From contig NZ_MBQD01000021.1 of the NCBI RefSeq assembly GCF_001693815.1, positions 62,001-126,000 on the forward strand: DNA of 64,000 bases, in the 5' to 3' direction. Of this stretch, positions 1 to 64,000 are shown one piece after another. The DNA is from Tessaracoccus lapidicaptus. GTDB lineage: Bacteria > Actinomycetota > Actinomycetes > Propionibacteriales > Propionibacteriaceae. Within the stretch, counting starts at the first letter, position 1, and every line of letters starts with the position of its first letter. The translations under genes and the position numbers were made by a program. The notes beneath the pieces were generated by a model. The model was not told the origin of the DNA. It searched no databases and was given only the letters and a program-made list of their open reading frames with translations.

Positions 1-1178
1 CACAGGGGGCCGTCGTAGAAGTTACCCGGGCAGATCGCGTTGACCTTGACGCCGTGCTCGACGAGTTCCAGCGCGAAGCTCTGCACGAGCCCGATGCCGC
101 CGAACTTCGACCCGGCGTAGGCGCCGTTCTTGTTCGAGCCCACCAGGCCGGACTTCGAGTTGATCTGGATGATGTCGGTCATCCAGCCCGGCGCGGCGGA
201 GTGCTGAGCAGCCAGCAGGCGGCCCAGGTGCTTCGTCACGAGGAAGAAGGCCGTGTAGTTGATGTCCGTGGTCAACGCGAACGCGGACAGCTCCTGCTCC
301 AGCACTCCCCCGGCCCGGACGATGCCGGCGTTGGAGATGACGAGGTCGAGGCCGCCGGTGGTCGCCGCGATCTGCTCGGCCATGGCTGAGACAGAGGCCT
401 CGTCGGACACGTTGACCGTGATCGCGGCGGCGCGGTCGCCCAGCTCCGCGGCCAGGGCCGCGGCGCCGTCGCCGTTGAGGTCGGCGATGTAGACGAACGC
501 GCCGGAGTCGATCAGCCCGTGGACGATCTCCGCGCCGAAGCCCTGGGCACCGCCGGTGACGACGGCGACCTTGCCCGCGACGACGGCGGACCGCGACGCC
601 GCGCTGCGGGCCTCGGCGGTGCGCGCACCGGGGAGCGGGGTGAGGTCGCCGAGGGTGCGTGCGGAGAAGGCGAAGCGCTCCCCCGAGACCTCCACGACGA
701 CGCTGCCCGGGAGGGGCAAGTCGGCGTCGGCCAGGGCCTGGGGCAGGTCCGCCATCGATGAGACCTTCTTAGGCTTCGAGGCCGACTCCGTCGGCACCTC
801 AGCCAGCGGGTCCAGCGTCGAGGCCGACTCCGTCGGCACCTCAGCCAGCGGGTCCAGCGTCGAGGCCGACTCCGTCGGCACCTCAGCCAGCGGGTCCAGC
901 GTCGAGGCCGACTCCGTCGGCACCTCAGCCAGCGGGTCCAGCGTCGAGGCCGACTCCGTCGGCACCTCAGCCAGCGGGTCCAGCGTCGAGGCCGACTCCG
1001 TCGGCACCTCAGCCAGCGGGTCCAGCGTCGAGGCCGACTCCGTCGGCACCTCAGCCAGCGGGTCCAGCGTCGAGGCCGACTCCGTCGGCACCTCAGCCAG
1101 CGGGGTCACCAGGACCGGGACCCCGTATCGGGCCAGGTAGGCGCCGCGCACGACCGGCGCGATCTCGACCAGGCTCAT
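1..1178 (-). CDS. SDR-family NAD(P)-dependent dehydrogenase with repeat-expanded N-terminal region (3' end outside window)
   Basis: Last visible gene of the minus-strand dehydrogenase operon. Its ATG (1176-1178) overlaps the TGA of the PHP gene, so translation is coupled. About 24 ordinary residues come first, then a 14-residue unit (LAEVPTESASTLDP) repeated almost eight times at residues ~25-134, then a short linker. A Rossmann domain follows with nucleotide motif TGGAQGFG near residue 207, NAG (SNAGIV) and active-site YAGSK near 353. The C-terminus runs off the window edge. A polyol or secondary-alcohol substrate is likely from the family and context, but it is not identifiable. The repeat region is unusual for a cytoplasmic SDR. 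Confidence 0.85.
   Translation of the reverse strand, partial: MSLVEIAPVVRGAYLARYGVPVLVTPLAEVPTESASTLDPLAEVPTESASTLDPLAEVPTESASTLDPLAEVPTESASTLDPLAEVPTESASTLDPLAEVPTESASTLDPLAEVPTESASTLDPLAEVPTESASKPKKVSSMADLPQALADADLPLPGSVVVEVSGERFAFSARTLGDLTPLPGARTAEARSAASRSAVVAGKVAVVTGGAQGFGAEIVHGLIDSGAFVYIADLNGDGAAALAAELGDRAAAITVNVSDEASVSAMAEQIAATTGGLDLVISNAGIVRAGGVLEQELSAFALTTDINYTAFFLVTKHLGRLLAAQHSAAPGWMTDIIQINSKSGLVGSNKNGAYAGSKFGGIGLVQSFALELVEHGVKVNAICPGNFYDGPL
778..1104. repeat. Tandem repeat, 42-bp unit, 7.8 copies, inside the SDR gene
   Basis: Units begin at 778, 820, 862, 904, 946, 988, 1030 and 1072. The copies read as identical and the last is truncated at about 33 bases. The unit is a multiple of three, so copy-number change would alter protein length and not frame. 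It encodes LAEVPTESASTLDP on the minus strand. There are no spacers, which excludes CRISPR. Perfect identity suggests recent expansion by slippage or unequal crossover. Confidence 0.97.
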
Positions 1179-2521
1179 GCCGTCACCGTCCTCAGGTCGT
1201 CGGCCGCCGCAGCGACCGTCAGTCCACCCTGCACCAGTCCACGGCCGAGTCCGGCGTAGCGCGCGACCCGCTCGGCGAGCGGCAGCGACGCCAGCGGGGA
1301 GTGGGCCGAGAACAGCCCGAGGCCGCCGTCGACCTCGGCCAGCCGCTCGTGGGCCACCATCGCCCAGGTGGCGTCGTTGAGGTGGGCCAGCTCCGGCCGC
1401 TGGAGCTCCGGGCAGTTGAACACCTGGCGAGGCGTGTTGATGTCCACGCCCGACACCTCCAACAGCCCGTGCTCCGCCGCCAGCGCCGCGACCCGTGCCA
1501 TCTGCTCGGGGGTGTTGCGCGGCGGCATGTACGTGATCGCCGGGATCCCGATGCGACGCAGTTCCTCCACCAGGAGATCGAGGAAGTCGTCTTCGAACTT
1601 CTCGGCCTTCTTGTCCCCCGTGGGCGACGCGGTGACGTCGCCGAGGTACGCATAGGCCGGGATGGCGTCGACGGACGTCGCGAAGGCGGCAACCTCGGCC
1701 ATCGTCGGGCACTCGGTCCGGTCCGGGACGATGTAGATCTGCCCGAGGAACTCGGCCTTCATGACGCCAAGCAGGTCGAACACCAGGTGCGGGTTGTCGG
1801 GGTCCGCGAGCTGGTCGCGGACCTTGCCGCCGAGGGAGAGCCCGAGCTCGGCCAGGCCGTCGACGAGCGACTGGCCCACCCCGAAGCGCTCGATGAGCTT
1901 CGACGCCATGGCCGCCAGCAGGTGCCGTTCGGTCACGGTGCCGCCCCGGAGGAACTGCGACCGCTCGACGATGTCCTCCTCGAGGTCGATCAGCGGCGCG
2001 CCGAGACGGCCGAGGATCTCGTTGGCCCGCTCCACCATGGCCCCGGTCCGCCTGAGGCGGGCCTCGCGCACCGGCACCAGGTACTCGGACACCGCATCGC
2101 GCGAGCGCGCCGGGATGCCCTGCACTGTCATGTAGGCGATGCCAGCCGTGTCGGGGTTGTTGAGCTTGCGGTCATGCAGCGGCGCGCGGCCCGCGGCCAC
2201 CTCCTCCTCGCTGTACATGTAGACGCGGCACTCGAAGCCGGTGACCGCGCCCATCCCGAGGAGCCCGGCGGCCTCCGCCATCTCGGCGGCCGCGCCGGCG
2301 GAGTCGTGGTCCACCGACCCGACGACCTGCAGCCCCGCCTCGCGGGCCCGCAGCGCCGCCATCGCCGGAGCGTACGGGCTGAACGAGTAGATGGTGTGCA
2401 CGTGGTTGTTCGACTCGGTCACGAACTCCGGGAACGCGGGCGTGCCCTCCAGGTACCCCTTCAGCGCGTCGAGCCGCTCGCCGGGCGTGGCGAGGGGGTC
2501 GTTGATCGCCTCGCGCGACAC
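1175..2521 (-). CDS. PHP-domain metal-dependent hydrolase/phosphoesterase-like protein
   Basis: 448 residues from a GTG start one base downstream of the E1 stop. PHP-superfamily metal-binding signatures are visible: NNHVHTIYSFSPYAP near residue 38 (HxH), SVDHDS near 69 and GFECRVY near 95. PHP proteins use a divalent-metal centre to hydrolyse phosphate esters, and some members act on amides or lactones. The substrate cannot be read from sequence. It lies between the E1 gene and the SDR gene with overlapping codons, so it presumably acts on an intermediate of the same catabolic route. No polymerase or histidinol-phosphatase context is present. Confidence 0.8.
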   Translation of the reverse strand: MSREAINDPLATPGERLDALKGYLEGTPAFPEFVTESNNHVHTIYSFSPYAPAMAALRAREAGLQVVGSVDHDSAGAAAEMAEAAGLLGMGAVTGFECRVYMYSEEEVAAGRAPLHDRKLNNPDTAGIAYMTVQGIPARSRDAVSEYLVPVREARLRRTGAMVERANEILGRLGAPLIDLEEDIVERSQFLRGGTVTERHLLAAMASKLIERFGVGQSLVDGLAELGLSLGGKVRDQLADPDNPHLVFDLLGVMKAEFLGQIYIVPDRTECPTMAEVAAFATSVDAIPAYAYLGDVTASPTGDKKAEKFEDDFLDLLVEELRRIGIPAITYMPPRNTPEQMARVAALAAEHGLLEVSGVDINTPRQVFNCPELQRPELAHLNDATWAMVAHERLAEVDGGLGLFSAHSPLASLPLAERVARYAGLGRGLVQGGLTVAAAADDLRTVTA

Positions 2522-2522
2522 G

Positions 2523-4982
<2,460 letters not shown>

Positions 4983-5012
4983 GGAATGTGACTCCTGTTG
5001 TTCGTGTCTCGC

Positions 5013-6422
5013 TCAGGCCTTCGCAGCCCAAGCCGCCTCTCGGATGAGTTCGCTGACGGTGGGATGGGGGAAGACGACCTGGCGCAGGTCGGTGATGGTG
5101 AGTTCGGTCTCCAGGACGACGGAGGCGCCCCAGACCATCTCGGAGGCGTAACTGCCGACGACGTGCAGGCCGAGGACCTGCAGGGTGTCGCCGTCGTAGA
5201 CGAGCTTCGCGGCCCCGGGGGCCTTGACGCCGTTCTCGGCGACGAAGCGGCCCGACATCGCGCCGGGCACCGTGACGGTCTGGACGTTGCCGCCCTTCGC
5301 CCTGGCCTGCGCCTCGGTGAGTCCGATGCCCGCCGCCTCCGGGATGGAGTAGACGGCCCACGGGATGGTGCCCCAGCGCATGACCTCGCCGCGGCGGTGC
5401 GCCTCGGGGTCCAGGATGTTGGCGGCGGCCACCTCACCCATGCGGTACGCGGCGTGGGCCAGCAGGGAGCGGCCGGTGACGTCCCCGATGGCCCAGACGT
5501 TCGGGAGGTTGGTGCGCATGCGGTCGTCGACCGCGACACCCTTGCCCGAGACCTCGAGGCCGCTGCTCTCGGCCCCCCAGCCCTGCACGGCGGGGCGGCG
5601 GCCGACCGCCATGAGCACGACGTCGGCCTCAACCGCCTCGGCGGAGCCGTCTGCGGTGGTGTACTTCACGCTGCCGCCGTCGATGGCGGTGACGGTGCAC
5701 GACAGCTTGAAGGCCACGTTGCCGAGCGCCTTGCGCAGCATGGGTGCGAGTTCGGCGTCCATGAACGGGACGATCTCGGGCAGCATCTCCACGACGGTGA
5801 CCTCAGACCCGAGCGTGGCGAACAGGCTCGCGAACTCCAGCCCGATCACGCCGCCGCCGATCACGGCCAGGCGCGGCGGGATCGCGTCGACGGCGAGCAT
5901 GCCGGTGGAGTCCACCACGTGCGGATTGTCCTTCGCCCCGGGGATGGGGGGCATGACGGGGACGGAGCCGGTGGCGAGGATGACGTGGTCGCCGGTGTAA
6001 CTCTCCGCTCGTTGAGCCGGACCGGAGCCGGAGGCGCCGTCCGCGTCGAAACGGACGGTGACCCGCCCGGGCCCGTCGAACGTGCCGTACCCCTTCACGA
6101 CGGTGACGCCGGCCTTCTTCTCCGCGAAGCCCACGCCCTTGACGAGGGTCGTGACGGTCTGGGCCTTCCACTTCTGCAGTTCGGTCCAGTCCACCGAGAT
6201 GTCGGAGGTGTGGATGCCGAGGTTGCTGCCGTGCTTGGCGTGTTCGTAGGTCTTGGCCGCGTTCAGCAGGGCCTTCGTGGGGATGCAGCCCACGTTGAGG
6301 CAGGTGCCGCCCAGGGCGTCGGCCTCGACGAGGAGGACCTTCCTGCCCGCGTGGCCGAGTCGCTCCGCGGCGATGTAGCCGCCGGGGCCGCCGCCGAGGA
6401 CGATGACGTCGTAGTCACTCAT
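5013..6422 (-). CDS. lpdA: Dihydrolipoamide dehydrogenase (E3)
   Basis: 469 residues from the ATG that gives MSDYDVIVLGGGPGG; a longer upstream frame overlaps E2 and is not used. FAD-binding GGGPGG is at 10-15, the redox-active disulfide is GGTCLNVGC (Cys41, Cys46), the NAD-binding GGGVIGLEF lies mid-protein, and the C-terminal HPTVSELIREA carries the His-Glu pair of the disulfide oxidoreductase interface. It reoxidises the dihydrolipoyl arm of the E2 encoded 17 bp upstream, reducing NAD. Family assignment is secure; dedication to this complex is inferred from position. Confidence 0.95.
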   Translation of the reverse strand: MSDYDVIVLGGGPGGYIAAERLGHAGRKVLLVEADALGGTCLNVGCIPTKALLNAAKTYEHAKHGSNLGIHTSDISVDWTELQKWKAQTVTTLVKGVGFAEKKAGVTVVKGYGTFDGPGRVTVRFDADGASGSGPAQRAESYTGDHVILATGSVPVMPPIPGAKDNPHVVDSTGMLAVDAIPPRLAVIGGGVIGLEFASLFATLGSEVTVVEMLPEIVPFMDAELAPMLRKALGNVAFKLSCTVTAIDGGSVKYTTADGSAEAVEADVVLMAVGRRPAVQGWGAESSGLEVSGKGVAVDDRMRTNLPNVWAIGDVTGRSLLAHAAYRMGEVAAANILDPEAHRRGEVMRWGTIPWAVYSIPEAAGIGLTEAQARAKGGNVQTVTVPGAMSGRFVAENGVKAPGAAKLVYDGDTLQVLGLHVVGSYASEMVWGASVVLETELTITDLRQVVFPHPTVSELIREAAWAAKA

Positions 6423-6439
6423 GGATGTGTCGGTTCCTC

Positions 6440-7813
6440 TCAGCCGAGAGCGGTGATGTCGATGGCCTCGATGAAGCGCACGAGGTCTTGCAGGAAGCGG
6501 GCGGCGTCCGCACCGTCGATGACGCGGTGGTCCGCGGTGAGCGACAGCCCGATGCGCTGCTCGGCACCGACGGAGCCGTCGGCGTTGACCTTGACGCGCG
6601 GGAAGATGGCGTCGACGCCGAGGATGGCGGTCTGGGGCACGTTGAGCAGCGGGGTGAACGACTCGATGCCGAAGCCGCCCAGGTTCGAGACCGTGAACGT
6701 CGCGCCCGACAGCAGGTCCGGGTTGATCGAGCCCTGGATGGCCTCGTTCGCCAGCTGCTTGCTGACCGCGGAGAACTCCCGCAGGCTCATCAGCGACGCG
6801 TTGCGCACCGTCGGCACCAGCAGACCGCGGGGGGTGTCGCACGCGAAGCCCAGGTGGACCCGCTCGAAGGTGGTGAGCACGCCGTCGGCCAAGTGCGCGT
6901 TGTGCGAGGGGTTCTGCGCGGCGGCGCGGACCGCGGCGTAGCCGACGAGGTCGCCGATGGTGACGCCGGTCATGCCGAGCGCAGCGTCCGAGTTCTTGAG
7001 CTTCTTGCGCAGGTCCAGCAGCCCCTGCGCGTTCGCGGTGGTGGTGTAGGTGAGCTGCGCGGACGTCGCCAGCGAGTTCATCATCCGCTCGGAGATGACC
7101 TTGCGGACGCCCTTCACCTGCGTGGCCTCCGAGGGGCCGGGGAAGTCGGCGTCGACGGCGGTGGCCGGGCGCGCGGCGGGCATCGTCGGGGCGACGGCCT
7201 CCGGAGCCGGGCCGGCGGTGAGGTCGGTCGTGGTGACGCGACCGCCGAGGCCGGTGCCCTGCGCGGCGGCGCCGTGCGCACCGGCCCGTGCGGCAGCGGG
7301 CGTGGCTGAGGTCAGCGCCTCCTTGACGTCGCGCTCGATGACGCGGCCGCCGGGGCCGGAGCCCTCCTCGACGGCGCCGAGGTCGAGCGAGTTCGCCGCG
7401 GCGAGGTTGCGGGCGCGGGGGCTGGCGGCGCCGGTGGCGGCGGCACGCTCGGCGGGTTGCGCGGCGACCTCGGGGGTGGCCGACGCCTCCGTGGGCTGAG
7501 GCGCGGGGGCCGCGTCGCCCTCACCGTCCTTGCCGGCCCAGCCGACGGCGTCGAGGGCGGGCTTCGGGTCCTCCCCGGCCGCGCCGACGACGAGGAGCGG
7601 CTCCTTGACGGGGACGTCGTCGCCCTCGTCCCACAGCAGCGCCAACACGGTGCCGGCAGCGGTGGAGGGCACCTCCATGGAGGCTTTGTCGGTCTCGACC
7701 TCGCAGACGATGGCGTTCTCGGCGATCTCGTCGCCCACCTTCACCTGCCACGACACGATCAGGCACGACTCGACACTGTTGCCGAGCTGCGGCATGACTA
7801 CGACGGTTGCCAT
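6440..7813 (-). CDS. Lipoyl-dependent dihydrolipoamide acyltransferase (E2)
   Basis: 457 residues from ATG at 7813, with AGAAGGA just upstream. The N-terminal lipoyl domain (1-~78) has the modification site VETDKAS with Lys43. An Ala/Pro/Glu-rich linker follows, then a peripheral-subunit-binding domain near ASPRARNLA. A second short GGRV...DL segment looks like a partial duplicate. The catalytic domain runs from about 225 to the end, with ADHRVIDG supplying the acyltransferase His and Asp. It forms the core of the complex with the downstream E3 and E1. The encoded lipoate ligase at 30208-31257 could modify Lys43. Confidence 0.93.
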   Translation of the reverse strand: MATVVVMPQLGNSVESCLIVSWQVKVGDEIAENAIVCEVETDKASMEVPSTAAGTVLALLWDEGDDVPVKEPLLVVGAAGEDPKPALDAVGWAGKDGEGDAAPAPQPTEASATPEVAAQPAERAAATGAASPRARNLAAANSLDLGAVEEGSGPGGRVIERDVKEALTSATPAAARAGAHGAAAQGTGLGGRVTTTDLTAGPAPEAVAPTMPAARPATAVDADFPGPSEATQVKGVRKVISERMMNSLATSAQLTYTTTANAQGLLDLRKKLKNSDAALGMTGVTIGDLVGYAAVRAAAQNPSHNAHLADGVLTTFERVHLGFACDTPRGLLVPTVRNASLMSLREFSAVSKQLANEAIQGSINPDLLSGATFTVSNLGGFGIESFTPLLNVPQTAILGVDAIFPRVKVNADGSVGAEQRIGLSLTADHRVIDGADAARFLQDLVRFIEAIDITALG

Positions 7814-7844
7814 TGGCTGTCCTTCTGGGTTGGGGTCTTCGTTG

Positions 7845-8597
7845 TCAGACGACGAGCACCCTGGTGTGCTCGCGGAGTGCATCGGCGGCATCCTCGGGGA
7901 GACCGCGGTCGGTGATGATCCCGGCGATGTCCGGGAGGCGGAGGAACGTGACGAAGCCGGCCTGGCCGAACTTCGAGGAGTCGGCGAGCAGCCAGGTCTC
8001 CTCGGCCCGGCGGGCCATGCCGGAGGCCACCTGTCCGCCCTCGACGAAGCGGGTCGTGAGGCCGCGCTCGGGGGAGAACCCGTCGGTGCCCAGGAACGCG
8101 AGCCGGGTGTTGAAGTCTGTGATGGCGCGCTCGGCGAGCGGCCCGACGAACGACTCGGACTCCGCCCGGAACACGCCCCCGGTGAGGATGACTCCGAGGG
8201 CGGCGTTGCTGCGGGCGGCGCTGAACACGAGGGCCGAGTTGGTGACGATCTGGACGCCTGAGCGGCCCGCCAGGTGCTTGACGACCATCGCCGTGGTGGT
8301 GCCCGCCTCGATCATGATGGTGTCGTCGTCACGCACCAGCGCCGCGGCCGCGGCCGCGATGCGCTGCTTGGCGTCGACGTTGACCTTCTCGCGCTGGAGG
8401 ATCGACTTCAGCGTCGTCGGACGGGCGCCGCCGCGGGTGCGCACGAGGAGCCCTCGCTGTTCCAGGGTGCGGAGGTCGCCGCGGATGGTGACCTCCGAGA
8501 CGCCGAGGCGAGCCGCCAGCGACGAGACGGTCAGGGTCCCGTCGTCCGTGAGACGCGACATGATCTCCTGCTCGCGTTCCGCGCGCTCGACCGTCAT
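7845..8597 (-). CDS. DeoR-family transcriptional regulator
   Basis: 250 residues. The N-terminal winged helix (LTVSSLAARLGVSEVTIRGDL, residues ~22-42) is followed by a DeoR C-terminal sensor domain with the ISOCOT-like stretch EAGTTTAMVVKHL and TNSALV. DeoR repressors usually sense a phosphorylated sugar intermediate. It is the first gene of the minus-strand operon, 31 bp ahead of E2, which implies carbohydrate-derived induction of the dehydrogenase complex and autoregulation. The effector is unknown. Confidence 0.92.
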   Translation of the reverse strand: MTVERAEREQEIMSRLTDDGTLTVSSLAARLGVSEVTIRGDLRTLEQRGLLVRTRGGARPTTLKSILQREKVNVDAKQRIAAAAAALVRDDDTIMIEAGTTTAMVVKHLAGRSGVQIVTNSALVFSAARSNAALGVILTGGVFRAESESFVGPLAERAITDFNTRLAFLGTDGFSPERGLTTRFVEGGQVASGMARRAEETWLLADSSKFGQAGFVTFLRLPDIAGIITDRGLPEDAADALREHTRVLVV

Positions 8598-8629
8598 TGG
8601 CGTCCCATCACTGTCGGTTCCGAAGTGGT

Positions 8630-8669
8630 TTCGATGTCACCACGCTAAACCCTTCGGATCAGCTTCGAT
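8630..8669. promoter_or_regulatory. Candidate DeoR operator (TTCG direct repeats)
   Basis: TTCGA/TTCGG elements occur at 8630, 8653 and 8664 in the gap between the divergent deoR-like and serpin genes. The spacings are 23 and 11 bp, about two and one helical turns. An opposing CCGAA lies at 8620-8624. DeoR-family sites are often such repeats. No binding evidence; the assignment is inference. Confidence 0.35.
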
Positions 8670-8768
8670 ACCCCCCAACAGGAAAGCTGAGCATTTGCCC
8701 ACGGGATCGCCGCCTGGACGCTCCGGCGGGCCGGGACGAGCGCGTACCCTGGCCGCAGGAGGCCGATC

Positions 8769-10001
8769 ATGCCCAGTCGTCGCCAGGTCCTCACCGCCGC
8801 GAGTCTCAGCGCCCTCACCCTTGCCGTCGCGTCGTGCGCGCCGCCGCGGGCCGACGAGTTGCGGGGCACGCAGCCCCCCGAGGAGTTCCCGCTCGACACC
8901 GTGTCCGCACCCACCGCGGCCGCCGCCACCGAATCGTTGGCGTGGACCCTGCTGGCCGGCAAGACCGGCAACCGGGTGCTGGGGCCGAGCTCCCTGATGT
9001 CCGCCCTCGTCATGCTCGGCGAGGGCGCCGCCGGAGCCAGCGCGGCATCACTGGACAGCACCGTCGGCCTGGCGGGGGACGAGCGGTCCGCGGCCGTCGC
9101 GGCGCTGCGACAGTCACTGGCGGGCTACGACTCGCTGCCGTCCAGCCTGGACAAGAAGTACCCGCCCGAGGACATCGTCGTGCATCAGGCGTCACAGGTC
9201 GTCATCCTCGACGACGCCGCGGTCCGGCAGCAGTACCTGGACCGCCTCACGCGTTTCTACGACTCGGGCGTGGAGCGCGTGCCGAGGGACGACGCCAAGG
9301 CCAACCTCGACGCCTGGGCCCGCAAGCACACCGCAGGGCTGATCGAGAAGTCCGCCATCGAGATCACCCCGAACCTGCAGCTGGTGCTCCAGGACGCCGT
9401 CCTGTTCGCGGCCCGCTGGCGGACCCCCTTCTCGAGCCAGTGGCCGGTGCCGTTCACCCCGGCCGGCTCAGAACCCAAGGAGGTGCCGGGCATGGCGGAG
9501 ATCATCCCGGCCCGGTTCGCCGAGTCGGGGCGCTGGACCGCGGTCAGGCTCCCCTACGACGACACCCTCGTGATGGACGTCATCCTCCCGGGCCCCGGCA
9601 TCACGCCCGCGGAGCTCGCCCCGGACGATCTCGTCGCCGTCTCCGCCGGGCTCGCGGAGGCCGCGGAGATCCTGGTCTCGGTGGTGATGCCCGAGTCGGA
9701 CCAGAAACAGACGTGGGACCTGCTCGAGCCCGTGCGGGAGGCGGGAATCGACCTGTCGGATCTCAGCGGCATCATCGACGGCGGCACGCTCGGCCAGCTC
9801 GTGCAGCAGGTGACCCTGACCGTGAGCCCCAAGGGCACCGTGGGGGCGGTGCTGACGGAGGGCGCCGTCGGGACGGGGGCGCCGGCCTACGACGCCGAGA
9901 TCCGCGTCGACCGGCCCTATGTCATGCGGGTGCTGGACACGCGCACCGGGTGGCCGATCTTCCTCGCGGTCCTCGAGGACCCCTCAGCTCCGTCTGAGTA
10001 G
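8769..10001 (+). CDS. Serpin-family protease inhibitor, exported lipoprotein
   Basis: 410 residues. The N-terminus MPSRRQVLTAASLSALTLA looks like a Tat-type signal (SRRQVL) ending in lipobox VASC, so the mature protein is probably anchored outside the membrane at Cys22. Serpin-fold signatures follow: GPSSLMSALVMLGEGAAG near residue 77, then LPYDDTLVMDVILPG and the C-terminal DRPYVMRVLDTRTGWPIF. The reactive-centre region starts SPKGTVGAVLTEGAV. It lacks the clean Glu-Gly-Thr-Ala-rich hinge of strong inhibitors, so inhibition is not certain. Divergent from the deoR-like gene. Its 3' end lies next to the left boundary repeat of the island. Confidence 0.88.
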   Translation: MPSRRQVLTAASLSALTLAVASCAPPRADELRGTQPPEEFPLDTVSAPTAAAATESLAWTLLAGKTGNRVLGPSSLMSALVMLGEGAAGASAASLDSTVGLAGDERSAAVAALRQSLAGYDSLPSSLDKKYPPEDIVVHQASQVVILDDAAVRQQYLDRLTRFYDSGVERVPRDDAKANLDAWARKHTAGLIEKSAIEITPNLQLVLQDAVLFAARWRTPFSSQWPVPFTPAGSEPKEVPGMAEIIPARFAESGRWTAVRLPYDDTLVMDVILPGPGITPAELAPDDLVAVSAGLAEAAEILVSVVMPESDQKQTWDLLEPVREAGIDLSDLSGIIDGGTLGQLVQQVTLTVSPKGTVGAVLTEGAVGTGAPAYDAEIRVDRPYVMRVLDTRTGWPIFLAVLEDPSAPSE

Positions 10002-10020
10002 CCACGCTCATCCCACGAGC

Positions 10021-10073
10021 TGCACGGCCCAAGAAGCCAGCATCACCGCGGTCGCCACCACGGCCGGGGTCGG
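10021..10073 (-). repeat. Left copy of 53-bp direct repeat (displaced 3' gene end, att-like)
   Basis: Matches 23316-23368 at 50 of 53 positions in the same orientation. On the minus strand it encodes PTPAVVATAVMLASWAVQ in the same frame as the C-terminus of the membrane protein at 23300-25187, and reaches its own TGA after LVG. It is therefore a detached 3' end of that gene. The pattern resembles the scar left when an element integrates into the 3' end of a gene. Confidence 0.85.
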
Positions 10074-10158
10074 ATGCATCCGAAGACGAACGACAGCCTT
10101 CTGGCGCCCGATGAAGGACCGCTCCTGAACAGCAGCTGGCCAAGGCTACTCTCGTGGC

Positions 10159-10716
10159 GTGAGATCACACCAATGGGTGGTGGCCCTGACCGGGCCGCCA
10201 GGATCCGGCAAGTCAACGATGGCAAAGGAACTGGCTCGCCTCCTCAACGCGGCACTGCTTGACCAAGACGCCATGACGAATCCACTCGTTGACGTCGTGG
10301 CGGAGCTGCTCGGCGCCCAGGACTACAACGACCCACGGCTCGCGAAGCTGGTCCGGAACCAGCGCTATGAGTGTCTGCTCCGCGTTGCTGCAGAATGCGT
10401 CGAGGTTGGCACACCCGTGGTGCTCGTCGCCCCGTTCACGGCCGAGCGCAAGGATGCGTTGGCGTGGACGCGCCTGGCCGAACGGGTCACGAGATTCGGC
10501 GGGGAGCCCCGACTCGCATGGCTAAGGATTTCGCCAACGGACTTGGCTGATCGACTACGGTCGCGTGCTGCGTCACGCGACGCGGACAAGCTGCAGAACG
10601 TGGAGACCTACGTTGCAGGGCTGGATCTCAGCCAACCAAATGTTCCGTTCATCGAGGTGGATGCCACTCTCTCCCCTGCCCAGCAGGCCAGGGAGGTGCT
10701 GCTGGCCCTCGGCTAG
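10159..10716 (+). CDS. P-loop AAA-family kinase/ATPase
   Basis: 185 residues from GTG. Walker A GPPGSGKST at 12-20, a DQD motif near 35 and Arg-rich lid segments (RLRSRAASRD) are typical of small-molecule kinases related to shikimate, gluconate or adenylylsulfate kinases. The phosphate acceptor is not identifiable. It is the first gene inside the island and lies upstream of the LacI promoter region, so it is probably transcribed separately from the transporter operon. Confidence 0.7.
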   Translation: MRSHQWVVALTGPPGSGKSTMAKELARLLNAALLDQDAMTNPLVDVVAELLGAQDYNDPRLAKLVRNQRYECLLRVAAECVEVGTPVVLVAPFTAERKDALAWTRLAERVTRFGGEPRLAWLRISPTDLADRLRSRAASRDADKLQNVETYVAGLDLSQPNVPFIEVDATLSPAQQAREVLLALG

Positions 10717-10758
10717 ACCGCCGGAGATGACGGTTTGGTCACAGATTTTCAGCAGCGC

Positions 10759-10817
10759 TTGACAACCTTGTCATGACCGGCAATAGTCGTCCTTACCGAC
10801 ATGTGACAACGTTGACA
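10759..10817 (+). promoter_or_regulatory. Promoter and two LacI-type operators of the island operon
   Basis: A TTGACA box (10759-10764) and AATAGT (10782-10787) are separated by 17 bp. The palindrome TGACAACCTTGTCA (10760-10773) overlaps the -35 box. A second near-palindrome, TGACAACGTTGACA, lies at 10804-10817 close to the start of transcription. A related site at 18267-18280 covers the divergent promoter further into the island. Repression by the adjacent LacI protein is the natural reading. Confidence 0.7.
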
Positions 10818-10897
10818 CAGGGTAAGGGAGGCACGATGACGTACGGCTCGACCTCCGTCCGTCCCTGCCCAGGGGGAGCTTGCGGAGAGGGGCTGCT

Positions 10898-11968
10898 GTG
10901 AGGCCGCGCCAGGGGGGTCCGACCCTCAAGGACGTCGCGCAACTCGCCAAGGTCAGCATCAAGACTGCGTCGCGAGTCCTGAATGAGGACCCCAACGTGG
11001 CACCCGCTACCCGCGCCTCCGTCACGCTGGCCATCGAGACTCTTGGCTACGTCCCGGACCCTGCCGCCCAGTCCCTTCGTGCGGGCCGTGATCGGACCGT
11101 GGGCGTGATTGTCGACAGCATTGGTGACGTCTTCTTCGCGCAGCTGGTCGCTGAGATCGAGGCGAGACTCGACGAGGCGGGCTACCGCTCCCTCATCGCG
11201 TCCAGCAACCGTGACCCTGTCCGTGAGCGCGAAACGGTGCAGAGGCTCATCCAGCGCCGGTGCTCCGGGGTGATCCTCTCCCCCACAACCCGGGACTCAC
11301 TCACCGGAGTCCGACTTGATGACGTTCCCCTGGTGTTTGTTGACCGGATCGGGGATGTTCCCGGCGCTCAGTCCGTCGTGGTCAACGACTTCGAACTTGC
11401 GAAGCTTGCGACCCGCCACCTGATCTCACACGGGCATCGACGAATTGCCCTCCTCAGCGACGTGCCGCAGGTCGAGACCACACGAGTTCGACATGAGGGC
11501 TACAGGGCGGCGATGGCAGATGCCGGGATACCGGTCGACGGGCGCCTGATGCGCATGGATTGCCCGGATGCATCACAGGTGATGCATGCGCTCACGGAAC
11601 TGTTGGCCCTCGACGAACCTCCCACAGCGATCATCTCTACCAATTCCCGGCTCTCACTGGGGCTCGTGCCAGCCCTGCATCAGTTCGGAAGAACTGACGT
11701 CGCGGTCATCTCGTACGGCGACTTCGCGATGGCCGAAAGCCTGTCGCCGGCTGTGACCGTCATCGACCACTCCCCTCAGGCAATCGGCGCGGCTGCAGTC
11801 GAGGCGCTACTGGAAAGACTCAAGCCCGGGTCGCCCATCTCGGCTCCTCAAGCCGTGATTTTCGTACCCGCACGTCTGATCCCTCGCGGCTCGGGGGAAC
11901 TAGCACCCAGTGTCACTGACCCCGAGTGGCCCAGCATCAACAAGGAGGAACATGTTCACCGCAACTAA
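10898..11968 (+). CDS. LacI-family transcriptional regulator
   Basis: 356 residues using the GTG at 10898, which has GGAGAGGGG just upstream; a TTG at 10880 would add six residues. The HTH is LKDVAQLAKVSIKTASRVLNE with hinge AAQSLRAG. The periplasmic-binding-protein-like effector domain ends VPARLIPRGSGEL. It leads the ABC-transporter operon and sits just after two operator-like palindromes, so autoregulation and sugar-responsive control of the island are expected. The inducer is unknown. Confidence 0.93.
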   Translation: MRPRQGGPTLKDVAQLAKVSIKTASRVLNEDPNVAPATRASVTLAIETLGYVPDPAAQSLRAGRDRTVGVIVDSIGDVFFAQLVAEIEARLDEAGYRSLIASSNRDPVRERETVQRLIQRRCSGVILSPTTRDSLTGVRLDDVPLVFVDRIGDVPGAQSVVVNDFELAKLATRHLISHGHRRIALLSDVPQVETTRVRHEGYRAAMADAGIPVDGRLMRMDCPDASQVMHALTELLALDEPPTAIISTNSRLSLGLVPALHQFGRTDVAVISYGDFAMAESLSPAVTVIDHSPQAIGAAAVEALLERLKPGSPISAPQAVIFVPARLIPRGSGELAPSVTDPEWPSINKEEHVHRN

Positions 11969-12026
11969 GGATGCGGCGCGACCCTATCGAACCCGCTGCG
12001 ACCGGCGCCGAAGCTGGAGCTGCTGA
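11952..12026 (+). CDS. Possible 24-residue leader peptide
   Basis: ATG at 11952 is three bases after a full AAGGAGG (11942-11948), the best Shine-Dalgarno sequence in this stretch. The frame (starts MFTATKDAARPY, Arg-rich) ends at TGA 12024-12026, two bases before the ABC-ATPase ATG. It overlaps the end of the LacI gene. It may couple translation of the ATPase to the upstream mRNA, or be a remnant. No family resemblance. Confidence 0.3.
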   Translation: MFTATKDAARPYRTRCDRRRSWSC

Positions 12027-12027
12027 G

Positions 12028-12795
12028 ATGAACTCGACTCCCATCTATGAAGCCCGCGGCATCGTCCGCAGTTTCGGATCCGTCCGAGCACTTCAGGGCG
12101 CCGATTTCGATGTTCGTCCCGGCGAAGTGTCAGCCCTCATCGGTGACAACGGCGCCGGCAAGTCAACTCTTGTTCGGATCCTCGCAGGAGCGGATACCCC
12201 CGACGAAGGGGAGATTCGCTTCGAGGGCGCACCGTTGACGCTCACCAACCCCACCGATGCGCGTGACCGCGGCATCGAGACGGTCTTCCAAGACTTAGCC
12301 CTAGCCAACCACCTCAACCCCATCCAGAACATGTACCTTGGGCGTGAGGTCATGAGGCCAGGCATCCTGGGCAGGCTCGGCTTCATGGAACGCGCCAAGA
12401 TGCGTGCCCACGGCGTCGAGGCCTTCGCCAGCCTCGGCGCCACGGTGAGAGATTTCGACGGTGCGGTGCTGGGCATGTCCGGTGGTCAGCGACAGGCGAT
12501 CGCGGTTGCCCGCGCCGCCGCTTGGGCCAGCAAAGTCATCTTCTTGGATGAACCCACCGCCGCTCTCGGTGTGGTCCAGACCAAGGGAGTGCTCGATCTC
12601 GTTCGACGCATCAAGGACACCGGTGTCGGCGTCGTCCTCATCAGCCACTCCATGCCAGCGGTGCTGGAGGTGTCCGATCGCATCCACGTCCTGCGCCACG
12701 GTCGACGGGTTGCGGTGTATCAGGCGAAGGACACCAATGTCGAAGAACTGGTCGGCGCCATGACCGGCGCCCTGGATGGGAGGGAGGACTCGTGA
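12028..12795 (+). CDS. Sugar ABC transporter ATP-binding protein (single-domain)
   Basis: 255 residues from ATG 12028, with TGGAG upstream; longer in-frame starts lack a ribosome site. Walker A GDNGAGKST, signature MSGGQRQ and Walker B VIFLDEP are present. It is half the length of RbsA-type tandem ATPases, so it resembles FrcA-type importers that work as homodimers. Its TGA overlaps the GTG of the permease. It energises the permease and lipoprotein encoded next. Confidence 0.93.
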   Translation: MNSTPIYEARGIVRSFGSVRALQGADFDVRPGEVSALIGDNGAGKSTLVRILAGADTPDEGEIRFEGAPLTLTNPTDARDRGIETVFQDLALANHLNPIQNMYLGREVMRPGILGRLGFMERAKMRAHGVEAFASLGATVRDFDGAVLGMSGGQRQAIAVARAAAWASKVIFLDEPTAALGVVQTKGVLDLVRRIKDTGVGVVLISHSMPAVLEVSDRIHVLRHGRRVAVYQAKDTNVEELVGAMTGALDGREDS

Positions 12796-13883
12796 GCGTC
12801 AAGACCGAGAGCCCAACACAGCAACCACCACAGACACCCGACAAGAGATCGCTCGGACAGTGGCTGCGGGACGGGGTCAAGGCTCAGGCGATGCAGATCG
12901 TGCTCGTCTGGTTGGCCATCATCATCATCTTCAGCGCGCTCAGCCCCGTAGCCTTCTTCGACACGGTCAACTTCCTCAACATCGCAGTCAGCGTCTCAAT
13001 CCTGGCAGTGCTCGGTGTCGGCACCACCTTCATCATCATCACCGGTGGAATCGATCTGTCGATGGGCTCCGTGCTCGTGTTCAGCGGCGTGGTGGCTTCC
13101 CTTGTGATGGAACGCATGGGCGACGGAGAAGGCTGGGGCGTCGCGATCACAGGAATCGTGGTGGCGCTCATCTCCGGCCTGGCATGGGGAATCCTCAACG
13201 GCTTCCTGATCGCCAAGGCCAAGGTTCCACCCATGATCGTCACCCTCGGCACGTTCGGCGCAGCGTTGGGCCTGTCCCAGGTTCTGACAGGCGGCATTGA
13301 TCGCCGGGCAGCGCCTGACGTTCTCGTCGACACAGTCGGATTCGGTCGAGTGGTCGGTATCCCGGTGCTCGTCATCATCGCAACCGTCGTCGTCGCCATC
13401 GGCATCGTGATGCTGCGGCGCACGAAGTTCGGCCTGCACACCGAGGCCATCGGCTCCAACGCCGAGGCATGCCGCAGAGTCGGTATCAATGTTGATCGCC
13501 AACTGATCAAGGTGTACGCATTCGCAGGCTTCTTGGCAGGCCTGGCAGGCCTGCTCAACCTCACCTTCTTCAGGTCAACCACCATTGCCGGCCATAGCCT
13601 CACCAACCTCGACGTCATCGCCGGCGTTGTCATCGGTGGAACGAGCCTCTTCGGCGGCATTGGCACCGTCTTCGGAACCGTGATCGGCCTCCTCATCCCC
13701 GCAACCCTCAGAAACGGCTTCGTCATCCTCGGCGTCGCCCCCTACTGGCAGCAAGTCGTGGTCGGCGCATTCCTCATCGCAGCCGTCTACTTCGACCAGA
13801 TCCGCCGCGCAGCAGCCACCCGCGGCCACAGCAAACCATCCCTTGTTTCACGAATGTTCCCCAACAACCGAAAGGACCGATGA
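12792..13883 (+). CDS. Sugar ABC transporter permease (RbsC/FrcC type)
   Basis: 363 residues, GTG start overlapping the ATPase stop. About eight to ten hydrophobic helices are visible, with the family signature TGGIDLSMGSVLVFSGVVA near 80 and VIAGVVIGGTSLFGG near 275. Likely a homodimeric channel in the cytoplasmic membrane. It overlaps the start of the binding-protein gene by four bases (ATGA). The substrate is probably a monosaccharide or polyol, by family and neighbours. Confidence 0.93.
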   Translation: MSVKTESPTQQPPQTPDKRSLGQWLRDGVKAQAMQIVLVWLAIIIIFSALSPVAFFDTVNFLNIAVSVSILAVLGVGTTFIIITGGIDLSMGSVLVFSGVVASLVMERMGDGEGWGVAITGIVVALISGLAWGILNGFLIAKAKVPPMIVTLGTFGAALGLSQVLTGGIDRRAAPDVLVDTVGFGRVVGIPVLVIIATVVVAIGIVMLRRTKFGLHTEAIGSNAEACRRVGINVDRQLIKVYAFAGFLAGLAGLLNLTFFRSTTIAGHSLTNLDVIAGVVIGGTSLFGGIGTVFGTVIGLLIPATLRNGFVILGVAPYWQQVVVGAFLIAAVYFDQIRRAAATRGHSKPSLVSRMFPNNRKDR

Positions 13884-14890
13884 ACATGCGTCGCACTCCC
13901 ACCCTCCTCGTCGGAGCAGCGCTGCTCCTGATGGGCTCCGCCTGCTCCACGGGCACCCCCACCACCACGGACAGCGCCTCTGCTGGCTCAACCCCCGACA
14001 GCAGCGCTGCTGCTGACATCAACATCGCTTTCATCCAGGGCGTCATCGGCGACAACTTCTACATCTCGATGGAATGTGGCGTCCGCGACGCGGCCGAGGA
14101 GCTGGGCGTCGAAGTCAGCGTCCAGGGCCCCCAGAAGTGGGATCCGGCGCTCCAGCAGCCCATCCTCACGTCGGTGTCGGCGACGAAGCCCGAGGCTATC
14201 CTCATCGCCCCCAATGACGTCAGCGCCCTGCAGCGCCCGCTCGAGGAAGCAGCCAAGAACAGCAAGATCGTGCTGGTCGACACGACCATCGAAGACCCAT
14301 CGATCGCGGTGTCTGAGATCGCCTCCGACAACGTCGGCGGCGGAGCGGCAGCGTTCGCAGCGATCCAGGAGCTCGTGCCCGATGGCGGCCAGGTGCTGGT
14401 CATCGACAACCAGCCCGGCATCTCCACCTCCGACGCCCGCGTCCAGGGCTTCGAAGAAGCAGTCGCTGAGGACTCCTCGTTCGAGTACGTCGGTGTGCAG
14501 TACGCCAAGAACCAGCCGGCCGAGGCAGCCAACATCGTGACCTCGACCCTCCAGCGCTACCCCGACCTCAAGGCCATCTTCGCCACGAACCTGTTCAGCG
14601 CCGAGGGCGCAGCGACCGGCATCGAGCAGGCCGGAGCCACCGGCAAGGTCCAGATCGTCGGCTTCGACGCCGGACCGGCCCAGGTCGACGCGCTGAAGGA
14701 CGGAACCGTCCAGGCCGTCATCGCACAGCAGCCGTACGACATCGGCTACCAAGGTGTCCAGCAGGCCGTCGCGGCCATCAACGGCGAGCCCACAGAGGCC
14801 AAGATCCAGACCGGCTTCACCATCGTCACCATGGAGAACCTGGAGACCGAAGAAGGCCAGGCCGCGCTCTACGCCTCTGAGTGCAGCTGA
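13880..14890 (+). CDS. Sugar ABC transporter substrate-binding lipoprotein
   Basis: 336 residues. The signal peptide ends in lipobox GSAC, followed by a Ser/Thr/Pro/Ala-rich tether and a type-I periplasmic-binding fold (INIAFIQGVIGDNFY, VLVDTTIEDP, IVGFDAGPAQVDALKDG). It captures the substrate outside the membrane and feeds the permease encoded immediately upstream. A strong perfect hairpin follows the stop codon and may adjust its mRNA level relative to the downstream enzymes. Confidence 0.93.
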   Translation: MNMRRTPTLLVGAALLLMGSACSTGTPTTTDSASAGSTPDSSAAADINIAFIQGVIGDNFYISMECGVRDAAEELGVEVSVQGPQKWDPALQQPILTSVSATKPEAILIAPNDVSALQRPLEEAAKNSKIVLVDTTIEDPSIAVSEIASDNVGGGAAAFAAIQELVPDGGQVLVIDNQPGISTSDARVQGFEEAVAEDSSFEYVGVQYAKNQPAEAANIVTSTLQRYPDLKAIFATNLFSAEGAATGIEQAGATGKVQIVGFDAGPAQVDALKDGTVQAVIAQQPYDIGYQGVQQAVAAINGEPTEAKIQTGFTIVTMENLETEEGQAALYASECS

Positions 14891-14898
14891 CCTCACGG

Positions 14899-14947
14899 CC
14901 AGGGGTCGGTGTCCCCGCGCCGTCAGCGCCGGGACACCGACCCCTGG
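14899..14947 (+). terminator. Perfect 17-bp inverted repeat after the binding-protein gene
   Basis: Arms 14899-14915 and 14931-14947 are exact complements around a 15-base loop. There is no T-tract on the plus side, so this is more likely an attenuator or mRNA-stabilising hairpin between the transporter and kinase genes than a full terminator. Confidence 0.7.
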
Positions 14948-14991
14948 ATCGGCCATCAGCCACCCCCACCAACATCCAAGGAGTAACCCGA

Positions 14992-16338
14992 GTGAACCGA
15001 CTCGTCGCAGGACTTGATCTGGGATCCACCGGCATCAAGATCCTCATCGCCGACGAACACGGCGCAGAAGTGGCTATCCGCCAGCGGCCCACTCCTTGGC
15101 GAAACGGCCCAGGTGGCACCACGACCCTGGTGGCAGAGGATCTACTCGCCACCATCCAAGACCTCTTCCACGACATCGCGTCTCTACTGGAAAATGCCAG
15201 CGCCAGCCCATCGAAGGTGGCGGCCATCGCCGCCTCCGGCATGGGCGAAACCGGCTTCCTCCTTACCAGCGACGGCTCGGCCGCCGGCCCCGCCTACGCC
15301 TGGTTCGACCCACACGGCCAGGAACAGGCCGCTGCCCTCCCTGCCAATCTCCGCGCCGAGTTCGCGGGACGCACCGGTCTACCGTGGGGCGTCCAGGTAT
15401 CGACCGCGAAGATCCTCTACCTAAGGGACGAAGGCATCACCCTCACCGGAAAGCAGTGGGTCAATCTACCCGAGTTCGTGGTGGAAGCTCTGGGCGGCCA
15501 GCGCTCCGCCGAGTACTCCCTCGCTTCCCGGACGGGCCTGCTCGACCAAGACACCGGCGAACCCTGGACTGAGATGTTGGACTACATCGGTGTCGATACC
15601 GAGTTCCTCCCACAACTCGTCGACGCCGGCACGCCGCTCGGACAGGCAACTGCCGCCTGGGTACCGCCCATCTTCTCCGGTGCCCACTTGACCGTCGCCG
15701 GGCACGACCACCTCGTATCAGCCGTCTCAGGCGGCGCCATCTCCAACGATCGCTACCACGTCTCCATGGGCACGGCTGAGGTGCTCCTCCGCGTTATCGA
15801 ATCGCCCCTCTCCTTTGAGGCCCGTCGACGACTCGGCGACGCTCTCATCAACTGTGTCCGTCATGTCGTCCCAGGGCAACATGTCCTGGTCGCAGGCGTG
15901 AAGACCGGCCTCCTGATGCGGCGAGCTCTGCAGATGTTCGGGATCTCCGACCTTGACGGCCGTACCCGACTCGACGATGCCGTGATGGCTCTGGGCGATT
16001 CACAGCTGGCCGAGGGATCCATCGAGGTTCGCGGCGCCCGCAACGACGATGGGGTTCTCTCCCTCGTCATCCGGTCCGACGGAATCAGCCCTGCCGAGGT
16101 GTTCAAAGCGATCCTGGACCACGGCAACGACGAAATCGGACTCCTCATCGAGGCCATGGATCGCGAGGTACCACCCGCCACATCCTCACTGCTGACCGGA
16201 GGCTGGGCCAGCATGCGATCCGTGCAAGCCGCACGATCGCAGGTCCTCCCTTCGCTCGAGGTATCGGAACGAAGCCAGGACACCGCCTACGGCGCCACGG
16301 TTTTCGCTGCTCAGCTGCTCAAAGCCAACCGCGCCTAG
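14992..16338 (+). CDS. FGGY-family carbohydrate kinase
   Basis: 448 residues from GTG 14992, with AAGGAG nine bases upstream. The ATPase-fold phosphate-1 motif DLGSTGIKI is at ~7-15. Later motifs include AGHDHLVSAVSGG, SMGTAEVLLRV and the C-terminal LTGGWASMRS. FGGY kinases phosphorylate ketoses or polyols. With an adjacent LacD-type aldolase the product is likely a ketose phosphate. The protein does not match closely enough to name it xylulokinase or fuculokinase. Confidence 0.9.
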   Translation: MNRLVAGLDLGSTGIKILIADEHGAEVAIRQRPTPWRNGPGGTTTLVAEDLLATIQDLFHDIASLLENASASPSKVAAIAASGMGETGFLLTSDGSAAGPAYAWFDPHGQEQAAALPANLRAEFAGRTGLPWGVQVSTAKILYLRDEGITLTGKQWVNLPEFVVEALGGQRSAEYSLASRTGLLDQDTGEPWTEMLDYIGVDTEFLPQLVDAGTPLGQATAAWVPPIFSGAHLTVAGHDHLVSAVSGGAISNDRYHVSMGTAEVLLRVIESPLSFEARRRLGDALINCVRHVVPGQHVLVAGVKTGLLMRRALQMFGISDLDGRTRLDDAVMALGDSQLAEGSIEVRGARNDDGVLSLVIRSDGISPAEVFKAILDHGNDEIGLLIEAMDREVPPATSSLLTGGWASMRSVQAARSQVLPSLEVSERSQDTAYGATVFAAQLLKANRA

Positions 16339-16430
16339 ACGCACGGATACGTCGGGCCCAACGAATCTGTCACCCCCCATCACCCGCAACCACTACGGGC
16401 TGCACAGGCCCCATCACAGGAGAGTTACCA

Positions 16431-17324
16431 GTGAACGACCTAACCACACTCGAGCGTCGCGCAATGTCCAGGATCTGCACCGCAGACGGAAACATGCTCA
16501 TCGTCGCCGCCGACCAGCGCAACGGCATGAAGGCCGTCATGCACGCCCCCGACGGGCCCGGCAGCATCAGCAAGCAGGAACTCGCAGGCGCCAAGGGAGA
16601 CCTCGTCACATACCTGGGCAACCACGCACCGGCCATCCTCCTCGACCCTGAGATCGCGCTTCCCGACCTGGTCGACGACGGCACCCTGGGCAGGAACACC
16701 GGCCTGGTGGTCGGCATGGACGCCTCAGGGGCCGAGACCATCGACGGTCTCCGCTACACGAAGTACGTCGACGGCGTCACGGCCCGCACCGTACGTGACA
16801 TGGGCGGTGACGCCGCGAAGATGCTGTTCTACCTGCGCACCGACCGTCAGGACACCAACTCCCGCGTCGGAGACGAGATTCGCCAACTCGTGCAGGCCTG
16901 TGCCGATGAGGGTCTGCTGCTGATCATCGAGATCCTCACCTACCAGCTCGAGGGCGAAAGCGACGACGCCTACGCAACGGTGTTCCCGCAGCTGATCATC
17001 GACGCCGCCGCCTTCTCCGTCGAATGCGGCGCCAAGGTCCTCAAGCTCCCCTACCCCGGCTCGGCGGAAGCATGCGCAGCGGTCACCCAGGCCGCCGCCG
17101 GCGCCCCGTGGGCCGTCTTGTCTGCCGGAGTGGACCACGAGACCTTCGTCGGCCAGGTCGAGACCGCTGTGAAGAACGGCGCCGGTGGCGCCATGGCAGG
17201 ACGATCCCTGTGGAAGGACAGCCTTGCGATGACCACCGAGGAACGCCGCACCCTCCTGACCGAGCGCGCCCTCCCGCGCCTCCACGAACTCGCATCCACG
17301 ATCGACGCAGCAGCGAAGGCGTAG
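16431..17324 (+). CDS. Class I aldolase, LacD/YihT-type (tagatose-bisphosphate or sulfofructose-phosphate aldolase family)
   Basis: 297 residues from GTG with GGAGAG upstream. Family landmarks: LIVAADQRNGMKAVM near the N-terminus, ETIDGLRYTKYV, KVLKLPYPG (candidate Schiff-base Lys), VLSAGVDHETF and GGAMAGRSLW. These enzymes cleave ketose phosphates to dihydroxyacetone phosphate plus an aldehyde. In the island it would act after the FGGY kinase. The exact sugar cannot be called: an AGE-family enzyme is present as in sulfoquinovose pathways, but the other signature genes of that pathway are not. Confidence 0.85.
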   Translation: MNDLTTLERRAMSRICTADGNMLIVAADQRNGMKAVMHAPDGPGSISKQELAGAKGDLVTYLGNHAPAILLDPEIALPDLVDDGTLGRNTGLVVGMDASGAETIDGLRYTKYVDGVTARTVRDMGGDAAKMLFYLRTDRQDTNSRVGDEIRQLVQACADEGLLLIIEILTYQLEGESDDAYATVFPQLIIDAAAFSVECGAKVLKLPYPGSAEACAAVTQAAAGAPWAVLSAGVDHETFVGQVETAVKNGAGGAMAGRSLWKDSLAMTTEERRTLLTERALPRLHELASTIDAAAKA

Positions 17325-17333
17325 TCAAACAAC

Positions 17334-17380
17334 AACGAGGGGGCTTCCCTGCGGCCTTGGCTGCGGGAAGCCCCCTCGTT
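17334..17380. terminator. Bidirectional terminator between convergent aldolase and SDR genes
   Basis: Perfect 16-bp stem, arms 17334-17349 and 17365-17380, loop of 15. The plus side continues CTTGCT and the minus side runs into GTTGTTGTTTG, both moderately T-rich. Position between convergent stops supports use in both directions. Confidence 0.85.
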
Positions 17381-17451
17381 CTTGCTCGGACCCTGACAGA
17401 CATGGGCAGTTCAGGGTTCGGGGGCGGCTAGCCACCCCCGAACAACTGCGT

Positions 17452-18183
17452 TCAGCGGCAGGTGTACCCGCCGTCGATCGGGAGGTGCGCACCGGAGATC
17501 ATGGAGGCTGCGTCACTGAGGAGGAACACCACGGGCGCGGCCACTTCAGCCTGAGTGGCCCAACGCCCCAGCGGCATCTGCTCAAGGAATGGGCCACCGA
17601 TCTCCGGCCGCCCCCAGTAGAACTCCGACATCTCCGTCATGACTACCGTCGGGTGGACGCTGTTGACGCGAATGTTGTACTGGCCCAGCTCCAGCGCGCT
17701 GACACGTGTGATGTTGTCGACGGCAGCCTTGGATGATCCGTAGGAGATGTGATTGGCCAAGGCCACAAGCGAGGCCTGGCTCGACACATTGACGATCGAA
17801 CCGCCCTGTCCGAGCCGGATCATCGTTCGCGAAGCGTACTTGGTGACGAGAAGTGTTCCGCGGGCATTGATGGCCATGACCTTGTCGAACACGTCGATGT
17901 TGGTCTCCATCGGGGTTGCGATCTCGCCGCCGAAGCCGCCGCAGTTGACGACCCCCCAGAGGTCGAGGTCGGCGATGGCCTCAGCGATCTCCTCCTCCGA
18001 CGTGAGGTCGAATTCCACAGCTCTGCAGCCCGTCTCTGCGACGATCGCATCCAGACCTGCGCGCTCGCGTCCGGCCGCGACCACGCTTGCGTTGGCGGCA
18101 ACAAGTTGACGGACGATCTCGCCGCCGATACCGCCTGCAGCCCCGGTGACGAGCACGGTCTTGCCTTCGAAGTCAATCTTCAT
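17452..18183 (-). CDS. SDR-family dehydrogenase, L-xylulose-reductase-like
   Basis: 243 residues from ATG 18183, preceded by AAAGGACC; an upstream frame extension has no ribosome site. TGAAGGIG nucleotide motif near residue 12, the LWGVVNCGG stretch typical of dicarbonyl/L-xylulose reductases, catalytic Ser in VNVSSQ, and YGSSK. Length matches that subfamily. It is divergently transcribed from the P-loop kinase across an operator-bearing gap, so it belongs to the same regulon. It probably interconverts a ketose and a polyol. Confidence 0.9.
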   Translation of the reverse strand: MKIDFEGKTVLVTGAAGGIGGEIVRQLVAANASVVAAGRERAGLDAIVAETGCRAVEFDLTSEEEIAEAIADLDLWGVVNCGGFGGEIATPMETNIDVFDKVMAINARGTLLVTKYASRTMIRLGQGGSIVNVSSQASLVALANHISYGSSKAAVDNITRVSALELGQYNIRVNSVHPTVVMTEMSEFYWGRPEIGGPFLEQMPLGRWATQAEVAAPVVFLLSDAASMISGAHLPIDGGYTCR

Positions 18184-18265
18184 CTCTTGAGGTCCTTTCC
18201 CCAGCTGCCGCGGACCCTTCTCCGCGGGGTGCACTCTCGGTGTGCAAGTTCAATGCTCCCACTCT

Positions 18266-18281
18266 ATGACACCGTTGTCAT
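18266..18281. promoter_or_regulatory. LacI-type operator in the divergent SDR/kinase promoter
   Basis: ATGACACCGTTGTCAT is a 16-bp palindrome with a single mismatched pair. Its core TGACACCGTTGTCA matches the two sites near 10760 and 10804 (consensus about TGACAACSTTGWCA). This places the second half of the island under the same repressor. Confidence 0.65.
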
Positions 18282-18367
18282 CCGTGCTAGGCTCGCCCTG
18301 AAATCGAGCAAGATTCCCTGCACGAAGGGCCGGTCTCGACTCGTTTGAACCACAAAGGAGACTCAGC

Positions 18368-19027
18368 GTGGAGTCATCGGCGACTTCCCACCTTGCACGC
18401 CCCATCACGGCCACCTTGGACGATTTGGTGGCCCGCGCGGCCCACCTGGCCCAGCGGCCAGGTCGCACGCTCCTCGGCATCGTCGGTGCTCCAGGCGCCG
18501 GCAAGTCCACCGTCTGCGAAGCACTCTCCACGGGCCTGGGCGAGCAGGCGGTGGTGGTCGGCATGGATGGTTTCCATCTCGACAACGAAGTCCTCATCGC
18601 GCTCGGCCGGCGTCAGCGCAAGGGTGCTCCCGACACCTTCGACGTGCCTGGATACCTGTCTCTTCTCAACCGGCTCCGCGCAACTGCCGAAGATGTGACC
18701 TACGCTCCGCGTTTCGACCGAGCACTCGAGATGGCGATCGGCAGCGCGGTACCCGTACCCCGCACAACTCCGCTCGTCATCACCGAAGGCAACTACCTGC
18801 TCTACGACGGTGGCGGCTGGGAAGACGTCCGCGAGGCGTTGGACGAGGTGTGGTACCTCGACGTCTCAGACCAGGAATTGAGGAACCGTCTCGTGGCCCG
18901 CCGGATGTCTTATGGCGAATCCCACGAGGCCGCCCTGGACTGGGTTCAGGGCGTGGATGAAGCCAACGCCTCCGTGGTGGCCCAGGGACGACACCACGCG
19001 GACCTCATCATCACCATCTCTTCGTAA
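18368..19027 (+). CDS. P-loop sugar kinase (FrcK/uridine-kinase-like)
   Basis: 219 residues from GTG, with AAAGGAG eight bases upstream. Walker A GAPGAGKST near 45, GMDGFHLDN near 68, PRFDRALE and ITEGNYLLYDG are the motifs of the uridine-kinase/pantothenate-kinase-like group that includes FrcK. FrcK-type genes accompany fructose-type ABC importers. It may phosphorylate the imported ketose or the aldehyde released by the aldolase. Followed 34 bp later by the mannitol-dehydrogenase-family gene. Confidence 0.85.
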   Translation: MESSATSHLARPITATLDDLVARAAHLAQRPGRTLLGIVGAPGAGKSTVCEALSTGLGEQAVVVGMDGFHLDNEVLIALGRRQRKGAPDTFDVPGYLSLLNRLRATAEDVTYAPRFDRALEMAIGSAVPVPRTTPLVITEGNYLLYDGGGWEDVREALDEVWYLDVSDQELRNRLVARRMSYGESHEAALDWVQGVDEANASVVAQGRHHADLIITISS

Positions 19028-19061
19028 CCACCGCCCACCCACCGACTCAGAAAGACCAGAC

Positions 19062-20540
19062 GTGACCCAACTCAGCCAAGCGAACCTCTCTCGCCTCCAG
19101 ATCGAGGTCCCTGAATACGACAGGAGCACGGTCCGGCCGGCTGTGGTCCACTTCGGCGTGGGCGGATTCCATCGCGCCCACCAAGCCATCTACCTCGACG
19201 CCATCCTTTCATCCGGTGACCTGGGTTGGGGCATCGTCGGGGTTGGGGTGATGCCGGCAGACCGAGCCGCACGTGACGCGGCACATGCCCAGGACTGCCT
19301 GTACACGCTGGTGACTACCGACCCCCAAGGCGAGCAGACCGCCAAGGTTGTCGGCAGCATCGTGGACTACCTCTACGCCCCGGATGACCCGACCAAGGTC
19401 GTCGAGGTGCTCGCGTCGCCCAGCACTCTCATCGTTTCGCTCACCATCACGGAGGGCGGATACGGGGTCAACGACGTCACGGGACGATTCGAGCCCAGTG
19501 ATGAACTCACCCTGTCCGACCTGGCGTCCACCGAGATTCCTCGCAGCGTCCTGGGACTTCTGACCGAAGGTCTGCGCCTGCGCCGCGAACGCGGGATTGC
19601 GCCCTTCACCGTCGTTTCGTGCGACAACATCCAAGGCAATGGCCACGTGGCTCGCACTGCTCTGACTACGTTTGCTCGCGAGAAGTCAGCCGATCTGGCG
19701 GACTGGATCGCCGCTGAGGTTTCGTTCCCCTGCTCGATGGTCGACCGGATCACCCCCGTCACCACCGACGAGACCCGTCAATCACTCTTCAACTCCTACC
19801 AAGTTGAAGATCGGTGGCCCGTGCGATCCGAGAGCTATCTGCAGTGGGTCCTTGAAGACAACTTCCCACTCGGCCGGCCTGATCTCGCAGCGGTCGGCGT
19901 CCAGCTCGTCGAGGATGTCGAGCCCTACGAATTGATGAAGCTACGGCTCCTCAACGCCTCCCACCAGGCCATGAGCTACCTGGGCATCCTGGCCGGATAC
20001 AACTGGGTCCACGATGTGTGTCGAGATCCAGACTTCGTGGCGTTCCTCAGCCGCTACATGCACACCGAAGCGATCCCCACCCTGCGACCAGTTCCAGGTG
20101 TCGACCTCGACGCCTACTGCAACCAGCTCCTCGCCCGATTCGGCAGCGAGGCGGTACGCGACACCTTGGCTCGCCAAGTGGTGGACGCCTCAGAACGCCT
20201 CCCCAAGTTCCTCCTCCCGGTCCTCCGTGAGCAGCTCGACACCGGAGGGGCCATCGACTGCTGCACCCTGGTGCTGGCCAGCTGGAGCCTCTACCTCGAG
20301 GCACACACCGACGCCGACGCCCCTGAACTCGTCGATCGTCGCAAGGATGACCTGCTCCAGGCAGTCTTACAGGAATCCACGAATCCAGGTGCACTGCTCG
20401 ACTTCGCACCCGTCTTCGGTGAGTTGGGCACCAACGAGCGACTGCGCAGCAACTACGTCGCGCTACGGGCGCAGCTCCTCAGCCAGGGCGCCCGCGCCCT
20501 GTTGTCCACATGGGCAGGCTCCGCCAACCAGACCCGATAG
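19062..20540 (+). CDS. Mannitol-dehydrogenase-family polyol/hexuronate oxidoreductase
   Basis: 492 residues from GTG 19062. N-terminal Rossmann motif VVHFGVGGFHRAHQA near 28 and SCDNIQGNGHV mid-protein. The catalytic region has the long-chain polyol dehydrogenase signature KLRLLNASHQAMSYLG (Lys, Asn and His of the active site). These NAD-dependent enzymes oxidise mannitol, arabinitol, fructuronate or tagaturonate. The genes around it favour a polyol-to-ketose step. Substrate uncertain. Confidence 0.9.
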   Translation: MTQLSQANLSRLQIEVPEYDRSTVRPAVVHFGVGGFHRAHQAIYLDAILSSGDLGWGIVGVGVMPADRAARDAAHAQDCLYTLVTTDPQGEQTAKVVGSIVDYLYAPDDPTKVVEVLASPSTLIVSLTITEGGYGVNDVTGRFEPSDELTLSDLASTEIPRSVLGLLTEGLRLRRERGIAPFTVVSCDNIQGNGHVARTALTTFAREKSADLADWIAAEVSFPCSMVDRITPVTTDETRQSLFNSYQVEDRWPVRSESYLQWVLEDNFPLGRPDLAAVGVQLVEDVEPYELMKLRLLNASHQAMSYLGILAGYNWVHDVCRDPDFVAFLSRYMHTEAIPTLRPVPGVDLDAYCNQLLARFGSEAVRDTLARQVVDASERLPKFLLPVLREQLDTGGAIDCCTLVLASWSLYLEAHTDADAPELVDRRKDDLLQAVLQESTNPGALLDFAPVFGELGTNERLRSNYVALRAQLLSQGARALLSTWAGSANQTR

Positions 20541-20620
20541 GTCAAGCCGACGCGAGCCACCAGACCCAGACCTTCACGCCAACCCCTGCTCAGGAGCAGG
20601 GAGAAGAGAATGCCGAGGCC

Positions 20621-21838
20621 ATGACTGATCGCCCGACCCACGACGCCTGGCTGGACCAGCATCTCCGAAGTCTTCTCGACTTCGGGATGCGGGTCCCGGC
20701 CCCCGAAGGTGGTGCAGGATATCTGGACACCCAGGGCCGACCCGTGCCGAGCCTTGGTGTCCAGACCTACGTGACGGCGCGGATGGTGCACGTATATTCG
20801 CTCGGCGCCATGCTGGGGATCCCCGGATGCCGAGCCCTCGCCACCGAGCTCGTGACTGGTCTGAACGGTCAGCTCCACGACGATGAGACCGGTGGATGGT
20901 GGCATCAGGTCTCCGAGGACGGCACCCCCGATGTCGCGGCCGGCAAACAGTGCTACGACCACGCCTTCGTCCTCCTGGCAGGATCATCGGCCACGCTGGC
21001 CGGAATAGCGACCGCAAACGTCCTCCTGGACGACGCATGCACCGTCTATGAGAGATTCTTCTGGGACGAGGGCACCGGACGACCGCGAGACCTATGGGAT
21101 GCCGGCTTCACAAACGCCGATCCCTATCGCGGCCTCAACAGCTCGATGCATTCTGTTGAGGCCATGATGGCCACCGCCGAAGCCACCGGCGACGCCGTGT
21201 GGCTCGATCGCGCCGGCCGGGTTGCGAGTTTCGTCGTCGACTTGGCATCCACACATCAGGCCAGGCTGCCTGAACACTTCGACGAACAGTGGACCCCACT
21301 GCTGGACTTCAACAGCGACCGCCCTGACGACCAGTTCAAACCCTTCGGAGCAACAGTCGGCCACGGCTTCGAGTGGTCGCGCCTGCTTCTGCAGGTCGAA
21401 GTCGCCATGGGCGACCGAGCACCCACCGGACTCAGCAGCGCAGCCGTCAGCCTGTTCGAGCGAGCCGTCTCGGACGGGTGGACCTCCGGCACACATCCCG
21501 GGTTCGTCTACACCACCGACTTCAATGGTCGCCCGGTAGTTCAGGATCGGATGCACTGGGTCGTGACAGAAGCGATCGCCGCAGCACACGCACTCTTCCA
21601 ACGCACCGGCAACCACCGATACGCACATCTCTACGATGACTGGTGGGACATCGCACGCCTGCACTTCATCGACGACACACACGGGTCCTGGTTCCACCAA
21701 CTCGATCAAACCAACCAGATCGCGGACGGAGTGTGGCCGGGCAAACCCGACCTCTACCACGCAGTACAGGCGACGCTGCTACCTCGCCTCCCGCTCGCCG
21801 GATCCATCGCCGCCGGAGTGAAGGCAGGCCTCGTGTAG
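20621..21838 (+). CDS. AGE-family (N-acylglucosamine 2-epimerase/YihS-like) sugar isomerase
   Basis: 405 residues from ATG 20621, the usual family length; the overlapping ATGCCGAGGCCATGA allows coupling to a four-residue upstream frame. Alpha/alpha-barrel motifs include TYVTARMVHVYSLGA, CYDHAFVLLAGSS, NSSMHSVEAMMA and GHGFEWSRLLLQVE, with conserved His residues positioned as in mannose isomerase and YihS. It likely interconverts an aldose and a ketose, or epimerises C2. It belongs to the island operon after the polyol dehydrogenase. Confidence 0.88.
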   Translation: MTDRPTHDAWLDQHLRSLLDFGMRVPAPEGGAGYLDTQGRPVPSLGVQTYVTARMVHVYSLGAMLGIPGCRALATELVTGLNGQLHDDETGGWWHQVSEDGTPDVAAGKQCYDHAFVLLAGSSATLAGIATANVLLDDACTVYERFFWDEGTGRPRDLWDAGFTNADPYRGLNSSMHSVEAMMATAEATGDAVWLDRAGRVASFVVDLASTHQARLPEHFDEQWTPLLDFNSDRPDDQFKPFGATVGHGFEWSRLLLQVEVAMGDRAPTGLSSAAVSLFERAVSDGWTSGTHPGFVYTTDFNGRPVVQDRMHWVVTEAIAAAHALFQRTGNHRYAHLYDDWWDIARLHFIDDTHGSWFHQLDQTNQIADGVWPGKPDLYHAVQATLLPRLPLAGSIAAGVKAGLV

Positions 21839-21883
21839 AAGTTCACACCTGCCCGGTCCCCGAGGCCACCTCTCATACCGCGG

Positions 21884-22741
21884 TCACGCTGCACCCACGC
21901 AAACCCCGGTTCGACTGTCTCGTTCGTCCAAACCTTCCAGCAGACGCTCGATGACAACCGCCACGCCATCGTCGTTGTGGTGCAGCGTCACCTCGTCCGC
22001 GGCCTCCAAAGCAGCCGGAACCGCGTTGCCCATCGCAATCCCCCGACCCGCCCAAGCGAGCATCTCGACGTCGTTGTTGTTATCTCCGAACGCCACGACC
22101 TCCGACGCCGCGATCCCCCGCGCCGCGCAGAACCGGGCCAGCGCCGACGCCTTGGACACCCCGGCGCGGCCGACCTCCAAGAAGGAGGCCCCCGATGTCG
22201 TCGGATGGCACCCTGCAACACCCAGACCTTGAGCAACCTTGAGCATCACCTCGGGATCGACCCCAGCGTCGTGCAGCACCAACTTCACCGACGGCTCAGC
22301 CAATACCTCGTCGAGGTGAGCGAAGCTGTGGGTCACCGACCACAACGCAGTCTCCGAACCAGGATGCTCGCCGCTGTACCCGTGCTGAGCAACATAGTCG
22401 TTGCCCGCATCGCGCACCGACACGACCTTGACTCCAGGGAACGCCTCCATCAGCCCGAACGCCATCTGCCGCTGAGCATCCACATCGATCAACTCCTCAA
22501 AGATGACCTCACGCGTGAGTAGATCGACGGACACGGCCCCATTACTGCCGATCACCGGCCCGTCCAGCGGCGACCCGGCAACAACTGCCCCGATCGAGTA
22601 CGGCTGACGCCCCGAGATCGCGACTGACTCGATCCCCGCAGCCATCGCGGCCCTAAACGCGGCCCGCGTCCGAGGGCTGATGCAGTGGTCACTCCGAATC
22701 AGCGTGCCGTCGATATCCGTTGCGATGAGTCGCAGGCCCAC
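21884..22741 (-). CDS. HAD-superfamily (Cof-type, IIB) sugar phosphatase
   Basis: 285 residues, start taken at GTG 22741 with AAAGGA six bases upstream; a TTG at 22756 is the alternative. Motif I DIDGTL, motif II ISGRQP, the conserved Lys in GVSKASAL and motif III/IV FGDNNNDVEML are intact. Cof-type proteins dephosphorylate sugar phosphates in the cytoplasm. Convergent with the AGE gene, 45 bp apart. It may relieve accumulation of a toxic phosphorylated intermediate of the island pathway. Confidence 0.9.
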   Translation of the reverse strand: MGLRLIATDIDGTLIRSDHCISPRTRAAFRAAMAAGIESVAISGRQPYSIGAVVAGSPLDGPVIGSNGAVSVDLLTREVIFEELIDVDAQRQMAFGLMEAFPGVKVVSVRDAGNDYVAQHGYSGEHPGSETALWSVTHSFAHLDEVLAEPSVKLVLHDAGVDPEVMLKVAQGLGVAGCHPTTSGASFLEVGRAGVSKASALARFCAARGIAASEVVAFGDNNNDVEMLAWAGRGIAMGNAVPAALEAADEVTLHHNDDGVAVVIERLLEGLDERDSRTGVCVGAA

Positions 22742-23100
22742 TGCGGTTCCTTTCAATGCTGGTTCAAGACTTCGGCCACGCAGTGTGGAGTAACGTCATG
22801 TTTGTAGGGGATGCCGCGTAGCGTCATCCCTTGACAATCGAGCGCTCCGACTCTAAGTCCCTAGATCCCCAGAGAAGGCTAACCAGAGGGCTCGAAGATC
22901 AACGGGTGCGCCACGTCGGGCTCGACAGCCCGCTCCCGCACTTGGGTCGACCACCGCAAGACGGCCGACCGCTGGAAGGGATGGTGGTGCGGGTCCAGGA
23001 CGGTGAGAGCCTCTGGTGGTTTGGGTCAGTGCGAGACCAGATCTCCACCACCGAAGCGTAACCGACACCCGCCCTGAGCCAGCCATCCACCCCTCTCAGT
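22742..23100. other. 359-bp region without a recognisable gene
   Basis: Short frames on both strands, for example a minus-strand one with VVEIWSRTDPNHQ, resemble no family I know. A GGGATG/CATCCC hairpin lies at about 22808-22830 with a TTGACA at 22831, possibly promoter debris. It joins the HAD promoter to the truncated LacI remnant near the island's right boundary, so decayed sequence is the simplest explanation. Confidence 0.5.
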
Positions 23101-23289
23101 CCGAACCTAGATCGCCATCAGGTCAGCTCGGGGCTGAGCGTCGTGGCCCAGGACCCGAATGCGATTGGGGAACTGAGCGCCCGCACCGTTCTCGCGCGGC
23201 TTGCCGGCGACGACTCGCCGCCCGTCCACCACGTGCTTCCGACCACCCTCATCCCGCGCGGCAGCGGCGAGATCCGCACCGTCTCCTGA
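23101..23289 (+). pseudogene. C-terminal remnant of a LacI-family regulator
   Basis: In one frame to TGA 23287-23289 it reads SSGLSVVAQDPNAIGEL and ends TTLIPRGSGEIRTVS, the standard LacI C-terminus. It aligns with the last ~50 residues of the intact island LacI (LIPRGSGEL) but differs enough to be another family member. There is no HTH; the frame closes at a stop at 23059. Truncation lies inside the right boundary repeat. Confidence 0.8.
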
Positions 23290-23299
23290 CCCGTCGACC

Positions 23300-25187
23300 T
23301 CAGCGGAGCAGGAACTGCACGACCCAGGAAGCCAGCATCACCGCGGTGGCCACCACGGCCGGGGTCGGGCGCCGGCCGCTGCGCGCGCCGGGCGGCGCCG
23401 CATCGAGCCACCGTCGGAGATCCGCGGCGGCCGACTCGGGGGTCGCGCCCGGCCGCACCACCTCCGGATCCAGGCTCAGGATGTCCTCGGGCGCCCGCAG
23501 GCGGATCCCGATCGCATCCCGGCCGGGAGCGATCCTCTCGACGCGGTCGCGGGCGATGACGTCGTCGAGCAGGAGCCCGTAGAGCCCGAAACCTTGGGAC
23601 AACCGGGCGAACTCGTACACCGACCACGACGTCGCCCAGAACGGGCCGGTGACAACGGCGAGGGCCGTCAGCACGAGCCGCGCGTCGCCCAACCAGTCGC
23701 CGCCGTCCCAGGCCTCGGCGAACAGCAGCGGCACACCCAGCGCCCCCAGGACCGCGACGGCACCGGCCGCCGCCCACCGGGTCCATCTGCCGTTGGCCAC
23801 CGCCCACAGCGTCGCCCGCCCGCGCCACGACAGCGCCACGACGTCGTCGCCCTTCCACCCGGGCAGCTCCGGCCGCACGGCCTTCAGGAAGCGCCGGCGC
23901 CCCTGGAACGGCTTGGGCTCCGTCACCTCGGCCAGCCAGACCTGACCGGTGGCGCGCGCCAGGGCGACGGAGTTCCCGCTGGCCCACGACCCGACCAGGA
24001 TGAACGGCTCCGCACCATTGGTGTCGGGACCCACCACCGCCTCGGCGATGACCTTCTCCTGGGACGTGAGCACCTCGGGTTCGTCGCGCTCCACCTCGGC
24101 CCGGAGTCCGTCGACCCAGGCCGCCACCTCCGCGACAGTCCCGGGGAGCGGCCGTTCGGGCTCCTCGTCCGCGTCGTCGCCCCACTCCTCGAACTCCGCT
24201 TCGCGCGCCTCGGCCTCACGGACGACCGGGCCGCGGTCCGTGTGCCCGTCGAGACCGGTCAGCTCCAGCGCGGGCCAGTCGGCGTCGACGGGCAGTACGA
24301 GGGCGAGGTCGCCGTTGCACACGACGCGAACCGGTCGTCCCGGGGGCCCCGCGTTGCACCAGGCGCCTGCGTCGTCGCGCCGGGGCCAGGAACCTGCCCC
24401 AGGCGGCGACGCCTGCCAGCGGTAGCGCCGCCGCGACGCCCAGCAGCCACGACGGATCGTCCTGCCCCGCCCCGGCGAGGACCGCCCGGCCGTCGCCGTC
24501 GACCAGCACCTCGACCGACCTGCCCACCGCGAGGCTCTCGTCGTACCAGGGGTCCTCGAACTCGCGGTCGACGCCGTCGATGGTCACCGTCAGATAGGTG
24601 AGATCGTCGCGGACCTCGACGCCCGACAGCGGAACCGTCACCCGGCTCGCCCTGGCCTCGAACGCCGCGACATCGGCCGCCTGCACCTGGTGCACGATCA
24701 GGGCCGCCAGGGCCGCCACCGCCGCCAGGGCGATCCCGGCCCACCCGAGCCAACGGTGGTGGTCCGCCGGCGCCGCCCAGGACCGGTCGAACGGGACGTC
24801 GCTCGACGGCACGACGACGTCGCCACGTGGCCGACTCTGGGCGTCCCGGACGAGGACGAACGCGAGAAGCACCGCTGCGGCCGTGCCGATCCACCACCAC
24901 AGGTGGCCGGTCACGGGGTCGAGCAGCCCGCCGACCACCCCCAGGGCCGCGGTGACGCCCAGCGTGACCCGCGGGACGGCCCAGACGAGCAACCCACCGG
25001 CGAGGACCGTGGCGACGAGCCCGTCGGCGACGTACTCGCCTGACCAGAGCGGGGCGCGCTCGACGTAGACGGGGGTGCTCTCGATGCCGACGATGAGCCA
25101 TCCGATCACCAGCGCCGTCCAGACGGATCGAACGGCCGTCAGATGCGGGCGGCTGCGGCGCAGGTCACGGGCGGAGAGGCGGTGCAC
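23300..25187 (-). pseudogene. Multi-pass membrane protein gene with an apparent frameshift
   Basis: Two overlapping frames look like one gene. The 5' part (25187 down to ~24345) encodes about five hydrophobic helices from VWTALVIGWLIVG to WLLGVAAALPLAGVAAW. The 3' part encodes VRVVCNGDLALVLPVDAD, a charged soluble stretch and three more helices, the last being PAVVATAVMLASWVVQFLL. Removing one base in the run at 24339-24350 joins them into a ~628-residue protein reading QRGAPGRPVRVVCNGDL. It is either a real frameshift or a homopolymer error. No function recognised. Its 3' end contains the right-hand 53-bp repeat. Confidence 0.75.
23316..23368 (-). repeat. Right copy of 53-bp direct repeat at the 3' end of the membrane-protein gene
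   Basis: Same orientation as 10021-10073, three mismatches in 53. It encodes the last transmembrane helix of the gene at 23300-25187 in frame. Two of the three differences are silent and one is Val/Ala. Confidence 0.85.
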
Positions 25188-25323
25188 CCCCGCAGTATGG
25201 CGGAGTGAGGACGCCGCTGCCTCCTGGGCATCGGCCCGGATACCGCGGGGCCCCTCCGCCGGTGGGACGTGCGGTGGTGGAATGTGACCTACGGGGGAAT
25301 CCCCGGCACCGAAAGGCTTCTTC

Positions 25324-25995
25324 ATGGACATCCTGTTCGACACCGCCAACCTCGACGACATCGAGCGACTCACGCCCATCTACCCCGTCACGGGCGTCAC
25401 CACGAACCCGTCGATCCTCAAGAAGGAGGGCCCCATCGACTTCTACGCCCACCTCAAGCGCATCCGGTCGATCATCGGCCCCAACCGGACGCTGCACGTG
25501 CAGGTGCTGGCGAAGGACGCGCAGGGCATGATCGACGAGGCGCACCGCCTGCTCGACATGATCGACGCCAACGTCTACCCCAAGGTCCCGACGACGGAGG
25601 CGGGCATCCAGGCGATGCGCGTGCTCAAGAGCGAGGGCGTGAAGGTCACCGCCACCGCCATCTACTCCAAGACCCAGGGCTTCCTCGCCATCGCGACCGG
25701 CGTCGACTATCTCGCCCCCTACTACAACCGCATGCAGAGCCTCGACATCGACACCCGGGGGACGCTCAGCGCCCTGGCCAGCTTCATCGACCGCTTCGAG
25801 GCGCCCAGCAAGATCATGGCCGCGAGCTTCAAGAACATCGCGCAGGTGTCGCACGCGCTGGAATCGGGCGCGCACGCGGTGACCCTGTCTCCCAAGCTGC
25901 TGCGCCAGGCCCTGTCGGCGCCCATGATCGAGGACGCCGTCGACGCGTTCATCTCCGATTGGAAGGACGTCCATGGGACGACGACGCTCCCCTGA
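25324..25995 (+). CDS. fsa: Transaldolase/fructose-6-phosphate aldolase (FSA/TalC type)
   Basis: 223 residues, the length of the small TalC/FSA subfamily. MDILFDTANLDDIERL, VTGVTTNPSIL and NVYPKVPTTEAG (Schiff-base Lys in YPKVP) are the family signature. FSA-type enzymes make or cleave fructose 6-phosphate from dihydroxyacetone and glyceraldehyde 3-phosphate; others are true transaldolases. The gene stands alone, divergent from the membrane-protein gene, so its pathway is not shown by context. Confidence 0.9.
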   Translation: MDILFDTANLDDIERLTPIYPVTGVTTNPSILKKEGPIDFYAHLKRIRSIIGPNRTLHVQVLAKDAQGMIDEAHRLLDMIDANVYPKVPTTEAGIQAMRVLKSEGVKVTATAIYSKTQGFLAIATGVDYLAPYYNRMQSLDIDTRGTLSALASFIDRFEAPSKIMAASFKNIAQVSHALESGAHAVTLSPKLLRQALSAPMIEDAVDAFISDWKDVHGTTTLP

Positions 25996-26008
25996 GGCTT
26001 CCCTTGGG

Positions 26009-26029
26009 ATACCCCCAGGGGTATATACT
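26009..26029 (+). promoter_or_regulatory. CsoR/CstR-type operator overlapping the -10 of the persulfide operon
   Basis: ATACCCCCAGGGGTAT (26009-26024) is palindromic and abuts TATACT (26024-26029), a good -10. The pattern ATACCC-N4-GGGTAT recurs at 39962 before another rhodanese gene. Known persulfide-sensing CstR/CsoR-like repressors bind such C-rich/G-rich palindromes. No such regulator gene is in the window. Confidence 0.7.
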
Positions 26030-26052
26030 TCTTCGTAACAGAAGGAGTGCAC

Positions 26053-27426
26053 ATGGCGACCATCATCACCATCGAGACCCCCACGCTCGGCGACCGCAGC
26101 TACGTCGTCCACGACGGCGCCGTCGCGTTCGTCGTCGATCCCCAGCGCGACATCGACCGTGTCACCGCCATCCTCGACGAGGCCGGCGTCACGCTGAAGG
26201 CGGTTTTCGAGACCCACATCCACAACGACTACGTGACCGGTGGGTACGCGCTGGCCCACGCCACCGGCGCGGACTACTACGTCAACGCCCAGGACGAGGT
26301 GTCCTTCGAGCGCACGCCCATCGTCGACAACCAGGTCGTGGAGATCAGCCCCACCATGTCGGTCCGGGCCATCGCCACGCCGGGCCATACCTACACGCAC
26401 CTGTCGTACGCGCTGTTCGACCCCACCGCGGACGACGACGACGCGCGCGGCCAGGCCGTCTTCAGCGGCGGTTCGCTCCTCTTCGGCGCCACCGGCCGCC
26501 CAGACCTCCTCGGCGCCGAGCACACGCACGAGCTGGTCAAGCACCAGTACAACTCGGCCCACCGGCTCGCCAGCGAACTGCCTGACGGCACGGAGATCAT
26601 GCCGACGCACGGCTTCGGGAGCTTCTGCTCCGCCACCCAGACGGAGGGCGACGAGTCGACCATCGGGCGCGAGAAGCGCGTCAACCCGGTGCTGACGAAG
26701 GACGAGGCCGAGTGGATCGAGGAGATCCTGGCCGGCCTCGACGTGTATCCGGCGTACTACGCGCACATGGCCCCGTCCAACTCCGCCGGCCCGGGCGAGC
26801 CGGACCTCACCGAACCGACGCGCGCCGACAAGGACGAGATCCGCGCCCGCCTCGAGCAGGGTGAGTGGGTGGTCGACCTGCGCAACCGGGTGGCCTACGC
26901 GGCCGGCCACGTGCCCGGCAGTTTCAACTTCGGCATCGACGGACAGATCGCCACCTACATCGGCTGGATGATCCCGTGGGGAACCCCGTTGACGCTGCTC
27001 GGGGAGTCCCGCGAGCAGGTCGCCGAGGCCCAGCGCGAACTCGTCCGAATCGGCATCGACCACATCGCGGCGAGCGCCACCGGCGGTCCGGCCGAGTGGA
27101 CCGACTCCCCTGCCACGCTGCAGCGCGCCGACTTCGGAGACCTCAGCCAGGTCCGCCACCACCGCGAGGTGCAGATCCTCGACGTCCGCCGGGCCCCCGA
27201 GTACGCCGAGGCCCACATCGACGGCGCCGTCAACATCCCGCTGCACGACCTGATCACGCGCATCGACGAGGCGCCCCAGGGTGAGCTGTGGGTGCACTGC
27301 CTCAGCGGTTACCGCTCCTCGATCGCCACCTCGATCCTCGCCGCGGCCGGGCGCACCGTCGTGGCGGTCGACGACAAGTTCGAGAACGCCGAGAAGAGCG
27401 GCCTCCCGCTCGTGAGCGGGAAGTGA
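26053..27426 (+). CDS. MBL-fold persulfide dioxygenase/rhodanese fusion (CstB-like)
   Basis: 457 residues from ATG 26053 with AAGGAG five bases upstream. The N-terminal metallo-beta-lactamase domain has THIHNDYVTGG, TPGHTYTH and the ETHE1-like PTHGFGSFC. Two rhodanese domains follow: the first (VVDLRNRVAYAAGHVPGSF) lacks an obvious active Cys, and the second has CLSGYRS with a catalytic-loop Cys. It should oxidise persulfides to sulfite or thiosulfate in the cytoplasm. Followed directly by a separate rhodanese and a TauE exporter. Confidence 0.92.
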   Translation: MATIITIETPTLGDRSYVVHDGAVAFVVDPQRDIDRVTAILDEAGVTLKAVFETHIHNDYVTGGYALAHATGADYYVNAQDEVSFERTPIVDNQVVEISPTMSVRAIATPGHTYTHLSYALFDPTADDDDARGQAVFSGGSLLFGATGRPDLLGAEHTHELVKHQYNSAHRLASELPDGTEIMPTHGFGSFCSATQTEGDESTIGREKRVNPVLTKDEAEWIEEILAGLDVYPAYYAHMAPSNSAGPGEPDLTEPTRADKDEIRARLEQGEWVVDLRNRVAYAAGHVPGSFNFGIDGQIATYIGWMIPWGTPLTLLGESREQVAEAQRELVRIGIDHIAASATGGPAEWTDSPATLQRADFGDLSQVRHHREVQILDVRRAPEYAEAHIDGAVNIPLHDLITRIDEAPQGELWVHCLSGYRSSIATSILAAAGRTVVAVDDKFENAEKSGLPLVSGK

Positions 27427-27770
27427 CGACGTCTGACGTGGCGGAGTGCAGCGTCGGGGACCTGTACTCCGCCTGGAAGCGTGACGAGTACATCCTCGAC
27501 GTCCGCGAGCCCGACGAGTACGCCGAGGGGCACGTGCCGTCGGCGGTCCTCATCCCGCTCGGGGAGCTCGCGGCCCGGGTCGGCGAGGTGCCGCGCGACC
27601 GGCCGGTCTACGTGGTGTGCCGCTCGGGGCGCCGCTCGATGACCGGTGTCCGGACGCTCGCCGCCTCCGGGATCGAGGCCACATCCGTGAGTGGCGGCAC
27701 CCTGGGATGGATCGCGGCGGGATACCCGGTGTCCGGGCGACCACACCTCGCGGGGACCACTCGCCGATGA
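27423..27770 (+). CDS. Single-domain rhodanese sulfurtransferase
   Basis: 115 residues from GTG 27423, which overlaps the TGA of the upstream gene. Rhodanese motifs LDVREPDEYAEGHVPSA and catalytic loop VVCRSGRRS (Cys). It would transfer persulfide sulfur between cytoplasmic carriers. The stop overlaps the ATG of the TauE gene, so the three genes form one translationally coupled operon for reactive-sulfur handling. Confidence 0.92.
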   Translation: MTTSDVAECSVGDLYSAWKRDEYILDVREPDEYAEGHVPSAVLIPLGELAARVGEVPRDRPVYVVCRSGRRSMTGVRTLAASGIEATSVSGGTLGWIAAGYPVSGRPHLAGTTRR

Positions 27771-28558
27771 GCTGGTGGTTGGTGCCGCTCGCCGCTCTGG
27801 TGGGGCTCGTCATGGGCGCCCTGGGCGGCGGCGGCGCCATCATCACCGTGCCCGTGCTGGTCTACCTGGCGCAGCAACCCCCCGCGGCGGCCATGGTCGG
27901 CTCGTTGATCGTCGTGAGCGCGACGGCGACGGCCGGGCTCATCGGGCACTGGCGGGCCCGGCTGGTCCGGCTGGGAGAGGGCGTGGCGTTCGCCGCGCTG
28001 GGCTCGGCCGGAGCGGTCGCCGGGTCGCTGCTGTCGATGCAGGTCCCCGGCCAGCTCCTCATGGCGCTGTTCGCCGTGCTGCTGCTGATCGTCGCCGGAC
28101 TGATGACCAAGAAGTTCCTGCGCCCCTCGCCGACCCCGCCGCGGGACGTACCGCCGATGATCGGCGGTGACCCGCGCCGCGTGAACTGGCGGCAGGTCGC
28201 CGTCGTCACCGCCACCGCCACGGGAGTTGGGATGCTCACGGGGTTCTTCGGCGTCGGCGGCGGCTTCGCGATCGTTCCGGCACTCGTGATGGTGCTGGGA
28301 TTCTCGATGCAGCAGGCCGTCGCGACGTCGCTGTTGGTCATCGTGCTCAACTCACTCGTCGCGCTCGCGACGCGACTCACGGTCGCCGTCGACGTGGATT
28401 GGGCCCTGATCGGCTGGTTCAGCGTGGTGGCCGCCGCCGGCGCCATCCTCGGCGGCCGCCTCGGGCGCCGGCTCCCCGCACGCACGCTGGGGCTCGGCTT
28501 CGCCACCCTGCTGGCCGTGACGGCGGTACTTATCCTGACCCAGTCGCTGACGGGCTGA
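27767..28558 (+). CDS. TauE/SafE-family sulfite exporter
   Basis: 263 residues, about eight transmembrane helices in two homologous halves, with GALGGGGAIITVP near residue 18 and GFFGVGGGFAIVPALV near 160, the repeated TauE signature. In the operon it would export sulfite or another small sulfur anion produced by persulfide oxidation. Start ATG overlaps the rhodanese stop. Confidence 0.9.
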   Translation: MSWWLVPLAALVGLVMGALGGGGAIITVPVLVYLAQQPPAAAMVGSLIVVSATATAGLIGHWRARLVRLGEGVAFAALGSAGAVAGSLLSMQVPGQLLMALFAVLLLIVAGLMTKKFLRPSPTPPRDVPPMIGGDPRRVNWRQVAVVTATATGVGMLTGFFGVGGGFAIVPALVMVLGFSMQQAVATSLLVIVLNSLVALATRLTVAVDVDWALIGWFSVVAAAGAILGGRLGRRLPARTLGLGFATLLAVTAVLILTQSLTG

Positions 28559-28568
28559 CCCCCCGTCC

Positions 28569-28595
28569 TACGATTCAACCATGCTTGATTCAAGC
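28569..28595 (+). promoter_or_regulatory. Probable leaderless promoter and ArsR operator at the arsR-like start
   Basis: TACGAT (28569-28574) is seven bases before the ATG at 28581, the geometry of a leaderless transcript. The palindrome GCTTGATTCAAGC (28583-28595) lies across the first codons, and ATTCAA repeats upstream at 28573. A repressor bound there would block initiation. Inference from sequence only. Confidence 0.5.
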
Positions 28596-28886
28596 GCGGT
28601 TGACACGACGCTCGACGCGGCGGAGGCGCTCGCAGTCCTCCAAGCCGTGGCCGACCCGATCCGGTGGCGGGTCCTCACCCGCCTGTCCACCTGCCGGCGC
28701 TGCGTCTGTGACCTGCAGGCCGAGATCGACATCGCCCCCAACCTGCTGAGCTACCACCTCAAGGTCCTCCGGGACGCCGGCCTGGTACTGGGCACGCGTC
28801 GCGGCCGGTGGATCGACTACACCCTGACCGACGACGCGCAGGCTCGGGTCAAGGCCGCGCTCCCCGGCGAACTGGGCCGGTGGTGA
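28581..28886 (+). CDS. ArsR/SmtB-family metalloregulator
   Basis: 101 residues. Winged-helix core DPIRWRVLTRLST, then CRRCVCDLQAEIDIAPNLLSYHLKVLRDAG, with recognition helix near residue 55. The Cys-x-x-Cys-x-Cys cluster in the alpha-3 region (CRRCVC) is placed like the As(III)/metal site of ArsR proteins. Its TGA overlaps the GTG of the permease gene, so it should repress that operon until metal or metalloid binds. Confidence 0.92.
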   Translation: MLDSSAVDTTLDAAEALAVLQAVADPIRWRVLTRLSTCRRCVCDLQAEIDIAPNLLSYHLKVLRDAGLVLGTRRGRWIDYTLTDDAQARVKAALPGELGRW

Positions 28887-29932
28887 CCGTGCTGAGGTCG
28901 CTCGCGGTTCCCCGCTCCACCCGCACGCTCGTCGCGGCCCTCCTAGGCGCCTCCCTCGGGTGGGCGGCGCTCTACGCCCTCAACGAGGTGCTGTGGGACG
29001 CCCTGTTCGTCTCGGTCCTCGGGCTCGATCTCGACGAGCGCATCCCGGGCGCGGTCCACTTCTTCCTCTACGACACCTCCAAGATCTTCCTACTCCTGAC
29101 AGGGATGATCTTCCTGATCGGCATGCTCCGCACGACGCTGCGCCCGGAGCGCGTCCGGCAGTTCCTCGACGGCAAGCCCCTGTGGCTCTCGCTGGTGCTG
29201 GCAGCGCTCTTCGGGGCCATCACGCCGTTCTGCTCGTGCAGCTCCATCCCGCTGTTCATCGGTTTCGTGGGCGCCGGCATCCCCTTGGCGGTGACCCTCA
29301 CCTTCCTCATCGCATCGCCCCTGGTCAACGAGGTGGCAGTCGTGCTGCTGGCCGACACGTTCGGCGCCGCCAACACCGTCGCCTACGTCGCCGCGGGCCT
29401 CACGGCCGCCATCGTCATCGGCTTCATCTTCAGCCGCCTGAGTCTCGACCACCTCGTCGCCGACTTCGTCTTCGCGACCCCCGTGGCCGTCCTGCAGGCC
29501 GACGGCCGACGCCCGACCCTGCACGAGCGGGTCGAGGCGGCCCTCGAGGAGACCCGCGAGATCGTCGGCCGGGTCTGGAAGTGGATCCTCATCGGCGTCG
29601 GCGTGGGCGCCTTCATCCACGGGTGGGTCCCCACCGAGTTCTTCGCCACCTACGCCGGGCCGGACAACCCCTTCGCGGTCCTGCTGGCGACTCTGGCCGG
29701 GGTGCCGCTCTACGCCAACGCCGCCGGGGTGATCCCCATCGCCGAGGCGTTGTGGAGCAAGGGCATGGCACTCGGGACCGTCATGTCGTTCATGATGGCC
29801 ACCGTCGCGCTCTCGCTGCCCGAGTTCATCCTGCTCAAGCAGGTCCTCAAGCCCAAGCTCCTGGCGCTGTTCTTCGGCAGCGTCGCGGTGGCCATCGTGG
29901 TCATCGGAGTCCTGTTCAACCTGGCCACCTGA
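28883..29932 (+). CDS. DUF318/ArsP-type permease
   Basis: 349 residues, eight or more helices, with the hallmark TPFCSCSSIPLFIGF near residue 120 and NEVAVVLLA after it. A cytoplasmic loop separates two halves; GVPLYANAAGVIPIAEAL is in the second. Family members export organoarsenicals (ArsP) or heavy metals. ArsR control and a partner thioredoxin favour metalloid or metal efflux. Substrate unproven. Confidence 0.88.
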   Translation: MTVLRSLAVPRSTRTLVAALLGASLGWAALYALNEVLWDALFVSVLGLDLDERIPGAVHFFLYDTSKIFLLLTGMIFLIGMLRTTLRPERVRQFLDGKPLWLSLVLAALFGAITPFCSCSSIPLFIGFVGAGIPLAVTLTFLIASPLVNEVAVVLLADTFGAANTVAYVAAGLTAAIVIGFIFSRLSLDHLVADFVFATPVAVLQADGRRPTLHERVEAALEETREIVGRVWKWILIGVGVGAFIHGWVPTEFFATYAGPDNPFAVLLATLAGVPLYANAAGVIPIAEALWSKGMALGTVMSFMMATVALSLPEFILLKQVLKPKLLALFFGSVAVAIVVIGVLFNLAT

Positions 29933-29961
29933 CCGGTCCAGGGAAAGTGAGAGAAGGAAAC

Positions 29962-30198
29962 ATGCTGATCAAGGTCCTCGGCCCCGGCTGCAAGAACTGC
30001 CAGACCCTCGAGAAGAACGTGCGCGAGGCGCTGAGCCGCCTCGAGCTCGACGCCGACGTCGAGAAGGTCACCGAATACGCCGACATCATGGCGCACGGCG
30101 TCATGTCCACGCCCGGTCTCGTGATCGACGGCGACGTCGTCTCCTACGGCCGGGTCCCCAGCCCTGGCCAGATCGTGGAGCTGATCCAGTCCCGCTAG
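29962..30198 (+). CDS. Small redox-active thioredoxin-fold protein
   Basis: 78 residues, ATG after AGAAGGAAAC. LGPGCKNCQTLEKNV holds a CxxC active site at ~10-13, and STPGLVIDG supplies the cis-Pro. Such proteins are regularly encoded beside DUF318 permeases and ArsR. It may reduce the permease Cys motif or a metalloid substrate in the cytoplasm. Confidence 0.9.
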   Translation: MLIKVLGPGCKNCQTLEKNVREALSRLELDADVEKVTEYADIMAHGVMSTPGLVIDGDVVSYGRVPSPGQIVELIQSR

Positions 30199-30207
30199 GG
30201 TCGGGGC

Positions 30208-31257
30208 ATGCGTGGAGAGTACAAGGTCCCTGGCGGGAAGCTGGTCGCCGTCGACATCGAGACGGACGGCGGGCGAATAGCCCACGCCGCCGTCTCGGGT
30301 GATTTCTTCCTCGAACCGGACGAGGCCCTCGACGACATCAACGGGGCCCTGCTGGGGATGCCCGAGTCGTCGTCAGTGGCGGATCTCGCCGCGGCCATCA
30401 CGGCGCGGCTCGACCCGTCGGCCACGCTCATCGGCTTCACCCCCGAGGCGGTGGGCATCGCCGTGCGGCGCGCGCTCGGGCACGCCTCGGACTGGTCGGA
30501 TCACACGTTCGACGTGATCGGCCCGGTCTCGATGGACCCGCGCATGCACGTGGCCCTCGACGAGGTGATCGCCGCCCGGCTGGCGCGCGGCGAGATCAAC
30601 CCGAGCCTGCGCATCTGGGAGTGGGACCAGCCGCTGGTGGTGATCGGCTCGTTCCAGTCCTACCGCAACGAGATCGACGACGACGGCCGCGCCCGCCACG
30701 GCATCAACGTCGTGCGGCGGATCACCGGCGGTGGCGCCATGTTCATGGAGCCCGGCAACTGCGTCACGTATTCGCTCGTGGTGCCGGCGTCGCTCGTCGA
30801 GGGGCTGAGCTTCGAGCGGTCCTACGAGTTCCTGGACCAGTGGGTGATGGGCGCGTTGGCCGAACTGGGCGTGAACGCCCGGTACGTGCCGCTCAACGAC
30901 ATAGCATCCGACAAGGGCAAGATCGCCGGCGCCGCCCAGCGCCGCGTGACCGGCGGCGTCGTCGTGCACCACGTGACGATGGCCTACGACATCGACGCCG
31001 ACAAGATGCTGGAGGTGCTGCGGATCGGCCGCGAGAAGCTCTCCGACAAGGGCACCAAGTCCGCGAACAAGCGCGTGGATCCGCTGCGCTCGCAGACGCG
31101 GCTGCCCCGCGACGAGATCATCACCGCGTTCCTGGCGCACTTCGAGGGCCGCTACGCGACGCAGCGCCGCGGGTACACCGAGGACGAGCTCGCCGCCGCG
31201 CAGCACCTGGTCGAGACCAAGTTCAGCTCCGAGGAGTGGACCAAGCGGATTCCTTGA
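30208..31257 (+). CDS. lplA: Lipoate-protein ligase with N-terminal accessory domain
   Basis: 349 residues. Residues ~1-90 (MRGEYKVPGGKLVAVDIE, GIAVRRALG) resemble the C-terminal accessory domain of LplA. Residues ~100-349 are the catalytic domain with RRITGGGAMFMEPGN and the lipoyl-AMP Lys segment SDKGKIAGAAQRR. The domain order is therefore reversed relative to E. coli LplA. The enzyme activates lipoate and attaches it to E2-type Lys residues, making the E2 at 6440-7813 a plausible client. It starts nine bases after the thioredoxin stop. Confidence 0.9.
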   Translation: MRGEYKVPGGKLVAVDIETDGGRIAHAAVSGDFFLEPDEALDDINGALLGMPESSSVADLAAAITARLDPSATLIGFTPEAVGIAVRRALGHASDWSDHTFDVIGPVSMDPRMHVALDEVIAARLARGEINPSLRIWEWDQPLVVIGSFQSYRNEIDDDGRARHGINVVRRITGGGAMFMEPGNCVTYSLVVPASLVEGLSFERSYEFLDQWVMGALAELGVNARYVPLNDIASDKGKIAGAAQRRVTGGVVVHHVTMAYDIDADKMLEVLRIGREKLSDKGTKSANKRVDPLRSQTRLPRDEIITAFLAHFEGRYATQRRGYTEDELAAAQHLVETKFSSEEWTKRIP

Positions 31258-31269
31258 TCGGGCGCGGGG

Positions 31270-31361
31270 ATCGACGCCTGCGGCGTCGGCTTCGAGACTC
31301 GCCCGGGTGCTGCGCACCGGGCGCGACCTCAGCGAACGGGCTGGCGCGACCTCAGCGAACG
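31270..31361. repeat. Intergenic palindromic/direct repeat cluster
   Basis: Contains hairpin CGACGCC/GGCGTCG, a second near-palindrome CGCCCGGGTGC/GCACCGGGCG, and two exact 18-base copies of GCGCGACCTCAGCGAACG at 31321-31338 and 31344-31361. It lies between convergent lplA and the fucU-like gene. Similar CCTCAGCGAACG-type intergenic repeats are common in actinobacterial genomes; a terminator role is possible. Confidence 0.6.
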
Positions 31362-31365
31362 ATCG

Positions 31366-31809
31366 TCACTCGCCGGGCTGGCGCACCCCCACGGTGAGGA
31401 TCAGGTTGGCGTACAGGCGCTGGTCCGCGCTCACGATCACCACCGAGACGTCGTCGGACTTCGCGACGTCGTAGAAGTCCCAGCGCGGGATCTCGACGAA
31501 CTCCACACCCGGAAGGGCGGCACGGTACTCGTCGTGCGCCGGGATCGAAGCAGGCGCCTCCGCCCCGCTGGCGTCCGCCGCCGGGATCATGATGCCCGCC
31601 TGCTCGATCGGGATCGTCCGCTTCAGGACCTCGAGGATGTCGGACACCGTCAGCAGGCCGGGCGCGAGGTTGAGGTAGATGCGCTCAGCCGACGCCGGCG
31701 CCCCGGTCGACGCCGGGTAGTTGCCGTCGGTGATGAGCACCTTCGAGCTGTGGCCCGCGCGGCCCAGAGCGCCGAGCAACTGCGGGTGGGTCATGGGTCC
31801 GTAGAGCAT
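31366..31809 (-). CDS. fucU: RbsD/FucU-family sugar mutarotase
   Basis: 147 residues. MTHPQLLGALGRAGHSSKVLITDGNYPAS carries the His and Asp typical of FucU/RbsD, and LYANLILTVGV is the conserved C-terminal strand. It interconverts sugar anomers before isomerisation. Last gene of the minus-strand operon, 21 bp after the LacI stop. With an L-fucose isomerase upstream, fucose mutarotase is the best guess; ribose pyranase is less likely. Confidence 0.85.
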   Translation of the reverse strand: MLYGPMTHPQLLGALGRAGHSSKVLITDGNYPASTGAPASAERIYLNLAPGLLTVSDILEVLKRTIPIEQAGIMIPAADASGAEAPASIPAHDEYRAALPGVEFVEIPRWDFYDVAKSDDVSVVIVSADQRLYANLILTVGVRQPGE

Positions 31810-31830
31810 GAATGGGTCCTTTCGAGTGGA

Positions 31831-32814
31831 TCAGCTGCTGGCCCGGACGACCAGCGTGGGTGAGATGAGAGTGGACTCGGCAGCGTCTCCGGCCAGCAGT
31901 TGACTCAGCGCCGCCACCGCGACCTCGCCCACCGCGCGGAAGTCCTGTCGGATCGTCGTCAAGGGCGGCAGGAAGCTCTCCGAGCCCAGGGCGTCGTCGA
32001 ACCCGACCACGCGCACGTCGCCGGGGACCGCCCGCCCGGCCAGCTGCAGCGTCGTCATGGCTCCCAGCGCCAGGTGGTCGTTGGCGGCGAAGATGCCGTC
32101 CACGTCGCGGGGCAGACGGGCGACGAGGGGGGCGGCCGCCGTCGAGTCCCAGGACCGGGCCGGCAGGATCAGCGGCGGGATGCCCGCGGCGGCGACGGCC
32201 TCGCGGTAACCGCTCAGCCGCTCCCGCGCATCGGTCCATTCCTCTGGACCTTCCAGGTGCGCGATCCGGGACGCCCCCCGCTCGAGCAGATGTTCGACGG
32301 CGAGGCGGGCACCTAGCCGGTGGTCGACGGCGACGCCCACGACGGCATCCGGGAGGTCGTGGGTCTGTCCCACGTAGACGGTCGGGAGCCGCGCCGCGAC
32401 CGTGTGCACCCACGACCTCGGCTCGCCGCGACCGCCGAGCACGACGACGCCGTCGGCCCCGACCGGCACGAGCTGGTGCAAGGGCACCGTGCCGAGGTCC
32501 GCCCGGATCACCGAGGTAGAGATGTGCAGGTCGAGGGCGGCCAGGGCCTGGCAGACGGCGACGAACGTCGTGGCGTGTCCGTGCAGCAGCGGCACCGCGT
32601 CGATGATGTGCACCGAGCCGGTGCGGTTGGCCGACAGCGAGCGCGCCGCCATGTTGGGTTGGTAGTTCAGCTGCTCGATGGCCGCCAGCACCTTGAGCCG
32701 CGTCGCCTCAGCGACGACGTCCACCCCGCGCACGACACGCGAGGCGGTCTGCATCGACACCCCGGCCGCCTCCGCGATGTCGCGGAGATTGGCCCGTGGG
32801 CGGCGTCGGCTCAT
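31831..32814 (-). CDS. LacI-family regulator of the fucose-type operon
   Basis: 327 residues from ATG 32814, overlapping the kinase stop. HTH LRDIAEAAGVSMQTASRVVRG, hinge MAARSLSANRTG, and effector domain with IFAANDHLALGAM and VVGFDDALGSE. It is encoded within the operon it probably represses. A matching operator-like palindrome sits before the operon's first gene at 39902-39919. Confidence 0.92.
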   Translation of the reverse strand: MSRRRPRANLRDIAEAAGVSMQTASRVVRGVDVVAEATRLKVLAAIEQLNYQPNMAARSLSANRTGSVHIIDAVPLLHGHATTFVAVCQALAALDLHISTSVIRADLGTVPLHQLVPVGADGVVVLGGRGEPRSWVHTVAARLPTVYVGQTHDLPDAVVGVAVDHRLGARLAVEHLLERGASRIAHLEGPEEWTDARERLSGYREAVAAAGIPPLILPARSWDSTAAAPLVARLPRDVDGIFAANDHLALGAMTTLQLAGRAVPGDVRVVGFDDALGSESFLPPLTTIRQDFRAVGEVAVAALSQLLAGDAAESTLISPTLVVRASS

Positions 32815-34241
32815 CGCTCCACCTCGTAGCGCACCGTCCTGGCCGAGGCCGCGATGACGCCGTTGCGCCCGGCCGGATCCAGGTGGCCCATGATCTCGAG
32901 CTGGGCGATGAGGGAGCCCAGCGACGACGCCTCGACCGGCCCGGCGATGACAGGCACCCCGACCGCGTCCGCCGTGAGGCGGCACAACAGGGCGTTGCGC
33001 GACCCGCCGCCCACCATGGTGAGCTCCGATGGCCGAGCGCCGGTGAGCGCCGCCAGCGCGTCGATGCCGCGGGCGTACCGGGCGGCCAGGGACTCGAGGA
33101 TCACCCGCACCACCGCTCCCTCGTCGAGCTCGACCGGCCCGCCCTGCGCGGCCACCGCGGACGAGACCCGCCCGACCATGCCGCCGGGCTGCGCGAAGCC
33201 CGGCTCGTCCGGGTCGATGAGGATTCCCGTCGACGGCGCCGCCTCGGCCGCCCTGACCAGGTCGACGATGTCGTGGACGCCCCCGGTGGCCCGCCACTCA
33301 CGCTGGCACTCCTGCAGGATCCACAGCCCGGTGATGTTGAACAGGGGGCGTAGTCCTCGGTCCGCCCGCGCCTCGTTGGTGAGCCCGAGGGCGTGGGCCT
33401 CGGCGCTGAGGAGGGGTTCGTCGCGGAGGACGCCGAGCACCGACCAGGATCCGCAGGAGAGGAAGAAGGTCTCCTCCCCCGGTCTCCGCTGCAGCGCGTG
33501 CACCGCGCAGGCCGTGTCGTGGGCTCCCGCGCGGACGACGGTGAGTTGTTCCAGCCCCGGGATCCGGCACGGCCCGACGACGGTGTGCTCGGCCGTGACG
33601 TCGCCGAACCAGGATCGCGGGATGCCCAGCGCCTCGAACACGTCGTCGTTGAATTCATGGGCCCCTGGGCGGCAGAGCGCCGACGTGGAGGCGTGGGACC
33701 TCGACCAGCCGGCCTCACCGGTGAGGAGGTAGGTGATGTAGTCGGGCAGCAGCAGCACCCGCGACACCTGCGCCGCCAGCTCCGGTTCCTCGGTGACGAG
33801 CGCGAAGAGCTGGTTGGCGGTGTTGATCGTCGCCGGGGCGATGCCGGTGGCCGCCCACACGGCGTCGTCGTCGAGCCGCGCGCGGAACGCGTCGAGCGTG
33901 CGGGCCGTTCGTTCGTCCCGGTAGGCGACGGCGGGTCCGACCCGGCGGCCGTCGGCCCCCAGCGTGACGGCATCGACGCCCCAGGTGTCGACGGAGACGC
34001 TGACGGCGTCGGGGAACCGCGCGACGGCTGCCTTCAGCCCGGCGGTCAGCTCGCGCTCGATCAGGTCGAGGTCCCAGGTGAGATGGCCGTGCGCGGACCC
34101 GGGTCCCGGCTCCTGGCGGGCCGCCTCGTGGGCGAACCGGTGGACTTCCACCTCCTCGATGACACCGTCGCTCAGCGTGCCGGCGATGATGCGCCCCGAC
34201 GACGATCCGAGATCGACGGCCAACGCGGTCACGGGGCTCAC
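32811..34241 (-). CDS. FGGY carbohydrate kinase, rhamnulokinase-like (L-fuculokinase by context)
   Basis: 476 residues from GTG. N-terminal LAVDLGSSSGRIIAG and VDTWGVDAV, LLPDYITYLLTGE, CGSWSVLGV and ESLAARYARGIDAL follow the RhaB pattern closely. Because it is paired with L-fucose isomerase and a fucose mutarotase, the likely reaction is phosphorylation of L-fuculose at C1. The partner fuculose-1-phosphate aldolase is not in this window. Confidence 0.85.
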   Translation of the reverse strand: MSPVTALAVDLGSSSGRIIAGTLSDGVIEEVEVHRFAHEAARQEPGPGSAHGHLTWDLDLIERELTAGLKAAVARFPDAVSVSVDTWGVDAVTLGADGRRVGPAVAYRDERTARTLDAFRARLDDDAVWAATGIAPATINTANQLFALVTEEPELAAQVSRVLLLPDYITYLLTGEAGWSRSHASTSALCRPGAHEFNDDVFEALGIPRSWFGDVTAEHTVVGPCRIPGLEQLTVVRAGAHDTACAVHALQRRPGEETFFLSCGSWSVLGVLRDEPLLSAEAHALGLTNEARADRGLRPLFNITGLWILQECQREWRATGGVHDIVDLVRAAEAAPSTGILIDPDEPGFAQPGGMVGRVSSAVAAQGGPVELDEGAVVRVILESLAARYARGIDALAALTGARPSELTMVGGGSRNALLCRLTADAVGVPVIAGPVEASSLGSLIAQLEIMGHLDPAGRNGVIAASARTVRYEVER

Positions 34242-34262
34242 AATGCTCCTTCAGGAAGTGTC

Positions 34263-34289
34263 GGCGACGGGGTGTTCGGCCCCGTCGCC
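34263..34289 (-). terminator. Hairpin between fucI and the kinase gene
   Basis: Perfect 10-bp stem (34263-34272 with 34280-34289), seven-base loop, no T-run on the minus strand. Probably partial termination or mRNA processing within the operon. Confidence 0.45.
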
Positions 34290-34344
34290 CACCAGTATGG
34301 CGAGCGACGGGGCCAGTGCCTCGGGCTGGGGGGCTCCCGAGGGG

Positions 34345-36114
34345 TCAGGCGTACAACGGGCCGAACTGGGCGCAGGCGCGGTAGTCGGCGCCCTCGAGGT
34401 CGGCGGTGCCGAATCCGAGCCAGTTCTTCGGCCGGAAGATCCGGTCGCGGGACACGTTGTGCATGTTGACGGGGATGCGCAGCATGGCCGCCAGCGTGAT
34501 GAGCTGGTGCCCGATGTGCCCGTAGGTGATGGCGCCGTGGTTGGCGCCCCAGGCGTTCATCACCTCGTACACCGAAGTGAACGCGCCCTCGCCCGTGAGG
34601 GTGGGCACGAACCAGGTCGTGGGCCACCCGGGATCGGTGCGCAGCTCGATGGTCTTGGCCACCTCGTCGGGCAGTTCGACGGTGTAGCCCTCGGCCAGCT
34701 GCATGACGGGACCCAGGCCGTCGATCCAGTTGATGCGCGTCATGGTGACGGGCACCTCGCCGGACGAGCGGAAGTGGGTGGAGAAGCCGCCGCCCCGGAA
34801 GTAGCCGGTGTTGGCGGGGTGGAAGGTCGTCGCCTCCAGCATCGCGGCGGTGTCGTCGTCAGTCAGCTCCCACCAGGGCTTGATGCAGGCGTTGCCGTCG
34901 GCGTCCTTCGCGGCGAGCGTGCCGTCGAGCGTCGTGGCGCCCGAGTTGCGCAGGTCGATGAAACCGCCGGCGGCCAGACCCTCCGGGCGGTATCCGGTCA
35001 CGCGCTCCACCGCGTCGGCGCTCCAGTAGGTGCGCACGTCGGAGAAGATCTGCGCCCGGTTGGTCAGCAGGTAGTTCACCAGCATCGACGCGCCGTTGAG
35101 GTTGTCGTTCTCGGTGGCCATGATGAGCGGGGCGCGGGTGCCGTTCCAGTCGAACTGGGTGTTGAGCATCGTCTCCATGAGGTCACCGTTGGGCAGGAAG
35201 TCCGTCCACTGCCGCTGGCCCTGGAAGCCGGACACCAGCGCGCCGTGACCCAGCGCCTCCTCGGCGAAGCCCTTGTCCGCGAGCTTCGGGTTGCCGATCA
35301 TGAGGTCGCGGCCGATGAGGACGAGCTTGGTGGAGTACGCCCACCAGTCCTCGTGCTTGTCGCCGTCGGCCTGCCAGTGCTCGGGGTTGAAGTCCTCGCC
35401 CTGGGCTAGGTTCTCCTTCACCCAGGCGTAGGCGCGCTCGTACTCCTCGTCGTCGTAGATGCCGAGCTGGACGCGGCGGTCGAGCTCGACCATGTCGACG
35501 TACTCGTTGCGCATGCCCAGCCAGTAGTTCCAGAACTCCTCCTTGACCACGCAGCCGGCGATGCCCATGGACACGCCGCCGATGGAGAGGTAACTCTTGC
35601 CGCGCAGCTGCGCGACGGCGAGACCGGCGGTCGCGTAGTCGAGGAGCCGCTGGCGGACGTCGTCGGGGATGGCGTCGTCGTCCGCGTCGCGGACCTCCTC
35701 GCCGTAGATGCCGAACGCGGGGATTCCCAGCTGGGCGTGCCCGGCCAGGGCGGCAGCCAGGTAGACGGCGCCGGGGCGCTCGGAGCCGTTGAAGCCCCAG
35801 ATGGCGTGAGGCATGGTGCGATCCATGTCGATGGTCTCCGACCCGTACGCCCAACACGGGGTGACCGAGAGCGTCAGTCCGACGTTCTCCCGCTTGAACT
35901 TCTCCGCGGCGGCCTGCGCCTCCGGGACACGGCCGATCGTCGAGTCGGCGATGACCACCTGGACGGGCGAGCCGTCCGGGTAGCGCAGCTCGGCCTCGTA
36001 GAGCTCCTTGACTCGCAGAGCCATGTTCATGGTCTGGTCTTCGAGGCTCTCGCGAACGCCGTTGCGCCGCCCATCAATGATGGGTCGGATGCCGATCTTG
36101 GGGTAGTTGGACAC
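34345..36114 (-). CDS. fucI: L-fucose isomerase
   Basis: 589 residues, matching the ~590-residue FucI family. Recognisable stretches are [18 protein letters not shown] at the N-terminus, [16 protein letters not shown] and [16 protein letters not shown] in the metal-binding active site, and [16 protein letters not shown] near the C-terminus. Mn-dependent conversion of L-fucose to L-fuculose (also D-arabinose to D-ribulose). GTG start with AGAAGG upstream. Flanked by its own ABC importer and kinase. Confidence 0.95.
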
Positions 36115-36169
36115 GAATCACACCTTCTTCAACGCTGTTGGTTGTTCTTGCACTCACCGGACAGGTGAG

Positions 36170-36197
36170 GGGGTGGGCCCCTCGCGGGACCCACCCC
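36170..36197 (-). terminator. Hairpin after the binding-protein gene
   Basis: GGGGTGGG...CCCACCCC with an inner CCC/GGG pairing interrupted by one bulged base. Located between the substrate-binding-protein and fucI genes, where such hairpins often stabilise the abundant binding-protein transcript. Confidence 0.5.
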
Positions 36198-36204
36198 AGT
36201 TCAC

Positions 36205-37263
36205 TCACTCGTAGAGGTTCGCGGCGATCTCGGGATCGTCGATGTTGGTGGCGTCGTACCAGGCGAAGCCGGAGTCGATGACCTTCGGCAGCTCCTGGCC
36301 GTCGATGGCCTTGATGGCCGCCACGACGGTCTCGTAGCCCATCTTCACCGGCGACTGGGTGATGGCACCCGCCATGTCACCGTTGCGGATGGCGTCGAGC
36401 TGAGCCTTGCCCGAGTCGAAACCGACCACCACGACGTCGGCGCCGGACTCCACGGCGCCCTGCAGGGTGCCGATGGCCGAGGCCTCGTTGGAGCCGTAGA
36501 TGCCCGCGATGTCGGGGTTGGCCTGGATGATGGCCTTGGCGGTGTTGGCGGCGAGGCCGACCTCGAACGCGTACTGCGGCTCAAGCAGCTTCACGTCGGG
36601 GGCGTTCTCCTGCATCCACTCCTGGAAGCCCTCACAGCGCTGCTTGCCGGTGGCAGAGGTCTGGTCGTGGCAGACCAGGCCGACGGTGCCCTCGTTGCCG
36701 ATGAGCTCCGCCATGTTCTTGGCGGCCTCGGCGGCGGCGGCGCGGTTGTCGGTCGAGACCGTGGTCAGCGGGATGTCCGAGTCGACGCCGGAGTCGAAGG
36801 CGATGATCGGGATGTTCGCCGCCTGGATCTCCTCCAGGACCGGGCCGGCTGCGCCGGAGTCGAGTGCGGCGAAGCCGATGGCGGCCGGCTGCGACTGCAG
36901 GGCGGTGCGCAGCTGGTCGAGCTGCTGCGTGACGGCCTGCTCGTTCTCGGGGCCGACGAACTCGACCTTGTAGTTGAACTCCTCGCCGGCCTGCTCGGCG
37001 CCCTGCTTCACTGCCTGCCAGAAGCGGTGCTGGAAGCCCTTGCTCACGAGGTAGATGGTCTGGGTGCCGTCACCCATGGGGATATCGCCCTCGGCGGGGG
37101 CGGAGGACTCGGCGGGCGCCGACGATTCGGCCGGGGCCGAGGAGCTGGCGGAGGTCTCGGCCGGGGCCGGAGCCGACGACGTCGTGGTGGCCGAGGTGGA
37201 GCAGGCGGTGAGGCCCAGTGCGAGCACTGACGACATTGCCAGTGCGGAGCGCAACATGCGCAT
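36205..37263 (-). CDS. ABC transporter sugar-binding lipoprotein (fucose-type operon)
   Basis: 352 residues from ATG 37263, with GAAAGG upstream. Signal MRMLRSALAMSSVLALG and lipobox LTAC, then a repeated SAPAE tether, then the periplasmic-binding fold (IYLVSKGFQHRFWQAVKQGA, GFDSGKAQLDAIRNGDM). It lies third in the operon after the ATPase and permease genes and supplies substrate to them, probably L-fucose or D-arabinose from the enzymes encoded next. Confidence 0.93.
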   Translation of the reverse strand: MRMLRSALAMSSVLALGLTACSTSATTTSSAPAPAETSASSSAPAESSAPAESSAPAEGDIPMGDGTQTIYLVSKGFQHRFWQAVKQGAEQAGEEFNYKVEFVGPENEQAVTQQLDQLRTALQSQPAAIGFAALDSGAAGPVLEEIQAANIPIIAFDSGVDSDIPLTTVSTDNRAAAAEAAKNMAELIGNEGTVGLVCHDQTSATGKQRCEGFQEWMQENAPDVKLLEPQYAFEVGLAANTAKAIIQANPDIAGIYGSNEASAIGTLQGAVESGADVVVVGFDSGKAQLDAIRNGDMAGAITQSPVKMGYETVVAAIKAIDGQELPKVIDSGFAWYDATNIDDPEIAANLYE

Positions 37264-37325
37264 GGCGGTTTTCCTTTCGGTTGTGGGAGGACCGCCCTCC
37301 CGGATGGGGTGTGGTGGTGGGTGGA

Positions 37326-38330
37326 CTAGACGGCCGACGCGCGCTGACGGCGCAGGATGTCGGCGTAGACGGCGAGCAGGACGACGATGCCGGTGACGAC
37401 GAGCTGCCACTGCTGGGCGACGCCCATCATCTGCAGGCCGACGGTCAGCGTCATCATGAGCAGGGCGCCCATCATGGTGCCGACGATGTTGGCCCGGCCG
37501 CCCGACAGCGAGGTGCCGCCGATGACGACCGCCGCGATGACCTGCAGCTCCATGCCGAGGCCCTCGGCGGGCTGCACGAAGCCGAACCGGCCGGAGTAGA
37601 GGATGGCGCCGAAGGCGGTGAAGATGCCGGCGGTGACGTAGACGAGCGCCTTCCAGAACTTCACGTTGATGCCCGACAGGCGCGTCGCCTCCTCGTTGGA
37701 GCCGATGGCCAGCGCGTAGCGCCCGAGCAGCGTCTTGCCGAGGATGACAGCCGCGATGATGCCGAGGATGACGAAGATCAGCGCCGCGTTGGACAGGAAC
37801 GGGATGATGCGGCCGTTCGAGATCGCCGAGTAGTCCGGGTTGGCGATCTTGATGCTGGAGGCGTTGGAGATGATGAGCGACAGTCCTCGCGTCACCATCA
37901 TCATCGCCAGCGTCGCGATGAACGGCGGGATGTGCAGGTAGGCGATGAGCAGGCCGTTGACCAGGCCCATCACCGCGCCCACGATCAACACCAGCAGCAG
38001 GCCCAGCCCGAGCGGCAGGTTCATGAACTCCGCCGACATGAACACGCCCGCCATGACGGCCGAGAACGTCATACCGGTGCCGACAGAGAGGTCGATGCCG
38101 CCCGTGCCGATGACGAACGTCGCCCCGAGGGCCATGGTGCCGATCGCCGCGGCCTGCAGCAGGATGTTCGGGATCACGACACCCGCGCTGAAGTTCGGCG
38201 CGAAGATCATAAAGAACACGAACACCACGATCAGCGCGGCGAACACGAACAGCTGCTGGAGAGATGACCTGATGAACTGCTGCACCCGCGACTGCTCGGC
38301 GGGGGCGGCGTTGGTGGCGACGGTGCTCAC
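37326..38330 (-). CDS. ABC transporter permease, RbsC type
   Basis: 334 residues, GTG overlapping the ATPase stop. Hydrophobic helices throughout; signature GTGGIDLSVGTGMTFSAVMA near 80 and VIAAVVIGGTSLSGG near 265. Cytoplasmic-membrane component of the fucose-operon importer. Confidence 0.93.
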   Translation of the reverse strand: MSTVATNAAPAEQSRVQQFIRSSLQQLFVFAALIVVFVFFMIFAPNFSAGVVIPNILLQAAAIGTMALGATFVIGTGGIDLSVGTGMTFSAVMAGVFMSAEFMNLPLGLGLLLVLIVGAVMGLVNGLLIAYLHIPPFIATLAMMMVTRGLSLIISNASSIKIANPDYSAISNGRIIPFLSNAALIFVILGIIAAVILGKTLLGRYALAIGSNEEATRLSGINVKFWKALVYVTAGIFTAFGAILYSGRFGFVQPAEGLGMELQVIAAVVIGGTSLSGGRANIVGTMMGALLMMTLTVGLQMMGVAQQWQLVVTGIVVLLAVYADILRRQRASAV

Positions 38331-39844
38331 GCTGCGTTTCCTTTCAACTGAGCCTTGCCGACGGTGGCGAGCTCCATGATGTTTTCCTGAGTGGCGTCCG
38401 CGTTGTCGAGGAAGCCGGTGATGTGCCCGTGCGCCATGACGGCGATGCGGTGGGACACGCGCAGCACCTCCGGCAGCTCGGACGAGATGACGATGATGGC
38501 CTTGCCCTGCGTCGACAACTGCTCGATGAGGTTGTAGATCTCCTCCTTGGCGCCGACATCGATGCCACGGGTGGGCTCGTCGAAGATGAGCACGTCACAG
38601 TTGCGCACCAGCCACTTGGCGATGACGACCTTCTGCTGATTGCCGCCCGACAGTTTGCCGAGCAGCTGATTGACACTCGGGGTCTTCACGCGGAGCTTCT
38701 GCGAGTACTCGGTGCCGACGGTCTTGATCTTGCCGTCGAGGATGAACCCGCCGATGTGGAAGTCCTTCATCGCCGCCATCGCGGTGTTCGCCTTGACGTC
38801 CTGGTCGAGGAGCACGCCGAACTGCTTGCGGTCCTCGGACAGATAGCCGATCCCCGAGCGCACGGCATCGGCCGCGTTGCGGATCGGGACCTTCTTGCCG
38901 TGCAGGAAGATCTCGCCGCCGGTGCGGGGGTCGGCGCCGAAGACGGCTCGCGCCACCTCGGTGCGGCCGGCACCCATGAGACCCGCGAACCCCAGGACCT
39001 CACCCTTGCGCACCTCGAACGAGACGTCACGCAGCAGCTTCTTGGTGTTGAGGCCCTGGACCTTGAGGACGACCTCGTCCGACTCCGGCATCGTGCGCGG
39101 GCGGGCGTCGCCCGAGACCTCGCGCCCGACCATCATCGAAATGATCTCGCGCATCTCGACTTCCTTGGTCACGACGGTGCCGATGTACTGGCCGTCACGC
39201 AGGACGGACACGCGGTCCGTGATCTCCTCGATCTCCGGCATGCGGTGCGAGATGTAGATCAGGCCCGTCTCCGGCGTGACGAAGTCGCGGATCATGCCGA
39301 ACAGCGCATCGGTCTCCGCGAGGGTGAGCGCCGCCGTCGGCTCGTCCATGACGAGGATCCGCGAGTCGTAGGACAGCGCCCTGGCGATCTCCACCATCTG
39401 CTGGCGCGCCACCGACAGATCCCGGACGTACGCCTTGGGATTCAGGCGCATGCCGAGCCGGTCGAAGAGGTCCGCGGCCTGCGCGTTGAGCTTCGCGTCG
39501 TCGACGAACCCGGCCCGATGGCTCCCGGGACGGCCGAGGAACAGGTTCTGGGCCACCGTGAGGTCGGGCACCATGTTGAGTTCCTGATGGATGATGCTGA
39601 GTCCGAGGTCGCGGGCGTGGTTGGTGTTGCGCACCTCGACCTTCTTGCCCTGGAGCCAGATCTCGGCTCCGGGGTCCGGTGTGTAGATCCCGGTGAGGAT
39701 CTTCATGAGGGTCGACTTGCCTGCGCCGTTCTCGCCGCAGAGGCCGAGCACCTCCCCCGCGTTGAGGTCGAGGTGGACATTACTCAGCGCCTTCACGCCG
39801 GGGAACGTCTTGGAGACGTTCTTCAGCTCTAGAAGTGTGGTCAC
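38327..39844 (-). CDS. ABC transporter ATPase with two nucleotide-binding domains (RbsA type)
   Basis: 505 residues from GTG 39844, with GAAGGAG upstream; the longer upstream frame crosses the promoter and is rejected. The N-terminal domain has GENGAGKST and ILVMDEPTAAL. The C-terminal domain has a degenerate Walker A GLMGAGRTE, an intact signature LSGGNQQK and LIFDEPTRGID, as usual for RbsA/MglA proteins. First gene of the fucose-type operon. Confidence 0.95.
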   Translation of the reverse strand: MTTLLELKNVSKTFPGVKALSNVHLDLNAGEVLGLCGENGAGKSTLMKILTGIYTPDPGAEIWLQGKKVEVRNTNHARDLGLSIIHQELNMVPDLTVAQNLFLGRPGSHRAGFVDDAKLNAQAADLFDRLGMRLNPKAYVRDLSVARQQMVEIARALSYDSRILVMDEPTAALTLAETDALFGMIRDFVTPETGLIYISHRMPEIEEITDRVSVLRDGQYIGTVVTKEVEMREIISMMVGREVSGDARPRTMPESDEVVLKVQGLNTKKLLRDVSFEVRKGEVLGFAGLMGAGRTEVARAVFGADPRTGGEIFLHGKKVPIRNAADAVRSGIGYLSEDRKQFGVLLDQDVKANTAMAAMKDFHIGGFILDGKIKTVGTEYSQKLRVKTPSVNQLLGKLSGGNQQKVVIAKWLVRNCDVLIFDEPTRGIDVGAKEEIYNLIEQLSTQGKAIIVISSELPEVLRVSHRIAVMAHGHITGFLDNADATQENIMELATVGKAQLKGNAA

Positions 39845-39901
39845 GAGTACTCCTTCGTACGTGCTGAACGAGCCCTCCGGTGGCCCTCGTTCAGCAGCGA
39901 T

Positions 39902-39919
39902 GTTAACGCTATCGCAAAC
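39902..39919. promoter_or_regulatory. Candidate LacI operator before the fucose-type operon
   Basis: GTTAACGCTATCGCAAAC is an imperfect 18-bp palindrome (12 of 18 positions symmetric, outer GTT/AAC and inner CG-TA-CG) 58 bp ahead of the ATPase start. It is a plausible site for the LacI protein encoded within the operon. Confidence 0.45.
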
Positions 39920-39961
39920 CATCGCCCCTGCCTAGCGCCGTTATGCAACTGTGATGATGCG

Positions 39962-39982
39962 ATACCCACGGGGGTATATGAT
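39962..39982 (+). promoter_or_regulatory. Second ATACCC-N4-GGGTAT operator and -10 box
   Basis: ATACCCACGGGGGTAT (39962-39977) matches the site at 26009 in both arms and overlaps TATGAT (39977-39982). The -10 lies seven bases before the ATG at 39990, so the mRNA is probably leaderless. Points to shared persulfide-responsive control. Confidence 0.65.
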
Positions 39983-39989
39983 TGGGCCC

Positions 39990-40340
39990 ATGAACCTACG
40001 TATGACCCTGCTTGCCCTGGTGATGTCCGTCGCCGCCCTGCTGGGCCTGGCCGGCTGCTCGTCCAGCGAAACCGACGCCGCCCTGACCGCCATCGAGTCC
40101 GGCGCCACGGTGATCGACGTCCGCACGCCCGCCGAGTACGACAGCGGCCATGTCGACGGCGCGCTCAACATCGACGTCCAGGCCCCTGACTTCGCCGAGA
40201 AGGTGGGCGAACTGCCCAAGGACGAGACCTACGTCGTCTACTGCCGATCCGGCAACCGCTCCGCCGCGGCGATCGACATCATGGAGGACCTGGGCTTCAC
40301 CGACCTCATCGACGGCGGTGCCTACTCCTCCCTCTCCTGA
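39990..40340 (+). CDS. Rhodanese-domain lipoprotein
   Basis: 116 residues from ATG 39990. Signal peptide ends GLAGC (lipobox), so the rhodanese domain faces outside the membrane. IDVRTPAEYDSGHVDGA and the catalytic loop VVYCRSGNRS are intact. Shares an operator motif with the cytoplasmic persulfide operon at 26053, suggesting an extracytoplasmic arm of sulfane-sulfur handling. Confidence 0.92.
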   Translation: MNLRMTLLALVMSVAALLGLAGCSSSETDAALTAIESGATVIDVRTPAEYDSGHVDGALNIDVQAPDFAEKVGELPKDETYVVYCRSGNRSAAAIDIMEDLGFTDLIDGGAYSSLS

Positions 40341-40353
40341 CCCCTTAAGCGCG

Positions 40354-40387
40354 AACGTGGCCGGCCCCCGAAGGGACCGGCCACGTT
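40354..40387. terminator. Bidirectional terminator between rhodanese lipoprotein and fba
   Basis: Eleven-bp stem AACGTGGCCGG/CCGGCCACGTT (arms 40354-40364 and 40377-40387), extended by CG/TTCG, between convergent stops. Confidence 0.8.
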
Positions 40388-40410
40388 TCGTGTAGCGGGA
40401 GAGACTCAGC

Positions 40411-41439
40411 TCACTTGGCGCCCATGGTGGTGCCGGCGGAGCGGAGGTTCTGGCATGCCTCGACGATGCGGGCGGCCATGCCGGCCTCGGCCAGCTTGCC
40501 CCAGGCGCGCGGGTCGTAGGCCTTCTTGTTGCCGACCTCGCCGTCGACCTTCAGCACGCCGTCGTAGTTGCGGAACATGTGCTCCACGACGGGGCGGGTG
40601 AAGGCGTACTGCGTGTCGGTGTCGATGTTCATCTTGATGACACCGAAGTCCACCGCGTCGGAGATCTCCTGCGGGGTGGAGCCCGAGCCACCGTGGAACA
40701 CGAGGTCGAACGGCTTGTCCTTGCCGTACTTCGCGCCGACGGCGTCCTGGATCTCCTTGAGGACCTCGGGGCGCAGCTTGACGGCGCCCGGCTTGTACAC
40801 GCCGTGCACGTTGCCGAAGGTCAGGGCCGTCATGTAGCGACCCTTCTCACCGAGCCCGAGCACCTCAGCGGTGCGCATGCCGTCCTCGATGGTGGTGTAG
40901 AGCTTGTCGTTGATCTCGGCGGAGACGCCGTCCTCTTCGCCGCCGACGACGCCGACCTCGATCTCGAGGATGATGTTGGCAGCCTTGGTGAGGGCGAGCA
41001 GCTCGTCAGCGATCTGCAGGTTCTCCTCCATGGGCACGGCCGAGCCGTCCCACATGTGCGACTGGAACAGGGGCAGCTCGCCGCGCTTCACGCGCTCGGC
41101 CGAGATGGCGAGCAGCGGACGCACGAAGGAGTCGAGCTTGTCCTTGGGGCAGTGGTCCGTGTGGAGCGCGATCTGCACGGAGTAGTTCTTGGCGACCTCC
41201 TGCGCGTACGCGGCGAGCGCGACGGCACCGGTGACCTTGTCCTTGATCGTCGAACCCGAGGCGTACTCGGCGCCGCCGGTCGAGACCTGGATGATGCCGT
41301 CAGAGCCAGCCTCCGCGAAACCCTGGATGGCAGCGGTCACGGTCTGCGACGAGGTGATGTTGATGGCGGGGTAGGCGAACTTGCCGGCCTTCGCCCGGTC
41401 GAGCATCTCGGCATAGACCTCGGGGGTTGCAATGGGCAT
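40411..41439 (-). CDS. fba: Class II fructose-bisphosphate aldolase
   Basis: 342 residues. ALHTDHCPKDKL (zinc His and catalytic Asp), LEIEVGVVGGEEDG, NVHGVYKPG and VFHGGSGST (zinc His, Gly-rich phosphate loop) are the class IIA signature. Zinc-dependent cleavage or formation of fructose 1,6-bisphosphate in glycolysis and gluconeogenesis. It stands alone with its own terminator. Not a substitute for fuculose aldolase. Confidence 0.96.
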   Translation of the reverse strand: MPIATPEVYAEMLDRAKAGKFAYPAINITSSQTVTAAIQGFAEAGSDGIIQVSTGGAEYASGSTIKDKVTGAVALAAYAQEVAKNYSVQIALHTDHCPKDKLDSFVRPLLAISAERVKRGELPLFQSHMWDGSAVPMEENLQIADELLALTKAANIILEIEVGVVGGEEDGVSAEINDKLYTTIEDGMRTAEVLGLGEKGRYMTALTFGNVHGVYKPGAVKLRPEVLKEIQDAVGAKYGKDKPFDLVFHGGSGSTPQEISDAVDFGVIKMNIDTDTQYAFTRPVVEHMFRNYDGVLKVDGEVGNKKAYDPRAWGKLAEAGMAARIVEACQNLRSAGTTMGAK

Positions 41440-41541
41440 GGATGCCTCTTTTCTGGGTCGAGACTTCAGGTGTGCCCAAGACTATCGCCTAGCCCTCCCC
41501 GGAGGGAGGGTGGGGTCCGCAGCGGTGGACCTCCCGCGGGC

Positions 41542-42081
41542 TCAGAGGACGCGGTCCAGGGCCGTGACGTCGAGGTGCACGCGGCCCAGGGAGTAGGCCC
41601 GCACCGCCGAGTCGATGACCGAGGCCGAGGCGTCGAGGAAGCTCAGCGGCACGCCGGCCACGCGCGCGCCGTCGACCTCCAGCGCGACGGCGGGGCCGGC
41701 CCCGAACCCGCCTCCGACCAGCCGCAGGGCGCTGACGTCGTCCCAGCGCACGCGCGGGTGCGGTGGCTCGACGAACTCGATGCCGTGCGGGTCGAGGTAG
41801 AAGGCCACGCCGTCGTGGATGCGGGCGAGGTCACGCTTGGCGCGCTGGAGCCCGACGACGGACAGGACGAGCCAGAACGCCGAGGACCCGACCCAGAGCA
41901 CGACCATGGCGATGGTCCATTCGCGCGACCAGTCGCGGCCGATCGTCAGCACGAGCACCGCCAGGATGGCCAGCGAGATGACCGTCGAGATGATGCGCCA
42001 GCGCAGGGCCCCGCGCTTCTGCGCCACGCGGGCCGCCGTCGGCAGGGGGGTCAGGCCCACGGCGAATCGCTCTGGCTGCAT
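41542..42081 (-). CDS. Small membrane protein with PH-like C-terminal region
   Basis: 179 residues from ATG 42081; a GTG three codons upstream is equally possible. Two hydrophobic helices (ISTVISLAILAVLVLTIG and WTIAMVVLWVGSSAFWLVL) precede a soluble part containing LDPHGIEFVEPPHPRVRWDDV, the strand pattern of bacterial PH-like domains. No function assigned. Separated by only 25 bp from the next minus-strand gene, but no link is evident. Confidence 0.7.
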   Translation of the reverse strand: MQPERFAVGLTPLPTAARVAQKRGALRWRIISTVISLAILAVLVLTIGRDWSREWTIAMVVLWVGSSAFWLVLSVVGLQRAKRDLARIHDGVAFYLDPHGIEFVEPPHPRVRWDDVSALRLVGGGFGAGPAVALEVDGARVAGVPLSFLDASASVIDSAVRAYSLGRVHLDVTALDRVL

Positions 42082-42106
42082 GCCGCCCACGATAGCGGCC
42101 GCGGAC

Positions 42107-42979
42107 TCAGCGCTGAGGAACGGAGACGTCGCGCGTTGATGCCCAGGGGCCGAGTAGCCGCAAGGTGTCGGCGTCGCGGGAACCCGGTGCCGCAGTCAGG
42201 ACGGTCATTTGGGCGCCCGGTTGGCCGACGAGATCCAACCCGTCGAAGTGCAGTTCCATGTCGCCGACCGCATGGTGCCGATACCGCTTCGTTCCCGACT
42301 CGTGCTGCCAGACGTCGTGCTGACCCCAGAGACGCCGGAAGGTCTCGGAGCGGGTGGACAGTTCGCCGACCAGGTCCTGGAGCGCGCTGGCGTGGGGGTC
42401 GCGGCCGGCTTCGGTCCGCAGCATGGCGACATTGACGGCGGCAGCTTTCTCCCAGTCCGGGTAGAACGTCTGTGACCCCGGGTCGAGGAAGAGGTAGCGG
42501 GCGAAGTTCGGCGGACGTGAGCCGGCGTTGGCGATCATCTCGTCCATGAGCGCCCCACCCAACGCGTTCCACGCCAGGAGGTCGGTCCGCCCGTTGCCGA
42601 TCATGGCGACGGCCGATGCCATGGAGTCGAGCACCCACTGGATGCTCGGCGAGGGGCGCCACCGGTCCAGAGGCCGCCCTCTGCGCCTCGGGGCTCCGTC
42701 GCCGGCCTGACGGGCCAGACGATGCAGGTGCTCACGCTCGGCGTCGTCCATGAGCAACGCCCGCGCCAAAGCGTCGAGGACGGCCGTCGACGCCCCCGCG
42801 ATGGCGCCCCGCTCCAGCCGGGAGTAGTACTCGACGCTGACGCCGGCCAGCGTCGCCGCCTCGCTTCGCCGCAGGCCGGGGACCCGACGCCCTCCCATGC
42901 GCGGCAGTCCGACCATCTCCGGTTCCACTCGCGCCCTCCGCGACATCAGGAACTCGCGCACCTCAGACCGGTTGTCCAT
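42107..42979 (-). CDS. XRE-family regulator with MmyB-like ligand domain
   Basis: 290 residues. N-terminal HTH (MGGRRVPGLRRSEAATLAGVS followed by YYSRLERG), then the MmyB-like PAS-type domain with LAWNALGGALM and FLDPGSQTFYPDWEKAA. This actinobacterial family regulates adjacent oxidoreductases and probably binds a small lipid or aromatic. No neighbouring target is obvious. Confidence 0.9.
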   Translation of the reverse strand: MDNRSEVREFLMSRRARVEPEMVGLPRMGGRRVPGLRRSEAATLAGVSVEYYSRLERGAIAGASTAVLDALARALLMDDAEREHLHRLARQAGDGAPRRRGRPLDRWRPSPSIQWVLDSMASAVAMIGNGRTDLLAWNALGGALMDEMIANAGSRPPNFARYLFLDPGSQTFYPDWEKAAAVNVAMLRTEAGRDPHASALQDLVGELSTRSETFRRLWGQHDVWQHESGTKRYRHHAVGDMELHFDGLDLVGQPGAQMTVLTAAPGSRDADTLRLLGPWASTRDVSVPQR

Positions 42980-43080
42980 GTCGCCAGGGTAGGCCGGTCA
43001 GCACGGCGGAGGGATACCCTGCCAGGGCACGTCACACCCGGGACTCCCCCTTTCGCCTGCGCTCGCGTGCACTGGTAGGC

Positions 43081-43491
43081 ATGAGCCGAATCACGATGTC
43101 CCTCCTGGCCATGGCCGTCACACTCGTCACGACGTCCTGCGCCGCCTTCCCGGAGGTGTCCGCCGTCCCGCAGTCGACAGTGAGGATCCATGCAGGATCC
43201 GACGTCGTCCTGCCGGGGACCCTGCGGTTCGCCGACCGCATGGGCACCGCCCACGTCGCCCCTCTCCCGGCTCCCCTCTCCCTCGATGAGGCTCGGCGGC
43301 TCACGGCTCCTGAGGCGGGGGATGTCGGCTACGCGCCTGAGGCGCAGGCGCTCGTCGTGTTCCTCCATGACCGTCGAGGCACGGGCGGCGAGGAACTCCT
43401 AGCCGTCGGGCGCGTGACCTCCGGCCTCGATGACCTCGCCGGCTGCGTGCAGGACTGCCTGGTTGCGCTTGTGCCTACGGTCAACGACTGA
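43081..43491 (+). CDS. Small secreted lipoprotein, possible cyclophilin-like fold
   Basis: 136 residues. Signal MSRITMSLLAMAVTLVTTSC with lipobox TTSC. The mature part has LTAPEAGDVGYAPEAQALVVFLHD, reminiscent of the cyclophilin-like small-domain family (pattern GD-Y-P-L-F). A pair of Cys in GCVQDC near the C-terminus could form a disulfide. Convergent and overlapping by 11 bp with the SpoU gene. Function unknown. Confidence 0.65.
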   Translation: MSRITMSLLAMAVTLVTTSCAAFPEVSAVPQSTVRIHAGSDVVLPGTLRFADRMGTAHVAPLPAPLSLDEARRLTAPEAGDVGYAPEAQALVVFLHDRRGTGGEELLAVGRVTSGLDDLAGCVQDCLVALVPTVND

Positions 43492-44128
43492 GGGGCGGCG
43501 TCGGCGCGGAGTGCTGGAGCGACCAGTGGTACATCGCGATGGCGGCGGCGGCCCCTGCGTTCATCGAGCGGGTCGAGCCGCGCTGCGTGATCGCGACGAG
43601 CCGCTCGCAGCCGGCGACCATGGCGTCGGTCAGGCCCGGGCCCTCGGACCCGAACACCAGGCAGCACCGCTCCGGCAGTCGGGCGGTCTCCAGCGGGACC
43701 GATCCTGGCAGGTTGTCCACCCCGATCGGCGTGAGCCCCTCCCCTGCCAGGTGGGCCAGAAGGGCGGCCTCGTCGTCGTGGTGGAGGACGTGGAGGTAGC
43801 GGTCGGTGACCATGGCGCCGCGGCGGTTCCATCGCCGGCGGCCCACGATGTGCACCGCCGCGACGTTGAAGGCGTTGGCGGTGCGGACGATGGACCCGAT
43901 GTTGAAGTCGTGCTCCCAGTTCTGGATGGCCACGTGCAGCGGCACGCGCGTGCGATCCAGATCGGCGACGATCGCCTCCATCCGCCAGTAGCGGTAGCGG
44001 TCGACCACATTGCGGCGGTCGCCCTCGGCCAGCAGCGCCGGGTCCAGGCGGTCGTCGTCGGGCCACGGCTCGGGGTGCGGACCCACGCCGACGGTGGGCG
44101 CGGTGGGGTCGTCGACGGTCTCGGTCAC
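43481..44128 (-). CDS. SpoU/TrmH-family RNA 2'-O-ribose methyltransferase
   Basis: 215 residues from GTG. SPOUT knot motifs: 1, NIGSIVRTANAF; 2, LVFGSEGPGLTDAM; 3, STRSMNAGAAAAIAMY. AdoMet-dependent methylation of a tRNA or rRNA ribose; target not inferable. Confidence 0.93.
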   Translation of the reverse strand: MTETVDDPTAPTVGVGPHPEPWPDDDRLDPALLAEGDRRNVVDRYRYWRMEAIVADLDRTRVPLHVAIQNWEHDFNIGSIVRTANAFNVAAVHIVGRRRWNRRGAMVTDRYLHVLHHDDEAALLAHLAGEGLTPIGVDNLPGSVPLETARLPERCCLVFGSEGPGLTDAMVAGCERLVAITQRGSTRSMNAGAAAAIAMYHWSLQHSAPTPPLSR

Positions 44129-44171
44129 AGGGCGAGCTTGCCCGCCCCGGCGCGCGGCGGCAACCGGGAGC

Positions 44172-44210
44172 GCGACAGCGCCCCGACCGCGAAGGCCGGG
44201 GCGCTGTCGC
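44172..44210 (-). terminator. Terminator hairpin downstream of yceI
   Basis: Perfect 14-bp GC-rich stem (44172-44185 with 44197-44210) immediately after the YceI-family gene on the minus strand. Confidence 0.75.
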
Positions 44211-44221
44211 CGCGTGGCGGG

Positions 44222-44764
44222 TCAGGCCTGCTGGATGGCCGAGATCTCGACCTCGATGGTGACCTTGTCGGAGACAAGGAAGCCGCCGGTCTCGAGCGCG
44301 GCGTTCCAGGTCAGCCCGAAGTCGGAGCGGTTGACCTGCGTGGAGCCCTCGAAGCCGACGCGGGTGTTGCCGAAGGGGTCCTTGGCCGCGCCCTGGTACT
44401 CGAGCGGGATGGTGATGGAGCGGGTGGTCCCGGCGATGGTCAGGTCACCGGTGACCTCGACGACGTCGCCCTTGACCGCGTAGCCGGTGCCGACGAAGGT
44501 CCAGGTCGGGTACTCCTCGACGTGGAAGAAGTCGGCGGAGCGGACGTGCGCGTCGCGGTCGGCGTTGCGGGTGTTGATGGAGGCGGCGTCGATGGTGACG
44601 GTCAGCTGCGTCGCGGCGGGGTTGGCGGCGTCGACGATGGCCTGGCCCTCGAACTTCTCGAAGGAGCCGCGGACCTTGGTGACCATCGCGTGGCGGGTCA
44701 CGAAGGACAGGGTGCTGTGGGTGGGATCGATGACGTAGGTGCCGTTGAGCTCGTTGAGGTTCAT
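44222..44764 (-). CDS. YceI-family lipid-binding protein
   Basis: 180 residues, no signal peptide. YVIDPTHSTLSFVTRHAMVTKVRGSF and DLTIAGTTRSITIPLEY are the YceI lipocalin-like signature. Family members bind polyisoprenoid or amphiphilic ligands; actinobacterial cytoplasmic versions are often MarR-controlled. A MarR-type palindrome sits on its promoter. Confidence 0.93.
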   Translation of the reverse strand: MNLNELNGTYVIDPTHSTLSFVTRHAMVTKVRGSFEKFEGQAIVDAANPAATQLTVTIDAASINTRNADRDAHVRSADFFHVEEYPTWTFVGTGYAVKGDVVEVTGDLTIAGTTRSITIPLEYQGAAKDPFGNTRVGFEGSTQVNRSDFGLTWNAALETGGFLVSDKVTIEVEISAIQQA

Positions 44765-44795
44765 AGGTGTGGTCCTTTCTTGGCTGTGGACACCA

Positions 44796-44825
44796 CACTA
44801 CGTAGCCCTTGTTGAAATGTCAACT
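44796..44825 (-). promoter_or_regulatory. yceI promoter with MarR-type operator
   Basis: On the minus strand TTGACA (44824-44819), 17 bp, TAGTGT (44801-44796). The -35 is embedded in palindrome GTTGAAATGTCAAC (44812-44825), a typical MarR-family half-site arrangement. Regulator not in window. Confidence 0.5.
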
Positions 44826-44915
44826 AGATGCTTGAAATTCTTCCTTTCCCTGCCTGGGCTCGGGCCCGGCGCCTGCCTCACGTGCCGACGCCTGTCCTTG
44901 AGCGCAGGCGTCACA

Positions 44916-45052
44916 CTCGCGCCTGCCTCGCGCTCATGCGCCTGCGCTCTAAGCAGGCATCGGGAGATAGGACAGGCGCCGCGCTCGCACCTGCCTCGCG
45001 TTCATGCGCCTGCGCTCTAGAGCAGGCGCCGGGAGATAGGGCAGGCGCCGCG
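44916..45052. repeat. Two tandem ~68-bp repeats in the lemA-yceI gap
   Basis: Unit 1 at 44916-44983 and unit 2 at 44984-45052 differ at only a few positions; a more diverged partial unit lies at about 44869-44915. Each holds GCGCCTGC/GCAGGCGC inverted repeats able to form hairpins. The whole 354-bp gap 44765-45118 has no convincing gene. Confidence 0.8.
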
Positions 45053-45074
45053 GGGGGGACGGCGACGGAGACGA

Positions 45075-45105
45075 CGAGACCCGCCCCGGACGGGGGCGGG
45101 TCTCG
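45075..45105 (-). terminator. Terminator hairpin downstream of lemA
   Basis: Perfect 13-bp stem CGAGACCCGCCCC/GGGGCGGGTCTCG, five-base loop, 14 bp after the LemA stop on the minus strand. Confidence 0.75.
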
Positions 45106-45118
45106 GTGCGAGCCTCGA

Positions 45119-45886
45119 TCAGCTGGTGTACGGGGGGCGATAACCGCCCGGCTCCTGCTGCGGCGGGGGCGCATCGGCGGGCTGGACGTCCGGCTGCTGC
45201 GCCCGCTGCGGGGGCTGGTATGGCTGCGCCCCGGCGTCGGTCCGCGGGGCCTGGATCTGCTGCTGCGACTCGGGGGCGGCGGCGGGTCGCTGGGAGATCT
45301 CCCCGAAGTTGACGTCGGGCGCCTGCCGCACGATCGGGTCGTTGACCTCGAAGTAGGTGGCCTTCTCGAACTTCGCGAAGCCCGCGATGATGTTACTCGG
45401 CACGGACTCGATCCGGGTGTTGTAGTCGCGGACGTTCGCATTGTAGAAGCGCCGCGACGCCGCGATCCGGTCCTCGGTGTCGGTCAGTTCGCGCTGCAGC
45501 TCGAGGAAGTTCGTGTTCGACTTCAGATCCGGGTACGCCTCGACCGAGACCAGCAGGTTGTGCACCGCGGTCGTCAGTTCGGCCTCGACGGCGGCGCGCT
45601 GTTCGCTGGGCTGGCCGTGGGTCTGCGTGGCGAGCGAGCGCGCCGTGTTGCGCAGCGCGGTGATCTGCTCGAGGGTGTTGCGCTCGTGCGCCGCGTAACC
45701 GCGGACGGTCTCGACGAGGTTGGGAATCAGCTCGTAGCGGCGGTTGAGTTCGACGTCGATCTGGCGCCAGGACTCCTGGATGAGGTTGCGGCTGCGCACG
45801 AAACCGTTGTACGCGCCCACCCCCCACAGGACCACGGCCAGCGCGAGGACCACCAGCACGATGAGGATGATCAGGACAGTGTCCAC
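45119..45886 (-). CDS. LemA-family membrane protein
   Basis: 255 residues from GTG 45886, with AAGGAGA upstream. One N-terminal helix (VLIILIVLVVLALAVVLWG), then the coiled LemA core with RNLIQESWRQIDVELNRRYELIPNLV and RRFYNANVRDYNTRIES, and a Pro/Gln-rich tail from about residue 190. Topology is likely N-out with a large soluble domain. Molecular role unknown. Confidence 0.93.
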   Translation of the reverse strand: MDTVLIILIVLVVLALAVVLWGVGAYNGFVRSRNLIQESWRQIDVELNRRYELIPNLVETVRGYAAHERNTLEQITALRNTARSLATQTHGQPSEQRAAVEAELTTAVHNLLVSVEAYPDLKSNTNFLELQRELTDTEDRIAASRRFYNANVRDYNTRIESVPSNIIAGFAKFEKATYFEVNDPIVRQAPDVNFGEISQRPAAAPESQQQIQAPRTDAGAQPYQPPQRAQQPDVQPADAPPPQQEPGGYRPPYTS

Positions 45887-45958
45887 GGCAATGTCTCCTT
45901 GTTCGGTCGAGTTCACGGTAGCGCAGGCGGCGAATCAGGCGCAGCAACGCCAGCCAGC

Positions 45959-47467
45959 TCAGGCGCCCTGGTGGGCGTCCAGGAACTGGTACACCTCTGT
46001 GTCGTCGACGCCGGGGAAGGTGCCGGGCGGCAGCGCGGCCAGCAGGTGTGCGTGGGTGCGGGCGCTCGGCCACGCGTGACCCGACCATCGCGACGACAGG
46101 TCGGCCGGAGCGCGACGGCAGCACGTCGGATCGGGACACCGCGACACCGAGCGTTCGCGGGTGTCGCGGCCCCGGAACCACTTCGAGTCGCGATAGCGGA
46201 CCCCGATCCCGGTGGAGAAGGCCCCCGTCGAGGTCTGCTCGACGCGTGCCGTGCACCAGAACGTGCCCGTCGGGGTGTCGGTGTACTGGTTGAACGCGTT
46301 GAACTTGTCCGCGACGTCGAAGACCTCGCGCGATGTCCAGTACCGGCAGGCGGGCTGGCCCTCGATGGCCCCCAGGTTGTCCTTGGGGAACGCGACGCCG
46401 TCGTTCTCGTACGCCTTGTAGATGGTCCCCGATTCGTGGACGCGTTGGAAGTGGACCGGGATGTCCAGGTGCACGGTCGCGAGGTTGGTGAACCGGTGCG
46501 CCGCGGCCTCGTAGCTGACCGCGAAGGCGTCGCGGAGGTCCTCGAGCGCCAGCTCGCGGCGCGCCTTGGCCTCCTGCAGGAAGCGGACGGTGGGCTCCTC
46601 AGGCAGCAGGAGAGCGGCGGCGAAGTAGTTCGTCTCGATCCGCTGCCGGAGGAACTCGCCGTAGTTCGCGGGCGGGGCATGCCCGAGGATGTGGTGCCCC
46701 AGCGCCTGCAGGAGGACCGAGCGCGGCTCGTGCTCGCGGGAACTGCTGGTCGGCAGATAGATCCGCTTGGACCTCAGGTCCATGACCGACCTCGTGGAGT
46801 GCGGCAGGTCGCCGACGTGGTGCAGCGTGAACCCCAGGTGCGCCGTGATCTCCCCGATGAGGTGCTGCGACAGCGGGCCCGCCACGTAGCCGCACCGTCG
46901 CAGCAGCGTGGCGGCCTCCTGCTCGATCGTGCCGAAGTAGTTGTCGCGCGCCCTCATCTCGTCGCGCAGCTGGGCGTTGGCGCGCCGCGCCTCCTCGGGG
47001 GTGGCCATGCGCTCGGCGGCGTCGTGCGCCAGTTCCCGGTGCAGCGCCACCAGCGCCTCGAGGACCTCCATCGGCATGCGGGGCGAGATCCGCACGACAG
47101 GCAGCCCCTTCGCCCTGGCCAGGGGCGAACGCATCAGCCGCTCGAGTTCGATCTCCAGCTGGGCGCGCCGGCTCGGCACGGCGGCGGTGAGGTCGCCGAG
47201 CGTCGCGCCGTAGACGGCCGCCAGGCGTTGCAGGTGGGAGACCTTGGCCTCGCGTTTCCCGTTCTCCAGCAGCGACAGCTGCGACGACGCGAGTCCCGCC
47301 GCCTCGGCGACCTGGGCCAGCGTCAGGCCGCGCTCCTTGCGCAGGTGGCGCAGGCGGCGGCCGAGGGAAAAGGGGTCGAAAGAGCCGGGTTCCTGCCCGG
47401 CAGGGGCGGGGGTGTCGTCGTCGACAGTCACGAAGTTGACAGTAGCGGAATTTCTGCGTTTCTTCAC
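45959..47467 (-). CDS. ramB: RamB-like short-chain-acyl regulator of acetate/glyoxylate metabolism
   Basis: 502 residues. [26 protein letters not shown] near 43, an IrrE/ImmA-type segment with ALGHHILGH mid-protein, and the ScfR C-terminal domain with Cys-rich CPDPTCC. In corynebacteria RamB binds promoters of aceA, aceB and acetate genes. Here it is divergent from isocitrate lyase, which supports the assignment. Start is GTG 47467; GTG 47431 is possible. Confidence 0.85.
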
Positions 47468-47478
47468 CGGGAATTTCT
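47447..47478. promoter_or_regulatory. Candidate RamB/aceA regulatory repeats
   Basis: GGAATTTCT occurs twice, at 47447-47455 and 47470-47478, 23 bp apart, in the divergent ramB/aceA gap and the first ramB codons. TTGACA at 47436 could be the aceA -35. Inference only. Confidence 0.35.
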
Positions 47479-47570
47479 TCTCAACTGTCGGATGCGGGGG
47501 CCGACGATGGGTCCATCACCCGACGACGAGGCGAGCAGTGAAGCCGCCACCACCGGAAAGGACCACCCCG

Positions 47571-48845
47571 ATGACCGACCCGATGTCCGCAGAACTCCTC
47601 AAGTACGACTGGAAGATCAACCCCCGCTGGAGCAACGTCCAGCGCGACTACAGCGCCGAGGACGTCGTCCGGCTCCGCGGGCGAGTCCAGGAGGAGCACA
47701 CGCTCGCCCGTCGCGGTGCAGAGCGCCTCTGGGAACAGCTGCACAGCGAGGACTTCGTCAATGCGTTGGGCGCGCTGACCGGCAACCAGGCCGTCCAGCA
47801 GGTGAAGGCCGGCCTCAAGGCCATCTACCTGTCGGGCTGGCAGGTCGCCGCCGACGCCAACCTCTCGGGCCACACCTACCCCGACCAGTCGCTCTACCCC
47901 GCCAACTCCGTTCCGCAGGTGGTCCGGCGCATCAACAACGCCCTGCTGCGCGCTGACCAGATCGAGCACGCCGAAGGCATCCGCACCGTCGAGGACTGGC
48001 TCGTCCCCATCGTCGCCGACGCCGAGGCCGGCTTCGGCGGCACGCTCAACGCCTACGAGCTCATGAAGGCCATGATCGCGTCCGGCGCCGCGGGCGTGCA
48101 CTGGGAGGACCAGCTGGCGTCGGAGAAGAAGTGCGGCCACCTCGGCGGCAAGGTGCTGATCCCGACCCAGCAGCACGAGCGGACCCTGAACGCCGCCCGC
48201 CTCGCCGCTGACGTCGCGGGCGTCCCGACGGTGATCATCGCCCGCACCGACGCCGAGGCCGCGACGCTGCTCACCTCCGACGTCGACGAGCGCGACCGCG
48301 AGTTCCTCACCGGCGAGCGCACGAGCGAGGGCTTCCACAAGGTCCGGCCCGGCATGGAGCCCAGCATCGCCCGCGGCAAGGCCTACGCGAAGTACGCCGA
48401 CCTGCTCTGGATGGAGACCGGCGTCCCCGACCTGGAGGCGGCCCGCACGTTCGCCGAGGCCATCAAGGCGGAGCACCCCGACCAGCTGCTGGCCTACAAC
48501 TGCTCCCCGTCGTTCAACTGGCGCAAGCACCTCGACGACGCCACCATCGCGAAGTTCCAGCGCGAACTGGGCGCCATGGGCTACGCCTTCCAGTTCATCA
48601 CGCTGGCCGGCTTCCACGCCCTCAACTACTCGATGTTCGACCTGGCGCAGGGCTACGCCACCCGCCAGATGAGCGCCTACGTCGAGTTGCAGGAGCGCGA
48701 GTTCGCCGCCGAGGAGCGCGGCTACACCGCGACCCGGCACCAGCGTGAGGTCGGCACCGGCTACTTCGACACCATCGCCGCCGCCATCAACCCCGCCAGC
48801 TCGACCACGGCACTCGAGGACTCCACCGAGTCCGCGCAGTTCTGA
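47571..48845 (+). CDS. aceA: Isocitrate lyase
   Basis: 424 residues from ATG 47571, with AAAGGA upstream; the frame extends further 5' into ramB but without similarity. [18 protein letters not shown], catalytic loop [14 protein letters not shown] and [13 protein letters not shown] are diagnostic. Splits isocitrate into succinate and glyoxylate, first step of the glyoxylate shunt. Followed 34 bp later by malate synthase. Confidence 0.97.
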
Positions 48846-48879
48846 CCCCACCCACCTCGATCCCCGAAGGAGCACCGCC

Positions 48880-51099
48880 ATGACGATGACCATCACAGCG
48901 CCCGCCATGCACGCCACCCACGCCCCCGTCGGGCGGCTGTGGGTGGACCGCACCCTCGTCGACTTCCTCGACCGGGAGGCCCTGCCCGTGGCAGGCGTGG
49001 ACCGGGAGCGCTTCTGGGCGGGGTTCGAGGAGGTCTTCGACCGGTTCACCGGCCGCAACCGCGCACTGCTGGAGGAGCGGCGGCGCCTCCAGCAGGCCAT
49101 CAACGAGTTCCACCGCGCCCATCCCGGACGGCCCGACGCGGGCCACTACCGCAGCTTCCTCACCCGGATCGGCTATCTGCTCCCCGAGGCAACCGAGGTC
49201 GCCGCGCGGACCACGGGCGTCGACCGGGAGATCGCCGAGGTCGCAGGCCCGCAGCTCGTCGTCCCCGTCACGAACCGCCGATTCGCGATCAACGCCGCGA
49301 ACGCGCGCTGGGGGTCGCTGTACGACGCCCTCTACGGCACCGACGTCATCGACGACGGCGACGGCGCCGGCCGGGAGGGTCGCTACAACCCGGTCCGGGG
49401 CGCGAAGGTCATCGCCTGGGCACGCGAGTTCCTCGACGCCGTCGCGCCGCTGGCGTCCGGTTCGCACACCGACGTGGCCGGTTACCGGGCCGGCCGGGTG
49501 TTCGAGGCGATGCTGTCGTCCGGGCAGATCGTCGGCCTTGCCGACCCCGACACGTATGCGGGCTTCCAGGGCGAGCCCGGCGCCCCGGACGCGATCCTGC
49601 TCGCCCACCACGGCCTCCACCTCGAACTGCGGATCGACCGGCAGGGCCGCATCGGCCGCGAGGATCCGGCCGGCATCGATGACATCGTCCTCGAGTCCGC
49701 GGTCACCGCGATCATGGACTTCGAGGACTCCGTGGCCACCGTCGACGGGCCGGACAAGGTCGTCGCGTACCGCACGTGGCTGCAGCTCAACGACGGCACG
49801 GCGATCGAGGAGATGAGCAAGGGCGGGCGGCAGTTCACCCGGACGCTGGCCGACGACCGCCGCTTCACTCGTCCCGACGGGACGGAGTTGCGGCTGCCGG
49901 GACGCGCGCTGATGCTGTGCCGCAACGTCGGCCACCTCATGACGACGCCCGCGGTCCTCGACGACGAGGGGCAGGAGCTGCCCGAGGGGATCCTCGACGC
50001 GCTCGTCACCAGCCTGTGCGCCATGCCCGGCCTCCGGGCCGACGCCCGGCGCGCCAACTCCCGCACCGGCTCGATCTACATCGTCAAGCCGAAGCAGCAC
50101 GGCCCGGACGAGGTCGCGTTCACCTCCGACCTCTTCGCCGCCGTTGAGGACGTCCTCGGCCTGCCGCGCACCACGCTGAAGATGGGCATCATGGACGAAG
50201 AGCGGCGCACGACGGTGAACCTCGCGGCCTGCATCGCCCAGGCTGCGGACCGGATCATCTTCATCAACACCGGGTTCCTCGACCGCACCGGCGACGAGAT
50301 CCACACCTCGATGGAGGCCGGGCCGATGATCCGCAAGGCCGAGATGAAGCAGGCGGCCTGGATGCGGGCCTACGAGGACTGGAACGTCGACGTCGGCATC
50401 GCGTGCGGCCTCCCCGGGCGGGCGCAGATCGGCAAGGGGATGTGGGCGAAGACGGACCTCATGGCCGAGATGGTCGCCGAGAAGATCGGGCATCCCGCCT
50501 CGGGCGCGACGACGGCGTGGGTCCCCTCCCCCACCGCGGCCACCCTGCACGCGACGCACTACCACCGCGTCGACGCCAGGGAGCGGCAGGCGGGCATCGC
50601 GGCCGGCGGGGGCCGCGCCACCCGCGACGACCTGCTGGAGATTCCCCTGGCCACCAGCACCCGCTGGAGCCCCGAGGAGCGGCAGGAGGAGGTCGACAAC
50701 TCGTGCCAGTCGATCCTCGGCTATGTCGTGCGGTGGATCGATCAGGGCGTCGGTTGCTCCAAGGTGCCCGACATCACCGACACCTCGCTCATGGAGGACC
50801 GGGCCACGTGCCGCATCAGCTCGCAGATGCTCGCCAACTGGATCCGGCACGGGATCGTCTCGGAGCAGTACGTGCTGCAGTCGCTCAAGCGGATGGCGGC
50901 GGTCGTGGACGCCCAGAACGCGGGCGACCGCACCTATCGCCCGATGACGCCCCGCGAGGGCGGCTCGTTCGAGGACTCGATCGCCTGGTGCGCGGCGCGG
51001 GACCTGGTGGTCCAGGGGACGTGGTCGCCGTCGGGCTACACGGAGCCGATCCTGCATCGCAGGCGGCGCGAGTACAAGGCGCGCTACCGGCTCAGCTGA
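48880..51099 (+). CDS. glcB: Malate synthase G
   Basis: 739 residues from ATG 48880 with GAAGGAG upstream; length fits the large monomeric G form. Conserved stretches: [16 protein letters not shown]-like active-site segment near 285, [32 protein letters not shown] and [16 protein letters not shown]. Condenses glyoxylate with acetyl-CoA. It forms the glyoxylate-shunt operon with aceA. Overlaps the convergent pyrE stop by eight bases. Confidence 0.97.
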
Positions 51100-51634
51100 G
51101 TCCCAGATCCGCCAGATCGACCGCGTAGCGGTACTCGAGACCGGCGTCGCCGACCCGTTCGGCGGCGCCGGTTCCGCGGTCGACGACGACCGCCACCGCG
51201 ACCACCTCACCCCCCGCCTCGCGCACGGCCTCGACCGCGGTGAGGGCCGAGCCGCCCGTCGTGGATGTGTCCTCGACGACCAGCACCCGCCGCCCCGCGA
51301 CGTCGGTGCCCTCGATGCGACGCTGCATGCCGTGTTCCTTGGCGGACTTCCGCACGACGAAGGCGTCGAGCCGGCCGCCGGCAGCCGCGCGCGCGTGCAG
51401 CATCGCCGTCGCGACGGGGTCCGCGCCGAGGGTCAGGCCGCCGACGGCGTCGAAGTCGAGGTCCGCGACCAGCTCGTTCATGACGCGCCCCACCAGGGGC
51501 GAGGCGGCGCCGTCGAGCGTGACGCGGCGCATGTCGATGTAGTAGTCGGCCTCCTTGCCTGAGGCAAGGGTCACGCGGCCGTGCACGACGGCCAGGTCCT
51601 TGATGTGGGCGATGAGGTCGCTGCGATCGGTCAT
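51092..51634 (-). CDS. pyrE: Orotate phosphoribosyltransferase
   Basis: 180 residues from ATG 51634, which overlaps the sortase-like stop. PRPP loop [33 protein letters not shown] flexible catalytic loop, and [15 protein letters not shown]. Makes orotidine 5'-phosphate in pyrimidine synthesis. Coupling to the sortase-fold gene upstream looks incidental. Confidence 0.95.
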
Positions 51635-52359
51635 CTCGTGGTTTCCGCTTTCTCCAGGACGCCGAAGCCGACGCTGCGGTCCGGCGTGTCGATGAGGTCT
51701 TCGTGGGTGGTCAGGGTGAGCAGTGCCTGGCTGGGCACCGTATCGGGCTCGCCGGGCACCGGGTCGAGGACCCAGGACTCGTCGGCCTGGACGGTGAGTT
51801 CCGCGGGGGCGAGCACGATGCGGTAGGTGAACGTGGCGGTGGCCGTGTCGATGATCACCTCGTCGCCCTCCCGCAGCTCGAGGAGCCGCTCGAACGGCGC
51901 CCCGTTCGTCAGCCGGAGCCCTGCAATGGCCGTGTTGCCGACCTGGCCGGGCAGCGCCGTCGACGGGTACCAGCCGACGGCCTCCGTCAGCAGGCGGCCC
52001 TCGACGCCGGACACGACGGGCCATTCGACGCCGAGCGAGGGGATGCGCAGGATCCACGCTGCCTCGCCGGGCTCAGGGAGTGCGGGGACGGGGACCTGGG
52101 GGTCGGCGTCGGGTGCGTCGGGCGTCGGGGTGGGGGTCGGTGTCGCGGCGGCCCAGGAGGCGCGGAGCTCGGCGACGGTGCCGGCGGCGCGGTCGCGGGC
52201 CAGCCAGGTGGTGCCGTAGACCTGCCACGCGAGGTATCCGCCGGCGGCCAGGAGCGCCGTGACCACCGCGATGGCCACGAGCACGGCCGGGGACAGCCGA
52301 CGGCGGGAGCGCGTGACACTCGCGCCGTCGGCGGCCCGCTTGGCTTCCATGCGGCCCAT
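51631..52359 (-). CDS. Class E sortase-like protein lacking catalytic His and Cys (pseudo-sortase)
   Basis: 242 residues with one N-terminal helix (LSPAVLVAIAVVTALLAAGGYLAW), a Thr/Pro linker and a sortase fold (WILRIPSLGVEWPVV to the C-terminus). Class E sortases have GHR and TLTTC at the active site; here these read AIAGLRLTNG (Leu148) and TLTTHEDL (His219). Both codons are unambiguous. Only the active-site Arg (DRSVGFG, Arg228) remains. Transpeptidation is therefore not expected; a scaffold or regulatory role is possible. Confidence 0.85.
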   Translation of the reverse strand: MGRMEAKRAADGASVTRSRRRLSPAVLVAIAVVTALLAAGGYLAWQVYGTTWLARDRAAGTVAELRASWAAATPTPTPTPDAPDADPQVPVPALPEPGEAAWILRIPSLGVEWPVVSGVEGRLLTEAVGWYPSTALPGQVGNTAIAGLRLTNGAPFERLLELREGDEVIIDTATATFTYRIVLAPAELTVQADESWVLDPVPGEPDTVPSQALLTLTTHEDLIDTPDRSVGFGVLEKAETTR

Positions 52360-52389
52360 TCTTCCCTACCCGCCCGGGCCGGCGGACCG

Positions 52390-53445
52390 TCAGCCCTCGG
52401 CGACGCCCGCGGAGTCGAACGTGGCCATCTCGCTGAGGATGCGGGCCGCGGCCTGGACGGTCGGCAGCGCCAGGGCAGCGCCGGTGCCCTCGCCGAGGCG
52501 CAGGTCGAGGTCCACCAGCGGCTGGAGGTCCAGCCAGGTGAGGGCGGCCTTGATGCCGGGCTCCACGCCGGCGTGCCCCGCGATGAGGTAGCCGGTGACC
52601 GACTCGTCGAACCCGGCCGCGACGCAGGCCGCGGAGGCCGCGATGACGCCGTCGATGATGACGGGGATCCGGCGGGCCGCCGCGCCGAGGATGAAGCCCG
52701 CCAGCGCGGCGTGCTCGAGCCCGCCGACAGCCGCGAGGACTCCCAGCGGGTCCGCCGGATCCGGACGGTGAAGGGTGAGGGCGTCGTCGATGACCCGGAC
52801 CTTCCTGGTCAGCATGTCGTCGTCGGCCCCCGCCCCGCGTCCGGTGACGGTCGTGACATGCAGGCGGGAGAACACGGCGATCAGCGCGCTGGCCGGCGTG
52901 GTGTTGCCGATCCCCATCTCGCCGGTGAGCAGCACGTCGGCGCCGGCGTCGATGGCCTCGTTCGCGGCCTCGATGCCGACCTCGAGGGCGGCGCGGGCCT
53001 CGTCGCGGGTGAGTGCGGGTTCGACGGTGAAGTCGCGGGTCCCGCGGCGCACGTTCCGGGCGCGGATCCCGGGGTGCTCGGGCACCTCGGCCGCGACGCC
53101 GACGTCGGTCACCCACACCTCGGCCCCGACCTGCCGGGCGATCGCGTTGATGGCCGCGCCCCCGGACGCGATGTTGAGCGCCATCTGGACCGTGACCTCC
53201 TGCGGCCAGGGGCTGACGCCCTGAGCGCAGACGCCGTGGTCGCCGGCGAACAGGCCGATGACCGCCCGGGCCGGGAGCGGCGGTGGGCAGGCGTCGGCGA
53301 TGGCCGCGAGCCGGTTGCCGATCTCCTCCAACCGGCCGAGGCTGCCCGCCGGCTTGGTGAGGCGGAGCTGGCGCGCCTCCGCGGCGGCGAGCGCCTCCGC
53401 GGAGGCGGGGACGATGGCCGACAGGGTGTCGTCGAGCAGGGTCAT
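52390..53445 (-). CDS. cobT: Nicotinate-nucleotide-dimethylbenzimidazole phosphoribosyltransferase
   Basis: 351 residues. LTKPAGSLGRLEEIGNRLA, FAGDHGVCAQGVSPWPQEVT, GEMGIGNTTPASAL and the catalytic Glu in RLGEGTGAAL. Activates dimethylbenzimidazole to alpha-ribazole phosphate for the lower ligand of cobalamin. Divergent from cobK. Confidence 0.96.
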   Translation of the reverse strand: MTLLDDTLSAIVPASAEALAAAEARQLRLTKPAGSLGRLEEIGNRLAAIADACPPPLPARAVIGLFAGDHGVCAQGVSPWPQEVTVQMALNIASGGAAINAIARQVGAEVWVTDVGVAAEVPEHPGIRARNVRRGTRDFTVEPALTRDEARAALEVGIEAANEAIDAGADVLLTGEMGIGNTTPASALIAVFSRLHVTTVTGRGAGADDDMLTRKVRVIDDALTLHRPDPADPLGVLAAVGGLEHAALAGFILGAAARRIPVIIDGVIAASAACVAAGFDESVTGYLIAGHAGVEPGIKAALTWLDLQPLVDLDLRLGEGTGAALALPTVQAAARILSEMATFDSAGVAEG

Positions 53446-53477
53446 GGGCGTCCTTTCGGGGATGGTTGGATGGAGCG

Positions 53478-54197
53478 GTGATCCTGATCCTGGGCGGCAC
53501 CGCGGAGGGCCGCCGGCTGGCTGAGGCGCTGACCGGGCGCGCCGCGGTGCTGTCGCTGGCCGGCCGCACGCGCGACCCCCTGACCGCGGGCCAGGTGCGC
53601 CTGGGCGGGTTCGGCGGGGTCGAGGGCCTGCGCGGCTACCTGCGTGAGCACGGCGTGACGGCGGTCGTCGACGCCACCCACCCGTTCGCCGCCGTGATGT
53701 CGCGCAACGCCGCGGCCGCCTGCGCCGCCGAGGGCGTCGCGCTGCTGCGCCTGGTCCGCCCGAGTTGGGCGTCGCATCCGTCGGCGGGCAGCTGGCACTG
53801 GGTCGACGGGCATGGCGAGGCCGCCCGCCGCGCCGCCGCCCTGGGCGCCCGGCCCTTCCTCACCGTCGGCCGCCAGCACACCGCTGACTACGTCGCCGAC
53901 CTCGCCGACGCGGACGTGCTGGCCCGGGTGGCCGAGCCGCCCGTCGCGTTCCTGCCCGCGCGGTGGACGCTCGTCACCAGCCGCGGGCCGTTCACGCTGG
54001 ACGGCGAGCGGGAGCTCATGGCGGCGCACGGCATCGATGTCCTCGTCGCCAAGGACGCGGGCGGTGCGCACACCGACGCGAAGTTGAGCGTGGCCGCGGA
54101 GCGGGGCGCCGCCGTCGTCATGATCCGGCGGCCGGCGGCGCCCGCGGGGGTGCCCGAGGTGGCCGACGTCGCGGGCGCGCTGACCTGGCTGGGGTGA
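53478..54197 (+). CDS. cobK: Precorrin-6A/cobalt-precorrin-6A reductase
   Basis: 239 residues, start GTG 53478 giving MILILGGTAEGRRLAEAL; TTG 53466 is the alternative. VVDATHPFAAVMSRNAA, GRQHTADYV and LVAKDAGGAHTDAKL are the CobK/CbiJ signature. NAD(P)H-dependent corrin-ring reduction. Convergent with cobB-cobC, five bases apart. Confidence 0.95.
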   Translation: MILILGGTAEGRRLAEALTGRAAVLSLAGRTRDPLTAGQVRLGGFGGVEGLRGYLREHGVTAVVDATHPFAAVMSRNAAAACAAEGVALLRLVRPSWASHPSAGSWHWVDGHGEAARRAAALGARPFLTVGRQHTADYVADLADADVLARVAEPPVAFLPARWTLVTSRGPFTLDGERELMAAHGIDVLVAKDAGGAHTDAKLSVAAERGAAVVMIRRPAAPAGVPEVADVAGALTWLG

Positions 54198-54202
54198 GCC
54201 GC

Positions 54203-56668
54203 TCACGGGTGGCCCCCGAGCTCTGCGAGGGCCGTTGCCAGGCGACGGTGGACGTCCGGGGTGCGGACGGCGAACCGCAGCCACGTCGGCCCGAGACCGG
54301 GGAACGTCTCGCCCCGGCGGACCGCGAACCCGCGCTCGGCCAGCGGTCCGCGCAGTGAGGACGCCGACAGCGCGGTGGTGTCGGCGAGCACGAACGGCGC
54401 CCGGCCCGGGACGACGGCGACGCCGACGTCGGTGAGGCGTACGGCGAGATCCTCCCGGGCGACGACGGCCTCGTCGGCCAGGCGTGCGGCCTCAGCGGTT
54501 GCGCGGGCGGAGGTGCAGGCCATGGCCGCGCGGATGGCCGGGGTGGACACCGACCAGGGTGGCTGCTGGGCGGCGAGGCGCTCGATGAGGGCGGGGTCGC
54601 CGACGACGTAGCCGATCCGCAGCCCTGCCAGCCCCCAGGTCTTGGTGAGCGAGCGCAGCACGAGCCGGCCGGGCATCGACGGCGCGATGAGGGTCTCCGG
54701 CTCGCCCGGCACCGCATCCATGAAGGCCTCGTCGACGACGAGTGTCGCGGCGGGGAGTGCGGCGAGGTCGTCGGCGCGGTGCAGGACGCCGGTGGGGTTC
54801 GTGGGGTTGCCGACGATCGTGAGCTCACCGGCCGGAACCTGTGAGGGGATGAGCCGGAAGCCGGTGTCGCGGCTGAGGACGTGGCGGCGGGGGTCGCGGC
54901 CGGCGGCGCGGAGCGCGGCCTCGGGTTCGGTGAACTGGGGGTGGACGATGAGAGCGTCGCCGGGGAGCGCCCGTGCGATGAGGGTGAACGCCTCTGCGGC
55001 GCCCGCGACGGGTAGGACCATGGCGGGGTCGACGCCGTGGTGCGCGGCGAGGGCGTCGCGGGCGGGGGTGGGGTCGGGGTAGGCGGCGAGGTCGATGTCG
55101 CCGAAGATCTCCTCGGCCAGCCAGGCCGGGGTGGTGGGGACGCGGACGTTGACGGCGAGGTCGATGAGGCCGGGGGCGAGGTCGCGGTCCCCGTGGTGCA
55201 GCAGGTCCGGCTCCGGCCCCGGCGGGGGGTTGGGTTTGAGCAGATGGCACGACTCAACGTCGAAATCGGGCCGTGTTAGCGCTCTCGTCCGCGTCGAGTC
55301 GTGCCATCTGCTCAAACCCTCACCGGCACCGAGCGCGGGATAGCGATGGACCGCGTCGGCGAAGCGCTGGGCCACCTGGGGGTGGCCCGCCCAGTGGACG
55401 TGGAGGTACGACGCGTGGAGGTTCTCCCCCGCGACGCCGTCCGCCCTGCCGTCCAACAGCCACGCCGACTTTGCGGCCCCCGCCAGGGTCACCGTCGTGC
55501 GATGGAACTCGTGCCCGGTCACCTCCTCGCCGGTGCGTCCCAGCAGCGTGGGCCGATCCGACACCGCGACCCGGTAGCCCATCGTCAACCGCGGACCCAT
55601 CGCCGCGTCAGCCTCGACGGCGCCCACCATCGGCCGCCCGTCCAGGCTGCGGCACAGGTACAGCAGCCCGGCGCACTCCGCGATCGTCGGCAGCCCGCCC
55701 GCGACCGACTCCCGGATCTCCGTCATCAACGCCTCGTTGGCCGCCAACTCGCCGGCGTACACCTCGGGGAACCCGCCACCGAGCCACAGCCCGGCCGTCC
55801 CTGCCGGGAGCGCCGAGTCGACGAGCGGGTCGAACTCCACCACCCGACACCCAGCGGCGGCGAGCAGTTCGTCGGTCTCCGGGTACCGGAACGTGAACGC
55901 CCGCCCCCCGGCCACGGCCACCACCGGCCGCCGGTCCGACGGCGGCGACACCTCCCGCGCCGGATCCCACGCCACGACGTCCAGCGCCGGCGCCGCCGCG
56001 GCCACCGCCAGCAACGCAGCCACGTCCACGTGCGCGGCCACCACGTCGCCCATCGCCGCGACCCTCGAGTCGTCGCGTTCCGCCACCGGCACCAGCCCCA
56101 GGTGCCGCGACGGCGCCTCGATATCCAACGCCTTCGGCAGCACCCCCAGCACCGGCAGCCCCACCTCCTCGACGGCGGCGCGGGCCTCCGCGGCGTGCCG
56201 AACGCTCCCCACCTGGTTGAGGATCACCCCCGCCACGCGCACGCGGGGATCGAACCGCGCCATCCCCAGCGCCACCGCGCCGACGCTCCGCGACGTGTGC
56301 CGGGCGTCGATCACCAGCACCACGGGCGCGTCCAGCAGCCGGGCTACGTGCGCCGTCGACCCGAACCCGCCGGTGCCGAGGCGTCCGTCGAACAGCCCCA
56401 TCACGCCCTCGATCACCGCGACATCCGCACCCGCCGCACCGTGCGCGAACAGCGCCCCGATCCGCTCTTCTCCGCACAGGAAGGGGTCGAGGTTCCGGCC
56501 CGGCCGGCCGGTGGCGAGGCCGTGGTAGCCGGGGTCGATGTAGTCCGGCCCCACCTTGAACGGCGCCACCTCCAGCCCGCGCGCCCGCAGCGCGGCCATC
56601 AGCCCGGTGGCCACCGTCGTCTTCCCCTGCCCCGACGACGGCGCCGCGATCACCAGCCGGCTCACCAT
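54203..56668 (-). CDS. cobB-cobC: Fused cobyrinate a,c-diamide synthase and CobC/CobD-type aminotransferase
   Basis: 821 residues from ATG 56668. Residues ~1-455 are CobB/CbiA: ATP site APSSGQGKTT, KVGPDYIDPGYH, and a class I glutaminase-like domain with GLWLGGGFPEVY and ECAGLLYL. Residues ~485-821 are a PLP-dependent threonine-phosphate-decarboxylase/CobC-like domain with GNPTNPTGVLHR, VVDEAFMDA and SLTKTWGLAGLRIGY. The join (RWHDSTRTRALTRPDFDVE) is encoded by a palindromic DNA element. The two activities amidate the corrin ring and make or attach the aminopropanol arm. Confidence 0.92.
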   Translation of the reverse strand: MVSRLVIAAPSSGQGKTTVATGLMAALRARGLEVAPFKVGPDYIDPGYHGLATGRPGRNLDPFLCGEERIGALFAHGAAGADVAVIEGVMGLFDGRLGTGGFGSTAHVARLLDAPVVLVIDARHTSRSVGAVALGMARFDPRVRVAGVILNQVGSVRHAAEARAAVEEVGLPVLGVLPKALDIEAPSRHLGLVPVAERDDSRVAAMGDVVAAHVDVAALLAVAAAAPALDVVAWDPAREVSPPSDRRPVVAVAGGRAFTFRYPETDELLAAAGCRVVEFDPLVDSALPAGTAGLWLGGGFPEVYAGELAANEALMTEIRESVAGGLPTIAECAGLLYLCRSLDGRPMVGAVEADAAMGPRLTMGYRVAVSDRPTLLGRTGEEVTGHEFHRTTVTLAGAAKSAWLLDGRADGVAGENLHASYLHVHWAGHPQVAQRFADAVHRYPALGAGEGLSRWHDSTRTRALTRPDFDVESCHLLKPNPPPGPEPDLLHHGDRDLAPGLIDLAVNVRVPTTPAWLAEEIFGDIDLAAYPDPTPARDALAAHHGVDPAMVLPVAGAAEAFTLIARALPGDALIVHPQFTEPEAALRAAGRDPRRHVLSRDTGFRLIPSQVPAGELTIVGNPTNPTGVLHRADDLAALPAATLVVDEAFMDAVPGEPETLIAPSMPGRLVLRSLTKTWGLAGLRIGYVVGDPALIERLAAQQPPWSVSTPAIRAAMACTSARATAEAARLADEAVVAREDLAVRLTDVGVAVVPGRAPFVLADTTALSASSLRGPLAERGFAVRRGETFPGLGPTWLRFAVRTPDVHRRLATALAELGGHP
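55232..55319. repeat. 88-bp palindromic element bridging cobB and cobC
   Basis: Arms 55232-55255 and 55296-55319 are exact 24-base inverted copies beginning GGGTTTGAGCAGATGG, around a 40-base centre. It is read through in frame on the minus strand. It looks like a REP/MITE-type element. No second copy was noticed in the window. Confidence 0.9.
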
Positions 56669-57222
56669 TCGATACCCGCCTGACCGCGCTGGCCCTGCTG
56701 GAAGGGGTGCTTGACGAGGGCCATCTCGGTGACGAGGTCCGCGGCGTCGATCAACTCCTGCGGGCATCGTCGGCCCGTGATCACCACGTGCTGGCGCCCC
56801 GGCCGCGACCCCAGCGCCTCCACCACCTCGGAGACGTCGATCCAGCCCCACGCCAGCGGGTAGGTGAACTCGTCGAGCAGCCAGAAGCGGTGCCGCTCCT
56901 CCGCCAGGCCCTGGCGGATGCTGCGCCAGCCCTCCCGGGCCTGCTCGGCCGGGTCGACGGCGGTGTGTGCCCGCGACCAAGACCAGCCGGTGCCCATCTT
57001 CTCCCAGGTCAGCCCGCCGCGCTCCGGCAGCGAGGCGAACGCCTCCTGTTCCCCGGTGCGCCACTTGGCGGACTTCACGAACTGGTAGACGCCCACGTCC
57101 CAGCCCTGCGCCCACGAGCGCAGCGCCATCCCGAGGGCGGCGGTGGTCTTGCCTTTGCCGTCGCCGGTGTGGACCGCGACGATCGGCCGCTGCCGCAGCT
57201 CGCGCGTGGTGGGCGCGCTCAC
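56662..57222 (-). CDS. cobO: Cob(I)yrinate a,c-diamide adenosyltransferase
   Basis: 186 residues from GTG 57222, overlapping the cbiT stop. P-loop GDGKGKTTAALGMALR, VYQFVKSAKWRTGE, LDEFTYPLAWGWID and ITGRRCPQELIDAADLVTEM are the CobA/CobO/BtuR signature. ATP-dependent corrinoid adenosylation. Stop overlaps the start of cobB-cobC. Confidence 0.96.
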   Translation of the reverse strand: MSAPTTRELRQRPIVAVHTGDGKGKTTAALGMALRSWAQGWDVGVYQFVKSAKWRTGEQEAFASLPERGGLTWEKMGTGWSWSRAHTAVDPAEQAREGWRSIRQGLAEERHRFWLLDEFTYPLAWGWIDVSEVVEALGSRPGRQHVVITGRRCPQELIDAADLVTEMALVKHPFQQGQRGQAGIEW

Positions 57223-57818
57223 CGCGACCCCTCCACGAGGTGCCCCCAGCTGACGACGGCGCGCGCGGGCGTCCAGCCCAGCAGGCGGCCGATGGGCGCG
57301 GCGTGCTCGTGGTGCAGCCGGGCGAGCTGCCCGCCCCACCGTCGGTACGCCGCGACGCACACCTCCTCGGCCTCCACCGTCACCCCGTGCACGACGATCC
57401 GGCCCCCGGCCGGCAACGCGTCGACGGCCCGCTCCACCAGCGACGAGGTAGCTCCCCCGCCGATGAACACCGCGTCCGGCCGGGGCAGGCCATCCAGCGC
57501 CTCCGCGACACCGGCCTCCACCAGCCGCACCGCCCCCGCGGGCGCCAGCCGGGCCGCGTTCGCCGCGACCCTCGCCGCCCGCTCCGGCACCCGTTCGACG
57601 GCGACCGCCCGGGCCCCGTCGGCCGCCCGGCACCACTCGATGGCCACCGAGCCGGCCCCCGCGCCGAGGTCCCACAGCAGCTCCCCGGCCCGCGGGCGGA
57701 GCAGCGCCAGCGCGCATGCGCGGATGTGCCGCTTCGTGATAAGGCCGTCGTGTTCGAAGACATCGTCGGGGAGGCCGGGCGTGCGGCCCAGGAGGGCGCC
57801 GTCGGGGTCGGTGATCAT
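57219..57818 (-). CDS. cbiT: Precorrin-8/cobalt-precorrin decarboxylating methyltransferase CbiT
   Basis: 199 residues. [22 protein letters not shown], AdoMet motif [16 protein letters not shown] and [16 protein letters not shown]. Corresponds to the CbiT part of CobL (C15 methylation and decarboxylation). ATG overlaps the cbiO stop. Confidence 0.94.
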
Positions 57819-58615
57819 GAGCGGGATCCTTCCGGGAGGAGCGCGACGAGCTGGTCGAGGTCGCGGGGGGCGCCGGGCAGGCCGAGGCGCGCGGCCAGCT
57901 CCAACGGCCAGGGGCGGCGGAGGTGGGCATCGCGGAGGAGGACCTCGTCGCCGAGCAGCGACGGCGGCCCCTGCGCCACGCGGCCTTCCACCACCACGGC
58001 CACCTCGTCTGCCCAGGCCAGGGCGAGGTCGACGTCGTGGGTGGCCAGTACGATGCCGGCGTGCAGGCCGGCCAGGGTGGCCAGCAGGTCGGAGACCCCG
58101 GCGGGGTCGAGCCCGGCCGTCGGCTCGTCGAGGAGCAGGACGTCCGGCCGCATCGCCACCGCGCCCGCCAGGGCCACGCGCTTGCGCTCGCCGAAGCTCA
58201 GCTGGTGCGTGGGGCGGGCGGCGAGGTGGGCGATGCCGAGCAGCGCGAGGGCCTCATCGGTGCGGGCGCGGGCGTCGTCGTCGCTGAGTCCGAGGTTGAG
58301 CGGGCCGAACGAGACGTCCTGGGTGACATCGGCGGAGAAGAGCTGGTCGTCCGGGTCCTGCAGCACCAGCTGGATGCGTCGACGGTGCGCCCGCAGCGCG
58401 GCCCGCGTGTGGGCGAGCGGCTGCCCGTCGAGGGTGACCCGGCCGTCGGCGGGGCGCAGCGCCCCGGCCAGGCACTGGAGCAGCGTGGTCTTGCCCGAGC
58501 CGTTGGCGCCGAGCAGCGCCACCCGTCGCCCGGGGGCGACGGCGAGGCTCGCCCCCGTCAACACGGCAGGCCCGCCCGGATACCCGACGACAACTCCCTC
58601 TGCCCTCAGCATCAC
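57815..58615 (-). CDS. cbiO: Cobalt ECF transporter ATP-binding protein CbiO
   Basis: 266 residues. Walker [30 protein letters not shown] (ECF-type Q-loop), signature [14 protein letters not shown] and Walker [12 protein letters not shown]. Energises CbiMNQ-mediated Co2+ uptake. GTG start overlaps the cbiQ stop. Confidence 0.95.
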
Positions 58616-59355
58616 GCCACCGCCCAGCAGGCCAGCCAGATGCCCACGACGAGGGCGGCGCCCGCTCCCAGGCCCCAGCCGCCGGCGCGGCCCACGGGCC
58701 GCAGCGTCGGCAGCGACTCCTCATAGCCGCGCAACTCCAGGCCCGCCTGCAGCCGGGTGGCGCGGCGCCAGCTCATGAGCAACACGGTGCCGACGCCGTC
58801 GACCGCGGACCGGAACCGGCGCCGGAGCGGCGCATCGCCCCCGAGCCGGGCGGCCTGCGCCGCCTGTAGCGCCAGCGCACTGCTGAGCAGCACGAACAGC
58901 AGCCGATACATCAGCTCGGCGACCTCCAGCAGCGGGCCGGGGATGCCGCGACGGTGCAGCCAGCCCAGCACGTCGACCATCGGCGTGGTGGTGGCCAGCA
59001 GCAGCACCGCCAACGTCCCCGCGACGCCATGCGCGAGCATCTCAGCCGCCCTGAGCCCGCCCTCGGCGGTGACGCGCAGCCCGTCGCCCACCTCGACCGC
59101 GAGCGGCAGCGCCCCCACCACGAGGAACGCCAGTGGAGGCAGCGCGACGGCGGCCACCAGCCCCGGCCGGATGCGCGCCGGGCCGAGCATGAGGACCAGC
59201 GACGCCCCCGCCACCAGCAGGCTCCCGGGCCAGGCAGGGGTGAGCAGAGCGGTCAGCACGAGCGCGGCAGCGAGCCCCACCTTGTGCCCCACCGCGATCC
59301 GGCGCCACGGCCCGGCCCAGGCGGCGTCGTCGACGGCGGTGACGTGGACGCTCAC
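58612..59355 (-). CDS. cbiQ: Cobalt ECF transporter T component CbiQ
   Basis: 247 residues from GTG 59355, overlapping the cbiN stop. Hydrophobic core segments and the coupling-helix motifs [17 protein letters not shown] and [10 protein letters not shown] (Ala-Arg-Gly-like) of ECF T proteins. Links CbiO to CbiM in the membrane. Confidence 0.93.
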
Positions 59356-59627
59356 GACCGGCGCCGAGCCGTCAACCGGCCGAGGACGAAGCCCAGCAGG
59401 ATCCCTCCCAAGCCCGCCTGGAGCGCGAAGAGCCCCGACTCGAGCTCGGGGCTCCCCGGCCGGAACAGCGGCTCGAGCCACGGCACGCCACCGGTCAGCT
59501 CCCCCGCGGCGGCGTCGCTGCCCAGGAACTCCGCCCCGGTCGGGGCCAGCGCCAGGCTGCCGAGGTACACCCCGACGATGGCGACGACGAGCGCCAGCCC
59601 GATCCAGATGTCGCGACGGCTAAACAC
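59352..59627 (-). CDS. cbiN: Cobalt transport protein CbiN
   Basis: 91 residues from GTG 59627, with AAGGAGGA upstream, inside the cbiM coding end. Two transmembrane helices ([20 protein letters not shown] and [19 protein letters not shown]) with an extracytoplasmic loop, the CbiN topology; position between cbiM and cbiQ confirms it. Confidence 0.9.
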
Positions 59628-60294
59628 CGGCGTCCTCCTTGAGCAGACCCAGCCGGGCCAACTCCGGGCGCGCCGCACGCGTCAGGAACCCGACCAGCAG
59701 CACCCCCAGCAGCCCCTCCGCGACCGCCAGGGGGACCTGCGTGACCGCGAACAGCGCGAGGAACTTCACCAGCGCGCCCCCCAGCCCACTCGTCGGATCC
59801 GGGTACGCCAGCGCCAGCTGCAGCGACGTCACGGCGTACGTCGCGATGTTCGCCACCGCCATCGCCAGGAACACCGACGCCCACAGCGGGGCCGACAGCC
59901 GCGACGCGGCCCGGTACACCCCGTACGCCGCCCACGGCCCGACGATTGCCATCGAGAACACATTCGCCCCGAGCGTCGTCAGCCCGCCGTGGGCGAGCAG
60001 CGTCGCCTGGAACAGCAGCACCAGCGTGCCGAGGAACGCCATCACCGGCGGCCTGAGCAGCACCGCCCCCAGGCCTGTCCCCGTCGGATGCGACGAGCTT
60101 CCGGTGATCGACGGCAGCTTCAGGGCGCTGACCACCAGCGTGAACGCCCCCGCGGCGGCGAGGATCAGCTTGCGTTCCGGGTGCTCGCGCACCGTGGTGA
60201 GCACGGCGCGGGCACCGTGGACGACGAACGGGGTGGACGCAGCCAGCCAGGCCGCGCAGTGCAACGGGGGAAGCATCCCCTCGGCGATGTGCAT
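59620..60294 (-). CDS. cbiM: Cobalt ECF transporter S component CbiM
   Basis: 224 residues. N-terminal [10 protein letters not shown], where the His near residue 2 coordinates Co2+, plus [24 protein letters not shown]-type core split by short loops and several helices. First gene after the cobalamin riboswitch. Overlaps cbiN by eight bases. Confidence 0.95.
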
Positions 60295-60324
60295 CGCTCT
60301 CTCAGGTCCCTTCGCCCGGGATGA

Positions 60325-60450
60325 CGCGCCCCAGGCAGTCGGCCGTGAGGGTCCAGTTCCTGACTTCCCGCCCGACGGCGGTCCACAGTGGCGCGACCGT
60401 GCCGGCTCGTTCCGGCTTCCTGGTCCCCTCGCGGTGTGAATGTGTGAGGC
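60325..60450 (-). promoter_or_regulatory. Cobalamin riboswitch upstream of cbiMNQO-cbiT-cobO-cobBC
   Basis: Read on the minus strand it shows the ordered landmarks GGGGACCAGGAAGCCGG, GCCGGCACGGTCGC, GCCACTGTGG (60393-60384) and the B12 box AAGTCAGGAACTGGACC (60366-60350). Spacing fits the class. It lies 30-150 bases before the cbiM ATG. Boundaries are approximate. B12 binding would shut the operon. Confidence 0.85.
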
Positions 60451-60506
60451 CAGTCAACCAGAGCCCACCGGGCCCCGCTATTGCGGGGTCCACTACGGTG
60501 GACGGC

Positions 60507-61160
60507 GTGCGCTACGACTACCTGACCGACGGCTCCGACATCTACCGCGAATCCTTCCGGATCATCCGCGAGGAGACCGATCTCACCCGCTTCCCCGACG
60601 ACGTGGCCCGCGTCGTCGTGCGCATGGTCCACGCCGCCGGAGCCCCGGACGTCGCCGACGACGTGGCCTTCACCCCGGGCGTCGTGGCCGCCGCCAACGC
60701 CGCCCTTCGGGCCGGCGCGCCGATCCTCTGCGACTCCTCCATGGTGGCCACCGGCATCATCGCCTCCCGCCTCCCCCGCGACAACGACGTCGTCTGCCAC
60801 ATCAAGGACCCCGGCCTCGCGGCGCTGGCCGCCGAGAAGTCGATGACCAAGACCATGGCCGCGATCGACCTGTGGCTGCCCCGCCTCGACGGCGCTGTCG
60901 TCGCCATCGGCAACGCCCCCACCGCACTCTTCCGGCTGCTCGAGGTGGTCGCGGAGACCGGCGTGCGGCCGGCCGCGGTGATCGGCATCCCCGTCGGCTT
61001 CGTCGGCGCCGCCGAGTCCAAGCAGGCATTGGCCGACAACGACCTGGGCCTTGAGTACCTTGTCGTCCACGGCCGACGGGGCGGCTCGGCCCTCACCGTC
61101 GCCGCCGTCAACGCCATCGCCAGCACCGACGAGCTGACCAACACCTCGCGCCAGGCCTGA
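60507..61160 (+). CDS. cobH: Precorrin-8X/cobalt-precorrin-8 methylmutase
   Basis: 217 residues from GTG 60507 (GTG 60498 is possible). [28 protein letters not shown] with the catalytic His, [12 protein letters not shown], and [16 protein letters not shown]. Moves the C11 methyl to C12, giving hydrogenobyrinate or cobyrinate. Divergent from the riboswitch operon. Confidence 0.95.
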
Positions 61161-61201
61161 GAATCGCCGACGAGTCCCCTGCCACGACTACGCTGAGGCG
61201 C

Positions 61202-62017
61202 ATGCCCGCCCGCCGCCACGCACCCCGCGACGAGGTGGTGTACAAGAACCGCTACGTCGGCAGGGTGGAATACCACACCAGCCGCACCAGCTTCGGCGAC
61301 GCCTCGATGGTGTCCTACCGGTTCCCCTGCCAGGTGCCGCAGAAGACGAGTCCAGACTTCGTGCTCGTCCACGGCATCGGCGTCTCTGCCCGGTCGTACG
61401 GACCGACAGCGGTGGAACTCGCCAACCACGGCGACGTCCACCTCATCGACCTGGCCGGCTACGGCCGCTCACCGCGCCCGGACCGCGACCTGACCATCGC
61501 GGAACACGCCGCGCTCGTCGGGAGGTTCCTCGCGGAGAAGGACCTCGACCACCCCGTGGTGGTCGGCCACTCGATGGGGGCCCAGGTGGTGGCGCAGTTG
61601 GCGGCCGACTATCCCGACGAGGTCGATCACATCGTGCTCATCGCGCCTGTCGTGACGCCGACGGCGAGATCACTGGCGAAGGTGGCAGGGCTGCTGCTCA
61701 CCAACGGGCTCCGGGAGCCGCCGCAGGTGGCGGCGATGGCCATCTACGACTACCTGTTCCGGGCCGGGGTGCCGTACATGGTCAAGCAGACCCCGCACCT
61801 GCTGGAGATGGACCTCGACGCCGTCGCGGGGCGGATCGACGCCAAGACGCTGGTGATCGCCGGGCTCGACGACCCACTCGTGCCGTTGGACTGGGCGGAG
61901 AAGCTCGCAGGCGCGTTCCAGCACGGCTGGTTCGCGACGGTGCCGGGGCCGCACGCCACGATGTTCGCCTCGCCCAAGCTGATCGCCGATCTCATCGACG
62001 AGCATGCCCACCGCTGA
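61202..62017 (+). CDS. Alpha/beta-hydrolase
   Basis: 271 residues. VLVHGIGVSARSYGP oxyanion region, nucleophile elbow VVGHSMGAQV (Ser), Asp in AGLDDPLVP and His in PGPHATMF complete the triad. A serine esterase or C-C hydrolase of unknown substrate. Its position in the cobalamin region has no obvious biochemical reason. Confidence 0.9.
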   Translation: MPARRHAPRDEVVYKNRYVGRVEYHTSRTSFGDASMVSYRFPCQVPQKTSPDFVLVHGIGVSARSYGPTAVELANHGDVHLIDLAGYGRSPRPDRDLTIAEHAALVGRFLAEKDLDHPVVVGHSMGAQVVAQLAADYPDEVDHIVLIAPVVTPTARSLAKVAGLLLTNGLREPPQVAAMAIYDYLFRAGVPYMVKQTPHLLEMDLDAVAGRIDAKTLVIAGLDDPLVPLDWAEKLAGAFQHGWFATVPGPHATMFASPKLIADLIDEHAHR

Positions 62018-62052
62018 ACGCGAGCCCCCACCGACAGAAGCGATCAGAAGTG

Positions 62053-62081
62053 ATGCCGAGGTCCCCCCAAGACCTCGGCAT
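62053..62081 (+). terminator. Terminator hairpin after the hydrolase gene
   Basis: Eleven-bp stem ATGCCGAGGTC/GACCTCGGCAT with a seven-base loop, 36 bp past the stop codon. Confidence 0.65.
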
Positions 62082-62117
62082 ATCCGCAGTCTCACGACAT
62101 TCCCCGGCACACGCGTC

Positions 62118-62142
62118 CAGGACGGTACGAAAGTACCCTGGC
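62118..62142 (+). promoter_or_regulatory. Palindrome upstream of the two-component operon
   Basis: CCAGG-AC-GGTACGAAAGTACC-CTGG: nested inverted repeat with a GAAA centre, 49 bp before the histidine-kinase GTG. Could be the response-regulator site (autoregulation) or an RNA hairpin. Confidence 0.35.
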
Positions 62143-62190
62143 CGTCCCCGCCCGAGTCGACGGCGGCAGGCTCCCCCCTAGGATGACCGG

Positions 62191-63273
62191 GTGGGACGGA
62201 AAGCACTCTCGAGCGGCGCGCTGGAGGTCCTAATCGCGCTCGTGATCATCACGGTTGAGTTTCTCGCCCCGCGCGCCCGCCTCGTCCTCACACCCGAGAT
62301 CGTGGCCCTCGACGTCGCGGCCTTCGTCACGGTGGTGGTCGCGGTCCGCTGGCCGAAGGGCGGCGCCGCGCTCACTGTCGTCATGGCCATCACGGCGGCG
62401 GCCGTCGACGAGAACTCCCTCGGCTTCTGGGGTTACCTCCTCATGCTCCCGGTCGTCGCTGCTCTGCGGACCGGCCGCTGGGCACAGGCCGCCGTCATGG
62501 CGGCAACCGTGTTCATCACGTCCGTGACCGCCACCGCCCGCAAGCTCGGGGAGGAGTTCGACGCATTCGAGGTGATCCTCGGGTGGCTGGCGCTGGATGC
62601 GGTGTTCGTGCTCGTCGGGCTGGGACTCAATGCGGTGTCCCGGAATGCCGCCGAGGCCGAGGCCAGGCGCCAGCAGGATCTGAGGCTCCGGGCCACACTC
62701 GACCTGCACGACTCGGTGGCCCGCGAACTGACTCTGATCTCGATGGAGGCGGACGCTGCGTACCAGGCCGGCGGGGCACCGCCCGAGACGCTTGCCGCCT
62801 TGTCCGAGCGTGCCCGCAACGCCGGGGCCGCCCTCCGCGACACCATCCGCATGATGCAGATCGGCGAAGCCGCCGGACCAGATGCCGGATTCGCCGAGAC
62901 GCTCGGCCAGGAGATCCGGGTCCTCAAGCGGCGAGGCCATGAGGTCAGCGCCTCCGGTGACCTGACCCCCGCCCTGCCGGTCGCAGTCGATCGTGCGCTC
63001 GCCCAGATCGTCCGGGAAGCTCTCCACAACGTGGCCAAGCACGGCACAAGACACGGCCATTGCACCATCGTGGGCGAACTGTCCGCCGTCGACTACCAGC
63101 TGGTCATCGCCAACCAGATGGCTTCCGAGCAGATCCCCGGTACCGGGCTCGGTACCCTCGGCATGCGCCATCGCGCCACTCTCGCGGGCGGGACGCTCCA
63201 CCTGGCATCGGCGAACGGCACGTGGACCTGTCTGGTGGAGATGCCGCTGGCGGCGAGGCAGCTCCAGGCATGA
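62191..63273 (+). CDS. Sensor histidine kinase, NarX/DesK-type
   Basis: 360 residues. About five N-terminal helices (VLIALVIITVEFLA to DAVFVLVGLGLN), a HisKA_3 dimerisation segment LDLHDSVARELTLISME with the phospho-His, and an ATPase domain with REALHNVAKHGT and a G-box GTGLGTLGMRHR. Signal unknown; no sizeable extracellular loop. Stop overlaps the response-regulator start. Confidence 0.92.
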   Translation: MGRKALSSGALEVLIALVIITVEFLAPRARLVLTPEIVALDVAAFVTVVVAVRWPKGGAALTVVMAITAAAVDENSLGFWGYLLMLPVVAALRTGRWAQAAVMAATVFITSVTATARKLGEEFDAFEVILGWLALDAVFVLVGLGLNAVSRNAAEAEARRQQDLRLRATLDLHDSVARELTLISMEADAAYQAGGAPPETLAALSERARNAGAALRDTIRMMQIGEAAGPDAGFAETLGQEIRVLKRRGHEVSASGDLTPALPVAVDRALAQIVREALHNVAKHGTRHGHCTIVGELSAVDYQLVIANQMASEQIPGTGLGTLGMRHRATLAGGTLHLASANGTWTCLVEMPLAARQLQA

Positions 63274-63923
63274 TCACGGTCGGAATCTGCGACGACGACG
63301 CCCTCGTCCTCAGCTATCTCACGAGCACTCTCTCCCGCGTCGACGACATCGCCGTGGTCCACCAATGCGCCGGTGGGCATGAGGCGCTGGCCGCCTCCCC
63401 CGTCGACATATGGCTGATGGACATCCGGATGCCGGGCATCTCCGGAGTGCAGGCCTGCCGGTCGCTGACCTCCCGCCCCAACCCGCCGCGCGTCCTGCTG
63501 CTCACCAGCCTCAGCACCACGACCCTCCCCGAGGCCATCGCGGCCGGGGCCAGCGGCTTCCTGTACAAGGACACGCCCGGCAAGGCGCTCGCGGCCGCCA
63601 TCAGGACCGCCCACAGCGGGATCTTCGTCCACTCACCCGACGCGGCGCGCGCCCTCACCACCCGTGTGACCAGCCGGGAACCAGCTCCCGACGGTGTGTT
63701 GCGCGACGCCGTCGACCACGAGCTGATCCGCGCCATCAACGCGGGCCGCAGCTACGACCAGATGGCCGAGGCGCTGGGGATGTCCGTCTCGGGTGTGAAG
63801 AAGCGCGTAGGCATCCTCATGAAGCGCGCGGGCGTGACCAGCCGCCCCCAACTGATGGCCCAGTCCGCCTCGTGGGGCATCAGCCCGGTCCCCGGCACAG
63901 CGCACACCTCGAAGGACCGCTGA
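63270..63923 (+). CDS. NarL/LuxR-type response regulator (unusual HTH)
   Basis: 217 residues from ATG 63270, overlapping the kinase stop. Receiver domain with DDD, phospho-acceptor in LMDIRMPG, and SGFLYKDT. The C-terminal region SYDQMAEALGMSVSGVKKRVGILMKRAG resembles a LuxR-type HTH. One base separates its stop from the cbiD ATG, so the pair is co-transcribed with corrin genes. Confidence 0.9.
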   Translation: MITVGICDDDALVLSYLTSTLSRVDDIAVVHQCAGGHEALAASPVDIWLMDIRMPGISGVQACRSLTSRPNPPRVLLLTSLSTTTLPEAIAAGASGFLYKDTPGKALAAAIRTAHSGIFVHSPDAARALTTRVTSREPAPDGVLRDAVDHELIRAINAGRSYDQMAEALGMSVSGVKKRVGILMKRAGVTSRPQLMAQSASWGISPVPGTAHTSKDR

Positions 63924-63924
63924 C

Positions 63925-64000
63925 ATGGCGCGCCGCGGGCAACTCGACGCCTCCAAGCTCCGGCCCGGCTGGACCACCGGCGCCTGCGCCACCGCCGCCG
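63925..64000 (+). CDS. cbiD: Cobalt-precorrin-5B C1-methyltransferase, 5' fragment
   Basis: The first 25 codons before the window ends read LRPGWTTGACATAA, the diagnostic N-terminus of CbiD, with GAAGGA upstream. Acts in the cobalt-early branch of cobalamin synthesis. Confidence 0.88.
   Translation, partial: MARRGQLDASKLRPGWTTGACATAA

Follow-up and report, generated by a model that had tools for sequence, protein, structure and literature searches.

A six-gene operon with a fused E1, a PHP-fold protein and an SDR travels with L-fucose and L-rhamnose genes and may serve 6-deoxyhexose catabolism

The window analyzed here, a stretch of 64,000 nucleotides from Tessaracoccus lapidicaptus, starts with a six-gene operon that may represent the lower part of 6-deoxyhexose catabolism, serving fucose in Tessaracoccus/Arachnia and Schaalia as well as rhamnose and fucose in spirochaetes, with a lipoyl complex performing the carbon-carbon cleavage. 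The link to these sugars is supported by comparison of gene content, in which the operon travels with the genes for L-fucose isomerase (FucI) or L-rhamnose isomerase (RhaA), an FGGY kinase, a mutarotase and a zinc dehydrogenase of the MDR type. Both sugars commonly occur in mucins, plants and algae. No description of this gene set was found among the open-licence PMC papers listed by searches aimed at it.

Organization and conservation of the operon

The genes for DeoR, E2, E3, fused E1, PHP and SDR are arranged head to tail, all of them on the minus strand (Table 1). The preliminary description of this DNA had reported six co-directional genes with overlapping or nearly overlapping codons, and the observation is confirmed, with gaps of 31 (DeoR/E2), 17 (E2/E3), 30 (E3/E1) and 1 base (E1/PHP) and a 4-base overlap of PHP and SDR. 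Family scans back each of the gene names except PHP, for which the Pfam scan gave no match and the NCBIfam match was weak. The ETDKA and DHRVID motifs are present in the E2, as are the disulphide and HPTVSE motifs in the E3.

Table 1. Features of the window and their positions, counted from its first base
Feature	Position	Strand	Evidence or remark
SDR dehydrogenase, SrlD-like	1..1178, plus 225 bases left of the window (to G000:C21:61775)	-	PF00106 139 bits
42-bp perfect in-frame tandem repeat, 7.8 copies	776..1104	-	SDR N-terminal extension
PHP-fold protein, 448 aa	1175..2521	-	GTG start
Fused E1 alpha/beta, thiamine-diphosphate dependent, 819 aa	2523..4982	-	PF00676, PF02779, PF02780 above cut-off
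E3 dihydrolipoyl dehydrogenase	5013..6422	-	TIGR01350 457 bits (cut-off 409)
E2	6440..7813	-	one lipoyl domain, E3-binding domain, acyltransferase domain; PF00364, PF02817, PF00198 above cut-off
DeoR-family regulator	7845..8597	-	PF00455 162 bits, PF08220 54 bits, both above cut-off
Palindrome 5' of DeoR, candidate DeoR operator	8615..8640	.	CATCGAAACCACTTCGGAAC on minus strand
Fructose-6-phosphate aldolase/TalC-like gene	25324..25995	+	NF009299 291 bits (cut-off 214)
Lipoate-protein ligase LplAB	30208..31257	+	NF053751 583 bits (cut-off 550)
RbsD/FucU-family mutarotase	31366..31809	-	PF05025 90 bits (cut-off 25)
LacI-type regulator (start inferred)	31831..32814	-	family name by eye
FGGY sugar kinase, presumed L-fuculokinase	32811..34241	-	PF00370, PF02782 above cut-off
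L-fucose isomerase FucI	34345..36114	-	NF008220 983 bits (cut-off 775); TIGR01089 926 (cut-off 850)
Sugar ABC importer: binding protein, permease, ATPase	36205..39922	-	ORFs, named by eye

A scan of genome contigs confirmed at least 541 PHP relatives, of which the best 80 loci were kept. Among these best 80, an SDR gene lies directly 3' of the PHP gene in 73, a count that leaves out an unrelated SDR in L128, while seven have no such SDR. The PHP and SDR genes are thus present in the loci of relatives, contrary to the absence that the preliminary description had named as refuting its reading. In the same best 80 of at least 541 loci, E1 was found near PHP in 54, E3 in 53, E2 in 50 and DeoR in 45, with many flanks ending at contig ends. 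Because relatives' loci repeatedly keep SDR, E1, E3, E2 and DeoR near PHP, the arrangement is not due to chance. A full-length PHP relative was present in two of the 197 other genomes of the phylum sample (G082 and G168); the matches in 25 others, all short and to the general PHP motif, were dropped. In the family sample, PHP was present in seven of 117 genomes, all of them among the eight of the genus. Plasmid records gave no match to PHP.

The E1 component and its relatives

The catalytic motifs of alpha2beta2-type 2-oxoacid dehydrogenase E1s, namely the TPP-binding GDx...NN motif, the alpha His loop, the beta Glu and the beta His, were aligned and are all present in the window E1. In trees of 21 and 19 rows it belongs to a clade separate from the sampled pyruvate, branched-chain and acetoin E1s (support 100/100), the sampling being small, with one pdh row, one bkd row, an own paralogue, two acetoin rows named from gene context rather than assay, and long branches flagged. 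A placement firmly inside one of these three types, which the preliminary description had named as refuting its reading, is thus not seen among the E1s sampled. The acetoin dehydrogenase complex (AcoABCL) is similar in its TPP-dependent E1, lipoyl E2 and E3, and the reaction proposed here, in which acetyl-CoA is cleaved from an alpha-hydroxy methyl ketone, would resemble its own, but the E1 studied here forms its own clade, has fused subunits and two insertions and reads GHSPSD in the alpha loop versus GHFEGD in the acetoin type, and the E2 belongs to the classical acyltransferase type. Fused E1s of rhizobial plasmids (pRL8 and others) are 51-53% identical to the window E1, fall into the same supported clade and adjoin sugar kinase and ABC genes together with a split AcoC-type acetoin acetyltransferase. 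These loci differ from the operon: when its six proteins served as blastp queries, PHP, SDR, E2 and DeoR gave no match in them, and E3 gave a single weak one, in L041.

Assignment of the complex to a generic pyruvate dehydrogenase is weakened because six of the 14 PHP-bearing spirochaete genomes searched hold a single E2 gene (PF00198). By its coordinates this lone E2 is the cluster's own in G345, G346, G347, G444 and G516, the sixth single-E2 genome being G348; the remaining eight contain 2 to 6 PF00198 matches, some of them weak fragments.

Association with L-fucose and L-rhamnose genes

A FucI cluster lies about 25 kb from the operon in the same window. Three of its genes resemble counterparts adjoining FucI in L051, namely the LacI-type regulator (50% identical over 327 residues), the RbsD/FucU-family mutarotase (58%) and the binding protein of the importer (76%), and the FGGY kinase scores 343 bits against the rhamnulokinase model, under the cut-off of 528. 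The preliminary description had overlooked this cluster, the lipoate ligase and the fact that the MDR belongs to the set. Published work predicts a fucose ABC importer for a number of genomes, Actinomyces among them.

In Schaalia loci, FucI, FGGY kinase, FucU, DeoR, E2, E3, E1, PHP, SDR and MDR form one block, and some spirochaete loci combine the gene set with an L-rhamnose isomerase/mutarotase or with a fucose mutarotase, as exemplified by L080 with RhaA, RhaM and a RhaS-like protein. The distant locus L056 (genome G082) likewise holds a FucI above its cut-offs next to the gene set. Within the genus, FucI, E1 and MDR co-occur, each pair being distributed 31/1/1/6 over 39 genomes; FucI and E1 are both present in 31, both missing in six and single in two (p 1.5e-5, a value that ignores kinship), the exceptions being G340 (E1 without FucI) and G322 (FucI without E1). 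Among 198 genomes of Spirochaetota, all seven with PHP have RhaA or FucI compared to 35 of the 198 overall (p 1.8e-5, centre genome excluded), while PHP is missing from 28 of these 35 isomerase-bearing genomes. Inositol or a free polyol was considered as the substrate and set aside, no inositol genes being seen among the recurrent neighbour families. The function suggested in the preliminary description is partly supported: an SDR producing a ketone and the complex cleaving it to an acyl-CoA fit our best model, but the loci point to L-fucose and L-rhamnose as substrates and not to a free polyol or inositol.

Proposed route and its alternatives

Isomerase and kinase would produce a ketulose-1-phosphate, which the MDR would reduce at C2 and the SrlD-like SDR would oxidize at C5, so that the carbonyl would be shifted from C2 to C5 and a 1-deoxyketose-6-phosphate, an acetoin-like methyl ketone, would be formed. 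The lipoyl E1-E2-E3 complex would then break the C2-C3 bond of this compound, which corresponds to C4-C5 of the sugar, and yield acetyl-CoA, NADH and a tetrose-4-phosphate. Counting against this route are the E1 lying outside the acetoin clade with a different alpha loop, the distant MDR of the window genome, the class II aldolases at some spirochaete loci and in G082, the isomerase-bearing Spirochaetota that lack PHP, the two genomes with only one of FucI and E1, and the search for a shared operator, which found none. If the facial selectivity of the sorbose enzymes applies to the MDR/SDR pair, fucose and rhamnose would both yield D-threose-4-phosphate, because the sole centre distinguishing the two ketulose phosphates becomes the aldehyde. 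Taken in full, this would amount to a third 6-deoxyhexose route in Actinomycetota and Spirochaetota, in which carbonyl transposition and a new E1 clade lead to acetyl-CoA and D-threose-4-phosphate and a PHP protein with a reduced metal site acts as tetrose-phosphate isomerase or epimerase; this complete version we regard as doubtful. If the proposed route is right, acetyl-CoA would arise directly from C5-C6 of fucose, bypassing lactaldehyde and propanediol; this would change the predicted fermentation products, and pyruvate-dehydrogenase-like complexes would gain a new substrate class.

The closest parallel to the first steps is the L-sorbose pathway, where a zinc MDR (SorE, L-sorbose-1-phosphate reductase) and an SDR (SorD/SrlD, glucitol-6-phosphate dehydrogenase) form a comparable pair that would move a ketose-1-phosphate carbonyl from C2 to C5. 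The substrate of the present pair would instead be a 6-deoxyketose-1-phosphate, whose methyl-ketone product could not enter glycolysis as such, and the enzymes themselves differ: the SDR is sister to three SrlDs (support 98/99), apart from SorD, and scores 210 bits against the SrlD model, under the cut-off of 307, while the MDR of the window genome, encoded on another contig, is distant from the SorE group (24-29% identity over about 240-255 residues). The MDRs of one spirochaete (L080) and of G082 share 46-54% identity with SorE/YggP.

The classical FucI-FucK-FucA and RhaA-RhaB-RhaD/RhaEW pathways likewise have an isomerase, a mutarotase, an FGGY kinase and a sugar ABC importer. As an alternative, the genes could belong to an ordinary aldolase route, in which the ketulose-1-phosphate is split into DHAP and L-lactaldehyde, the SDR oxidizes lactaldehyde in the manner of RhaW and E1-E2-E3 is a dedicated pyruvate dehydrogenase. 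A precedent is RhaEW, which forms DHAP and L-lactate from rhamnulose-1-phosphate (PMC3870299). Of the 40 spirochaete loci examined, 13 have a RhaE-like class II aldolase, as does the G082 locus, so that the sugar may undergo an aldol step at these loci; in addition, an N-terminal stretch of the G082 SDR resembles the C-terminal part of the aldolase (35% over 57 residues, E 1e-5), and in G251 a rhamnulokinase-aldolase fusion adjoins the L-rhamnose isomerase. This route is nevertheless unlikely in our view. FucI, E1 and MDR are all present in three near-complete genomes (G267, G302 and G332, 99-100% complete) that contain no PF00596 class II aldolase and have E1-E2-E3, PHP, SDR and MDR instead, the SDR groups with SrlD and not with the one sampled aldolase-SDR, a row on a very long branch, and the sampled PDH branch does not include the E1. 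A pyruvate dehydrogenase would moreover not be expected to track fucose and rhamnose genes so closely, and the MDR and PHP proteins would be left without a place. The proposed route could thus explain the absence of the textbook aldolase from some fucose-using bacteria. Ten PF00596 aldolases that were scanned elsewhere in the genus, including the window genome (G000), are AraD-type; G000 has two PF00596 matches, one AraD-type and the other on contig C11 at 65 bits. Another possibility considered was that the spirochaete aldolase epimerizes rhamnulose-phosphate to fuculose-phosphate in the manner of AraD, but this type of aldolase is not rhamnose-specific because the G082 locus pairs FucI with a similar one. 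The TalC-like gene of the window was weighed as the sugar-cleaving enzyme and rejected: its stereochemistry does not appear to fit, and besides the window, tblastn (1e-6) located it near the operons of certain relatives (L049, L057, L064, L051, L183, L066 in part and L065 at 30% identity) and in none of the scanned spirochaete loci.

The PHP protein

The predicted structure of the PHP protein establishes its PHP fold, and its closest solved relatives are phosphoesterases. The full metal-ligand set of PHP phosphoesterases consists of HxH, SDG, DH, E, H, H and DxH. In the 48 sequences compared, HxH, DH, E97, H200 and D360 are invariably kept, while the place of SDG is taken by SFS in 47 and by SYS in one; Q134 (48/48, at a position where L055 and L056 carry H) and N362 (47/48) occupy what are, by our own mapping, further ligand positions. 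The metal ligands thus look altered and the canonical phosphoesterase set incomplete. Within the proposed route, our guess is that the protein handles the tetrose phosphate, as isomerase/epimerase or as phosphatase, a step for which we know of no precedent. It may also act as suggested in the preliminary description, by lactone opening or dephosphorylation.

The same genes and substrate would also be compatible with an unphosphorylated or diketo intermediate, if PHP removed the phosphate early or the SDR oxidized C5 without reduction of C2, leaving E1 to cleave a free 1-deoxyketose or a 2,5-diketone. With the SDR gene directly behind PHP in 73 of the best 80 of at least 541 loci, the two proteins may act in sequence, and both the phosphoesterase kinship of PHP and an MDR gene that is sometimes unlinked from the operon are in line with such a scheme. 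Removal of the phosphate would, however, waste the kinase step, and the incomplete-looking ligand set speaks against a phosphatase, which makes this alternative improbable as well. The least probable reading is a fucolactone-type route, with a deoxysugar acid giving rise to a 2-oxoacid that E1-E2-E3 decarboxylates: E1 relatives of known substrate do decarboxylate 2-oxoacids or cleave acetoin, but FucI and the kinase encoded in the clusters produce ketulose phosphates, and no lactonase, dehydratase or sugar-acid genes were noticed by eye among the most recurrent neighbour families.

Repeat and palindrome

The tandem repeat in the N-terminal extension of the SDR is present in few or no copies in relatives. 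A 16-mer scan and inspection found no shared DeoR operator 5' of either the FucI cluster or this genome's MDR gene. Palindromes similar to the candidate operator were seen by eye, without statistics, 5' of DeoR in L049, L050, L051, L053 and L054.

Organization and enzyme families of the operon

The six genes that a preliminary description had grouped as a catabolic operon, encoding a DeoR regulator, the E2, E3 and fused alpha/beta E1 of a lipoyl complex, a PHP-fold protein and an SrlD-like SDR, form a real set and are all co-directional. Their intergenic gaps measured, in gene order, 31, 17, 30 and 1 base, and PHP and SDR overlapped by 4, a layout that would be that of one transcript. An esterase-like, convergent gene lies next to the left.

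Positions of the operon genes and of further genes of the same genome
Gene	Position	Strand	Remark
DeoR	8597-7845	-
E2	7813-6440	-
E3	6422-5013	-
Fused E1	4982-2523	-
PHP	2521-1175	-
SDR	from 1178 leftwards	-	stop codon 225 bases outside the window
FucI	36114-34345		same window as the operon
Lipoate-protein ligase LplAB	30208-31257		converges on the FucI cluster
MDR (zinc dehydrogenase)	C22:249856-251454		contig other than that of the window

All enzyme families of this set are already known. E1 contained three Pfam domains over cut-off, with intact thiamine-diphosphate, alpha-loop, beta-Glu and beta-His motifs in the alignment and insertions near residues 75 and 255 relative to aligned E1s from outside its clade. 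The lipoyl, E3-binding and catalytic domains of E2 each exceeded the Pfam cut-off; among acyltransferase models, all scoring below their curated cut-offs, pyruvate-type acetyltransferase models ranked first (254 bits) and succinyltransferase models slightly lower (225 bits). E3 exceeded the TIGR01350 cut-off. The SDR domain scored highest against sorbitol-6-phosphate dehydrogenase (210 bits, below the cut-off of 307) and, in a tree with flagged long branches, grouped with its relatives as sister to three SrlDs (support 98/99), apart from SorD and an aldolase-SDR fusion.

Association with fucose and rhamnose genes

Scanning species genomes with a PHP alignment confirmed at least 541 relatives, the best 80 of which, from Tessaracoccus, Arachnia, Schaalia, Treponema and kin, were examined. 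The proposed grouping of fused E1 with PHP and SDR genes recurred among these best 80, with SDR directly following PHP in 73 and E1 present in 54, together with E3 (53), E2 (50), DeoR (45), MDR (49; 27 short and 22 long forms), L-fucose isomerase FucI (11) and the mutarotase FucU (13), counts that include many flanks ending at contig ends. Schaalia loci encoded FucI, FGGY kinase, LacI, FucU, DeoR, E2, E3, E1, PHP, SDR and MDR in a single block. In genome G251 a sugar-binding protein, FucI, kinase, LacI, FucU, MDR, DeoR, PHP and SDR were followed by a second DeoR with E2, E3 and E1. A distant actinobacterial locus (L056) comprised kinase, DeoR, SDR, PHP, MDR, E2, E3, E1, class II aldolase, FucI (1080 bits, cut-off 775) and LacI. 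The FucI of the window is accompanied by a kinase, LacI, FucU and an ABC importer. Against the corresponding genes of the G251 FucI cluster, identities were 50% for LacI and 58-82% for FucI, kinase, FucU and the binding protein.

In the Treponema locus L080 the operon genes stand together with L-rhamnose isomerase, L-rhamnose mutarotase, lipoate ligase and lipoyl synthase, each of which exceeded its curated cut-off. The locus also encodes a RhaE-like aldolase and a rhamnose-binding protein that missed its cut-off by less than one bit. Another locus (L093) encoded an L-fucose mutarotase over cut-off. Clustering of 40 spirochaete loci, with shorter loci left out and families named from the members scanned, yielded the RhaA family in 9, RhaM in 5, lipoate ligase in 6, the FGGY kinase family in 17 and aldolase in 13; RhaA was present in seven of the nine treponeme genomes reached through such loci. 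The lipoylation genes of L080 (L080:11666-13556) lie within the rhamnose locus of a genome with a single E2 gene, which suggests that lipoylation is kept there for the lipoyl complex of the operon.

FucI, E1 and MDR (E <=1e-10, 1e-100 and 1e-10) were each found in 32 of the 39 genomes of the genus. For each pair, 31 genomes had both genes, one had only the first, one only the second and six neither (pairwise Fisher p = 1.5e-5, uncorrected for kinship), the exceptions being G340 without FucI, G322 (84% complete) without E1 and G326 (60% complete) without MDR. PHP occurred in 7/8 genus genomes searched and in 0/109 other family genomes sampled. Among 198 Spirochaetota genomes (E <=1e-30), 7 carried PHP, 13 RhaA, 27 FucI and 35 either isomerase, and all seven with PHP had RhaA or FucI (p 3e-6; 1.8e-5 once the centre genome, itself picked for its PHP, is left out). 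Since 28 of these genomes had an isomerase and no PHP, routes without PHP are commoner in this phylum. We hold it highly probable that the genomic link of the operon to fucose/rhamnose is firm; literature searches for the gene combination and for the deoxyhexose link found neither.

Class II aldolases

A published survey (PMC5583593) states that the aldolase gap in fucose users is open. Five of the 39 genus genomes had no PF00596 class II aldolase, among them G267, G302 and G332 (99-100% complete), which carry FucI, E1, MDR and PHP. All ten class II aldolases scanned, out of 20 with loci retrieved, were AraD-type (308-380 bits, cut-off 251) and scored 93-142 bits against the fuculose-phosphate aldolase model (cut-off 264). 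The window's own genome had a weak PF00596 match on contig C11 and may itself use an aldolase route. Rhamnose in G251 seems to use an aldolase, since its longer PF00596 protein, of 821 residues, is a rhamnulokinase-aldolase fusion adjoining the L-rhamnose isomerase RhaI (over cut-off; L193:725-4357).

E1 phylogeny and proposed cleavage

Three E1s from rhizobial plasmids (51-53% identical) joined those of the operon loci in one clade on a long stem (support 100/100). The clade was separate from the annotated pdh and bkd E1s and from acetoin E1s named by gene context, whether or not two further fused E1s were included; the deep joins of the tree are not trustworthy because long branches were flagged in the alignment. 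Next to the rhizobial E1s lie a free-standing lipoyl protein and an alpha/beta-hydrolase; in L040 and L041, the loci scanned for this, each of the two matched one half of the acetoin acetyltransferase model. Sugar kinases and ABC importers lie nearby, with a sugar-phosphate isomerase/epimerase or a mannitol-dehydrogenase family protein in one locus each. This neighbourhood, with its split acetoin-type acyltransferase and sugar genes, is weak evidence that the clade cleaves acyloins rather than 2-oxoacids. The three rhizobial plasmid loci (L040-L042), each with fused E1, split acyltransferase and sugar genes, are possibly a further sugar-derived acyloin system.

In the L-sorbose route, C2 of a ketose-1-phosphate is reduced and the polyol phosphate is then oxidised at its other end. 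SorE is paired with SorD in that route, according to a published account (PMC2831201), and locus L178 is such an operon. By the same chemistry, L-fuculose-1-phosphate would yield L-fucitol-1-phosphate and then 1-deoxy-D-tagatose-6-phosphate, and L-rhamnulose-1-phosphate would yield 1-deoxy-D-sorbose-6-phosphate, with stereochemistry derived from Fischer projections. Both products are, like acetoin, alpha-hydroxy methyl ketones, which the lipoyl complex would cleave to acetyl-CoA and D-threose-4-phosphate, the same tetrose from both sugars. As far as the ketulose phosphate, these predicted steps follow from family membership; we infer those beyond, and consider the mechanism moderately likely. 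A TalC-like gene near some, though not all, actinobacterial operon loci would fit tetrose-phosphate metabolism.

Flanking genes and SDR repeat

To the right, a serpin gene (8769-10001; PF00079, 128 bits) diverges from DeoR; a 78% identical counterpart adjoins the operon in L059, as do family members in L057 and L058. Two large genes lie to the left of the operon (L008:2282-8229, in coordinates where window 776-1104 is 12776-13104); the one at 5794-8229 encodes a GH3-family glycosidase (Pfam). A second sugar cluster (10880-21838) encodes LacI, an ABC importer and an SDR, these three named by eye, together with an FGGY kinase, a LacD-like tagatose-bisphosphate aldolase, a D-mannose-isomerase-like member of the GlcNAc 2-epimerase family and a protein of the mannitol-dehydrogenase family. 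Within its N-terminal extension, the operon SDR has a perfect in-frame 42-bp tandem repeat at 776-1104 (7.8 copies of 14 residues each). Near relatives (L058, L059) had one to three degenerate copies and other relatives inspected none visible, so that the repeat looks like a recent expansion.
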